From Torymus aiolomorphi (taxonomy: Eukaryota; Arthropoda; Insecta; Hymenoptera; Torymidae), in NCBI GenBank assembly GCA_036365515.1, contig CM070873.1, positions 192,006,604-192,070,603 on the forward strand: a stretch of DNA of 64,000 nucleotides, read 5' to 3'. The translations under genes and the position numbers were made by a program. This document shows, piece by piece, positions 1 through 64,000 of the stretch. Below the pieces are notes generated by a model. That model saw nothing but the letters and a program-made list of their open reading frames with translations. It did no database searches and was not told the origin of the DNA. Numbering within the stretch: the first letter of the stretch is position 1; each line of letters opens with the position of its first letter.

Positions 1-662
1 AATCTTTAAACTACTTACGTTTTCTGTTTTTAATTTTCAAATTATTTTTAGTATGTCATGGAAAATGTTCTTATAATTCATAAATTAATTTTTCAAAAAA
101 TATTTGATTATCGACTCAAAATTTTATTTACTTATTACGTATATTCAAGATAATATTTGGTATAAATTTCAAGAGATTATCTTCATTTATTTATGAGAAA
201 AAAATTATTTAAAAAAACGTGTTTTCACTGACACACGATGACAAGAATGAAAATCAATTAATAAATTGTCATATAAAAAATTAAAAAGACGAATAAATAC
301 ATTAGTTTGAGGAAGCTAAGTGCCAATGTATATTGAGAGCGGTTTTTTATTAATGATGAGGGTGGGATTAGTATAAGGATCTTTTTATTTAGTTAAAATT
401 AAAAACATGGTTTTCTCAATATAAAAATATTCATCTTGAATTTTGTACTTTCACTTTACCTTTTTACATGTTTAACATTATTAAACATAGAAAACAGATA
501 TTTTCATAATTATGTTATTGTTTATCTATCTTAGTGGCAATTTTACTTATTGAACAAAATCACAACATGAAAAAAGCTTATTTACATGAAATTGAACTTG
601 ATTAATCTTTAACATTGTAGTGACATTCTGATACTGTAGAATTGAATGAACCTTTAAATTTG
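1..662. other. AT-rich stretch without a gene
   Basis: No open frame with recognisable protein content and no RNA gene is visible. The segment around 312-350 (gaggaagctaagtgccaatg followed by an agcggtttttt motif) resembles 6252-6297 in the same orientation, so it is probably a fragment of a dispersed repeat. Confidence 0.6.
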
Positions 663-666
663 TTAA

Positions 667-1347
667 GGCAGGTTTGCGGTGGATTTTTTTGGAAAAATCA
701 TTTTTTTTTTTATAACGCTAGAATACGAGAAAATGATGCTTACGGGGAAGCTGAAGGAGTTATATATGGAGCTGGCATCGCTGATTGAATGTAAGACCCT
801 TTTTTTCTCAAATTTTCATAAAAAAAAACTTTGAACGCGTTTTTCTCGAAACAACGCTTTTCAACTCTATCGACACGATTTAAAAAAAACTACTGCACCG
901 ATTCAGTTGAAATTTGAACAGCTTACTCCTGATATATGTTCTTTTTGTATGATCTAGGATTATAATGATCAATAAATTTTTCAAAAAGTTATAAACAATT
1001 TATGTTGCAAAAAAAGAGCCAAAAAATTCAAAAGTCCGCCATTTTGTTTTTTTCGGTAAAAATGAAATATTCTAGACTATGCAATAGCCAAAACTATAAG
1101 TTTTAAGAATCTATTTAGTTTTTTGATTTCAGATGATCCGTTGGTGAGATATCGTGTCGACAGTCAAACAAAAGAACAATTTTGAGGTGGCCATTTTGTC
1201 AAGAAAAATCCGTAAAAAAAAAAAAAATTTTTTTTTATATCTTCAAAATGTGTATTTTAATATGTAAAAAGTTTGAACAATAAAGATTATTTTTTGTATG
1301 AAATAAAAATTATTGAATAAATAGAGCAAATCCACCGCAAACCTGCC
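667..1347. mobile_element. TTAA-flanked MITE, 681 bp
   Basis: The ends are perfect 20-bp inverted repeats, GGCAGGTTTGCGGTGGATTT at 667-686 and its complement at 1328-1347. Each end is bordered by TTAA (663-666 and 1348-1351), the target duplication typical of the piggyBac superfamily. The interior is A/T-run rich and encodes nothing recognisable, so it is non-autonomous. Assignment to piggyBac rests only on the TTAA site. Confidence 0.8.
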
Positions 1348-1528
1348 TTAAAGCAGGAAACTATGGAATGGAATGAATCACTAAAACTAAATTCAAAAGA
1401 TAAAGACAAATCATGTATTAAAATAACAAATACTTCTTCATACATACATTTTTTAGTCAATAAAACTATAACACAGCTTGATGAAAAACGGTTATAATGT
1501 TTAAATGAATTCAAAATAAGTGCATTAA

Positions 1529-2065
1529 GGTTGTATTGGCCGTAAGGTCTCATTAAAAAATTTAAGACAAATATTTTGGTCGTATAATTCGCCGAAAACA
1601 CTAATATTCTACAGTACTAAGAGTAAACAGATAGGTAAAATGTTTTTTAGAACTATGAAGAAAACTTTACATCGGTTTTAGAACATTGTAATGCTCATTA
1701 CTTTCACTTTTTGGTATGACTGTACGTCTTATTACACAGTTTTTGTATGCTATAACTTTAATACTAGCTCGCAAAAGCAATTCATTTCAATTGCAATCGA
1801 TTACAAAGGTTTTCTTTTACGTATACACAAATTTACAAGAACTAAACACTATTTTTTCAACTTAATTTTTTCAATAACTACGACGAGTCTAGCCATATTC
1901 AGAGAATCTCCATAAGAACCCACGTTAATTTTAAACTACAATATCTCGAAAACTAGCTCGCAAATCATATTCAAATTTGGCAGAGACGTTTATAATGATA
2001 TTATTGACCTACTGACGAAACTTTATTGATCTGACATTATTTTTTTACATATAGCCCATACAACC
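1529..2065. mobile_element. TTAA-flanked MITE with GGTTGTATTGGC ends
   Basis: The left end GGTTGTATTGGC and right end GCCCATACAACC are near-perfect inverted repeats. TTAA flanks both sides (1525-1528, 2066-2069). The ends match those of the element at 3078-3610, so the two are members of one family. A 74-codon open frame inside (1691-1915) has no recognisable content. Confidence 0.72.
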
Positions 2066-2159
2066 TTAAATAATGAATTGAATAATAACATTTCTCTTGT
2101 AAATAAAAAAGAAACCGTTCATTAATTATACAGCTTCTTTTGTAATTTAAAAAAAAGAA

Positions 2160-2182
2160 ACAATCAGCGCGCGAAGCGCGCG
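2160..2182. repeat. GCGCGCG hairpin
   Basis: The string gcgcgcgaagcgcgcg is a short perfect palindrome with a GA loop standing alone in AT-rich DNA, about 80 bp before the GC-rich foldback at 2247. It has the same gcgaagcgc style as other hairpins of the foldback family. Confidence 0.4.
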
Positions 2183-2246
2183 TGTCCAACTCTATTGTAC
2201 TTATTTCATCACCTTATTTCTTTCTTTTTTTAATGAATGTGTTTCT

Positions 2247-2960
2247 GATGCCCGCCCCGACCAGCAAAATCTCGGCTTCGCCTCGGTCTTGCAAATGTCG
2301 GGCGGGTATCAAACCATCTCTGCAACAGCGAAAGTAGCAGACGCCCAAAAAACCAGCTCTCCACGCGACCACGCCGGGCCGAAAGAAAAAACAGTCGGTA
2401 ATATCGAGCTACCCAAAGCGCCCGAAAGAGGCACTACTATCGAGCGGGCCAAAAGAAAAACACACTCAAATACAGCCAGCAGACGACAATGCGATTTTAT
2501 TAATTATTTAACAATTACAGAACTTACTTTCGGCCGGGGAGTAAGAAAAATAGGATACAATACTTGGACCGGAAATTGGATGCCCTGGGTGTGCGTCATG
2601 ATGCCCTCGGCTTCGCCTCGGGCGTCATACCACGCACGCCCCGGAAATCCAATTTCCGGCCCACGTATCGTAATATACTATTTTTGCCTAGCGGGCCGAA
2701 AGTACCACTTTCGCTCCCGGCGCCTAATCGTGAAGGTTGTAATTTCGGGCTCGCCAGGCAAAAAAATCGTATACGCAAAACGGAGATAAAGAGGACCACC
2801 CCAGACCAGTAGTCGAGGGCGGGGGTGGCAAACATGTGCTCTTGGGTGGCCCTCTTTATCCCCATGTTGCGTATACGATTATTTTACCTAGCGAGGCCGA
2901 AAATACAACCTTCGCGATCGGGCGCCGGGAGCAAAAGTGGTACTTTCGGCCAGGGTACAG
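2247..2960. mobile_element. GC-rich foldback element made of three hairpin modules
   Basis: Three nested hairpins are visible. The first (2247-2310) pairs gatgcccgccccgac with gtcgggcgggtatc around a cttcgcctcgg core. The second (2569-2659) pairs ccggaaattggat with atccaatttccgg around another cttcgcctcgggcgtca core. The third (2694-2951) is a ~260-bp inverted repeat beginning ggccgaaagtaccacttt. Modules one and two and the DNA between them (tattttattaatt, actttcgg, agaaaaatagtatac) match the much larger foldback at 43663-54421. Open frames here read through palindromic DNA and are not genes. The right boundary is uncertain. Confidence 0.7.
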
Positions 2961-3077
2961 AGAGAAAAGAAAATCATTACTGTTAGTTAAGAGGCGTCAT
3001 TAACTATTAACGAACGGACGTTTGGATACGGACAAATAAATGTTCATTTATAGTTAAACCAATTCATTAATAGTTAA

Positions 3078-3610
3078 GGATGTATTGGCTATAAAATCGG
3101 TGTCAGAAGTTAGTTTTTATTTAAAGTATCAATAATTTGTTGTATGGCGTTGTTTTTTTCTTTTTTATTTGAAAATTATGTAGAAGGGCATAAGACCAAT
3201 AGTTGAAGCTCCCAAAATAAGAAATCAGATAAAATTTTTTGAAGTATATCGACTTTTAAAAATCATATATTCTAATACATTTTTAATTTCATTCATCAAG
3301 GAGCTGCATGATTTTTGAGTTAGTTGGTCTATTTATGATTCTCCCTTCGACGAAGTAAGACCAAAAAACAAGAATAGAATAAAATTTGAAGATGCGGCAC
3401 CTTCATGAATGAAATTAAAAATGTATTAAGAGATATGATGTTAAAAGTCGAAATACTTCCCAAATTTTCGTCTGATTTCTTTGTTTAGGGGATTTGACTT
3501 ATTTCTCTAAACTTGTTTAATAAAAAAAGTAGCAAATATGGTTTTATATTTAATTATTAATAATTTTAGTAATACTGATATTCGACGCCGATAGTATAGC
3601 CCATACATCC
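3078..3610. mobile_element. TTAA-flanked MITE with long inner inverted repeat
   Basis: TTAA at 3074-3077 and 3611-3614 borders inverted ends GGATGTATTGGCTAT (left) and the complement of GGATGTATGGGCTAT (right). Sequences at about 3220-3310 and 3395-3480 are also inverted copies of each other, so most of the element can fold back. It is the same family as 1529-2065. Confidence 0.75.
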
Positions 3611-3763
3611 TTAAGAAACGATTCGTTTGAGAAGTTTTCATATATTAAAGTTATGGATTCTTTACTATTAAGACACGTTTTTTAATACTAAAAAATCTTT
3701 TTTTAATGAAAAAAAATTACGTTAACTATATTTTTTTACATATATAATTTATATCGGACGTCA

Positions 3764-4340
3764 TTCAGGAGGGTTTTCGACCCGTTCATTTAGATTTTGA
3801 AATCTATCTTAGTGTACAATGCAACGCGCATGCCCAGGAGACGATTTTTGCGTAAATCAAAGGTTTCAGTGCTAATCTCAGGATACCCAGGTGGTTTATT
3901 GAGTTTAGCTCGTTTCCGAGGTCTATGTAAGTTTATGACTGGACACGCGTGCTCAGGGGACGATTTTTGCACAAATAAATGGTTTCAGCGCATATCTGAG
4001 GGTACCCAGAAATTTTTCAAATCTCTGAGCTCGTTTCGGAGGTCTACTCTTAAGATCACTGCACGCGAGTGTCCAGGAGATGGTTTTTGAGCAAGTCAAT
4101 GATTTCAGCGGGTATCTGAGGGTACCCAGAGGTTTTTCGAGTCTCTGAGCTCGTTTCGGAGGTCTACTCTTAAGTGTATGACTGCACGCGCGAACCCACG
4201 AGACGATTTTTGCACAAATGAAAGGTTTCAGCGCGTATCCGAGGGTATCCAGGGAGCTTTTCGTACCCCTGAGTTTGATTCTGAGATTTAATTAAGTATA
4301 TGACTGCACGCGTGTACTCAGGAGACGGTTTTTGAATAAT
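3764..4340. repeat. Tandem array, ~120-bp unit, about five copies
   Basis: The motif aggagacgatttttgc and variants recur at about 3836, 3954, 4074, 4199 and 4320, each followed by a gtttcagcg segment and a gagggtacccag segment. Spacing is 118-125 bp. Copies have diverged, so this is an old array. It loosely resembles the arrays near 36.5 and 60.8 kb. Confidence 0.75.
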
Positions 4341-4914
4341 TTACCTAATTTGGGTTTTGTGGTCAACACTACTTGCTTGTAGTTTACAAAGTAATGACTG
4401 GTTAGATGTAAAGATTTTCTTTTCTCTGTGTATGGTGAAAAAAAAATCTCACGTGAGATTTTCAGGAGAGTAAAAAGTTATTGACGTTGACGCATGATTA
4501 TACGCAGACATTTTTAATCGTAAAATGTGTCGTTTTTGCTGCGAGAATAGCCAAGTGCTTGCAGATTACTTCTCTCTCTTTCTCGCCGATTATCAAAAAT
4601 ATCAAATATTACGAAACATTATGTCCGACTGTAGTAAAACTTGCGGGTTTAGTGATGTATGCGCACTTACGGGGATGCGGAACAAGAGGCTTCTTCCGAC
4701 TTAGATGTGACGAATGTATAAGTAATAAACGAGTTCTAATATTTAAGTGTATATACTCTCATATCTAAGTTTTCCTTTGTAAATAATTTTGCTTCCTCCT
4801 AGAGGAAGCTTTGTGATAGTAAATTTTTGAGTTGTTGTAAAAACATGTTATAATTGTGTTCCGAGGTGTTAGGAATCAAAATACATGGTTTTTGAAAAAT
4901 GTCTGTATGGATGT

Positions 4915-4916
<2 letters not shown>
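4341..4916. other. Stretch without a supported gene
   Basis: A 95-codon open frame (4481-4768, plus) exists, but it has no recognisable motif, no clear splice context and ordinary AT-rich composition. I see no RNA gene. Confidence 0.45.

Positions 4917-4976
<60 letters not shown>
4917..4976. repeat. (GT)n microsatellite, ~60 bp
   Basis: Thirty uninterrupted GT dinucleotides. Two Val/Cys repeat reading frames across it are artefacts of this tract. Confidence 0.97.
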
Positions 4977-4979
<3 letters not shown>

Positions 4980-5149
4980 CGCCTGGATCTCAGCTTCTAC
5001 TCGGTCGATTTTGACCGGACAGGTCTCATTTTTTTTTTGTTTTTTTTTTTGCGTGATGGCGGGTCAAAAATCCGTTTTTTGATTGGGGCGATGCGTTTTT
5101 GTTTTTTTTTCAAATTTTCGATTTTCCCAAAACTGTTTTTTGATTTTTT

Positions 5150-6060
5150 TTAATGATAGGATCGAGTTATTCGAATCTGATGGGTAGCGTTCGAAAGAGA
5201 ATTAAAATACCTATATTTTCTAAAAAAAAAAAGTTTCTAGCTATCACGGTTCTTTTGTTATTAACAAAAACGTGTTTCTTTTAGAAGCTTATAACTCCTA
5301 AACTTAACGGTCAATTTTTTTGAGAAAAATCATGATAATACAGAGTATAAATAGCTATAATCTGTTAAAATTTGAATATATTCTGTAGGCTAGATTTCGA
5401 GTAAAAAATTGAAAAATGAAAAAAATCAGTTTTGTATGTCCAACGATTACAAGAGTAAAATTGACTTAATGGCTTCAAAATTCCTTCTAGAGGTAGATTT
5501 TTTATAGTTCTCGGTCGAGTTCTTTGGGCAAAATGATTGGTCCATAAATTTCAGAGATATTTGAGGTTAAAAATTTTTTGACATTTTTTAAAAATCGTAA
5601 TTTCTCGAGAACGGCTCTATGTATCTCAATGGGGTGGGTGGCATTCGAAAGAGAATTAAAATACCTATATTTTCTAAAATTAATTTTTTATCTATCACGG
5701 TTCTTTAGTTATCATAAAAAACAAAAACCTGTTTTTTTTTTAAAACTCATAACTCCAATGATGTGTAACAAAATGAATTAAAATGTTTAAAAATTATATC
5801 TATTATAATCTAATATAATTATGAATTATGCATTATTAATGCATTATATTCTGCATTATTATAATTTATTTGTGAGTTATGAACCTTTTTAAAAAAACAC
5901 GTTTTTGTTAATAACAAAAGAACAATGATAGCTATAAATTTTTTTTTTTCTTAAAAAGTATGAATTATGAAATATAAAAAAAAACACGTTTTTGTTAATA
6001 ACAAAACAACCGTGATAGCTATTTGTTTTATTATAAAATATAGATATTTTACTTCTATTT
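5150..6060. repeat. Direct and inverted repeat cluster
   Basis: The segment attcgaaagagaattaaaat followed by acctatattttc and ctatcacggttctt occurs at about 5190-5260 and again at about 5645-5705 as a direct repeat. Inverted copies of the last part (aaacacgtttttgttaataa followed by caaaa) occur at about 5895 and 5983, each ending in gatagctat. The whole looks like a compound foldback element with degraded termini. I found no target duplication. Confidence 0.6.
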
Positions 6061-6646
6061 CAAATGATAACTTTATTTATCAGCTCAAAATTTATATAAA
6101 TTTGATATAAATAAATAATAAATAAATAAATAAATTTATAAATTAACAATTTTTAATATTCATAAATGAATTTAATTATAATTATGCAATAAATTTTTAA
6201 AAAATTATAAATTTTGTTATTAAAAATTAATTAAAGGAATCAACAAATTACGGTTGAGAAAGCTACGGGCCAATGAATTGGCAGCGGTTTTTTTTAAATT
6301 CATATAGACTTTAATAATAGAGGACAAATCGACAATCTGTAAAATGTAAAGTTTTTGCAATTTTATAAATCATCATATTTAAAAAACTATTTTGTAATTA
6401 AAATATAGTATTTTTCGATACTAGTGCGATAAAAATCATTCATGCACGAGTGTGACAATGATTTTTATCATCGAACATAATTTTTTTATACAAACCTTCT
6501 TGCAAACCTAAGCGTCCATAGAAGTAGTAATTTATGCACGAAGGTCGGAGTGTTAAAAATGCATTAGATAGTATTCTATAAATTTTTTGTTTAAATAAAA
6601 TACTACAGTAATAATCGTTTAAGATAAACAACAATATTACATTTTC
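6061..6646. other. AT-rich flank of the hAT element
   Basis: No gene is visible. The segment 6252-6297 is similar to 312-350. The left terminus of the hAT element should lie in this interval, but I could not recognise it. Confidence 0.4.
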
Positions 6647-8650
6647 TTACAACAATAAGCGCACTAAATTCATGATATCATTATCTTCGTCATCGTTTTC
6701 TTCATTATTGTACCCATGATTACAAAGCAGTCTGTACATTTCGTCAGTGGGTTGAAAGCTCAAAACGTTTTTGCAGCCGTGAAGCTTTAAATAGCTTACG
6801 GTCTGCATTAGAGCGTTTATGGTTTTTGTTGTTAATCGATTTCTATGTTTCGTTTTGAGAAGCCTTTCTAAACTCCAGGTTCTTTCCGATTCTGCATTTG
6901 AATGAGGGGTACATAAAATGTTCAATGCAAATTTAGCAAGATTTGCAAATATTAATTGGTCGTCTTCATTGCGTACAGATACCATGATAAACCAAAAATA
7001 ATCTGCATCAAGATCTTGATCAAAGTCAACCATATTTTCGGTTAATGCATCCCACTCATTTTCTACTTCCTCTTGTCTTAATCCTTGGAGGGCCCGAGGA
7101 TATAACTCTATCAAATTTTGCATTATTCTTATATTATTTACATGAAAGTCATTTGAAAGAGCACTAGAGGGAAGAAGACAATTGAGGATTCTGTATTGAT
7201 GCCATGGGATTAGTAAGCATTACCTCGCTTGCCGCGCTAAACAAATAAAATAATTTCTAAAATTTGTCATCAATGTTCTCCATTCTTCTTCATCTAAATT
7301 AAGAACTAAATTCATTATAGAATCATCAATTTCCAGTTCATTTAAGCTTTTATAATTCGTCTCGTCATCATGGTTAATAGCGTCGACGTCAGTATCATCG
7401 ACGTATTGATTTTGTAAAAAATGCTTCACAATATCGAGATAAGTGTCTTCAATTCTATCATATACTATATGTATTAGTACCTGTTCTCCTTGAAGCCATC
7501 CATTCAGATTTTCCATCATTGGTAAAATATAATTTAGAAACATTAAGTAGCATTTCATTGTGGTATTATTAAATATATCACATAAACGGCTTGCTACATC
7601 ATTATCATGCGACATTCCGTATAATACATTATAAATCGGAACCCATTGATTTAGAATGTGATTTATGCAGGGTCCCATTTCGAGCCATCGTGTGGGAACA
7701 GGCCTCAAAATTTGGTGAACATCATAATTTTCATTTATTTGCTCTTGCGATAACAAACGCTTCCTCTTCGGGCTTTTAAAAAAGTTATATACATCACGAG
7801 GCAAATCAATGATATCTTGAGGTAGTTCTCTTATGGCATACGAAGCGCTCAAATGCGCAGTGTGGCACGGGCATGAAATTGTGTGAATGCCAGGGAAATC
7901 TCTTCTAAACTTTTGTGCGATAGAATTTGCAACACCTACCATAACACTGCACCCATCAGACACAAAGGCTTGTAAATTTTCTCGTGGAATTATCAAAAAA
8001 TTGCAAAGCGACTCTAAAATTCGCTGATAGAGTCCGTTAGCCGTAGCTTCGCTCATTTCGTCGTCGTCGTTATAAATGGGTACAATGGCCCAAAGTGCGG
8101 TAATAACTTTATTCAATTCCACATTGAAAAATCTTACTATAATACAGCCGTGTTTTTTAGTCGACACGTCCGTTGACTCATCGAAAAGAATTGAAAATGC
8201 GTGAGTGCGAAGAAGATTCATAAGCTCAGCTTTATAAGAAACAGCAATAACATCTTTTGTAATTTTTTTGCATAAGATTACGCTTCATTTTTACTTCCCT
8301 TAGAGCGTGCAAATTTTGGAAAACGTTAACTATTAGAGGTAATAGTTCATCGATTAACGCAAAAGGTAAACGATTTTTTGCAAAAAACATGCATAAAATA
8401 ATTTTGATCCTCGAAACTTCTTTTCTAAATTCATCTTCGTCTTCATTTACTTCATTATCGGGATCTAAATTTTGTAATCGTCTGATATGCGCAGCTGATC
8501 TCGAGTGATCGTTATTGTTCTTAAATGTGCATTTAAGACGTTATTACAAATAATGCAACAAGCTTTATCCGCTCGATCGGGATGGGCCCTTAACCATTGG
8601 CGTCGATTTCGGTCTAACTGCCAAATATACCTGTAGTGCCGAACATCTTG
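6647..8650 (-). pseudogene. hAT superfamily transposase, decayed
   Basis: Two long minus-strand frames, 7220-8221 (333 codons) and 6647-7123 (158 codons), are pieces of one transposase. The first holds the hAT catalytic start (FDESTDVS near its residue 13), an SDG motif (FVSDGCSVMVG), a CPCHTAHLSA stretch and PTRWLEMG. The second holds the C-terminal dimerisation block (NAESERTWSLERLLK and RNRLTTKTINAL). Upstream, at 8500-8640, a frame-shifted segment encodes a zinc-finger-like CIICNN..AHLR stretch, as expected for the N-terminal BED-type finger. At least three frame breaks (near 7130-7215, 8225-8290 and 8480-8520) show that it is inactive. Family members cut and paste DNA with 8-bp target duplications. 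Element ends were not found; gtggcaaacccta at about 9104 could be the 5' end. Confidence 0.85.
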
Positions 8651-9312
8651 TTACCGTCCACGATTAAGTCTAACCATCCTAAAAATTTGAGAAATGCCAA
8701 ACCAAATTTATTGTACAAGTCATTTTCATAATACAACTTTTTTAACTTATATTTGGTATTATTATTAATCAAATCACGTCATATTTATACAACAGGTGTT
8801 ACAAAATTGTTATTGTAATATAATTTTTCTTATAAAATGCGTTCAGTTTAACTAAATCATAATCATATACACTATATATTTTATATTCTAGCATTTCTAA
8901 CGATTTTTATTTTTCAAATAATAGAGTAGATAAAAAGGAAACTTCAAAGTGACACAAGTTTTTCATTTAATAATTATAGTGCCATGTAACAAAACTTCAA
9001 AAACCCAAAAATAAATTTGCTGAATTGGTATCGGAGTTTTAACTTTTGAACAACCGCGCACGTTTAAAACGTGCGCAGAATTCGTGGTATTCGCGCAGAA
9101 CTCGTGGCAAACCCTACGTATCCTAGAAGCAAATCAATTGAAATTCGGCTGCACTTTTGTCGCGATTCCTCTATCCATTAGGGACAATACAATAGAATAT
9201 ATTTAGTTTATTTATCGAGTCTTATTATATTTTTATTGATGGACATAAACAGAAGCTATGGAGCACACTTGCGCAAAATCGTACAGAGAGGAACTTGCAT
9301 CCTACCCTATCG
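8651..9312. other. Non-coding flank with a gcgcac palindrome
   Basis: No gene is visible. At about 9055-9080 gcgcacgtttaaaacgtgcgc is a perfect palindrome, followed by repeated gcgcagaa.tcgtgg units. Confidence 0.4.
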
Positions 9313-9547
9313 CACTGAGAAAAATGTGCATAATCGTTACTATTATATAGTATAGTAGTCAAAATATGGTTACGATTTCTCTTTTTTCAGTATACTATAT
9401 TTTATTAGTCGTAAGATATATTTTAATAGTTTACACTATAATTATTGTAAATGCAACTATAATATAGTAACTTTTACTATAAAAATATTGTTGTGATGAT
9501 TTTGCAATATACAATATTATAGCAGTAACCATATTTTCTCCTCAATG
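9313..9547. mobile_element. Small CACTGAG-ended MITE
   Basis: The left end CACTGAGAAAAAT and right end, read in complement, CATTGAGGAGAAAATATGG are imperfect inverted repeats. The interior repeats tactatat/atagtag motifs. The left end matches the terminus of the CMC element at 43810, so this is probably a non-autonomous relative. The flanking dinucleotides do not form a clean TA duplication. Confidence 0.5.
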
Positions 9548-9897
9548 GCGTAGCAGATTTGCAATAATTTTGTGAAAATTCGAGCGTAAATCTATGATAC
9601 GAAAATTGCTAAGGTACGTCTGTCTCACCTTCGATCTTGCATAATATTGCTATATAATACAATCTGTATTTTGTATAATTAAGCCGGCTATGCGTACGCA
9701 GTATCATATTTCAGGTATATACGCTGAGTTTCCATAACAGTTCTTCCATGATAGCGAGTGCACGAGCGTAATGCTTGTCTACTTCATCGTACGCTAGTGA
9801 AACCAGGCTACAAGAAAACGCTTCGCTAGTGGTGCGCTTGGACGTGAGAACACTCCCCCATTCGCGAGTGAGTTCGTGAGTACGCTGAAGTTTGTGA
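9548..9897. other. Unassigned segment before minisatellite
   Basis: Slightly GC-richer than its surroundings and free of stops in one minus frame, but that frame runs into the minisatellite and shows no family resemblance. No function assigned. Confidence 0.4.
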
Positions 9898-10138
9898 TTT
9901 AGAGACAGAGATGTAGAAACAGGGACGTAGATACAGGCATGTAGAGACAGAGACGTAGATACAGAAACGAAGAGACAGAGCCGGAGGGACAGAGACGTAG
10001 AGACAGAGACGTAAAGACAGGCATATAGAGACAGAGACATAGAGACAGAAAAGTAGAGACAGAAAACTAGACACAGAGACGTAGAGACAGAGATTACAGA
10101 CAGAGCTATAAAGACAAAAACAGAGACAAAGACAGAGA
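9898..10138. repeat. Minisatellite, 12-bp unit gtagagacagag
   Basis: About twenty imperfect copies of gtagagacagag. The array resumes right after element A (17702-17715, agacgtagagacgg), showing that element A inserted into it. Leu/Ser-rich reading frames across this tract are artefacts. Confidence 0.9.
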
Positions 10139-10788
10139 CCCATACAGCATGAAAGAAAACTGAAATAATTACATGAAATAATTCATGAATTAATACATTG
10201 AAATGATTTAGAAAGAATTTTAAAAGGAAAAAAAATTAATTTTAAAATAATTTTTAAAATAATATATGGAATCCTTACAAAATACTTTCAAAAATCTTCC
10301 AAAAAAATAAAAAAAGTGTTACCAAAAAATAATTACACGAATTAATTCTGAAAGGACTTTGAAAAGATTTTTTGAAAGAATACATAAAATAATTTCGAAA
10401 TTATTGCAAGTATTCTTTCATGCAATAATTCAGAAATAATTTCAGAAAGATACAAATTAATCATTCACAAAAATAATTCAATATCTATTCAAAAATCTTA
10501 CATGAATTATTTCATGAAATCTTCTGGGAAACTCGTGTGAATTAATACAAGAAATAATTTTGAATTCTTTTGAAAAAGATTTTTAGAATAAAATTTTTTA
10601 AAACAAAATAGCAAAAAAATAATTACACGAATTAATTCTGAAAGGACTTTGAAAAGATTTTTTGAAAGAATACATAAAATAATTTCGAAATTATTGCAAG
10701 TATTCTTTCATGCAATAATTCAGAAATAATTTTAGAAAGATACAAATTAATCATTCACAAAAATAATTCAGTATCTATTCAAAAATCT

Positions 10789-10942
10789 GGCATGGTGTGG
10801 TTTCTACACATAAGAATTATGCACATATTTATTGTGCACACTTTAGCATTGGAGTATACACATAGATATAGATATACACCAATGCCAAAGTGTGCACAAT
10901 AATTATGTGCATAATTCTTATGTGCACAAACCACACCATGCC
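10789..10942. mobile_element. 154-bp MITE, hAT-type, copy 1
   Basis: The whole element is a foldback starting GGCATGGTGTGGTTTCTACA and ending with the near-exact complement. An 8-bp duplication, aaaaatct, lies at 10781-10788 and 10943-10950. An 8-bp target duplication is the hAT signature. Confidence 0.85.
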
Positions 10943-12856
10943 AAAAATCTTACATGAATTATTTGATGAAATCTTCTGGGAAACTCGTGTGAATTAATAC
11001 AAGAAATAATTTTGAATTGTTTTGAAAAAGATTTCTAGAATAAAATTTTTTAAAACAAAATAGCAAAAAAAAATAATTACACGAATTAATTCTGAAAGGA
11101 CTTTGAAAAGATTTTTAGAATAAAATTTTTTAAAACAAAATAGCAAAAAAAATAATTACACGAATTAATTCTGAAAGGACTTTGAAAAGATTTTTTGAAA
11201 GAATACATAAAATAATTTCGAAATTATTGCAAGTATTCTTTCATGCAATAATTCAGAAATAATTTCAGAAAGATACAAATTAATCATTCACAAAAATAAT
11301 TCAGTATCTATTCAAAAATCTTACATGAATTATTTCATGAAATCTTCTGGGAAACTCGTCTGAATTAATACAAGAAATAATTTTGAATTCTTTTGAAAAA
11401 GATTTTTAAAATAAAATTTTTTAAAACAAAATAGCAAAAAAAATAATTACACGAATTAATTCTGAAAGGACTTTGAAAAGATTTTTTGAAAGAATACATA
11501 AAATAATTTCGAAATTATTGCAAGTATTCTTTCATGCAATAATTCAGAAATAATTTCAGAAAGATACAAATTAATCATTCACAAAAATAATTCAGTATCT
11601 ATTCAAAAATCTTACATGAATTATTTCATGAAATCTTCTGGGAAACTCGTGTGAATTAATACAAGAAATAATTTTGAATTCTTTTGAAAAAGATTTTTAA
11701 AATAAAATTGTTTAAAACAAAATAGCAAAAAAAATTATTACACGAATTAATACTGAAAGGACTTTGAAAAGATTTTTTGAAAGAATACATAAAATAATTT
11801 CGAAATTATTGCAAGTATTCTTTCATGCAATAATTCAGAAATAATTTCAGAAAGATACAAATTAATCATTCACAAAAATAATTCAATATCTATTCAAAAA
11901 TCTTACATGAATTATTTCGTGAAATCTTCTGGGAAACTCGTGTGAATTAATACAAGAAATAATTTTGAATTCTTTTGAAAAAGATTTTTAAAATAAAATT
12001 GTTTAAAACAAAATAGCAAAAAAAGTTATTACACGAATTAATACTGAAAGGACTTTGAAAAGATTTTTTGAAAGAATACATAAAATAATTTCGAAATTAT
12101 TGCAAGTATTCTTTCATGCAATAATTCAGAAATAATTTCAGAAAGATACAAATTAATCATTCACAAAAATAATTCAATATCTATTCAAAAATCTTACATG
12201 AATTATTTCGTGAAATCTTCTGGGAAACTCGTGTGAATTAATACAAGAAATAATTTTGAATTGTTTTGAAAAAGATTTTTAGAATAAAATTTTTTAAAAC
12301 AAAATAGCAAAAAAAAATAATTACACGAATTAATTCTGAAAGGACTTCGAAAAGATTTTTAGAATAAAATTTTTTAAAACAAAATAGCAAAAAAAATAAT
12401 TACACGAATTAATTCTGAAAGGACTTTGAAAAGATTTTTTGAAAGAATACATAAAATAATTTCGAAATTATTGCAAGTATTCTTTCATGCAATAATTCAG
12501 AAATAATTTCAGAAAGATACAAATTAATCATTCACAAAAATAATTCAGTATCTATTCAAAAATCTTACATGAATTATTTCATGAAATCTTCTGGGAAACT
12601 CGTGTGAATTAATACAAGAAATAATTTTGAATTCTTTTGAAAAAGATTTTTAGAATAAAATTTTTTAAAACAAAATAGCAAAAAAAATAATTACACGAAT
12701 TAATTCTGAAAGGACTTTGAAAAGATTTTTTGAAAGAATACATAAAATAATTTCGAAATTATTGCAAGTATTCTTTCATGCAATAATTCAGAAATAATTT
12801 TAGAAAGATACAAATTAATCATTCACAAAAATAATTCAGTATCTATTAAAAAATCT

Positions 12857-13010
12857 GGCATGGTGTGGTTTCTACACATAAGAATTATGCACATATTTAT
12901 TGTGCACACTTTAGCATTGGAGTATACACATAGATATAGATATACACCAATGCTAAAGTGTGCACAATAATTATGTGCATAATTCTTATGTGCACAAACC
13001 ACACCATGCC
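12857..13010. mobile_element. 154-bp MITE, hAT-type, copy 2
   Basis: Nearly identical to 10789-10942, with the same aaaaatct flanks (12849-12856 and 13011-13018). It sits at the same position of the array unit 2068 bp downstream, so it arose by duplication of the array block rather than by a second insertion. Confidence 0.85.
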
Positions 13011-15331
13011 AAAAATCTTACATGAATTATTTGATGAAATCTTCTGGGAAACTTGTGTGAATTAATACAAGAAATAATTTTGGATTGTTTTGAAAAAGAT
13101 TTTTAGAATAAAATTTTTTAAAACAAAATAGCAAAAAAAAAATAATTACACGAATTAATTCTGAAAGGACTTTGAAAAGATTTTTAGAATAAAATTTTTT
13201 AAAACAAAATAGCAAAAAAAATAATTACACGAATTAATTCTGAAAGGACTTTGAAAAGATTTTTTGAAAGAATACATAAAATAATTCCGAAATTATTGCA
13301 AGTATTCTTTCATGCAATAATTCAGAAATAATTTCAGAAAGATACAAATTAATCATTCACAAAAATAATTCAGTATCTATTCAAAAATCTTACATGAATT
13401 ATTTCATGAAATCTTCTGGGAAACTCGTCTGAATTAATACAAGAAATAATTTTGAATTCTTTTGAAAAAGATTTTTAAAATAAAATTTTTTAAAACAAAA
13501 TAGCAAAAAAAATAATTACACGAATTAATTCTGAAAGGACTTTGAAAAGATTTTTTGAAAGAATACATAAAATAATTTCGAAATTATTGCAAGTATTCTT
13601 TCATGCAATAATTCAGAAATAATTTCAGAAAGATACAAATTAATCATTCACAAAAATAATTCAGTATCTATTCAAAAATCTTACATGAATTATTTCATGA
13701 AATCTTCTGGGAAACTCGTGTGAATTAATACAAGAAATAATTTTGAATTCTTTTGAAAAAGATTTTTAAAATAAAATTGTTTAAAACAAAATAGCAAAAA
13801 AAATTATTACACGAATTAATACTGAAAGGACTTTGAAAAGATTTTTTGAAAGAATACATAAAATAATTTCGAAATTATTGCAAGTATTCTTTCATGCAAT
13901 AATTCAGAAATAATTTCAGAAAGATACAAATTAATCATTCACAAAAATAATTCAATATCTATTCAAAAATCTTACATGAATTATTTCGTGAAATCTTCTG
14001 GGAAACTCGTGTGAATTAATACAAGAAATAATTTTGAATTCTTTTGAAAAAGATTTTTAAAATAAAATTGTTTAAAACAAAATAGCAAAAAAAATTATTA
14101 CACGAATTAATACTGAAAGGACTTTGAAAAGATTTTTTGAAAGAATACATAAAATAATTTCGAAATTATTGCAAGTATTCTTTCATGCAATAATTCAGAA
14201 ATAATTTCAGAAAGATACAAATTAATCATTCACAAAAATAATTCAATATCTATTCAAAAATCTTACATGAATTATTTCGTGAAATCTTCTGGGAAACTCG
14301 TGTGAATTAATACAAGAAATAATTTTGAATTGTTTTGAAAAAGATTTTTAGAATAAAATTTTTAAAACAAAATAGCAAAAAAAAATAATTACACGAATTA
14401 ATTCTGAAAGGACTTTGAAAAGATTTTTAGAATAAAATTTTTTAAAACAAAATAGCAAAAAAATAATTACACGAATTAATTCTGAAAGGACTTTGAAAAG
14501 ATTTTTTGAAAGAATACATAAAATAATTTCGAAATTATTGCAAGTATTCTTTCATGCAATAATTCAGAAATAATTTCAGAAAGATACAAATTAATCATTC
14601 ACAAAAATAATTCAGTATCTATTCAAAAATCTTACATGAATTATTTCATGAAATCTTCTGGGAAACTCGTGTGAATTAATACAAGAAATAATTTTGAATT
14701 CTTTTGAAAAAGATTTTTAGAATAAAATTTTTTAAAACAAAATAGCAAAAAAAATAATTACACGAATTAATTCTGAAAGGACTTTGAAAAGATTTTTTGA
14801 AAGAATACATAAAATAATTTCGAAATTATTGCAAGTATTCTTTCATGCAATAATTCAGAAATAATTTCAGAAAGATACAAATTAATCATTCACAAAAATA
14901 ATTCAATATCTATTCAAAAATCTTACATGAATTATTTCATGAAATCTTCCGGGAAACTCGTGTGAATTAATAGATTTTTTAAAGAAAACATAACAATTCA
15001 GCAATCATGTCAAGAATTATATCACGAAATAATTCAGAAATAATTTCAGAATGATAAAAATTAATCATTCACAAAGATAATTCAATATCTATTGAAATAA
15101 TTTCATGAATTATTTCATGAAATGTTGCGGGAAACTCACGTGAATTAATACAAGAAATAATTTTGAATTCGTTTGAAAAAGATTGTTACAATAAAATTTT
15201 TTAAAACACAATAGCAAAAAAGATATTTACACGAATTCTTCCTGAAAGAACCTTGAAAAGATTTTTTGAAAGAAAACATAAAATAGTTCAGAAATTATTG
15301 CAAGTATTCAACACGAAAAGGGCAGCGTCCG

Positions 15332-15339
15332 TATATAAG
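15332..15339 (+). promoter_or_regulatory. TATATAAG motif conserved in elements A, B and C
   Basis: TATATAAG sits in a conserved single-copy segment (ggcagcgtccgtatataaga). The same segment is found in B (26669-26676, minus) and C (55535-55542, minus). It could be a TATA box for an element transcript; no downstream frame supports this. Confidence 0.3.
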
Positions 15340-16465
15340 AGGCATCGTATAATGTATTTATTTTGTTTTTAATTCGAATTTGTTTCAATCAAATAAGTCC
15401 TAATTAATACAATATTTAATAAACAAAACTTACTAAATAAGTATATACTAATTAAACAAAGTTAATATTAAAAAATAAAGAAATATTAGAAATAAATATT
15501 CTAATTTATTTTGTCAGTCATTTTGCACTATATAATGAAAAAAATGAAATGATTGGATAATGATCGGATTTAGTCGTCCATTGTTTTCTACATTCGTATG
15601 ATCCTATTAAAGAACGTATTAAAATGTGTGGGGGTATATAATTTTTCGTTTTTGTGAACTAAGATAGATTGAAACATTTACTAATTGCGAAAAATATTAA
15701 TTTGAAAAGTTAATGTAAGAATATAAAAACTTAAAATAAAAGGAAAAAAAACATTTAAAGATGAATAATATAGGTACTTAAAATAAGCAATATTTTTTAT
15801 TATTATTCATAATAGTATTCTTTCAGTATGACAATGTTTAGAAGTCCTCTCAAAATCGACAGAAATATTATTTATACGTCTGCCAAGAGTAAAGAGCCTT
15901 TGACTCTAAAAGTTGATTCTAAATTGAAAACACTACAAATAATAATAACGTCGGTAAGGTAGAGCTCATTCTATTCATCTCTGCATTATATGCAATTATC
16001 ATTTTTTTATTTTTATCGAATTTCGGGAAAAGAGCTCTTTATTGCCCTTCGTAATGACAAAAATACACTATGTGTAAATTTTCAAGTTATTGCTCGTTAT
16101 AGATTTTACAGGAAACGGGTTGAAAAATTTTCTATCAGTTTTTTATGAAAAATAATGAACAGAATTTCTGAAAAATTTATAGGTGTATTATTTATGCAAT
16201 TACGGAGTGCAGTGAAGAGCTTCATTCATCAAAAGTTGAATCTAAGATCAAAAAAATGTAAAAACTCATAACGTCGGTAAGGAAGAGCTCGCTTTATACA
16301 CACACATTTCACATCGACTTAATACAATATTTAATAAGCTAAGACAATTACATAACTATGAATTAATTCATCAAAGGAAATATTAAAAAATAGAGTAATA
16401 TTAAGAATAAATTTTCTGTATCACTCATATAGCAGTATATAATGAAAAAATGAAATGATCTAACA

Positions 16466-16536
16466 AGCGAGCGATAGCGTAATGGATAGCGTATTTGCGT
16501 AGTACCCAAGCGACCCGGGTTCGAATCTCCATCATG
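16466..16536 (+). ncRNA. tRNA-like segment in element A
   Basis: It contains an A-box-like tagcgtaatgga and a B-box-like gggttcgaatct at tRNA-like spacing. The anticodon and T stems have several mismatches, so a working tRNA is unlikely. The same sequence is in element B on the opposite strand, and a diverged relative lies at 39098-39171. A tRNA-derived SINE head is the simplest reading. Confidence 0.5.
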
Positions 16537-17710
16537 TAAAAAATTTTTCTGCGTTTTTTTCTGCGATAAAATAGTGTAAAATTATTAACAATGTAAATAT
16601 ATGTAAAAATAGTTAGAATATTATTTAAATAATATTCTAAATTATAAAAATGTACCTTCAAATACGGGATTATATATACCCTTCGAAATTTATTGTTAGT
16701 AATATTTACTAAATATTTTCTAATTAATTCACAATATTTATTCCTGAATCCTTCCAAAAATCTTTCATTGAAAGGATTCTGCAATAATACATGATTTTAT
16801 AACCTTCGAAATTTTTTGTTAGTAATATTTCCATTATATTTTCGAATTAATTCACAATATTAATTCCTGAATCCTTTCATACATCTTTCATTGAAAGGAT
16901 TCAGGAATTAATTTTGTGAATTAATTCGAAAATATTATGGAAATATTACTAAAAAGAAATTTCAAAGAGTATAAATAACGTATTATTGCAGAATCCTTCA
17001 ATGAAAGATGTCTGAAAGGATTCAGGAATTAATTTTGTGAGTTAATTCGAAAATATTATGGAAATATTACTAAAAAGAAATTTCGAACAGTATAAATCAC
17101 GTATTATTACAGAATCCTTTCAATGAAAGATGTCTGAAAGGATTCAGGAATTAATTCACAAATTAATTCCTGAATCCTTTGAGACATCTTTCATTGGATG
17201 GATTCTGTAATAATACGGGATTTATCCGTCTTCCAAATTTCTTGTTAGTAATATTTTCATAATATTTTCGAATTAATTCACAAAATTAATTCCTGAATCC
17301 TTTCAGACATCTTTCATTGAAAGGATTCTGCAATAATATGTGATATTAATTCTGAAAGGATTCTGTAAGATTCTTTCAGAAATCATTCAGTGAAAGGATT
17401 CTGTAATGATGCTATGTCCGGGGTATTTTCCTTTCAGAATTATTTCAGGAAATAATTTTGAAATATCTTTTAGTAACCTTTTGGTAATAATCCATGAATC
17501 CTTTCAGAAATCTTCTATTGAATAAATTTTGCAATGATATTATAAATTATTTTTGAATTATTCCATTGAATTAATTCTGAAAGGAAAATACCCCGGACAT
17601 AGCATTATTACAGAATCCTTTCACTGAATGATTTCTGAAAGAATAAAATTATTTCATGCATTCTTTCAGAATCCTTTCAGAATTAATACATGCTGTGTGG
17701 GAGACGTAGA

Positions 17711-17715
<5 letters not shown>

Positions 17716-17743
<28 letters not shown>
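17716..17743. repeat. (AT)n microsatellite
   Basis: About 14 AT dinucleotides directly after the minisatellite remnant. Confidence 0.9.
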
Positions 17744-18906
17744 GGGTCGTTCCTGTACTTTTTTTAAAAAGTGTGCGCGGGGGGGTCGTCGATTTTATCG
17801 ACGATTTTTTTTATGAAAGTACATATAAAAAAAATAGCTTGTGCAAAATTTCAGCCCCTAATCTCATTTCTAATTCCTGCTGGAATTTTCTTAAATCCTG
17901 ATTTTGACCTGTTTTTGGCCAGTTTTCAAAAAATTCTAAAAGGCTGAAATTTTAACAAAATAAGGTCGGTGAGGTCTTATTTTTTTGTCTTTCTTCAAAT
18001 TTTAAGAAAAAAAATACACTGATATGAAATGATGATTTAGGTTTTATTGGCGATCTGTGATATGGCCATTGCATTTCATCATTTTTAGATCATCTTTAAA
18101 CCTCTATATCTCGTAACTGGTTCCATATTTTTGAGCTCACTAGGTCTCATTTTTTTTGCCTCAACGAGATCTTTAATTTCTTTTTTTGAGGACCTAAATT
18201 GATTGAATAGACTTCAAGATACAGCCTTTTGAATTTGACGTTTTTATCAAAAATCGCGAAAATGAATCGCGTTCATGGTCACAGTGTCAACCGAATTTTA
18301 ATTAAAAATCATTAACAAAAGTATTTTTCATTAGAATATGATGTTATCTAACTATACTCTTTTCCTATCATAGGAAAAAGTCAAAAAATAATTTTTTGTC
18401 GAGCATTATAATATCTAATTTTTCGATACCTAAAATAATAAAAAATGGCTCTCTACTGACATGAATTCTACCATCTTATAATTATTTTTGACACGTATAC
18501 GTAACATAGATACAAAGGTGGTTCCTAGACCTTTAAAATCCGTAGTCGCTGATTTTTCTAGGACCACTAGAGCCAAAGTTATAGCCGTTTTTATAAAAAA
18601 ATATTTTTCAAGTGGTAAAATTAGAGCTTGTGAAATATAGGAAAAGTTTTATTTACAAGATCAACCATAAGTTTGGCATAATTGTCCTAAAAAAAGTGCT
18701 GAGGCTGCATATTTTGAAGATCTTAGGCCGTGTCTACACTCTGCGAGAAGCACGTGCGATCAGCCCAAGCGATGCGAGCAAGCCATGCGCGCATGCGACG
18801 CGAGCAAGCGATAGTAATGGCTTTAGGTTGATTAAATTACCTATGTAGACTTTATAGATAATTAAAGTTGAAAATAAGAATTTAAGTAAAATTTTTTTTG
18901 TAATAT
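17744..18906. other. Stretch without a supported gene
   Basis: It contains a short hairpin tcgtcgat/atcgacga followed by a T run at ~17780, and a GC-richer patch at ~18720-18815 with repeated gcgagcaagc/gcgatgcgag motifs. The 78-codon frame at 18612-18848 looks fortuitous. The ggccgtgtctac at ~18724 faintly resembles gaccatgtctat at ~23889 and could mark transposon ends, but I cannot support this. Confidence 0.4.
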
Positions 18907-21342
18907 TCATTTTATTGTAACTATTTTATAATCATTATCAAACGAAGTAAGTTTTGCTTTTAATGTTGAATCATCAATGGGTATAAAGCAGTGATATTTT
19001 CTTGTATTCTGTATAGTTCGGGTCAATTTAAAACAGCATTCTAGTACTTTACGCCTTTTCTCAATTGTTTCTTGACTCACCCAAATAGATCTAAAAACCA
19101 AATATTCTATATTTTTATAATACATAATGATCTATTATTCAAATACATAATCAAATAATATAGTCAAAAAATCTAAATTATATTATTTTTACCTTATTCC
19201 ATCAATATTTTCACTAACGTAATCATACATGTCTTTTGGATTTAAAATTGGTTTTTCTGATGTTCTTTGTAAGGATGCCCTGCGTACTGTTCGTTTAACC
19301 ACTGCTCCACATCCATCACACGGACTTTTCCCATGGCTAGTAGAAAAAAAGTTGTGCGACTTAACTTTTAAGCCAAAATCTTCCTCATGATGGCAGATAT
19401 TAATGAAATTGTTCCTACAGTAAATAAATACTATCTTGAAGGTAAAAATTATAAAAAATAAAATAAATCTGTTTAATATTGTGTACATAATAATACAAAT
19501 TATTTGAACTTGCATCATAGAAGTTGTTGCTTTTTTTAAATTTGATATACAGAAAAAATAAAGAACTGTTTTAGTAATTTTATCTTTAAAGCTGTTTTCT
19601 ACATAATGTAAAATTTTAACTCGGGTGTAACCTGCAGGTCCAGGATCTTTATGGATTTTGATGTTCTGGGTCTCAAAATAGTTTTTCACACAAATTAAAT
19701 ATACTTTCAGAATATTACTTTGACATATTCTTAATAATTAAAATTACATTTTTTCAGGTCATTTTAATGAACAAAAATCTAAAGGTGTCTATTTTGTTCA
19801 TATAATACGTATTAATATACTACAATAAAAGTACTCTTACTTGTTTTTGTATTGGGTAGGTGCTCCATCTGACATATAATGTACATTCTCAATAAACGGA
19901 AAATCTCGTTTTAGAAGTGCAATGAGTTGCCCTTGAAAAGTGTTAACTGCACAAGCATCATGTTTTAAACAATCACTAATAACACATACAGATAAGGTTT
20001 GTAATTTGTCGTTATTGTCTTCTTTATAATACACTACAAACGGGTGTACAGTTGCTTGTGTATTATTAAAATAAAATGCTTGGATCGAGTCTTGACAAAC
20101 AAATAAGAAATTTTCAGCAAAATCTTGAAGTATAATACATGTATCTGGAGTAATAATTGTTTTGCAATGTTTTAAATAACATTTTTGCATTTCAGTCACA
20201 TAATGATGCTTTGTTAACTCCCATAAGTCATTGGCTAAATTTATAATAAATTTTCTTGTAGGTTTTTTTACCATAATAAGACTGACTCTATTATTAGATT
20301 GTGATTCAGCATTATTTACCCAATTATAATATTCAATCTCTGAAACATCTTCGCATGAGCTTGATTCCAATATTTTCAGAATTTCTGCTTTACCAGGACA
20401 GTTTTCACAAAGATGTAGCATACAATCGCTCCAATCTGTTGAACAAACACAATCGTTTAAAATTACTCGGTAGGCTAAATTTTTGTTGATGGCAGACAAT
20501 TTTAATTTGACATTTTGGTGTATAGGACATACACAAATTGTATGTGTACCAGGTGTTCCAGCACTAATACATTCTTTTGGCCTTAAAGAAGCAAATATAC
20601 TGAAACCTGGTTTGCGCTGATCTTTAAAATGCTGTTCATATTCTTCTTCCACCCAATTGTTGTATAGATCCTTCAAATCATACATCAACAGTCTTTTTTG
20701 TAACTTCTCTGTGATATTAGTAATAGGATTTTTAACACTGATGCAATCTTTAATGCCGCTACATATTCTACTATTGTTTTCATCTCTATAATACTGAGTT
20801 ACAGATTCTCTAACTTCATTAGAATGAATGCTGTACACTTTACGCTTAATAGTTCCTAAGACACCTGGAAAAATATATTTTGAAATTAATTTCAAATAGT
20901 GTATACTTAATCACAAAATAAAATCATAATAACAATATTATTTTTTTTAATTTAACGATTATCAAGACGATAAAATTTAGCTCAATGTTTATTCTATTTT
21001 AATTACTATGACTTGTTATATTGAAAGAAAAGAAATAGTTTAGAATTAATTTATTTTTTTTTATTTTTTTTTTTATATTAATTTTAATAGTTCTAAATAT
21101 GTTGTAAGCGCTCGTGGTGCTATCTTAATAGTTTTGATTTTTAATCGGACTTCAACGAGCCAATCTCTTATGCGTTAGTCGAATGTCTATTCTCAAATCG
21201 AGAAAGGTAGCTTTTGTTTAAGCTTCCTCCTCTCTCGATAAGAATTTTTTGACAAACGGCGACACACATAAGAGAAAAATTTTTTTTATTTTTATTTTTA
21301 AAAATGAATAACTATTAATTTCGGAATAAAATATAATATCGG

Positions 21343-21409
21343 GGAGTTTCGTCCTTGTCGTACTTGGTGGACTCGTCAGGAAGACCCAAGTAGACATATC
21401 TTCGACTCC
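21343..21409 (-). ncRNA. Hammerhead ribozyme, minus-strand copy
   Basis: Read on the minus strand the 67 nt match the plus-strand copy: GGAG-TC cleavage site, GAAGA/TCTTC stem I, CTGACGA core, GTCC/GGAC stem II, GAAA core and CTCC closing stem III. Predicted cleavage is after the C complementary to 21404. It lies in sense orientation in the intron of the minus-strand gene 18907-23533. Confidence 0.85.
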
Positions 21410-21625
21410 AAAATAATGAAATTACTGTGAATTCTTATAGTATGTAAGTTGTAATTTTATATGTGGATTTGAAAAATTGGTTACCATCTAGTGTTAAATG
21501 GTTGGAACTAAGATTATACAAGGAAAGGCATTTTAGTGTCCGAATGCCATTTGATTCTAAATATGTTGTAAGCGCTCGTGGTGCTATCTTAATAGTTTTG
21601 AATTTTTAATCGGACTTTTATTTTG

Positions 21626-21692
21626 GAGTCGAAGATATGTCTACTTGGGTCTTCCTGACGAGTCCACCAAGTACGACAAGGACGAAACTCCC
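21626..21692 (+). ncRNA. Hammerhead ribozyme, plus-strand copy (type III topology)
   Basis: In order: stem III 5' strand GGAG and cleavage triplet GTC (21629-21631); stem I hairpin GAAGA (21632-21636) with TCTTC (21651-21655); conserved core CTGACGA (21656-21662); stem II GTCC (21663-21666) with GGAC (21681-21684) closing a 14-nt loop; core GAAA (21685-21688); stem III 3' strand CTCC (21689-21692). All invariant hammerhead positions that I can check are present. Stem III is only about 4-5 bp. Self-cleavage is inferred, not shown. Confidence 0.9.
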
Positions 21693-22306
21693 CGATATTA
21701 TATTTTATTCCGAAATTAATAGTTATTCATTTTTAAAAATAAAAATAAAAAAAATTTTTCTCTTATGTGTGTCGCCGTTTGTCAAAAAATTCTTATCGAG
21801 AGAGGAGAAAGCTTAAACAAAAGCTACCTTTCTCGATTTGAGAATAGACATTCGACTAACGCATAAGAGATTGGCTCGTTGAAGTCCGATTAAAAATTCA
21901 AAAAAATTTTAATAGTTGTTTTAAAATCCAATAATTACTTTATTATTTTTTATCTAATAATGAATAACGAAGGGTACCCCATGTTAAGATAGGCAAAATG
22001 CCACTATTAATGAAAGCGAAAAATGACAGTGATTTCATAGAAGTATACTAAAAAAAGAATTTTCTACGATTTTTCCGGGGACCTATATCCCTCCTTATAT
22101 ACAGTAAGGCCTAAAAATCGCATTTTTTGGAAATTATTTTTTTCTCCCGTTCCTCAATGTTAAAAAATTAAAAAAAAAGAAATGAGATTACAGCTTGTAA
22201 ACAGAGAGAACATTGAGATTTCTCAAATATAGATTCTTTCTAATTAAATCGGATTTCATTTAAATGTTTAAATTACAATTCATGTATTATTTTACTTAAT
22301 CCGTAA

Positions 22307-22380
22307 ACAATACTTAAGCAATACGTAAGCAATACGTAAGTAATACATAAATAATAATACTTAAGTAATAATACATGAGT
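22307..22380. repeat. Short tandem run of aatacgtaagc-like units
   Basis: About six imperfect copies of an 11-12-bp unit (aatacttaagc, aatacgtaagc, aatacataaat). It lies in intron 1 of the minus-strand gene. Confidence 0.6.
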
Positions 22381-23533
22381 AATATAAATAAATAATTATG
22401 AGGATTTTAAATTAAATATTTTATAGGGGTACCCTTTATCATTATAGTTGCTTGAACAAAAATTACATAGATTTTAATAAATTAAACTAAAATTTTCTAT
22501 TAATAATTCCCAAGTGTAATATAATATATGTAACCTAATGTATAAAGGATTATCGATTCTATATGTTTACACTATGTCTATAATCAAGATATTAAGAATT
22601 TATTACAACCCATTTTTTAACTTACCTACAGTAATTTTAAGTTCTTTTGCTTTATTAAACATATAACGTGAACATTGGAAATAATGTTTTGCTTGTTCAA
22701 ATTTCCAATGATTTGGAAGTAATGTCAATAACGATATTTTTTTACCAAAATTAGTTTCTTCATTATAACACTTAATTATGTTTCCAATCATTCCGTGAAA
22801 TGACATACTATCCTCTTGTAGCTGTTTAAGATTGCATTGAGTTGGCAAATTAAGATTCAATGTTTTATTAACTGTTGTACAAAATTTCGTATTCATTGAT
22901 TCTAAAACACTGTATGTTTTATTTTCCAAGCGATAATCACTAAGTTTCTCTCGTTTAAGAGGAGGTTCATCAAATCCATCGAGCATTTTATTTAAACGTT
23001 GAAATCCTTGGCTCAATAATATATCTTCTGAACTTTCTGATGTACACACTTGGCTACTTGAAGAAACTTGACTACTTGAAGAAAGCTGCTCATTATTATT
23101 TACGTTTAAACCATCATTCCAAGTGTTTTCATCTTTTTCTGCATTTTTTGTTATTATTCATGTAATTTTGAACTCACAGTTTTTACAGTACTTATTACCT
23201 GGATCTAAATTTATATTACAAATGTTACGAAATTTATCACATTTATCAGCACTAATCATTACTACATTATTCTCAATGGATTTTGAATGATTATTAAAAC
23301 AATTGCAACACTTAATTCCTTTGTCTACTTGTATATCGAATATCATATTTATGAAGATGATGGTCGCAAATAAATTTATTTTCTACATTAATATCAAAAT
23401 TTTTAATCCTAAATGATAAATACAGCTTTAATTCATTACTAAGATTACTAATTAGATTAAGAGATTTATTTCTTGTGTAATGCTCTAAATGACATTTATC
23501 ACCCTCATGCAATTCACCAATATAGCAAATCAT

Positions 23534-24077
23534 TTTCTTTCAATTCCTGAGAAGATAACACTTACAAAACACAATTGTACAATTTATAAAACTCAACCGA
23601 ACCAATACTGATATACTTGGTAATAGTTCTGCTCAACTACCTTCACAATTCTACTTAGAAATATTCATTTCATTTTTTATTGTAACTTGTACTCATTGTT
23701 TAAGGACATTCCGTGCCGTGTGTCGTGTAACGGATGACGGGTTCACGAGTGTCTCGCACAGAAAAATGGATGTCTGTCATCTATTAACTTACGTCAATAC
23801 AAGTTAAATGAAACTATCTATGTATGTTTCATTTAACCTGAGCTTATACGTATAACGCACGTAAAACTATAGAAAACCTGCATTTAAGACCATGTCTATA
23901 GATACTTTTCTACGTAGTTTTAGCATATCTCTCACTAGTTTCGAGTTAATGTTTTTTATTTTTTTTTTTCAAATTATGGTCTGCCCATGTATATGCATGT
24001 ATATATTGGGCTGTATAGCGCTATTTATACGCGCCCTACCGGCGGTTTGAGTTCGCCAACTTCTGAAAATACTGAAA
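23534..24077. other. 5' flank of the minus-strand gene
   Basis: No coding content is supported. It contains a 12-bp stem hairpin, gttaaatgaaac (23803-23814) with gtttcatttaac (23826-23837), and a GC-richer patch at ~23708-23760 that could hold the gene's promoter. I see no clear TATA box. Confidence 0.4.
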
Positions 24078-24367
24078 TATATTTTTAACTTATTAAGGTG
24101 ATGTGATACCCTGATTTCAATATTTTTTAAATCAATATTCAAACGTTTATTTGGAAAAAGATGACTGTCAGGCGCTCCGGACACGTAAACACTATATTCA
24201 GAAATTTTTTTGAGCGATTCTATTAGTATTTTCATTAGCTATGCTGGTTTTAAAAATAGGTTAATTGCAGATTCCTACTTACCGACAGTACGGTTTTTAT
24301 TTAATTAAATAAACTCTGATCATTTTTTTGGAAAAACACGTCTGTCAGGCGCTCCGTATATGTAAAT
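24078..24367. repeat. ~190-bp repeat units (gtcaggcgctccg family)
   Basis: Two partial units carry aaacacgtctgtcaggcgct or a variant, followed by cgtaaacactatattcagaa. Related units flank element B on its other side (29653-29712) and recur at 42900-43180. Element B is inserted inside one unit, between tgtaaat and atactatactcag. Confidence 0.65.
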
Positions 24368-25466
24368 CCCACACAGCATGTATTAATTCTGAAAGGATTC
24401 TGAAAGAATGCATGAAATAATTTTATTCTTTCAGAAATCATTCAGTGAAAGGATTCTGTAATAATGCTATGTCCGGGGTATTTTCCTTTCAGAATTAATT
24501 CAATGGAATAATTCAAAAATAATTTATAATATCATTGCAAAATTTATTCAATAGAAGATTTCTGAAAGGATTCATGGATTATTACCAAAAGGTTACTAAA
24601 AGATATTTCAAAATTATTTCCTGAAATAATTCTGAAAGGAAAATACCCCGGACATAGCATCATTACAGAATCCTTTCACTGAATGATTTCTGAAAGAATC
24701 TTTCAGAATCCTTTCAGAATTAATATCACATATTATTGCAGAATCCTTTCAATGAAAGATGTCTGAAAGGATTCAGGAATTAATTTTGTGAATTAATTCG
24801 AAAATATTATGAAAATATTACTAACAAGAAATTTGGAATTTGTGAATTAATTCCTGAATCCTTTCAGACATCTTTCATTGAAAGGATTCTGTAATAATAC
24901 GTGATTTATACTGTTCGAAATTTCTTTTTAGTAATATTTCCATAATATTTTCGAATTAATTCACAAAATTAATTCCTGAATCCTTTCAGACATCTTTCAT
25001 TGGAAGGATTCTGCAATAATACGTTATTTATACTCTTTGAAATTTCTTTTTAGTAATATTTCCATAATATTTTCGAATTAATTCACAAAATTAATTCCTG
25101 AATCCTTTCAATGAAAGATGTATGAAAGGATTCAGGAATTAATTTTGTGAATTAATTCGAAAATATAATGGAAATATTACTAACAAAAAATTTCGAAGGT
25201 TATAAAATCATGTATTATTGCAGAATCCTTTCAATGAAAGATTTTTGGAAGGATTCAGGAATAAATATTGTGAATTAATTAGAAAATATTTAGTAAATAT
25301 TACTAACAATAAATTTCGAAGGGTATATATAATCCCGTATTTGAAGGTACATTTTTATAATTTAGAATATTATTTAAATAATATTCTAACTATTTTTACA
25401 TATATTTACATTGTTAATAATTTTACACTATTTTATCGCAGAAAAAAAAGCAGAAAAATTTTTTAC

Positions 25467-25537
25467 ATGATGGAGATTCGAACCCGGGTCGCTTGGGTAC
25501 TACGCAAATACGCTATCCATTACGCTATCGCTCGCTT
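25467..25537 (-). ncRNA. tRNA-like segment in element B
   Basis: Inverse complement of the tRNA-like segment in element A, with the same A-box-like and B-box-like blocks and the same imperfect stems. Confidence 0.5.
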
Positions 25538-26699
25538 GTTAGATCATTTCATTTTTTTCATTATATACTGCAATATGAGTGATACGATACATTAGAAAAT
25601 TTATTCTTAATATTACTTTATTTTTTAATATTAACTTTGATCAATTAATTCATAGTTATTTAATACTTTTAGTTTATTAAATATTGTATTAAGTCGATGT
25701 GAAATGTGTGTGTATAAAGGAGCTCTTCCTTACCGACGTTATGAGTTTTTACATTTTTTGATCTTAGATTCAACTTTTGATGAATGAAGCTCTTCACTGC
25801 ACTCCGTAATTGCATAAATAATACACCTATAAATTTTTCAGAAATTCTGTTCATTATTTTTCATAAAAAACTGGTAGAAAATTTTTCAACCCGTTTCCTG
25901 TAAAATCTATAACGAGCAATAACTTGAAAATTTACACATAGTGTATTTTTGTCATTACGAAGGGCAATAAAGAGCTCTTTTCCCGAAATTCGATAAAAAT
26001 AAAAAATGATAATTGCATATAATGCAGAGATGAATAGAATGAGCTCTACCTTACCGACGTTATTATTATTTGTAGTGTTTTCAATTTAGAATCAACTTTT
26101 AGAGTCAAAGGCTCTTTACTCTTGGCAGACGTATAAATAATATTTCTGTCGATTTTGAGGGGACTTCTAAACATTGTCATACTGAAAGAATACTATTATG
26201 AATAATAATAAAAAATATTGCTTATTTTAAGTACCTATATTATTCATCTTTAAATGTTTTTTTTCCTTTTATTTTAAGTTTTTATATTCTTACATTAACT
26301 TTTCAAATTAATATTTTTCGCAATTAGTAAATGTTACAATCTATCTTAGTTCACAAAAACGAAAAATTATATACCCCCCACACATTTTAATACGTTCTTT
26401 AATAGGATCATACGAATGTAGAAAACAATGGACGACTAAATCCGATCATTATCCAATCATTTCATTTTTTTCATTATATAGTGCAAAATGACTGACAAAA
26501 TAAATTAGAATATTTATTTCTAATATTTCTTTATTTTTTAATATTAACTTTGTTTAATTAGTATATACTTATTTAGTAAGTTTTGTTTATTAAATATTGT
26601 ATTAATTAGGACTTATTTGATTGAAACAAATTCGAATAAAAACAAAATAAATACATTATACGATGCCTCTTATATACGGACGCTGCCCTTTTCGTGTTG

Positions 26700-29460
26700 A
26701 ATACTTGCAATAATTTCTGAACTATTTTATGTTTTCTTTCAAAAAATCTTTTCAAGGTTCTTTCAGGAAGAATTCGTGTAAATATCTTTTTTGCTATTGT
26801 GTTTTAAAAAATTTTATTGTAACAATCTTTTCAAACGAATTCTAAATTATTTCTTGTATTAATTCACGTGAGTTTCCCGCAACATTTCATGAAATAATTC
26901 ATGAAATTATTTTCAATAGATATTGAACTATCTTTGTGAATGATTAATTTTTATCATTCTGAAATTATTTCTGAATTATTTCGTGATATAATTCTTGACA
27001 TGATTGCTGAATTGTTATGTTTTCTTTAAAAAAATCTATTAATTCACACGAGTTTCCCGGAAGATTTCATGAAATAATTCATGTAAGATTTTTGAATAGA
27101 TACTGAATTATTTTTGTGAATGATTAATTTGTATCTTTCTGAAATTATTTCTGAATTATTGCATGAAAGAATACTTGCAATAATTTCGAAATTATTTTAT
27201 GTATTCTTTCAAAAAATCTTTTCAAAGTCCTTTGAGAATTAATTCGTGTAATTATTTTTTTTGCTATTTTGTTTTAAAAAATTTTATTCTAGAAATCTTT
27301 TCAAAGTCCTTTCAGAATTAATTCGTGTAATTATTTTTTTTTGCTATTTTGTTTTAAAAAATTTTATTCAAAAAATTTTTTTCAAAACAATTCAAAATTA
27401 TTTCTTGTATTAATTCACACGGGTTTCCCAGAAGATTTCATCAAATAATTCATGTAAGATTTTTTAATAGATATTGAATTATTTTTGTGAATGATTAATT
27501 TGTATCTTTCTGAAATTATTTCTGAATTATTGCATGAAAGAATACTTGCAATAATTTCGAAATTATTTTATGTATTCTTTCAAAAAATCTTTTCAAAGTC
27601 CTTTCAGTATTAATTCGTGTAATTATTTTTTTTTGCTATTTTGTTTTAAAAAATTTTATTCTAAAAATCTTTTTCAAAACAATTCAAAATTATTTCTTGT
27701 ATTAATTCACACGATTTTCCCAGAAGATTTCATGAAATAATTCATGTAAGATTTTTGAATAGATATTGAATTATTTTTGTGAATGATTAATTTGTATCTT
27801 TGTGAAATTATTTCTGAATTATTGCATGAAAGAATACTTGCAGTAATTTCGAAATTATTTTATGTATTCTTTCAAAAAATCTTTTCAAAGTCCTTTCAGA
27901 ATTAATTCGTGTAATTATTTTTTTTGCTATTTTGTTTTAAAAAATTTTATTTTAAAAATCTTTTTCAAAAGAATTCAAAATTATTTCTTGTATTAATTCA
28001 GACGAGTTTCCCAGAAGATTTCATGAAATAATTCATGTAAGATTTTTGAATAGATACTGAATTATTTTTGTGAATGATTAATTTGTATCTTTCTGAAATT
28101 ATTTCTGAATTATTGCATGAAAGAATACTTGCAATAATTTCGAAATTATTTTATGTATTCTTTCAAAAAATCTTTTCAAAGTCCTTTCAGAATTAATTCG
28201 TGTAATTATTTTTTTTGCTATTTTGTTTTAAAAAATTTTATTCTAAAAATCTTTTCAAAGTCCTTTCAGAATTAATTCGTGTAATTATTTTTTTTTGCTA
28301 TTTTGTTTTAAAAAATTTTATTCTAAAAATCTTTTTCAAAACAATTCAAAATTATTTCTTGTATTAATTCACACGAGTTTCCCAGAAGATTTCATCAAAT
28401 AATTCATGTAAGATTTTTGAATAGATACTGAATTATTTTTGTGAATGATTAATTTGTATCTTTCTAAAATTATTTCTGAATTATTGCATGAAAGAATACT
28501 TGCAATAATTTCGAAATTATTTTATGTATTCTTTCAAAAAATCTTTTCGAAGTCCTTTCAGAATTAATTCGTGTAATTATTTTTTTTGCTATTTTGTTTT
28601 AAAAAATTTTATTCTAAAAATCTTTTTCAAAAGAATTCAAAATTATTTCTTGTATTAATTCACACGAGTTTCCCAGAAGATTTCATGAAATAATTCATGT
28701 AAGATTTTTGAATAGATATTGAATTATTTTTGTGAATGATTAATTTGTATCTTTCTGAAATTATTTCTGAATTATTGCATGAAAGAATACTTGCAATAAT
28801 TTCGAAATTATTTTATGTATTCTTTCAAAAAATCTTTTCAAAGTCCTTTCAGTATTAATTCGTGTAATTATTTTTTTTGCTATTTTGTTTTAAAAAATTT
28901 TATTTTCAAAATCTTTTTCAAAACAATTCAAAATTATTTCTTGTATTAATTCACACGAGTTTCCCAGAAGATTTCATCAAATAATTCATGTAAGATTTTT
29001 GAATAGATACTGAATTATTTTTGTGAATGATTAATTTGTATCTTTCTAAAATTATTTCTGAATTATTGCATGAAAGAATACTTGCAATAATTTCGAAATT
29101 ATTTTATGTATTCTTTCAAAATATCTTTTCAAAGTCCTTTCAGAATTAATTCGTGTAATTATTTTTTTTGCTATTTTGTTTTAAAAAATTTTATTCTAAA
29201 AATCTTTTTCAAAAGAATTCAAAATTATTTCTTGTATTAATTCACACGAGTTTCCCAGAAGATTTCATGAAATAATTCATGTAAGATTTTTGAATAGATA
29301 TTGAATTATTTTTGTGAATGATTAATTTGTATCTTTCTGAAATAATTTCTGAATTATTGCATGAAAGAATACTTGCAATAATTTCGAAATTATTTTATGT
29401 ATTCTTTCAAAAAATCTTTTCAAAGTCCTTTCAGAATTAATTCGTGTAATTATTTTTTGG
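26700..29460 (-). repeat. ~291-bp satellite array inside element B
   Basis: Same unit as in element A, read on the minus strand. Short ~80-bp units also occur here (about 27240-27340 and 28190-28290). The 154-bp hAT-type MITE of element A is absent, so it entered A after A and B separated, or was lost here. Confidence 0.9.
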
Positions 29461-29862
29461 TAACACTTTTTTTATTTTTTTGGAAGATTTTTGAAAGTAT
29501 TTTGTAAGGATTCCATATATTATTTTAAAAATTAATTTAAAATTAATTTTTTTTTCCTTTTAAAATTCTTTCTAAATCATTTCAATGTATTAATTCATGA
29601 ATTATTTCATGTAATTATTTCAGTTTTCTTTCATGCTGTATGTGATACTATACTCAGAATTTTTTGTGGACGATTCTATTAGCATTTTCATGAGATGTAC
29701 TCTTTTTAAAAGTTAATGATGTTAATTCATTACTTCAATTGGGGCAACGATTATTAGAAGAGGAGAGATGTTTAACCTATCAATGGAATATGGATGAACA
29801 AAAAATAACAACTTCCATTATTTCTGCAGCCTGTTCAAAAGATGGAGCAGATGCGTATTCTA

Positions 29863-30579
29863 CACGGAGAGAAATTTTGTAGTGAAAATTACAAATATTC
29901 GAGACAAAATTACCAGTTTCTATGGTAATGGATGGACAGACTGACAATTTCAAACTTTTTACCAAAGTGCCTTGGTAAAATTTTTTTAGTTAATTTAAAT
30001 TAAATAAATTAACTTTTTTTATCCATATTGATGGATATATAGTATTTTAATATAGAAATAGAAACAGAAACAAGGATGAAAAAACATTAAACTGAAAAAA
30101 AATTTTTACGGAAGCGGGATTCGATCCGACGATCTTTGGGTTGAGAGTCCGACGTTCTACCGACTGCGCCATGTAAGCTGTTACCAACAGTCATTTGAAT
30201 CGCTGTTATTACGTACTGAAAATATGTGTATTGTTTTCATTTTAACGTCGCGCACGCCTCTAGTATCAATCTTCTGAAACACAATAATGCGCAGTGCGCA
30301 TGCGCGAGTACACAAATACCAGGTTATTTGGTAAAATTTATCAGTTTTCTTAGTAAAAATTCTTAGGTTACCTTGTAAAAATGACTAGACCTCAATTTTT
30401 ACCAGTGTGTCTGGTAATTTTTATTCAGATAATTTGGTATTTTTTTAAGTGGTTATGGTAGTTTTTCCTGGGAAACTTATAAATTGTATTAGAAACCTGG
30501 GAATATCACGGCTTTTGACAGTCTATCCATGCGCTACCAAGGCACCTTGGTAATTTTTACTCTAAAATTTCTCTCCGTG
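29863..30579. mobile_element. 717-bp MITE with CACGG ends and TA target duplication
   Basis: The ends CACGGAGAGAAATTTT (left) and its complement (right) are inverted repeats, bordered by TA at 29861-29862 and 30580-30581. Subterminal DNA has many ttaccaa/ttggtaa motifs. The ends resemble those of the CMC element at 43810 (CACTGAG, also TA-flanked), so it is likely a non-autonomous relative. It contains a tRNA-like segment. Confidence 0.8.
30107..30176 (-). ncRNA. tRNA-like segment inside the CACGG MITE
   Basis: On the minus strand it has an A-box-like tggcgcagtcggtagaacg and a B-box-like ggatcgaatccc. Read as a tRNA the loop would give anticodon CTC, but the anticodon and D stems contain mismatches. 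A tRNA pseudogene or SINE head carried by the MITE is more likely than a working gene. Confidence 0.5.
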
Positions 30580-30936
30580 TATAGTTTTTTATAATATAAA
30601 TTTCGTAGAAAAATTCAAAACTACCAAGCTTAATATTGATCGAACCTTCAATTCAAGGCCCCGAGGACTGCAGCTAGGGCGGTCTTCGCAATTTTTGAGT
30701 ATTTTGGCTGACCATGATGGCAAAGTAAGTATAAAAAACTGCTCCTAACTGCACTAATTAGGTTGTATTTTCAGAGATATATTCAATTCAATAGTTATTA
30801 CTGTCTCAATTTGCACAGTTATAAACAGTTATTTACAGTTTTTTACAGAAACGATTTCCGCCAACTTTTATAAAGTTAAATTTTTATTAGCCAGTCAATA
30901 ATAAATCATTAAATGGGGCTAACGCATGATAATGAT

Positions 30937-31150
30937 TTTTTCCACACTCCGTGCTCAAAGTGCCCATTTTACGCACGCAAGCGTGCGCAAACTCGGACTT
31001 TCCGTCCGTCGTTTTGAAAAATATTGTTCGATACACGTGCGAGAGGTGGTTTTCGACTCGTGTGATTGTCACCCTCGATTTGCTCGGGCGACAAACTCAC
31101 ACTCGGACGAGAATCATCTCTCTCGAACTAGTATGGAAAAGTACTATATC
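30937..31150. repeat. Dispersed repeat, ~200 bp (ttcgatacacg family), copy 1
   Basis: Contains cacactccgtgc, aatattgttcgatacacgtg, ttttcgactcgtgtgattgt and a terminal aactagtatgg segment. Similar sequences occur at about 32940-33100, 41252-41466 and 42708-42860. Small frames here are not genes. It lies in the intron after MULE exon 1. Confidence 0.6.
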
Positions 31151-31413
31151 ATATAACAAATTTATATATTTATCTGTGCGTTAATGAATTATGCTCATTT
31201 TTCAGGCGATTCCTATTGTATTCATTTTAATGAATAACAAATTGACAAAATCTTATGATTACCTATTTGAACACCTGAAGGAAAAGTTTCCACTGTTAAA
31301 TCCAGTTAGTATAACAACCGATTTCGAAACCGCTTTAAGGAATTCGCTTTCTAAACAATTCACGCAAGCGGAGTTGATTGGATGTTATTTCCACTACGCT
31401 CAGGTAATTGTAA

Positions 31414-31620
31414 TATAGTATATTGTGTACCTAGGGCGTAAAGTGGGCTTTTTTTAGACCGAGTGTTGAGTTTGCAGTACAAGCCGAAGGTAAGCTAGCA
31501 CGAGCCGAAGGCGAGTGCGTTTGCGAACCGAAGACGAGTTCTTCTAACAAATGAGGTCAAAAGGCCCACTAGCCCTATAGGTGCATACCATATTTTTGTG
31601 ACACATGTATAGATTTTCGG
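31414..31620. repeat. Dispersed repeat (tagtatattgtgtacc family), copy 1
   Basis: It starts atagtatattgtgtacc, has aaagtgggcttttttt, short gagccgaaggcgag repeats and gcccactagccct, and ends near accatatttttgtgaca. A close copy is at 34249-34440. Both lie in introns of the MULE-type gene. Confidence 0.65.
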
Positions 31621-31799
31621 AGTTCTTGAGCCTAAAATGCGAGCTTAATTAATTTATGTAAAGTTACATTGAAAAATGAAATAATATTATTAAATTATAT
31701 GTAATACTTTGTTTTATAATTTGAATATATTTTATAAATTAATTATTGGTTTAAAATGTCTACATTTCATTTTCAATTAGTTTTGTAACTTGATACTAA

Positions 31800-32505
31800 C
31801 AAGGAGAGTGCACACCCTCCGGGAAACGGATTTTTGCGGGCATTGGAGAGTCGATTTCTGGTACCTAAAAATGAAGCCCAGTGGGCCTAATTCGATCTCA
31901 TAGGCCCTTTTTCTTGAGATATGGGCAATTTAATCTCAAATATCCCCTATTTCGTTAAAAAATTATATCTCTTCTATTGAGTGTCACATTGCAAATATTT
32001 ATGATACAAAAACGAGCAAAGAAGATTATAAAAGTAGACAGTAAAAGCTAAAATTTAAGCCCTAATTCATTAAGAAATATTGATTTTTCAGGAAGTTACA
32101 AGCAATCAAAGATAGGGTAAGAAAATGGGTAAAAATACGATCCATTTAATGGGTTAAAATGAAAACAAATTTTTACCCATTTTCTTACTCTATCTTTGAT
32201 TGCTTGTAACTTCCTGAAAAATCAATATTTCTTAATGAATTAGGGCTTAAATTTTAGCTTTTACTGTCTACTTTTATAATCTTCTTTGCTCGTTTTTGTA
32301 TCATAAATATTTGCAATGTGACACTCAATAGAAGAGATATAATTTTTTAACGAAATAGGGGATATTTGAGATTAAATTGCCCATATCTCAAGAAAAAGGG
32401 CCTATGAGATCGAATTAGGCCCACTGGGCTTCATTTTTAGGTACCAGAAATCGACTCTCCAATACCCGCGAAAATCCGTTTCCCGGAGGGTGTGCACTCT
32501 CCTTG
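31800..32505. mobile_element. 706-bp near-perfect foldback with TAA duplication
   Basis: The two ~340-bp arms start CAAGGAGAGTGCACACCCTC and are almost exact inverse copies meeting at ~32150. TAA flanks both sides (31797-31799, 32506-32508). A 3-bp TWA target is typical of the PIF/Harbinger superfamily, but the ends do not otherwise identify it. It lies in MULE intron 2. Confidence 0.85.
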
Positions 32506-32659
32506 TAAGATTAAATAATAACAAAAATGAATTCAATTTTCTTTTCTTTCTTAAAATTATTTGGATTTATCTTTGAATAAAAAAAGCCATGCAAATATGC
32601 ATACACAAATTTATGCGGGATCACGTTTAATTTTTATGATTTTACACAGTTTTACAGCA

Positions 32660-32701
32660 GCGGGCGCAAAAGTATTTATCTAAAGATGCTTTTGCGCCCG
32701 C
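32660..32701. repeat. Hairpin gcgggcgcaaaag / cttttgcgcccgc
   Basis: A 13-bp perfect stem with a 16-nt AT-rich loop. Related gcgggcaaaaaa hairpins occur at about 34485-34560. Confidence 0.5.
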
Positions 32702-32939
32702 CGGGCAAACAATCATTTTTTTTCCGTCGATCAAAAAAAAGTCACTTTAAGACATCTTTTTAGGCCGAAAAACAGCCAAAATCGTGCACGTATTACAAAA
32801 AATAATTTATTCATTTCACTAGATCGTGTTATAAAAAAAAAAATAGTGTTAATAAAAAAATTAATCGTGTTAACAAAAAATGCGAATATCGCCATATTTA
32901 TTCGCGATTTCGGTGGTTAAGCACTTCAAAAAGATTTGT

Positions 32940-33100
32940 ACAATATTTACAGCCTGTCTTACAAGATTTGTATAAAACAAGCCGTAAAGTACGTACTTTA
33001 CGGACACGTATGACAAAAAATATTGTTCGATACACGTGCAAGAGATGATTCTCGACCCGTGTAATTGTCACCGTACCAGTATCGAAACGTACTATACATT
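32940..33100. repeat. Dispersed repeat (ttcgatacacg family), copy 2
   Basis: Contains acaaaaaatattgttcgata, cacgtgcaagagatgattct, cgacccgtgtaattgtcacc and gtatcgaaacgtactata, matching 31012-31150. It ends shortly before MULE exon 3. Confidence 0.55.
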
Positions 33101-34248
33101 AATTAAATTATATTCATGTTATCTTATTTAATTCTTCCTTTATATTGTTTTAGGCGATATATAAAAATGGTAAAAGAAAGAAGGTGTTAACAAAGAAAAT
33201 GTCGAAAAGAGATAATCCCGCTAAACATAAATTAATTAAAAAGATAATAGCGTTAGCACTTCTTCCAACTAACAAAGTAAAAGAGGCTTTCGAAGAAATT
33301 AAAGAGGAATGTTTAATAAAATTTCCCGGCGACAAGAATGTTGATAATTTTTTAATATATGTGGAAGAGCAATGGATCAAGGACATAAGCGCATTCAATG
33401 TATATAGAAAAAGTGATCGCACAAATAACCCGATTGAAAGTTACCACCGGCATATAAATTATCTGATGCGCAAGAAACCAGTAACAAAAAAGTTTTTATG
33501 TAATTGATGTTAACTTTAAATACAGAAATAACACCCAACTATGAATGTAATTTGAGACACTCGACGTATTGCTTGAAGTGTGTGGCAATACACTGAGCGA
33601 AAAGTTTATTGTAGAAATAACTATTTCTTATAGTAAATTGAAAATCTGGTTATAGTAACGCGTTTTTTAAAGGCTCTACTACAATAATTGAAATAATAAT
33701 TCTATCTGAGATAATAACAAGGAGATGATCAGGGGTGCCGGTCTTGGATTTGGCTAAAACTGTAGGAGGTTCTTATTTTTTACAAATAATGAGACACGTG
33801 TCTGGGGGTTTTTGTGAATGGGCCTTTTTTCCGAGACTCAAGCTATTTTATGTCTAAAATGAACAATTTTCGATTAAAATGAGGTTTCTTTCTTTAGTAA
33901 TAGCTTTTTGAATATTTCGGTCATATAAATGGGCTAAAAAGTTTATAAAAGAAGGCAAAAAAAGCTTTAATTTAAGCTGTATTTCATGAAAAAATGTCGA
34001 TTTTGAAAAAGTTATAGGCTATTAAAAATAGACAAAGAAAATCACTAAAAATTTCTCATTTTTCTCAAGCACTTAACGGGTGGCATTTTAAGCTATCTTC
34101 TTACTTTATTTTAAATGCCTATAACTTTTTTTAAAAATCAACATTTTTTAATGAAACACAGCTTAAATTAAAGCTTTTTTTGCCTTCTTTTGTAAACTTT
34201 TTAGCTCATTTATATGACCGAAATATTCAAAAAGCTATTACTAAAGAA

Positions 34249-34440
34249 AGAATAGTATATTGTGTACCAAGGACGCAAAGTGGGCTTTTTTAGACCGAGT
34301 GTGGAGTTTGCAAAACGAGACGAAGGCGAGCAAGCACGAGCCGAAGGCGAGTGCGTTTTGCGAGCCGAAGACGAGTACTGCAACCACACGAGGTCAAAAA
34401 GCCCACTTAGCCCTTGGTGCACACCATATTTTTTGTAACA
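34249..34440. repeat. Dispersed repeat (tagtatattgtgtacc family), copy 2
   Basis: Close to 31414-31620 with the same start, gagccgaaggcgag repeats and gcccacttagccctt. It is part of the insertion that splits the foldback at 33718-34795. Confidence 0.65.
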
Positions 34441-34623
34441 CAAGTATTGTTTTTCGCGTTTTGTTTTTAAACGAAGCTTATGGGCAGCGGGCAAAAAAGA
34501 ACTTTTTTTGCCCGCTGCTGACCGTAGCGGGCAAAAAAAATTTTTTTTACCCGCCGGTCTATAAACGATCACTTTCAGCTCGCATAATAGGTCAAAAAAA
34601 CGCGAAAAACGTGCTTGTGTGAC
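34437..34623. mobile_element. Small MITE-like inverted repeat with inner gcgggc hairpin
   Basis: The ends aacacaagtattgtttttcg and the complement of tcacacaagcacgtttttcg form imperfect inverted repeats with cgcgtttt inside. The centre holds agcgggcaaaaaag/ctttttttgcccgct. Overlapping frames on both strands here are palindrome artefacts. Confidence 0.5.
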
Positions 34624-35102
34624 AAAAACCTCATTTTTATCGAAAATTGTTCATTTTAGACATAAAATAGCTTGAGTCTCGGAAAAAAGGCCCATTCACA
34701 AAAATCCCGAGACACGTGTCTTATTATTTATCATAAAGAAGTACCTCCGGCAGTTTTAGCCAAATCGAGGACCCGCACCCCTGAGCATCTCCTTGTAAGT
34801 CATTAATAGTCAAAATAAGTATTTTGTGTAGTATTTTTCCCTTGCATAGATTACTCTAATTTACAATAAGGTAACTCGAGGTAATTGGGCCACTAATCTA
34901 ATTCGGCTAGTTTTATAGTTAAAATATGAAAAATAAGTATATCTTATGAATTATTTTTTAATTGTTTGAGAATGATCATTACATTTTTATGTAAGTTTCT
35001 ATTACCAATTTTCAGCGTGTCGCGCGTTTTATAAAGTCGAAAAAGCAAATATTTCGTTATTATTTAACGCGATGACATCCTATGACGGAGGTAGTGGCAA
35101 AC

Positions 35103-35167
35103 AGTCCCAAGTGGGAATCGAACCCGGGACAGCCGCGTACGAATCGCGCACCTAACCGACGATGTCT
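35103..35167 (-). ncRNA. tRNA-like segment
   Basis: On the minus strand it has a B-box gggttcgattccc and an A-box-like gtcggttaggtgcg at tRNA spacing. The T stem is only 3 bp, so a working tRNA is unlikely; SINE or tRNA pseudogene. It lies in the intron before MULE exon 35288. Confidence 0.45.
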
Positions 35168-35640
35168 GAACGAAAATTTATAACGATGTCTCAAATAATA
35201 TTCAATTTGAGTATTTTTTTCTTATTCACTTTATTTAACATAAAAGATGTTCTATTCTATATGTTGTTTTCATTTTATAATTTATAGTGGAAATAGTCAA
35301 TTTACAAATTCATGCGTGGGTGGACTTCCACAAAATAAACGAATGTGATGATGAAGAGGCGGAAGAAAGGGCTCTTGTTAAAAAGAAGAAGAGGCAGCTT
35401 GCTCGCGAGAATGTGTTGAACGAGGGGTGGAACAAGTTAGAAAATGGATTATGGTCACTTTCTCAATTTCTCGGCAAAGTAACGTATTTTCCAGAGCAAG
35501 AGCCTATAGATACTATACCACAAGAAGAAGGTATTATTAAAGAATATTTTATAATATTTACTTGAATAATATATCAACTGATAAGAATTTTTCTATCGGT
35601 CTTACAGTCTTACAAATTAAATTAAAATAATTAATATTTA

Positions 35641-35745
35641 TGGCAGTCAGATTGCCCTTGTTTATAATCACCCCCGCAGAATCTGAAATAAAAACTTAAT
35701 TAAACCTGGAAAAAACTTTGTTAGCAAAGGACAATCTGACTGCCA
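35641..35745. mobile_element. 105-bp MITE with TGGCAGTCAGATTG ends
   Basis: TGGCAGTCAGATTGCCCTT at the left and the complement of TGGCAGTCAGATTGTCCTT at the right form 19-bp inverted repeats with one mismatch. No target duplication is clear. Right after it, acgtttcgagcccgctccgg with a ctcctgctcagggac tail looks like another repeat fragment. Confidence 0.6.
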
Positions 35746-36173
35746 CCCACCACCACATTGCCCAACGTTTCGAGCCCGCTCCGGCTCCTGCTCAGGGACT
35801 CTTTTTAAATTGAATAATATATGTTTAAAAGGTAATGAGACTTATTAGAAAATTAAAACCGTTGTGGTTTGAGAGACGAAAAAAGTGAGGTCATTGACAA
35901 TCATAACCACCCTTACAATAATTTTTCTATAAGAAAAAAAATTATATTATCTCATATTTAAGTTTTGACTAAGCTCTCAGGATGTGACATTCATATATAG
36001 CTAAAGCCTCATTACTTTTTGAAACGTATTGCGCTTTTCATCAGTATAAAATGGCATCTAACATCTAATATATTCTAATAGAGTTGGACGAAGGAGATGA
36101 AGTTACTCTACAATTGGAAAACGTAAGTATTGTATTACATAAAATAAATTTCGAAGTGAAATTATTTATAAAT

Positions 36174-36175
<2 letters not shown>

Positions 36176-36265
<90 letters not shown>

Positions 36266-36276
36266 TATCTATATAA

Positions 36277-36310
<34 letters not shown>
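36176..36310. repeat. (AT)n microsatellite, ~135 bp
   Basis: A long ta run with a few aaatatat interruptions, within the last intron of the MULE-type gene and ending 10 bp before its acceptor (36319-36320). Confidence 0.95.
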
Positions 36311-36425
36311 TTTTTTACAGGAAGAAGACAACATTATTTCTACAAAGTATAAGATGATCCACGTTGCCAATTTGATATATAAATTTAAAAAATTTGAAAG
36401 TACATTTTGAAAATGTAGTTTTTAA

Positions 36426-36431
36426 TAAATA
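36426..36431 (+). terminator. Polyadenylation signal AATAAA after the MULE gene
   Basis: AATAAA lies 16 bp after the TGA stop of the last MULE exon. In such AT-rich DNA the motif is common; position is the main support. Confidence 0.45.
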
Positions 36432-36479
36432 CTTTTTTATTTTACGTTATAAGTACAGTATTGTTTCGTTGTTACTGCT

Positions 36480-36895
36480 TTCTATTGCACGTCTACGTAA
36501 CTCCCTTACACGCGTTGACCTCACATCCCCCGGGTGCTTGGATTTAAAAATTATTTAAATAATCTTCTTGCTTAGTGTCACACGTTTATGTAACTCCCTT
36601 ATACGCGTGGCTCTGGCGTCCTTTGGCTACTTGGTTTTAAAAATTATTTAAATAATAGTCTTGCCTAGTATCGCTCGCCTACGTAACTATCTTACACGCG
36701 TTGACTTCGCATCCCCAGGGTACTTGGGTTTAAAAATTTTTTAAATAAACGTCTGGCTCACTATCATACGTCTACGTAACTCCCTTATACGTGTGTCCCT
36801 CTTGTCCCCCAGCTATTTGTTTGTAAAATTATTTAAATAATCGTCTTGCTTACTGTCACATCCCTACGTAATATCTTTATAATTATTTTACAACA
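36480..36895. repeat. Tandem array, ~100-bp unit, about four copies
   Basis: Units contain cacgtctacgtaactccctt, acacgcgttgac, catcccc.gggtacttgg and tttaaaaattatttaaataa. The last two blocks resemble those of the 60.8-kb array. Confidence 0.75.
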
Positions 36896-36899
36896 TATT

Positions 36900-37965
36900 T
36901 TAAATAAACTAAGATTTATTTTTGACGTCTTTATAAAACATTCTGCATGCGTAATCTATCGATCCTAGACTGTGTGTGGAAAATTTGGAGAATTTTTCCG
37001 ATTTGTAGGTGAAGGTAGGGCTTTTTACATTTATTTTACAACTTATTTTGCAAATAATCTATTGATTTTCGTATTTTTTTTAACGACTTCCTACATACGT
37101 ATTCCATTATCACATTAAACTATGTATGCAAAATTGGGAGCATTTTTCCGATTTGTAAGTGAAATTAGGGCTTTTTACATTTATTTTACAACTTATTTTG
37201 CAAATAATCTATTGATTTTCGTATTTTTGTTAACGACTTCCTGCATACGTATTCCATTATCGCATTAGACTATGTATGCAAAATTTGGAGCACTTTTCCG
37301 ATTTGTAGGTGAAGGTAGGGCTTTTTGCATTTATTTTACAACTTATTATTCAAATAAACTATTGATTTTCGTATTTTTTTAAGGACTTCCTGCATACGTA
37401 TTCTATTATCCCATTAGACTATGTATGCAAAATTTAGAGCATTTTTCCGATTTCTAGGTGAAAGTAGGGCTTTTTACATTTATTTTACAACTTATTTTGC
37501 AAATAATCTATTGATTTTCGTATTTTTTTTAACGACTTCCTACATACGTATTCCATTATCACATTAAACTATGTATGCAAAATTTGGAGCATTTTTCCGA
37601 TTTGTAAGTGAAATTAGGGCTTTTTACATTTATTTTACAACTTATTTTGCAAATAATCTATTGATTTTCGTATTTTTTCAACGACTACCTGCATACGTAT
37701 TCCATTATCGCATTAGACTATGTATGCAAAATTTGGAGAATTTTTCCGATTTGTAGGTGAAGGTAGGGCTTTTTACATTTATTTTACAACTTATTTTGCA
37801 AATAAACTATTGATTTTCGTATTTTTTGTAATGACTTCCTGCATATGTATTCCATTAGACTGTGTATGTAAAATTTGTAGCATTATTCCTAATTTGTAGG
37901 TGAAGTAGGGCTTTTTACATTTATTCCTAGATTTAATTTCTTAATAAACTATTGATTTTTATGCA
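36900..37965. repeat. Tandem array, ~148-bp unit, about seven copies
   Basis: Units share acttcctgcatacgtattcc, gactatgtatgcaaaatttg, ccgatttgtaggtgaaggta and acttattttgcaaataatct. Spacing between tatgtatgcaaaa motifs is 146-151 bp. The 61-codon frame at 37571 is one reading of a unit. Confidence 0.88.
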
Positions 37966-38289
37966 ATATTTTTCTATAGAATATTATTTGCCTTTTCCGG
38001 ATATGTCGTTGTTAATGCTTTTTCGTTGGGTGCGATGCTCTGGTATGTATTTACGTGAAAATTAAATTTCCCTCATGTGGTATGTTTGAAATTTTTTGTT
38101 TATTTATGAAACTTTGACTTTTTTTCAAATCATAGCGTTATTTATTTCGCGATATTCAAATCTTCCGCCGTGCGCTCGTCAACGGTGGTAACACTGCGCA
38201 TGTCGCTACGCGCGCCACCCGTTCATGCGAACGCGCCTTTCACCGCTTCTGGCACATTGTCCGTCTGGCACAGAGTCCGGGACCCCTTA
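37966..38289. other. Stretch with a CpG-rich patch
   Basis: 38155-38290 is much GC-richer than its surroundings (gcgcatgtcgctacgcgcgc and similar). No open frame of interest crosses it and no family is recognised. Confidence 0.4.
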
Positions 38290-38960
38290 CAGCTAGGAAG
38301 CTTACATGGAAGATTCCTGAAAGCTTAAAATGTCCGCCCTTTTTTCTCACAAAAAGCTTTCAGGAAAGATTCTATTAATCTTCCCAGAAAGCTTTCCGGG
38401 ATCTTTCATCAAACTTTTAAGCTTTGTGAAAGATTTGTCAATCTTTATGGAAGATTTCTTGAAAGAATACGGTAAGTTTACAGAGAATCTTTCAGCAAGA
38501 CTTTAGTAAGGTAGCTGTAAAGATCCTTGTAAGGTTTTTGATAGATTTATTGAAATCTTTCAGAAAGCTTACATGAAAGATTCCTGTAAGCTTAAAATTC
38601 CGCCCAATTCTTTCTCGAAAGGATACGGTAAGTTTACAGGAAATCTTCCAATAAGACTTTAGTAAGGTAGCTGTAAAGATCCTTGTAAGGTTTTTGATAG
38701 ATTTATTGAAATCTTTCAGAAAGCTTACATAAAAGATTCCTGTAAGCTTAAAATTCTGCCCAATTTACTGGCTAAAGCTTTAAAAAAAAATCTATTAATA
38801 TTTCCGGAAAACTTTCCAGGACCTTTCATCAAGTTTTTAAAAGAGTAACTGGAAGCTTTGTGAAAGATTTGTCAATCTTTCAGAAAGATTCTACGAAACA
38901 TTCTAGTAATCTTTCAAGAAACCTTTCACGAACCTTTTTTCAAGTTCTTGAAAGATTACT
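38290..38960. repeat. Tandem/compound repeats, ~156-bp unit (gaaagctttac family)
   Basis: The block from ggtaagtttacag to aaagcttacat is present at 38471 and again at 38627, 156 bp apart, nearly identical. Flanking copies of gaaagctt/aagctttc are diverged and partly inverted. Related ctttccgg/gaaagctt motifs recur at ~43215-43440. Confidence 0.75.
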
Positions 38961-39097
38961 TTGGAACTTAAAGCCATACATATTACATACAATACTCTAA
39001 AGTATAACTATTACAATTCTCGCATATTATTTAGAATTTATTACTATATTAATCGCAATTTTTTCATCGCAGAAAAAATTTTACATAAAATTTTTTG

Positions 39098-39171
39098 ACC
39101 TAACCGGGAATCGAACCTACAACCCTTGGGTTACTACGCACGCATGCTATCCGTTACGCTATCGCTCGCTT
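39098..39171 (-). ncRNA. tRNA-like segment, relative of those in A and B
   Basis: On the minus strand gcgagcgatagcgtaacgga (A-box region) and aggttcgattcccggtt (B-box region) match the tRNA-like segments of elements A and B; the flanking tcgcagaaaaaattttacat is shared too. Stems are imperfect. It is outside any array element here. Confidence 0.5.
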
Positions 39172-39340
39172 GAAGGAGTTGGAACATTTTCATCCAAATA
39201 AGGTGCACTATCTACGATTATTTAATTGTTATTATATAATATCATACATACATACCTAACATACATGTTATTATTTCGATTATTCATCTAAAATATTAAT
39301 GGCTTTAAAATGGCCATGTAAAATACCGAAACGATACCTC

Positions 39341-40209
39341 CCTATTAAAAATAATCACGTGAATAATCACGTGAGTATTCACGTGAGTACTCAGGTGAAT
39401 ACTCACGTGAGAGCTCACGTGAGCTCTCACGCGAGCTCTCACGTGAGTTTTTCAACCATATTCTCACGTGACTACTCACGTGAGTACTCACGTGAGAAGT
39501 AAAAAAAAAATGGTTTAAAAAAAATTAGTAATCAATGTTTTTTTTACTAAACTATTACATAAATATTTTAACTTTAATTTTTGCATATACCTTTCAACCC
39601 GTAAATAGTATAGGAATATATCAAAAGCGAGGCAAGCCTCGTAATTACAACTCTTTTAAAAGAGTCGCGGTATTGACTAAGTCTTATGGCTTTATGTATT
39701 CTCGCCGGTGTTCATTTGCCTATGGAAATCGAGAAAGGGGTTGCCGCCTGGCGGTTAAAAGAGTTACTAGACGTGGAGTTCAGACGGGTCCTATCAGTTC
39801 CGCAAGTGACCGCCAGGCGGCAACCCCTTTCTCGATTTCCATAGGCAAATGAACACCGGCGAGAATACATAAAGCCATAAGACTTAGTCAATATCGCGAC
39901 TCTTTTAAAAGAGATGTAATTACGAGGCTTGCCTCGCTTTTGATATCTCCCTATACTATTTAAGGATTGAAAGGTATACGCAAACATTAAAGTTAAAATA
40001 TTTATGTAATAGCTCAGTAAAAAAATCATTCATTACTAATTTTTTTTAAACTATTTTTTTCACTTCTCACGTGAGTACTCACGTGAGTACTCACGTGAGA
40101 ATATGGTCGAAAACCTCACGTGAGAGCTCGCGTGAGAACTCGCGTGAGCTCTCACGTGAGTAGTAACGTGAGTACTCACGTGAGTACTCACGTGATTATT
40201 TTTAATAGG
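39341..40209. mobile_element. 869-bp foldback with CTCACGTGAG iterons
   Basis: Arms of ~415 bp start cctattaaaaataatcacgt. The outer ~130 bp of each arm is a chain of about a dozen CACGTG-centred 10-mers (ctcacgtgag, gagctcacgt and variants), each itself palindromic. The inner arms include ggttgccgcctggcgg and aaatcgagaaagg and are near-exact inverse copies. The matching ~105-codon frames on the two strands are palindrome artefacts. I could not fix a target duplication. Confidence 0.8.
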
Positions 40210-41251
40210 ACTACCTTACCGGCACCTAAGTTTTTTTTTTTTTTATCGTATTTAAACAAAAATTTCAGAGAAAAGCGCTCTTTTACGGAAATCCAACGCT
40301 TTTTCCTAAAGTTTGTGTTTAGATGTAATAAAAAAAATAAAATTTTGGTGCCGATAAGCTAGGGATCTACGTTTGAGTTGAACATGGCCTCAAAGTTAAA
40401 ACGGTATTATAAAATCAAGTTTCAGTTAAAACATTATAAAATCAATTATAAATGTATTAAAATATTATCAAATTTACTTTATTTATATTTGCTTATATTC
40501 TATATATGTTTAATATAAATGGATAAAGAAATTTTTCAATTCATTAAAAAAGCATAATTTTGTTCTAAGTTGATGAAATCTTCAAATCTATATTTTCAAC
40601 TCAAAAATAACTTCAAAATAGTCTGAAAAGAGATGAAAAGAGAGGGGATTAAACATATTGCAAGAATATGTGTTTATATTAGATGCATCTTTAAGATGAA
40701 ATGGCGAAAAAGTTATTTACAATTCATATAACTATTATGTATTTAGAAAAAGTTGTTACTTTTTCAAATCACATTTTTAAGACCAAAATAACTCGTGAGT
40801 AGTTATAAATACATAATTTATAATGAAATTAACTGTACTTTAAGAATATCGGTATCCATTTTCTATACCTGAAGAACCAATTAAAAGAAAATTATTTCTG
40901 AAACAAAAAATTTTGGCAAAATTGTTATTTTATCAAAATAAGACCTTATTGTCATTCATTTGCTCCAAAATTTAATCAGTTCTGAGTTAAGACATACGTA
41001 AGATGCATGCAAAAGTTCAGCTCATTACGTCTATCCGTTCAAGAGTTATGCCAGAGACAAAATTTCGTTTCATAAATTCATACATACATACATTTTTTTT
41101 AAACCTATTATTCTGACTCAGAAACCTCAAAAACATCGAAATTCATCAAAATCTCTGTTTTGAAAATTTTCACTATTACAACGCTTTCTCTTTGAGAAAT
41201 AAATATAGTGTCAATAGGGAGAAATAAAATTCGTATACTGAATATATTTTA
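40210..41251. other. Stretch without a supported gene
   Basis: 40217-40356 is bounded by ggcacctaag and the inverse ttggtgccg and may be a small MITE. 40940-41100 (ccgttcaagagttatgccag, then catacatacatac) resembles a retrotransposon 3' end by style only. No protein content. Confidence 0.4.
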
Positions 41252-41466
41252 ACACTCCGTGCGCAAAGCTCGACTTCGCACACGCTCAAATAAAAAAGCA
41301 TATGCTAAATCAAGCTTTGTACACGTCGTAAACAAAAATACGGTTCGATACGCGAGCGAGAAGGTGATTTTAACCTTGTGTGACCTTTTCACCCTAGCTT
41401 CGCTCAGGTGCAAGCGTCCACACTAGGATAAAATCACTTTGACGCACTAGCATCGAAATTTATCTG
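41252..41466. repeat. Dispersed repeat (ttcgatac family), copy 3
   Basis: Contains cactccgtgcgcaaagc, gctaaatcaagctttgtaca and acggttcgatacgcgagcga. Related to 42708-42860, which shares gctaaatcaagctttgtaca. Confidence 0.6.
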
Positions 41467-41468
41467 TA

Positions 41469-42697
41469 GGGGAGGGCGGGGCACGTGTGACACCCTAACT
41501 TTGATTAAAAATAACAACTAAACCGTGTATTATTTCAAAATGTACAAAAACGGAATAATTAGATCAGAAAAAAATAAAATAAAATAAACTATTAACTTTT
41601 TTTTCATTTTCTTTTAATTATTGATAAAATACAGAAAAGAAATTCTGAAAAAAATGCTCTACGTGCCCCACCGGCGGGTGGATTGTGGCACCCGACGGGG
41701 CACGCATGGCACGGTCAAATTTAATATTTTACTATAGGTATTATTCAATTCTTTTTTCCAGTAATTAATACTTTAATAATTATGCCATAATAAAATTTTC
41801 AAAAATCAAATAATTAATCAGTCTATTGAAAATTAAAAATTTTATTTTTATTAAGGAACATAACAATTTTTATTTTAAAATAAATTATTACATTTTAATA
41901 AATGATTTTATATTATAAATTCCTTCTTATAAAATATGATCACAACATAATACTTTTGTTTGATTAACAAATTATCATTATTATTACAATAAGTTTAAAT
42001 TTAAAGATTTCGCATTATTTTCATCTATGTAGCATATTTGAACTACCTGACCATTGAAAAAGGCAGTTTGAGTATCTACAATTGATTCCTTCCTTACCAT
42101 TGTTTTTTCTACTCTATAACTTAATACGCAGTCGAAATAATCGTTATTTACTTATTAATGTAATAATTGAAACTAAAAACTACTTAAAACTAAATTATTG
42201 CACTGCGTAGTTGTTAACCCATCTTGCTCCATTTTTGGTTTGTAGGTTACATCACTTCGCTCGGCGGCCGCCGCGGCGCACTGATACGTCCGAGTGTGCC
42301 ACGCGTGCCCCGCCAGGGTGCCACGTCATGCCCCATTTTAATACCATTTTCATTTTTTAATTATATCATTTACAAAGATTTTCTGAAAAAAACAAAAACA
42401 GGGCTTGAAAGATAAAAGTTGAAACTATCAAATAGGTTTGGTCTCATTTAGAAAAAAAATCATTTTCTCGTTGCTCCAAGCGACTTAAAAATGAAGTCAA
42501 CCTTGTTTCTAAGCACCGATCTTCAATCTTATTAAATTAAATGTTAAACATTATCTATAATCTCAAAAGTATAGAGGAAAATTCTAAAAGCATATCTAAT
42601 TAGGTTTATGTAAAAATGACATTTTTTGCATTCATTAATATTAAAAATATGAGGGTGCCAAACTTACCTACCTGACACGCCATGCCCCGCCTTCCCC
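41469..42697. mobile_element. 1.23-kb MITE with GGGGAGGGCGGGGCAC ends, TA duplication
   Basis: The left end GGGGAGGGCGGGGCACGTGT and the right end (complement of GGGGAAGGCGGGGCATGGCG) are inverted repeats. TA borders both (41467-41468, 42698-42699), as in Tc1/mariner/pogo elements. Internal GC-rich blocks at ~41660-41712 and ~42260-42335 repeat gtgccacg/ggggcacg motifs. No transposase is encoded. Confidence 0.75.
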
Positions 42698-42707
42698 TAT
42701 TATTTTG

Positions 42708-42860
42708 ACTCTCCGTGCGTAAAGCGCGATTTCGCGCACGCTTGTTTTTTGAATGAAAAAGCATACGCTAAATCAAGCTTTGTACACATCGTATCAAAAG
42801 ATACTATTCGATACACAAGCGAAAAGGTGCACGCGTTAGTATCAAACTATACTATTTCTA
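42708..42860. repeat. Dispersed repeat (ttcgatac family), copy 4
   Basis: Starts actctccgtgcgtaaagcg and includes gctaaatcaagctttgtaca and actattcgatacacaagcga. Confidence 0.6.
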
Positions 42861-43654
42861 AACAAAGAAAATATTAACTTTAATTATTAATTTTAAACAT
42901 TCATTTGGAAAAACACGTCTTCCTTTTATGCAAATACAATACTCAGAATTCATTTGGCAATTCTTATGAGAGTACTATTATGAGAGATAATTGTTGAAAA
43001 ATTGGATCAAAATGACAAAAATGCAGATTCCTACTTATCAACATTAAAATTATTTTTAATTAAAAAGTTTTTAAACAGTTTTTTGGAAAACCACACTTTT
43101 AACGCCCTCCTTATATTTAAATACTACACATAGAATTATTTTATAGCCATTCTATTATAATTTTGATAAAGTATACTCGTTAGAAGATGATGTCGGTATC
43201 CAACATTAATTTTTGGAATATTTTATTAAGGGTTCCCGAAATCTTTCTAAAGCTTTCATGAAATGTTGCTCAGTTGCATAGGTGAAATTTTTTGTTATTC
43301 CATTAAACTTACGGCAAGCTTTCGCGGAACCTTACCAGAATATGTTACGGTTCCAGTAATCTTTGACTTATTGTCACTGCAATCTTTTATGAAAGGTTCT
43401 ATTTATGTTGAGTAGAATGTCAGAAAGCTTCTATACATATATAGACATGATGTTTACATTTTGAGTTTCAAGACATGGTGTAACTATATACTTATATGTG
43501 AAAGTTTTTTGACTCTCATTCTATAATGTATCACTTATGGGATAGAAAAAGACAAACAGAGGAACCATTGAGAGGTTGTTCTGTAGTTGAAATGAGTATC
43601 AATTAAGTATGTACATATTGTTGGTCCATCATCTCTTTTAAGCATCTTTTGCTA
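42861..43654. repeat. ~190-bp repeat units and diverged gaaagctt repeats
   Basis: At 42900-43180 two units carry ttggaaaaacacgtct, ccttttatgcaaatacaata and ctcagaattcattt, matching the units around element B. 43215-43440 holds diverged ctttc/gaaag motifs. No gene. Confidence 0.55.
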
Positions 43655-43662
43655 GTGTTTTT

Positions 43663-43725
43663 GATGCCCGCCCGACCAGCAAAACCTCGGCTTCGCCTCG
43701 GTTTTGCAAAAGTCGGGCGGGCATC
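43663..43725. repeat. Terminal nested hairpin of giant foldback, left
   Basis: gatgcccgcccgac pairs with gtcgggcgggcatc; inside it gcaaaacc pairs with ggttttgc around tcggcttcgcctc. The partner at 54373-54421 is truncated by element C. Confidence 0.8.
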
Positions 43726-44146
43726 AAAAAAAGGAGAAATCGAGCCTTACGCTCCGCGATATGTAAAGTGGCGCTGAAGCAGGCCTTTGATACATATGGC
43801 CGAGCCGTACACTGAGAAAATATTTCTAGAAATTTTACTGGAATGCTTGTAAAAATTATCATACTATACACGTAATCCAACCACAAACTGACACAAATGG
43901 CCTAGTTCGTAGACGTATATGAATTATTATTGTTTGTGTACGAAAAAATGTTATCAGATAGTTATAAAAATTATAGTGAATAGTAAGAAAAATTACTGTA
44001 TAATATAGTAAAAAAGACAATTTATAAATTTTATTGAACTTATTATCTAAGTTTACGCGATAGTATTGTAACTTTTATTAGAAATCTACCAAATTGTACA
44101 AGATAGTATAGTAATATTTATGAAACATGTGTGTAAAGATTGGAGC

Positions 44147-44158
44147 TGCGCATGCGCA
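44147..44158. promoter_or_regulatory. GCGCATGCGCAC palindrome upstream of CMC gene 1
   Basis: A GCGCATGCGC-type palindrome (NRF1-like by sequence) lies in a GC-rich patch (44140-44280) before a likely 5' untranslated exon that ends at 44310 with donor gtaagt. A promoter role is inferred from position. Confidence 0.35.
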
Positions 44159-44394
44159 CTCGTTTTTCCATGACTTTCGCACTCGGCCGCCCAGCGCTCG
44201 AGCGCTATAGTCGCACACAATAGCGCGTTGTGCGATTTTGTAACGGTTATATACGACCGAGGACCACGTGCTTCTTGTCATCCGGCATTTGGATTTTGCA
44301 TTACCAAGCAGTAAGTATTGCAATATTTATGTTTTTATAGTTGATATTGTGAGAAATTATATTATTTGTTACACTAACTTTTTACTAATAGGTC

Positions 44395-46927
44395 ATGTTT
44401 GGCGTCTTCATGCAGGTAATTCCTGAAACTCAATCTCCTAACCTCAATTTCCGATACCAATATGTAATCCTTGTATGATATTCCACTAACTCGTTAGTAT
44501 GTATTTTGTTATTTTTATTAAATATTATTATATATTTGAAATATTGTTTATTCATAATAATGCAGTAAAGTGAAACTAATAGTATAACAATAACATTTTT
44601 ATAAACAGCAGAGCTACTAGATTCATTTTACTTTTTTAAATATTGGTGTTATCAAGATAATTCTTATATTCATAAAGGTTTTCGATTTAGGAACTCAAAA
44701 GAGATTCAACTCTGCTGAGTGAGGATATAAAAGGAGTTGATGAGCTACATGATGGTATCGGCACAGAGCAAGAATTAGATCAACATGCTGACAACCTAGA
44801 GCAAAATCCAAATCTACAGGTCAATAAGGAAGAGCAAAACCCAGACATACGATTCAACAATAAAGAGCAACAAGCAGATCTGCAGGTTAACAAGCTAGAG
44901 CAAGATCCGAATCTACAGGCCAATAAGGGAGAACAAAACCCAGATATACAATTCAACAATCAAGAGCAACAAGAAAATCTGCAGGTTAACAATCTCAATC
45001 AAAATCAAGTTCCTGAAGAAATAAGTACAGTACGTATATATTTTGATATCTTGAAAAAATATTTTGTACGGCAGTTAGTAACCTAAATATGTGGCAGAAT
45101 ATTTTAATTAATTAATAGTGAGTGCTTATATAATAATTAACATTTAATTTAAATGTAAAATAATAATTCATTTTTATGTAGGGCCTTGAAGAATACCTAA
45201 GACGTACTGGTAAAGGAAAAGAAATTCTAAAGGAGTACAATAATCATGATCAATTTTTACCACCAAATACAAGAAGTAAACTCGTCCGACTTGTTATAGA
45301 GCGAGAAAAAGAGTGGCGATTACGCAATATCAGTCCCGAGGAACAATTGCAAAAATTCGAGTATGTATAATTTTATTAACATTGCTAGTCAAACAGATTT
45401 ATTTTATTTTATCAATTGTATTTATTATTAATTCAATGCCTTTTTTCTATTTTCTTAGAATATCTACAAAAAGATTTATAATTTTGGCGCGTGAAATTAC
45501 ACGCATTTTTAAGAATGAAGGAGAATCTACTTATTACACTCCATTCAAACTGGTTGATGGTGTAAGAATCCCCATCACAGGAAAATTGTGGGACCATTTC
45601 AACTATGAAAAAGGTAGATTAAGAGGTGTTACTCTTTTGGCATCCAAACAACGAAGCGAACCCGCTCCGATAAACGCACCGATTGCCACAACTGAAGATT
45701 TAAATAAATTAGATTATTTAAAAGCTAATGTGGATGACTGGAGCACTGTAGAAATATACTGGAAAGAAACATATGATGTAAGACGTGAAAAATTAACTTC
45801 AGGAATATCAACAACAGAATATATTTCAAATTTTGCATGTTTGCAAATTGAAAAAGCACACACACTGGTAGTACAAAAAGACTCAAGTACTTATTTTAAA
45901 TAAGTTCTTAAATAGAAATATATTTTTAATTTATGATTTCAGATAGCTTATGATTTTAATAAACTGTGGCCACAAAAACAACTAATTTCCAATGATAGTT
46001 GGACAAAAATAAAAAATTGTATAAAGATTTCTTTAAATAATATACGAAGAACTTTAAATGCGGAAGCTCAAGGCCTAATTTTTAGTTTATTATCTAACGG
46101 ATTTGCAGCAGGTATTTTGATATTATAGTATCTATATCTTATCATCTGTAATTAAATTCGAGAAATAGCAATCCTACAATTTCATGTTATATTTATACTT
46201 AACCTCATTATGTTGTTTCGGTTATGTCTTCACTGTATTGTAAGAGAGGATGTGTATCTATATAAGATAGGATAGTAAATGTAGGATAGTAAATTTATAA
46301 TTACAGGGCTAAATTACTGATAATATAATAAATACTAATTAAATATATTCTTATTATTATAGATCAAGAGAATTTTATAATATTTTATCTGCTTCCGTAT
46401 ATCATAACTTCTCAAAGAAGTAGAAAACGAAATTGTAATGGTGCTCAAGCTGAACGTCCTTTAAAACTCTCTTTAGATGAACGTCGAGAAACCTTTATTT
46501 TACACATTCACGTATGTTTGTTTTAAATTTTACCATTTATATAAACAATTCAGGATTATAATTAACCTTTTCTTTACATCTTTAGACTTCTGCTGACCTT
46601 GAAAAAGCGGTCAGAGATTTGAAAGAAAAAATAAGAAAAAGGGGGCACACCTGGCAACCCCTGATTGTCGCTGTCGGTCAGCTGTATAATATTACAGAGT
46701 ATTATGTAATTATTAATGACCTACATTTTAAAAAACAGAACATCTTACAAGCACATCAATTAGCTTTGGAGATTTTTTTTGCATTTGATTGTAAATATCC
46801 TGAAACATCAAATACGTTGTGGCTGTTCATACAGAAGTGTCTTTTCGATATACATCTGGATCAAGATTTGAAGAACGTTTCATTAAATATTTTGATTGGT
46901 CTCATTAATGAAAAACTGAAGACCTAG
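44395..46927 (+). CDS. CMC transposon gene 1, spliced accessory protein (~535 aa)
   Basis: Coding exons 44395-44415, 44691-45029, 45182-45360, 45459-45867, 45943-46111, 46363-46511 and 46586-46927 have GT..AG borders and consistent phases and total 1608 nt with the stop. Exon 1 is a 24-nt micro-exon (44392-44415) holding the ATG. Exon 2 encodes Asn/Gln/Glu-rich repeats: a 99-bp unit (44811-44909, then 44910-45008). Exons 3-4 carry EEYLRRTGKGKEIL, LVRLVIEREKE and TYYTPF..GKLWDHFNY, which I know from an accessory protein found beside the transposase in animal CACTA-like elements; its activity is unknown to me. No stops interrupt it. It ends 2 nt before gene 2 starts. A 5' untranslated exon ending at 44310 is likely. 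Confidence 0.8.
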
Positions 46928-46929
46928 TC

Positions 46930-49427
46930 ATGGAAACATGTCGATTTTGTGACCTAACATTTAGTAATATAACATTGTTAATTAGTCATATAAGTAATTT
47001 TCACAAAGATTTAAATAGTTATACGTGCTTATTTAAAGATTGTTATAGATCTTATGCTAATTTTAATAATTTAAAAGAACATATCAGACGGAAACACGGC
47101 AATGTATCTAAAAAAATATTACAATCCGACACAGTTCCAAAAGATTTGTACATGAGGAACATCAGTATAAAAACTCATGAAGAGTTGACTGATGCATATT
47201 GTATCGATAAAAGCGATAGTGATGTTTCTACATCTTCAATTAGTGAAAATCGGTTGTGTGAAAATAATTATTTAGATTTTAATGACTATTTTAATATTTT
47301 TACTGACAATGATTATTTACATAATTTAGGACTTCTATTTGTATCAAAATTGCACTCGTATAGTGATTTAAATAGAAAAAAAGTATTTATTTTAATAAAC
47401 GATATAAAAAATATTTTCAAAGATGTCGTAGCGAATATTCAACTACAGACTGAAACTTTAACTATAAGCAAAGTAGAAAAAGTCAAGTTAGATCTAATTT
47501 TAAATAACTCTGCGAACTTTTTAGATAGTTTTGATACCGAAGCAAAGTGTTTAAGAGTGTTTGAAACCTTGAAAACCTTTGTTAAACCTGTAAATGTCTT
47601 AGTCGGCGAAAGACCGGAATTCCGAAAAGAATGTTTAATACAAAAAATGATTTCAGTGCCTATAAATATACAGATTATACCTTTAAGAAACGTTTTAAAA
47701 AATTTCTTCGAAATACGGGATGTTTGGAATGACACTAAAAAATATTTGGAACACTTAAATTCAAATTCAGAAATTATTGAAAATTTTGTTCAAGCTCAGT
47801 ATTGGAAAAATAGGAAACATAATTCTGATAGATTAATTATGCCCTTATCGCTATACTACGACGATTATGAAAACAATAATCCTCTTGGTTCTCACAAGGG
47901 CATATGTAAAACTGGTGCAATTTATATAAACATTCTCTCTTTGCCACCAAAATATACTTCTAAACTAGAAAATATCTTTGTATTTTGTTTATTTAATACT
48001 ATTGATAAAGACATTTTAGGAAATGAAATAATATTGTCAAAATTAATTGAAGAATTGCATTTTTTGGAAAATGTTGGGATTACTGTAAATTTACCTAATA
48101 GTAATGAATCAATTCAAATTTACTTCGAACTCGGTTTGGTTATTGGTGATAACCTGGGACTGCATTCTCTGCTAGGGTTCGTTCAAAGTTTTAATGCGGA
48201 ATCGTTTTGTCATAAATGTTTAATAAAAAAGGAAATCATAAATGATGTCACATCCGAAAGAAATTGCGAACTACGTAATAAAACTAACTACAAATCACTT
48301 CGATTGTTAGATAATGTAAGAGAATCAGGTATTAAAGAGAGATGTGCTTTTCATAAACTTGATAATTTTCACGTAACCGAGAATATAGCCGTTGATCCAA
48401 TGCATGACATTCTGGAAGGCATTGCTAGATATGACGTAGCTCATTTTCTAAACGATTTCATTTATAATAAAAAATTGTTTACGTTACAAGATCTGAACTT
48501 CAGAATCCATGCATTTGATTATGGCTCTCAACTTAGTATAAACAAACCTCGTGATATTATTGAAGGGCATATTAAGAAGGGATATTTGGTTATGTCTTCA
48601 AGCGAAATGCGTTGTTTAATAGAAAACTTAAATTTAATTATTGGGCACATGATTCCTATAAACGATAAATGTTGGCATCTTTATTTGAAATTAAAGAATT
48701 TAGTTACTATCATTTGGAGCCAAAAAATTGATAGTACTACACATAAGTACTTCGAAGTATTAACCGAAGAATATTTAGATGAATTAATTTCGTTTTTTCC
48801 ACAATGTATTAAACCGAAACATCATTTTTTGATTCATTATGGGCATTCTATGAAACGTTTTGGTCCACTAGGTCAAATTAGTTGTTTACGAAATGAAGGA
48901 AAAAATAAAGTAGGAAAAGATATATCTAAAGCAACAACATCTAGATTAAATCTTAACAAAACTGTTGCAATCAAATATCAATTGATGTTAAATTTCAAAA
49001 TGATTAATGCAATTTCAGGATACCCTGCATGTATTTCTAGTAAAGAAAAAAAAATGAATAAAAGTAGTGATATTCAAGATTTAAAAAATTTTGTTAATTT
49101 TCTGCCTAATGACTTGCATAAAATAACTTCCCTTAATTGGATAAATTTTCATGGGAAGCGCATACAAAGAAATGTATGTTCTATGAAGATGGTCCTCAAT
49201 TTAATTTAGTATCCCAAATAATTAAAAACTCTATGAATGATATTATTGTGTTAGCTTATAAATTAGAAGATTGTTTTTTAGATATGCATTATTCAGCTTA
49301 TAAGGTTTATGATGTTACGAAACGCAAATGTAAAATCTTATATATAAATGATATTGAATGCTGTACAACTACTCATATAATGTTACAATCAAGCGGTTTT
49401 TATTATATACAAAAAAATTGGATGTAA
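46930..49427 (+). CDS. CMC (CACTA-like) transposase with two C2H2 fingers, one frameshift
   Basis: ATG at 46930 in a single uninterrupted exon. Two C2H2 fingers at residues 4-25 (C4, C7, H20, H25) and 33-56 (C33, C38, H51, H56) probably bind element DNA. The transposase core (tnp2-like) includes DPMHDILEG at about residues 489-497 and PKHHFLIHYGHSMKRFGPL at about 629-647, typical of animal CACTA-type transposases. The main frame ends at 49209 (759 aa); the conserved C-terminal part continues in another frame to 49427 (FYEDGPQFNLVSQIIK), so a 1-nt frameshift lies near 49160-49185. AATAAA occurs at 49456-49461. Apart from this break it looks intact. Confidence 0.85.
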
Positions 49428-49455
49428 GCTAATTTTGTATTTCATAAGCATCCAA

Positions 49456-49461
49456 AATAAA
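49456..49461 (+). terminator. Polyadenylation signal after CMC gene 2
   Basis: AATAAA 28 bp after the stop of the shifted C-terminal frame. Confidence 0.5.
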
Positions 49462-49641
49462 ATGTAGTTACTATAAGTTTCTCTTTAATTATTAAAAAAT
49501 GTATTCTTTTCATTTATTTTCCTTTCCCGATCTTTGTTGAAATAATACATTTATAGTGCAGTTCCAATTCTGCCGCAAGGTGGCAACCAGCTTTTTAGCG
49601 CATGTTGAAACCCGTAAGTGACCGAATCACATCTCGGTTCC

Positions 49642-49668
49642 TATATAAGAGAATTTCGCGCACTTCAG
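49642..49668 (+). promoter_or_regulatory. Possible TATA plus initiator
   Basis: TATATAAG at 49642 is followed 25 bp later by the initiator-like TCAG at 49665-49668, in a GC-richer segment (49560-49720) near the right end of the CMC element. No gene follows within the element, so its role is unclear. Confidence 0.3.
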
Positions 49669-50318
49669 AACAACTGCGAGCGTTTGTAAATAGCGATTGT
49701 CAAGTGCGACTAGATAGGGTTTAAGCGTAAAATATGTACAAATTAGGTTATATTCAATAAAATAATTGATAATTCTGCGATGTATGGCGACATTGACATA
49801 TATAGTATATATGTATTGTTTACAAAAATATAGTTAAAAGGCACTAAATTAATATTCATTGAGCGAGGCGAAGCTTTACAATAACGATTAAACAAAAAAA
49901 TTTTTTTATTCATCATATGTTTATTGCATTTCAAGCTTAGAAAAAGTGTTTTCTAAAAAAGTAAAATTTAAAATGAAATTTTGTTTAATTTATAGGATAG
50001 AAGAAGAAAACTTATGACCTCCTTTCTATAAAATTTATAATATAATAACACAATAATTAACTATAAATTTAGGAAAATTTATAAAACAGTATGGTAAAAA
50101 TTATGTATTCTAATATTTTACCATACTGAGTTGTAAAAATTCATGGACTCGCAGTCTGTGGTCTGATTCCTAACACAGTATGGTAATTTTTACTCGAACT
50201 TCTAATAATTTTTCCAAAAAAATTCTCTCAGTGTAGTTAGCAACCAACAACGCTATTTTATTAATTAATATCAAAACTATATGGGCGTACTTTCGGCGGG
50301 GGATGAAGAAAAATAGTA

Positions 50319-50440
50319 TACGACACTTGACCAGAATGTTGGATGCCCTGGCCGGCGCGCATCGACGCTCTCGGGCTTCGCCTCGGGCGTCAAAATGGTG
50401 CCGGCCAGGAAATCCAACTTCCTGGCCTTGTGTCGTAATA
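50319..50440. repeat. Nested hairpin module, left arm of giant foldback
   Basis: ttggatgccctggccggcgc pairs with gtgccggccaggaaatccaa; inside, gacgctctcggg pairs with ctcgggcgtc around cttcgc. Inverse copy at 54090-54200; diverged relative at 2569-2659. Confidence 0.8.
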
Positions 50441-50689
50441 TACTATACTAATGTAATCATTTTTCGAACTCCTTGAAGAGACATTCAAATTTAAAACTTT
50501 TGTGAATAACAATACTATCATTTACGAATGATATTAAAAATATACTATACTATAATAAACTCTCATAATGTTATCACAATGTGTAATTATTATTTTCTCT
50601 AAAGAGGTTGTGAAATATATCTAAAAAATATTTTACAAAAGTTTAAACTAAAACAAGTATTAGTCTCTCCCGCCCTCCCACCCTTTATC

Positions 50690-50960
<271 letters not shown>

Positions 50961-51425
50961 TCTCTCTCAACTTCCGTGAAACTGAGTACCAAAAACTTTA
51001 ATGAGAGCTTACATATTTTTTCAAAACAATCAAAACGTTTTTTAAAAGCTATTTTTTAAGTACGTTAAATTCTAACAACACAATTTGTCTAGTCCTTTTA
51101 TTTCTTTTAGTCTCATCTATTCAATAAGGACTCTCTACAAATGGTAATAATTTTTTTCATGACTGTATAAACTCTCTCCCTCCTTCTCTTTCCCACCCCA
51201 CTCTCTCTCCCTCCCTCCCTCTCTCTCAACTTCCGTCAACCTGAGTACCAAAAACTTTAATGAGAGCTTAAATATTTTTTTTAAAACAATCAACACGTTT
51301 TTTAAAAGCTAATTTTTTAAGTACATTCTATAACAACATAATTTGTCTAGTCCTTTTAATTCTTCTACTCTCTTCTATTCAATAAGCACTCTTTACAAAT
51401 GGTAATAATTTTTTTCAGAGCTGTT

Positions 51426-51702
51426 CTAGCAGGGGTGGTCCTCCAATCTCCCATACATACTTGGCGGGCCCGACGGTTTGCAGTTTAAGGTCTAGACATG
51501 GTCATTTTCATGTAAATATTCATATGTTTAAAGATCAGATAAAATGTATAAATGGGTTGCTTATACATATTAAATAGGGCTCAGTATTGAATTTATTACT
51601 CTGTTTTTGAATAGAAAGTGCAAACCCGCATGAAAATATCATATGAGATCTCATATGAGAATATTGGACATCAGATCTAATTTGGAGGACCACCCCTGCT
51701 AG
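51426..51702. mobile_element. 277-bp MITE with CTAGCAGGGGTGGTCCTCC ends
   Basis: Perfect 21-bp inverted repeats at 51426-51446 and 51682-51702. The interior also has catatgagatctcatatg as a palindrome. Target duplication unclear. It lies at the edge of the giant foldback centre, on the left side only. Confidence 0.8.
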
Positions 51703-53690
51703 AGCATCTCTATAGACTTCTATTGTCCTCCCAAGATACGTAATATTATAGAAATTTCAAAATTGAGAAAGATCAATGAAAAATGGAGATGTGGTGGTAA
51801 CTATGTAATTTTGTTATATAGGCTTTGACTTTTCGTAAATATCTGAGAAAATTCTTATGAATTTTAGAAATAAAAAGAAAGCATAGTAGTTATATAATTA
51901 AAATAATTTTCGCCCACACGGGCGTAAAGTGCGTAGGTTCTATAAAGTTTGGTAGGAGTATGGGAGTTATTACGCCTGTTAGGCGTTAAGTAGTACTTTA
52001 TGCCCGCTGACTGAATATTTTTAAGTAGTTACGAAGAGTTGTATTATTCAGTCAAGTTAACTTATGGGTACTTGACTACAATAAATTGATTTCAGTACTT
52101 TCTTGTGTTTAATTTGTATAGAAGGATGAACAAATTTTAGTACATTTCTGAAAATAGTTATACAGTTGTTTCCGAGAGTTGTTTGCATTACTTGACTATC
52201 GATAATTGATTTCACAACTTTCATTTGTTAGATTTGCAATGAACAATTTGAATGTACTTACTTACATATAATTTGTTCAGCATACAATGACTCAAAGAAG
52301 TAAAAGACTTATTCACTGGTATTTATTTGATTTCTTTTAAAAAAAAAATAAATATTATTATCTTATAGATTATATATTATATTATATTATATTATATTAT
52401 ACTTATATTACACAGAAAAAACGTCTATACTTGCCTTATTTTATACTATCGTAGAAAGTTTTATATTAACAATATTATTATTGGTACAGTCATGAAAAAA
52501 ATTATTACCATTTGCAGAGTGTTTATTGAATAGATGAGATTCGAATAAATAAAAGTTATTTGTACAGTCATGAAAAAAATTCTTACTATTTGTAGAGAGT
52601 GGTTATTGAATATATGAGATCAGAATAAATAAAAGGACCATAGACAAATGGTGTGGATAGAATATATTTAAGAAATTAGTTTTTTAAAGAACGTGTTGAT
52701 TGTTTTGAAAAAATATTTAAGCTCTCATTAAAGTTTTTGGTACAGAGGGAGAGAGAGAGGGGGAAGAGAGGGTGGGAGAGTTTAGTAAATAATGTTTGTT
52801 AAGTACAAATTATGTAGAATAGTAACCAAACTTATTCTTGCCTATAAGTTTTTACTTTTGTAAAATAATTTTTTAAAGAGATTTCACAACTTTTTAAGAG
52901 TAAAACTACATTGTAAATAATGTCTGTTAAGTATAAAACTACACTTTAATTGATTTCACAACTTTTTTGGGTTTGACTTTCAGTATCCGCGTGAAAGAAA
53001 TTTATTTCGACTTTAGAACGCAAACATTTATTATTTATTCGTAGAATTCCTTTTCATAAAATAAAACGTAAATAATTTTTTAGGCTATTGTATAGGTTTC
53101 GGAAAATAATATTATTATTTTATAGATTATTTGTACAGTCATGAAAAAAATTATTACCATTTGTAGAGAGTGCTTATTGAATAGATAAGATTCGAAGAAA
53201 TAAAAGGACTAGACAAATTGTGTTGTTTTTTATAGATTATCCAGAAAAAACGTCTATACTTGCCTTATTTTATACTTTCGTAGAAAGTTTTATATTAGCA
53301 ATATTATTATTTGTACAGTCATGAAAAAAATTATTACCATTTGTAAAGAGTGCTTATTGAATAGAAGAGATTAGAAGAATTAAAAGGACTAGACAAATTA
53401 TGTTGTTATAGAATGTACTTAAAAAATTAGCTTTTAAAAAACGTGTTGATTGTTTTAAAAAAAATATTTAAGCTCTCATTAAAGTTTTTGGTACTCAGGT
53501 TGACGGAAGTTGAGAGAGAGGGAGGGAGGGAGAGAGAGTGGGGTGGGAAAGAGAAGGAGGGAGACAGTTTATACAGTCATGAAAAAAATTATTACCATTT
53601 GTAGAGAGTCCTTATTGAATAGATGAGACTAAAAGAAATAAAAGGACTAGACAAATTGTGTTGTTAGAATTTAACGTACTTGAGAGAGAG
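51703..53690. repeat. Centre of giant foldback: short repeated blocks, no gene
   Basis: The block cagtcatgaaaaaaattatt, gtgcttattgaatagatgag, aaaaggactagacaaattgt recurs at about 52486, 52565, 53137, 53318 and 53576 in this orientation, and inverted at about 51100-51180 and 51330-51420. Small hairpins cgcccacacgggcg and acgcctgttaggcgt occur at 51912 and 51981. An attatatt run lies at 52370-52402. Confidence 0.6.
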
Positions 53691-53706
53691 GGAAAGAGAG
53701 GGGAGG

Positions 53707-53832
<126 letters not shown>

Positions 53833-54421
53833 GATAAAGGGTGGGAGGGCGGGAGAGACTAATACTTGTTTTAGTTTAAACTTTTGTAAAATATTTTTTA
53901 GATATATTTCACAACCTCTTAAGAGAAAATAATAATTACACATTGTGATAACATTATGAGAGTTTATTATAGTATAGTATATTTTTAATATCATTAGTAA
54001 ATGATAGTATTGTTATTCACAAAAGTTTTAAATTTGAATGTCTCTTCAAGGAGCTCGAAAAATGATTACATTAGTATAGTATATTACGACACAAGGCCAG
54101 GAAGTTGGATTTCCTGGCCGGCGCCATTTTGACGCCCGAGGCGAAGCCCGAGGGCGTCGATGTGCGCCGGCCAGGGCATCCAACATTCTGGTCAAGTGTC
54201 GTATACTATTTTTCTTCATCCCACGCCGAAAGTACGCCCATATAGTTTTGATATTAATTAATAAAATAGCGTTGTTGGTTGCTAACAATGGCTCGGCCAT
54301 ATGTATAAAAGGCCTGCTTCAGCGCCACTAATTACATATCGCGGAGCGTAAGGCTCGATTTCTCCTTTTTTGGATGCCCGCCCGACTTTTGCAAAACCGA
54401 GGCGAAGCCGAGTTGGTTGTG

Positions 54422-57400
54422 CCCACACAGCATGTATTAATTCTGAAAGGATTCTGAAAGAATGCATGAAATAATTTTATTCTTTCAGAAATCATTCAGT
54501 GAAAGGATTCTGTAATAATGCTATGTCCGGGGTATTTTCCTTTCAGAATTAATTCAATGGAATAATTCAAAAATAATTTATAATATCATTGCAAAATTTA
54601 TTCAATAGAAGATTTCTGAAAGGATTCATGGATTATTACCAAAAGGTTACTAAAAGATATTTCAAAATTATTTCCTGAAATAATTCTGAAAGGAAAATAC
54701 CCCGGACATAGCATCATTACAGAATCCTTTCACTGAATGATTTCTGAAAGAATCTTTCAGAATCCTTTCAGAATTAATATCACATATTATTGCAGAATCC
54801 TTTCAATGAAAGATGTCTGAAAGGATTCAGGAATTAATTTTGTGAATTAATTCGAAAATATTATGAAAATATTACTAACAAGAAATTTGGAAGACGGATA
54901 AATCCCGTATTATTACAGAATCCTTCCAATGAAAGATGTCTCAAAGGATTCAGGAATTAATTTGTGAATTAATTCCTGAATCCTTTCAGACATCTTTCAT
55001 TGAAAGGATGCTGTAATAATACGTGATTTATACTGTTCGAAATTTCTTTTTAGTAATATTTCCATAATATTTTCGAATTAATTCACAAAATTAATTCCTG
55101 AATCCTTTCAGACATCTTTCATTGGAAGGATTCTGCAATAATACGTTATTTATACTTTTTGAAATTTCTTTTTAGTAATATTTCCATAATATTTTCGAAT
55201 TAATTCACAAAATTAATTCCTGAATCCTTTCAGACATCTTTCATTGGAAGGATTCTGCAATAATACGTTATTTATACTCTTTGAAATTTCTTTTTAGTAA
55301 TATTTCTATAATATTTTCGAATTAATTCACAAAATTAATTCCTGAATCCTTTCAATGAAAGATGTATGTATTAGAATATTTATTTCTAATATTTCTTTAT
55401 TTTTTAATATTAACTTTGTTTAATTAGTATATACTTATTTAGTAAGTTTTGTTTATTAAATATTGTATTAATTAGGACTTATTTGATTGAAACAAATTCG
55501 AATAAAAACAAAATAAATACATTATACGATGCCTCTTATATACGGACACTGCCCTTTTCGTGTTGAATACTTGCAATAATTTCTGAACTATTTTATGTTT
55601 TCTTTCAAAAAATCTTTTCAAGGTTCTTTCAGGAAGAATTCGTGTAAATATCTTTTTTGCTATTGTGTTTTAAAAAATTTTATTGTAACAATCTTTTTCA
55701 AACGAATTCTAAATTATTTCTTGTATTAATTCACGTGAGTTTCCCGCAACATTTCATGAAATAATTCATGAAATTATTTTCAATAGATATTGAACTATCT
55801 TTGTGAATGATTAATTTTTATCATTCTGAAATTATTTCTGAATTATTTCGTGATATAATTCTTGACATGATTGCTGAATTGTTATGTTTTCTTTAAAAAA
55901 ATCTATTAATTCACACGAGTTTCCCGGAAGATTTCATGAAATAATTCATGTAAGATTTTTGAATAGATATTGAATTATTTTTGTGAATGATTAATTTGTA
56001 TCTTTCTGAAATTATTTCTGAATTATTGCATGAAAGAATACTTGCAATAATTTCGAAATTATTTTATGTATTCTTTCAAAAAATCTTTTCAAAGTCCATT
56101 CAGAATTAATTCGTGTAATTATTTTTTTTGCTATTTAGTTTTAAAAAATTTTATTTTAAAAATCTTTTTCAAAAGAATTCAAAATTATTTCTTGTATTAA
56201 TTCACACGAGTTTCCCAGAAGATTTCATGAAATAATTCATGTAAGATTTTTGAATAGATACTGAATTATTTTTGTGAATGATTAATTTGTATCTTTCTAA
56301 AATTATTTCTGAATTATTGCATGAAAGAATACTTGCAATAATTTCGAAATTATTTTATGTATTCTTTCAAAAAATCTTTTCAAAGTCCTTTCAGAATTAA
56401 TTCGTGTAATTATTTTTTTTGCTATTTTGTTTTAAAAAATTTTATTCTAAAAATCTTTTTCAAAAGAATTCAAAATTATTTCTTGTATTAATTCACACGA
56501 GTTTCCCAGAAGATTTCATGAAATAATTCATGTAAGATTTTTGAATAGATACTGAATTATTTTTGTGAATGATTAATTTGTATCTTTCTGAAATTATTTC
56601 TGAATTATTGCATGAAAGAATACTTGCAATAATTTCGAAATTATTTTATGTATTCTTTCAAAAAATCTTTTCAAAGTCCTTTGAGAATTAATTCGTGTAA
56701 TTATTTTTTTTGCTATTTTGTTTTAAAAAATTTTATTCTAGAAATCTTTTCAAAGTCCTTTCAGAATTAATTCGTGTAATTATTTTTTTTTGCTATTTTG
56801 TTTTAAAAAATTTTATTCAAAAAATTTTTTTCAAAACAATTCAAAATTATTTCTTGTATTAATTCACACGGGTTTCCCAGAAGATTTCATCGAATAATTC
56901 ATGTAAGATTTTTTAATAGATATTGAATTATTTTTGTGAATGATTAATTTGTATCTTTCTGAAATTATTTCTGAATTATTGCATGAAAGAATACTTGCAA
57001 TAATTTCGAAATTATTTTATGTATTCTTTCAAAAAATCTTTTCAAAGTCCTTTCAGTATTAATTCGTGTAATTATTTTTTTTTTGCTATTTTGTTTTAAA
57101 AAATTTTATTCTAAAAATCTTTTTCAAAACAATCCAAAATTATTTCTTGTATTAATTCACACGATTTTCCCAGAAGATTTCATGAAATAATTCATGTAAG
57201 ATTTTTGAATAGATATTGAATTATTTTTGTGAATGATTAATTTGTATCTTTGTGAAATTATTTCTGAATTATTGCATGAAAGAATACTTGCAATAATTTC
57301 GAAATTATTTTATGTATTCTTTCAAAAAATCTTTTCAAAGTCCTTTCAGAATTAATTCGTGTAATTATTTTTTTTGCTATTTTGTTTTAAAAAATTTTAT

Positions 57401-60400
57401 TTTAAAAATCTTTTTCAAAAGAAATCAAAATTATTTCTTGTATTAATTCAGACGAGTTTCCCAGAAGATTTCATGAAATAATTCATGTAAGATTTTTGAA
57501 TAGATACTGAATTATTTTTGTGAATGATTAATTTGTATCTTTCTGAAATTATTTCTGAATTATTGCATGAAAGAATACTTGCAATAATTTCGAAATTATT
57601 TTATGTATTCTTTCAAAAAATCTTTTCAAAGTCCTTTCAGAATTAATTCGTGTAATTATTTTTTTTTGCTATTTTGTTTTAAAAATTTTATTCTAAAAAT
57701 CTTTTCAAAGTCCTTTCAGAATTAATTCGTGTAATTATTTTTTTTGCTATTTAGTTTTAAAAAATTTTATTTTAAAAATCTTTTTCAAAAGAATTCAAAA
57801 TTATTTCTTGTATTAATTCACACGAGTTTCCCAGAAGATTTCATCAAATAATTCATGTAAGATTTTTGAATAGATACTGAATTATTTTTGTGAATGATTA
57901 ATTTGTATCTTTCTAAAATTATTTCTGAATTATTGCATGAAAGAATACTTGCAATAATTTCGAAATTATTTTATGCATTCTTTCAAAAAATCTTTTCAAA
58001 GTCCTTTCAGAATTAATTCGTGTAATTATTTTTTTTGCTATTTTGTTTTAAAAAATTTTATTCTAAAAATCTTTTTCAAAAGAATTCAAAATTATTTCTT
58101 GTATTAATTCACACGAGTTTCCCAGAAGATTTCATGAAATAATTCATGTAAGATTTTTGAATAGATACTGAATTATTTTTGTGAATGATTAATTTGTATC
58201 TTTCTGAAATTATTTCTGAATTATTGCATGAAAGAATACTTGCAATAATTTGGAAATTATTTTATGTATTCTTTCAAAAAATCTTTTCAAAGTCCTTTGA
58301 GAATTAATTCGTGTAATTATTTTTTTTGCTATTTTGTTTTAAAAAATTTTATTCTAGAAATCTTTTCAAAGTCCTTTCAGAATTAATTCGTGTAATTATT
58401 TTTTTTTGCTATTTTGTTTTAAAAAAATTTATTCAAAAAATTTTTTTCAAAACAATTCAAAATTATTTCTTGTATTAATTCACACGGGTTTCCCAGAAGA
58501 TTTCATCAAATAATTCATGTAAGATTTTTTAATAGATATTGAATTATTTTTGTGAATGATTAATTTGTATCTTTCTGAAATTATTTCTGAATTATTGCAT
58601 GAAAGAATACTTGCAATAATTTCGAAATTATTTTATGTATTCTTTCAAAAAATCTTTTCAAAGTCCTTTCAGAATTAATTCGTGTAATTATTTTTTTTGC
58701 TATTTTGTTTTAAAAAATTTTATTCTAAAAATCTTTTTCAAAAGAATTCAAAATTATTTCTTGTATTAATTCACACGAGTTTCCCAGAAGATTTCATGAA
58801 ATAATTCATGTAAGATTTTTGAATAGATATTGAATTATTTTTGTGAATGATTAATTTGTATCTTTCTGAAATTATTTCTGAATTATTGCATGAAAGAATA
58901 CTTGCAATAATTTCGAAATTATTTTATGTATTCTTTCAAAAATCTTTTCAAAGTCCTTTCAGAATTAATTCGTGTAATTATTTTTTTTGCTATTTTGTTT
59001 TAAAAATTTTATTTTAAAAATCTTTTTCAAAAGAATTCAAAATTATTTCTTGTATTAATTCAGACGAGTTTCCCAGAAGATTTCATGAAATAATTCATGT
59101 AAGATTTTTGAATAGATACTGAATTATTTTTGTGAATGATTAATTTGTATCTTTCTGAAATTATTTCTGAATTATTGCATAAAAGAATACTTGCAATAAT
59201 TTCGAAATTATTTTATGTATTCTTTCAAAAAATCTTTTCAAAGTCCTTTCAGAATTAATTCGTGTAATTATTTTTTTTGCTATATTGTTTTAAAAAATTT
59301 TATTCTAAAAATCTTTTCAAAGTCCTTTCAGAATTAATTCGTGTAATTATTTTTTTTTGCTATTTTGTTTTAAAAAATTTTATTCTAAAAATCTTTTTCA
59401 AAACAATTCAAAATTATTTCTTGTATTAATTCACACGAGTTTCCCAGAAGATTTCATGAAATAATTCATGTAAGATTTTTGAATAGATATTGAATTATTT
59501 TTGTGAATGATTAATTTGTATCTTTCTGAAATTATTTCTGAATTATTGCATGAAAGAATACTTGCAATAATTTCGAAATTATTTTATGTATTCTTTCAAA
59601 AAATCTTTTCAAAGTCCTTTCAGTATTATTTCGTGTAATTATTTTTTTTGCTATTTTGTTTTAAAAAATTTTATTCTAAAAATCTTTTTCAAAAGAATTC
59701 AAAATTATTTCTTGTATTAATTCACACGAGTTTCCCAGAAGATTTCATGAAATAATTCATGTAAGATTTTTGAATAGATATTGAATTATTTTTGTGAATG
59801 ATTAATTTGTATCTTTCTGAAATTATTTCTGAATTATTGCATGAAAGAATACTTGCAATAATTTCGAAATTATTTTATGTATTCTTTCAAAAAATCTTTT
59901 CAAAGTCCTTTCAGAATTAATTCGTGTAATTATTTTTTTTGCTATTTTGTTTTAAAAAATTTTATTCTAAAAATCTTTTCAAAGTCCTTTCAGAATTAAT
60001 TCGTGTAATTATTTTTTTTTTGCTATTTTGTTTTAAAAAATTTTATTCTAAAAATCTTTTTCAAAACAATTCAAAATTATTTCTTGTATTAATTCACACG
60101 AGTTTCCCAGAAGATTTCATGAAATAATTCATGTAAGATTTTTGAATAGATATTGAATTATTTTTGTGAATGATTAATTTGTATCTTTCTGAAATTATTT
60201 CTGAATTATTGCATGAAAGAATACTTGCAATAATTTCGAAATTATTTTATGTATTCTTTCAAAAAATCTTTTCAAAGTCCTTTCAGTATTAATTCGTGTA
60301 ATTATTTTTTTTGCTATTTTGTTTTAAAAAATTTTATTCTAAAAATCTTTTTCAAAAGAATTCAAAATTATTTCTTGTATTAATTCACACGAGTTTCCCA

Positions 60401-60787
60401 GAAGATTTCATGAAATAATTCATGTAAGATTTTTGAATAGATATTGAATTATTTTTGTGAATGATTAATTTGTATCTTTCTGAAATTATTTCTGAATTAT
60501 TGCATGAAAGAATACTTGCAATAATTTCGAAATTATTTTATGTATTCTTTCAAAAAATCTTTTCAAAGTCCTTTCAGAATTAATTCGTGTAATTATTTTT
60601 TGGTAACACTTTTTTTATTTTTTTGGAAGATTTTTGAAAGTATTTTGTAAGGATTCCATATATTATTTTAAAAATTAATTTAAAATTAATTTTTTTTTCC
60701 TTTTAAAATTCTTTCTAAATCATTTCAATGTATTAATTCATGAATTATTTCATGTAATTATTTCAGTTTTCTTTCATGCTGTATGGG
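54422..60787 (-). mobile_element. Element C: array-bearing element with internal deletion
   Basis: It starts CCCACACAGCATGTATTAAT and ends with the complement of CCCATACAGCATGAAAGAAA. Compared with B, about 1.4 kb (the tRNA-like segment and part of the single-copy region) is missing: the terminal repeats jump at ~55367 into tattagaatatttatttcta. The array (~55600-60600) has about 17 units. It begins inside the terminal hairpin of the giant foldback. No matching target duplication is seen. Confidence 0.8.
55600..60600 (-). repeat. ~291-bp satellite array inside element C
   Basis: Same unit as in A and B on the minus strand. Short ~80-bp units occur at about 56690-56800, 57640-57760, 58300-58430, 59250-59370 and 59930-60040. 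62-codon frames across the short units recur in A and C and are not genes. Confidence 0.9.
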
Positions 60788-61500
60788 CTTGCTGTCCTAG
60801 CCCATTTGCGTGTCGGCGTCATTCGCAGGCTATTTAGTAGAATTTTTTAAATAGCATGTTATTGTTATTAGCGCGACTGCGTGCCCCACTCCTTTGACGC
60901 GGAACTTTCACCAGGCTATTCGGGGTTTTAGATTTTGTCACTAATAGTTTACTGTTTCTATCTTGTCTGCTTGCCTCGAACCTACAACGTAAAACGTGCA
61001 TCCCCAGGCTACTTTGCGGCTTAATAATTTTGAATTTGCAATTCGGTTCCTTTAGCGTGTCTGCGTGCCTCACACCTCCTACGTATAGAACTCGCACTCC
61101 CAGGCAATTTCAGGATTAATAATTTATTAAATAGCAGTTCACTATTTTTAGCGTGTTTGCCTGACCCACTCTTTCTACGCGGAACTTGCATCCTCAGGCG
61201 ATTTGAAATTTTTTAACTAGCAGTTTACTGTTTTTAATATGTCTGCGAGCTCCATTCCTTCTGCAAGGGTGAACTTACTACCCCAGGGTATTTGGGGTTT
61301 AAACATTTTTTAAATAGCAGTTTTGTTTTTATCATGTTTGCGTACCTCACGTCTACTACGTAAAACGTGCATGCCAGATTATTTTGAAGCTTAATCATTT
61401 TTAATTTGCAACTTAGTGTATTTGGCCTGTTTGTGTTTCGCACAGCTTCTATGTGGAACTCGCATCTCGAGGGTATTTGCGGATTAAGAATTATTAAGTT
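60788..61500. repeat. Tandem array, ~93-bp unit, seven to eight copies
   Basis: Units read like gcgtgtctgcgtgcctcaca, then ctacgtaaaacgtgcatccc, then caggctattt..ggtttaa and taaatagcagtttactgttt. Starts at about 60787, 60870, 60962, 61053, 61149, 61237, 61332 and 61424. Minus-strand frames here are not genes. Confidence 0.8.
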
Positions 61501-61624
61501 GTAACTTAAGTAATTACTTGAGAAATTGCTTGATATGTATCTGTGGTCTTGATGTGTATTCCTTTCTTACTATTTTGTAACTTTACATTCTGAATGTTGA
61601 TCTTCATAATTTTTCAAAAATTAG

Positions 61625-62995
61625 ACAATTAGACTGGATTCCTAGCTCAGGCAATACCAAACTTCTTGATCTGGATGACAAAGGCCTGGCAAACAAGCAG
61701 CTTTGTAATATTCATTTTGCTGCAGAGGACTTTGTAATTGGTTCTGGTATGACAAAATTAAAAAATACTGCTATACCTATTCAACAGGGCTTAGCTACTG
61801 ATTCAGATGATTCTAATGACGCTAATGAACATGATGGCCTTGAAATTGATGTCCTTGCTCCTTGTTTTGATAGATCAACTGTTGATTTAAATTTAGACTT
61901 TGATGAATCTTTAAGAGAAACTAGCGATAACATGCTAGAAAGTTATGATCCAAATGAGCCATCTTGTTCAGGAATGCAAAGCAAGTTGAATTTTGATTGT
62001 AACTCTACCGTTGATTCTATAAATACCGATAAAAGTAACAAATATCAAAGTGTAGTTGAACAACTTCAACATGAAATTGCTAGTTTAAAAGAACAGTTAT
62101 CGCACAAAGATAAAGAGTGTAAATATGCAAAAAAAATTACCAAAGAAGCAAATGTGAAGCAACAAAGGTATAAAGAAAAATCTAATAAACTTGCTGCAGA
62201 AATTCATAACAAAAATAAAAGAATAAAAAATTTGGAGCATAAAATTGAAAAATCTAAGGAAGCAGTTTCTTTTTATAATAACTATTTGAAGCTTAATGCC
62301 AACGTCTTAAATTTTTTTAAAATGCAAATCAATCATATTAGACAAAGAAAATGGTCCGATGAAGAAAAGGAATTTGCTATAAATTTATTTTATAAATCTC
62401 CAAAAGTTTACAGTTATTTGCGTGACCAAAAAGAGTTTGCTTTGCCGTGTGTTAGTTTAATAAGACGATGGATTAACGAACTTGATTTAACTCCCGGTAA
62501 CAACACTAAATTATTAAAATTATTGCAACTAAAATCAAGCATGATGACAGTAAAAGAACGAGAGTGTGTATTAAGGTGGGATGAAATGAGTATTAAATCG
62601 TGGCTAGATTACAATCCAAAAAAAGATTTAATTGAAGGTTACACTGATATGGGAAAACATGGTCGCGAGAAAATTCATGGTAATCATATTTTAGTTTTTA
62701 TGTTAAGAGGTAGGCAGACTGATTGGAGACAGCCTATTTGCTACTATGTTTCCTGAAACAGTGTAAGTGGGAAATTGTTGTTCAAAATAATTTTAGATGT
62801 TATAGAGTACGTGAAAAACGCCGGTTTTACATTAAAATCAATGGTATGCGACCAAGGAACGCCAAATCAATCAGCCATAAGAAAAATGGGAATAACCAAA
62901 GACAAGCCATTTTTTCAGACAAATAACTGTAAAATTTTCTTTAATTTTGATGCTCCACATTTACTCAAGTGCCTGCGTAATACTTTTCGTACACG
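61625..62995 (+). pseudogene. THAP/P-element-like transposase, truncated by element D
   Basis: The exon begins after acceptor ttag (61621-61624). The first ~55 codons encode the C-terminal half of a THAP zinc finger (KQLCNIHFAAEDF, then KLKNTAIPI). A coiled coil follows (about residues 100-185 counted from the ATG at 61749), then the P-element/THAP9 catalytic region: RWDEMSIKS with Asp at 62580-62582, MGKHGREKIHGNHILVFMLR, and VCDQGTPNQ with Asp at 62850-62852. An in-frame TGA at 62754-62756 splits it (YYVS-stop-NSVSGK), the frame staying open on both sides. The protein stops at 62995 where element D begins, just after APHLLKCLRN. The N-terminal THAP half and the C terminus are missing. Confidence 0.8.
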
Positions 62996-64000
62996 CCCAT
63001 ACAGCATGAAAGAAAACTGAAATAATTACATGAAATAATTCATGAATTAATACATTGAAATGATTTAGAAAGAATTTTAAAAGGAAAAAAAATTAATTTT
63101 AAATTAATTTTTAAAATAATATATGGAATCCTTACAAAATACTTTCAAAAATCTTCCAAAAAAATAAAAAAAGTGTTACCAAAAAATAATTACACGAATT
63201 AATTCTGAAAGGACTTTGAAAAGATTTTTTGAAAGAATACATAAAATAATTTCGAAATTATTGCAAGTATTCTTTCATGCAATAATTCAGAAATAATTTC
63301 AGAAAGATACAAATTAATCATTCACAAAAATAATTCAATATCTATTCAAAAATCTTACATGAATTATTTCATGAAATCTTCTGGGAAACTCGTGTGAATT
63401 AATACAAGAAATAATTTTGAATTCTTTTGAAAAAGATTTTTAGAATAAAATTTTTTAAAACAAAATAGCAAAAAAAATAATTACACGAATTAATTCTGAA
63501 AGGACTTTGAAAAGATTTTTTGAAAGAATACATAAAATAATTTCGAAATTATTGCAAGTATTCTTTCATGCAATAATTCAGAAATAATTTCAGAAAGATA
63601 CAAATTAATCATTCACAAAAATAATTCAATATCTATTCAAAAATCTTACATGAATTATTTCATGAAATCTTCTGGGAAACTCGTGTGAATTAATACAAGA
63701 AATAATTTTGAATTCTTTTGAAAAAGATTTTTAGAATAAAATTTTTAAAACAAAATAGCAAAAAAATAATTACACGAATTAATTCTGAAAGGACTTTGAA
63801 AAGATTTTTTGAAAGAATACATAAAATAATTTCGAAATTATTGCAAGTATTCTTTCATGCAATAATTCAGAAATAATTTTAGAAAGATACAAATTAATCA
63901 TTCACAAAAATAATTCAGTATCTATTCAAATATCTTACATGAATTATTTCATGAAATCTTCTGGGAAACTCGTGTGAATTAATACAAGAAATAATTTTGA
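62996..64000 (+). mobile_element. Element D: left part of an array-bearing element, runs off the window
   Basis: It begins CCCATACAGCATGAAAGAAA like element A, with the same ~185-bp terminal region, then ~291-bp units starting at about 63185, 63476 and 63767. It interrupts the P-like transposase frame. The right end is outside the window. Confidence 0.85.

Follow-up and report, generated by a model that had tools for sequence, protein, structure and literature searches.

Opposed type III hammerhead ribozymes in an insect genome belong to a probable retrozyme with Penelope-like insertion ends

Plant LTR retrozymes are reported to carry a type III hammerhead together with a tRNA-Met primer-binding site (PMC4918200). 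Metazoan non-LTR retrozymes are described as small AT-rich units with one hammerhead, arranged as tandem multimers and flanked by duplications longer than 4 bp, for which the ribozyme is of type I and the expressed RNAs are approximately 170-400 nt (PMC7229834). Penelope-like elements have been proposed as the movers of these animal retrozymes, on the grounds of shared type I hammerheads, tandem copies, and co-occurrence (PMC7229834, PMC7761336). Canonical Penelope elements join a reverse transcriptase (RT) and a GIY-YIG endonuclease in one ORF, and the enzyme studied in vitro is reported to cut and extend both target strands, starting at two adjacent internal sites, the stretch between which forms the 30-40 bp genomic "tail" (PMC11167929). 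Rotifer Penelopes are described with inverted pLTRs, one of which has a tail of 31 bp, along with partial tandems and duplications of 8-10 bp (PMC3846280). Pseudoknotted type III hammerheads are reported from termite and dipteran genomes and from toad and termite delta-like RNAs; the termite examples were described as isolated, and none is reported to have turned up when hymenopterans, hemipterans, and a cockroach were searched by structure (PMC7936874). Insects are also named, as work in preparation, among the organisms with type III elements (PMC7761336). In the open-licence PMC literature we found neither a type III non-LTR retrozyme nor an LTR retrozyme from an animal, and no description of retrozymes bearing the Penelope tail signature; given the mention in PMC7761336, part of the finding of type III retrozymes in an insect may be known to others.

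The locus described here lies in a stretch of 64,000 nt from Torymus aiolomorphi (GCA_036365515.1, contig CM070873.1, 192,006,604-192,070,603, forward strand), hereafter the window. An earlier sequence-only reading had proposed two 67-nt type III hammerheads on opposite strands of one foldback, and both are present with identical sequences: one at 21625-21691 on the plus strand and its mirror at 21343-21409 on the minus strand. Cleavage of the minus copy is predicted after 21404, as that reading had it, and that of the plus copy after C21630 and not 21631. In the plus copy, the open stem III is formed by GGAG (21625-21628) and CTCC (21688-21691) with U21629-A21687, the closed stem I by GAAGA (21631-21635) and TCTTC (21650-21654), and the closed stem II by GTCC (21662-21665) and GGAC (21680-21683); the cleavage triplet is GTC (21628-21630), and the core segments are CTGACGA (21655-21661) and GAAA (21684-21687). 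Position 7 of the hammerhead core, which is variable, is C in both copies. The core pattern with a closed stem II gave two matches in the window and none in 100 shuffles. The Rfam type III model RF00008, whose catalytic core, closed stems I and II, and open stem III are all found here, aligns end to end with both copies (33.6 bits, E 2.9e-5 for 830 nt), but this score lies below its gathering score of 48.5, so that a covariance-model search, proposed earlier as a check, recovers the ribozymes only under the threshold. No Rfam family reaches its gathering score across the whole 64-kb window, and a standard Rfam scan therefore shows nothing. Judged by their architecture, the window ribozymes are likely to be active, and because each lies opposite its own complement in the other arm, activity in cis may be reduced. 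The expectation that a type III order would be unusual in an arthropod-like genome is borne out, tempered by the insect reports of PMC7936874 and PMC7761336.

The two ribozymes are copies of one 464-nt unit, which rules out two independent ribozymes of opposite polarity. The insertion, 812 bp at 21093-21904, consists of two arms that together make about 1.8 laps of the unit, and it is flanked by a 13-bp target-site duplication, AATTTTAATAGTT, at 21080-21092 and 21905-21917; among 5,552 control pairs drawn from AT-rich sites of the window at a distance of 812 bp, none shared a 13-mer in this way. The long arm (21093-21617, minus sense) covers 1.14 laps and has its outer end at unit position 312, termed P2, and the short arm (21618-21904, plus, in the reverse direction) covers 0.62 lap with its outer end at unit position 271, termed P1. 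A direct repeat of 62-63 nt on the minus strand, with copies at 21091-21152 and 21555-21617, has a spacing of 464 nt, indicating that copying went on beyond one full unit. Read along the minus strand, 286-287 nt in antisense are followed by the sense segments D'-S1-A-D, in which D' and D are this same repeat 464 nt apart. The foldback proposed earlier is confirmed, with arms at 21132-21416 and 21618-21902 that are 99% complementary and differ by one substitution and one indel across 286 aligned positions. Up to E 10, the mirrored pair accounts for every hammerhead match within 21091-21920. A single polarity of the unit therefore bears the ribozyme, and the idea of a functional opposite-strand pair gives way to a second ribozyme that is the same unit copied in the reverse direction. 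Inside 21093-21904 there is no stop-to-stop ORF of at least 120 aa, and no RT or endonuclease is encoded. The two ribozymes thus look like one self-cleaving RNA unit copied twice, in opposite directions, during a single retrotransposition event.

The insertion is held by an apparent intron (GTAAG...CCAG, 20865-22625, minus strand, splice motifs identified by eye) of a minus-strand transposon gene (19189-20910 and 22603-23157), the exons of which are covered on both sides by homologues; homologue P0058 aligns up to 22612 and resumes from 20865. The gene has no Pfam match and 120 homologues, and those with a name come from insects, crinoids, and a sponge. A 97% copy of it was observed on an ENA contig.

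The two closed loops of the window ribozyme, loop 1 (UAUGUCUACUUGGG, 21636-21649, plus) and loop 2 (ACCAAGUACGACAA, 21666-21679, plus), are complementary over seven contiguous nucleotides and four more past a one-base bulge. Their duplex has a predicted energy of -14.7 kcal/mol, which was equalled by 3 of 5,000 shuffled loop pairs, and at least seven contiguous pairs were reached by 283 of 20,000 shuffled pairs. The lowest-energy fold of the 67-mer computed without pseudoknots is a nested hairpin at -19.0, versus -9.6 for the hammerhead without the kiss; as the nested hairpin uses the same loop complementarity, the hammerhead would need the kiss as its tertiary contact. The contact between loops 1 and 2 is a Watson-Crick kiss and not the textbook non-Watson-Crick contact. 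In this it resembles the hammerheads of PMC7936874, which are likewise type III with a 5-bp first stem in helix I and a Watson-Crick contact between helix I and loop 2, but which are described with a longer helix I containing an internal loop and with a 4-nt contact, GCCR/YGGC. The sequence-only reading had also suggested that the short stem III favours dimers; we dropped this idea, as nothing supports it: type III hammerheads are reported to cleave efficiently as monomers (PMC6155905), and loops 1 and 2 can kiss.

The kiss differs between families of the ribozyme found elsewhere in the genome. It is UACUUGG/CCAAGUA in family A, which includes the window copies, UACCGGG/CCCGGUA in C, GGCUACUAGA/UCUAGUAGCC in B, GGGUUACUAGA/UCUAGUAACCC in B2, GUUACCAUC/GAUGGUAAC in D, and GUCUGUCCGC/GCGGGCAGAC in E, the last with one G-U; the loops of E (L167) and B2 (L168) were taken from copies that fail our strict finder. 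Families A and C are 86-87% alike over the ribozyme region, yet they show double changes in the kiss. Ten cognate loop pairs average -15.1 kcal/mol and non-cognate pairs -5.6. For families A, B, C, D, and E, the true pairing was the best among 120 permutations, and each cognate value was the lowest in its row, whereas for the weak pairs D2 (L174) and F (L156) foreign loops pair better than their own. This covariation is the strongest evidence that the ribozyme structure, including the kiss, was under selection.

A search of the genome (1,084,570,280 bases, 21 contigs) for the ribozyme core, which the sequence-only reading had recommended for the cassette, gave 1198 forward and 1137 reverse matches, and none on either strand for the reversed control; these 2,335 are core matches counted by pattern, each a candidate ribozyme. 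One hundred listed sites among them form 43 clusters, in which same-strand spacings are 351-358 nt (family B), 447-466 nt (A and C, and one D2 pair at 466), or, in three cases, near 910. The units are 464 nt in A, 353 nt in B, and 457 nt in C, and, being noncoding tandem units with one hammerhead each, they have the make-up of a retrozyme. Compared to metazoan non-LTR retrozymes, they share the small AT-rich units, single hammerhead, tandem multimers, and duplications longer than 4 bp (PMC7229834); they are distinct in having a type III ribozyme where those have type I, a long kiss, units of 353-464 nt, and Penelope-like ends. For closer study, 20 stretches covering the first 18 listed clusters were taken, plus L121/L123 and L122/L124, which were found by Rfam. 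Under the strict finder, 21 stretches (L155-L174 and L123) contain 57 complete type III hammerheads, of which 49 have at least seven contiguous complementary loop bases; L155, L167, L168, and L169 gave none, though the core is present. The listed genome copies score 33.6-40.2 bits against RF00008, and both genome Rfam matches are below the gathering cut-off (68 of 148,516 candidates scored). All examined loci of families A-C are on contig C1 (at 0.4-15 Mb, at 137 Mb, and in the window at 192 Mb), and only L122 is elsewhere.

The head-to-head design is not confined to the window. Among the 100 listed sites, opposite-strand neighbours within 2 kb are ordered minus then plus in 10 of 10 cases and never plus then minus; three of the ten (a 16-kb array, L162, and L163) have inverted flanks. 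We tried 15 loci, 14 of which map to families A-C while L174 does not. Eleven of the 14 are two-armed, all head-to-head, and L157, L160, and L161 have one arm only. A duplication of 11-14 bp flanks nine of the 14 (L155, L157, L158, L159, L170, L172, L173, L123, and the window), eight of them two-armed; at L160, L161, and L171 there are only matches of 8 bp. A few bases of the duplications may belong to the element ends as well, and the duplication of L172, the flanks of which are alike, is less secure. By these 11-14 bp duplications and head-to-head arms, families A-C are set apart from plant LTR retrozymes as described (PMC4918200).

The outer ends of the arms were mapped at the eight two-armed insertions with a duplication and at L157 and L160, with unit position 0 being the first base after cleavage and with BLAST edges as arm ends, good to about 10 nt. 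In all eight two-armed insertions, P1 is found at one outer end and P2, 31-43 nt further, at the other. The pairs are 312 with 271 (window) or 280 (L155) in family A; 240/197, 239/199, and 238/201 in family B; and 303/272, 306/274, and 306/264 in family C. Of the single-arm loci, L157 ends at 201 and L160 at 269. The P1/P2 split is independent of which arm is longer, and the inner ends vary. The arms run about 0.5-3.8 laps, and the short arm of L155 maps as two non-collinear pieces. Since 14 of 16 arms cross the cleavage site, the template must have been uncut or re-ligated there. A circle is favoured as the template because multimers carrying an efficient type III ribozyme would be expected to be cut. 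In family C, laps differ by 5.5 positions per 250 nt within an arm, 8.3 between arms, and 6.2 between insertions, so that laps within an insertion are no more alike than laps across insertions, and rolling on a single circle is not shown by them; the corresponding family B values are dominated by indels. P1 is enclosed by a stem of 6-9 bp in all three families (GCTCGT/ACGAGC in A, a longer one with the same core in C, and TGCCCG/CGGGCA in B), a possible enzyme-binding hairpin that is suggestive across the families but weak evidence alone, as equally good stems occur elsewhere at 146 of 464 (A), 62 of 353 (B), and 51 of 457 (C) positions.

These ends are similar to those of Penelope-like elements, which also show head-to-head partial copies, partial tandems, short duplications, a 30-40 nt tail, and a hammerhead upstream of the start sites (PMC11167929, PMC3846280). 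Both the head-to-head arms with a short duplication and the start sites about 30-40 nt apart are features of Penelope insertions. The differences are that Penelope hammerheads are reported as minimal type I (PMC7761336), that the window element is type III, and that it encodes neither of the two proteins which an autonomous Penelope-like element supplies for itself; such genes are present elsewhere in the genome. GIY-YIG matches were found in five ORFs (two in L164 and one each in L166, L123, and L169), three of them above the Pfam cut-off, and the L169 ORF also matches RVT_1. The ORF at L164:270-2453 has 1,054 relatives at E ≤ 0.001, and RVT_1 is found in most of the 120 listed. We call these genes Penelope-like because of the joined RT and GIY-YIG of canonical Penelope elements (PMC11167929). 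One GIY-YIG ORF adjoins each end of the 16-kb family A array, and in L164, with its neighbouring RT/GIY-YIG gene, no hammerhead was reported outside the array.

Taken together, the ribozyme architecture, kiss covariation, unit repeats, head-to-head arms, P1/P2 ends, duplications, and RT/GIY-YIG genes, all read from the sequence, lead us to conclude, with a probability of roughly 0.75, that the element is a type III non-autonomous retrozyme moved in trans by a Penelope-like RT acting on both target strands. The course that we infer, including cleavage, circularisation, and the identity of the enzyme, would begin with transcription of a genomic unit (464 nt in the window), after which the kiss-stabilised hammerhead would cut the RNA to unit length, and the monomer would be ligated into a circle, or longer multimers would persist. 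A Penelope-like RT/GIY-YIG endonuclease supplied in trans would bind the unit RNA, cut both strands of an AT-rich target with a stagger of about 13 nt, and begin reverse transcription on both cut strands at P1 and P2, fixed positions inside the unit separated by about 31-43 nt. Each cDNA would run about 0.5-3.8 laps round the unit before the two are joined. The product would be a single insertion with head-to-head arms, a ribozyme on each strand, and a target-site duplication, and at its outer end one arm would exceed the other by the P1-P2 "tail". Against this mechanism, hammerhead mutants of the RNA of the tested Penelope enzyme are reported to be inserted still, unprocessed RNA is given as its dominant substrate, and its start site is described as the same for both strands, in contrast to the strict P1/P2 split of the families studied here (PMC11167929).

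A different account of the arms is classical twin priming, in which a LINE enzyme copies a linear, multimeric transcript; the first cDNA starts from the RNA 3′ end, and priming by the second target strand takes place upstream, leaving a 5′ inversion. The duplications of 11-14 bp, the head-to-head arms, and the AT-rich targets would all agree with this, and in three of the eight insertions (the window, L123, and L172) the start of one arm lies no more than about 22 nt from the stop of the other. In the remaining five, however, the junction is non-contiguous and the arms overlap by whole laps. Classical twin priming fixes only one start, whereas both arms have near-fixed starts here. A pair of adjacent start sites is what has been reported for the Penelope enzyme (PMC11167929), and we consider twin priming unlikely.

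A second alternative is that the inverted repeat itself is mobile, as a foldback DNA transposon or a satellite inversion, with the ribozymes as passengers. Some loci fit this description. The family B foldbacks L162:3930-5288 and L163:4235-4721 lie between inverted flanks that are common to both loci (TGCATAAAGGC..., 46 and 48 bp at 100%), and neither shows a target duplication, as though an element moving at the DNA level had carried them along. The array of 16.2 kb at C1:6354808-6371013 (L164-L166), with 33 family A core matches (26 minus and 7 plus), also lies between inverted flanks, namely GIY-YIG gene fragments that are 99.5% identical and start where the unit ends. We rejected the array as a giant two-armed insertion, because the sequences bordering it on either side are one RT/GIY-YIG gene fragment in opposite orientations, broken at the same point, which makes a larger palindrome or a join made in assembly more probable. 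The inverted flanks at L162/L163 and at the array imply spreading or rearrangement of some copies as DNA, and some (L160/L161, L162/L163, and the array) have spread or rearranged by means other than the mechanism proposed above. As an explanation of the window and the seven other insertions, this alternative is quite improbable, because these have unequal arms, different unit ends, and direct duplications, while terminal inverted repeats would give matching ends.

Similarly improbable is an origin of the copies from an infectious circular RNA of viroid-like or delta-like kind. Pseudoknotted type III hammerheads on both polarities are reported for the delta-like RNAs of toad and termite (PMC7936874), and the circular 464-nt unit is predicted to be strongly self-paired, with a fold of -92.6 kcal/mol compared to -69.3 ± 4.0 for 60 shuffles, none of which was as low (z -5.8). 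The single polarity of the ribozyme in the unit speaks against such an agent, and the 2,335 genomic cores together with the retrotransposition marks at the examined loci point to a genomic source. Self-priming, by which one cDNA or antisense RNA would fold back and be copied into a hairpin, is favoured in PMC3846280 for head-to-head Penelope copies with junction palindromes, and it would suit L173, where the inner ends of the arms nearly coincide on the unit (373 and 368). The inner ends are far apart in the other seven of eight insertions (250 and 451 in the window), and the short arm of the window has the one-base variant of D' and not that of its supposed template arm, although this concerns one site only; we regard self-priming as very improbable. 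An assembly or amplification fold-back artefact is hardly credible, since loci with different flanks share the design and the duplications and the window insertion interrupts an apparent intron with exons continuing in the same orientation on both sides, even if inverted flanks like those of the 16-kb array and L162/L163 are expected of a fold-back join.

The retrozyme reading with a Penelope-like mover can be set beside a different element of the same genome. At L122:527-1681 (G000:C5), two TG..CA repeats of 305-306 nt, 97% alike, each contain a family D hammerhead, with a spacing of 850 nt, and a 4-bp GAAT duplication is present. A PBS-like stretch, TGGTGACCCCGTCGTGATATGAACACGCA, which we take to resemble the 3′ end of tRNA-Trp, stands just after the first repeat, and a PPT-like tract, GGGGAGGG, precedes the second. 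This single locus thus has the TG..CA LTRs, each with a hammerhead, and the 4-bp duplication of an LTR retrozyme, and it is a candidate for one in an animal genome. It follows the plan of plant LTR retrozymes, with the same type III hammerhead, and its putative primer would differ from the tRNA-Met that they are reported to use (PMC4918200).

Combining these observations, we tentatively suggest, at a little under even odds, that a Penelope RT in this insect integrates ribozyme-made circles by two-strand priming at two fixed sites, with a head-to-head multi-lap foldback as the usual insertion, and that the same kissing type III class has been taken up by an LTR retrozyme, both life cycles being present in one genome. 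Earlier grounds for Penelope as the mover were those of PMC7229834 and PMC7761336 cited above; as the insertion ends resemble the two-start pattern measured in vitro for a Penelope enzyme, the question of the mover becomes directly testable with one RNA and one protein. The 2,335 core matches add an abundant animal type III hammerhead class, the scored copies of which are all below the Rfam gathering cut-off. They also supply an element for the kind of motif that was reported as isolated in termites, and L122 provides a candidate LTR retrozyme outside plants.

The exact core was found in none of a collection of other genome contigs, and a pattern including stem III gave no match in the genome-contig or the viral-contig collection. 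A looser core pattern occurs in at least 120 viral stretches (IMG/VR contigs), and a simple classifier assigned the 141 matches in those listed stretches to type I (124), type III (4), or neither (13); loop complementarity in the four type III-like matches was never above 4 nt. The viral hammerheads have a longer loop 2, and some contigs carry several copies, e.g., five each in L023 and L051 among the matches listed.

Around the insertion, the window contains large tandem satellite arrays at 10139-15300, 26500-29642, and 55370-64000. The segments 13723-17164 and 24837-28289 are 94% inverted copies of each other, which places the ribozyme element inside a much larger inverted arrangement. A hAT-type transposase fragment lies at 6647-8284 on the minus strand, with Dimer_Tnp_hAT in 6647-7219, and a P-element-type transposase fragment at 61581-62756 on the plus strand. 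Named relatives of three transposon proteins are mostly from ants and parasitoid wasps, and also from beetles, a fly, crinoids, a sponge, and a fish.
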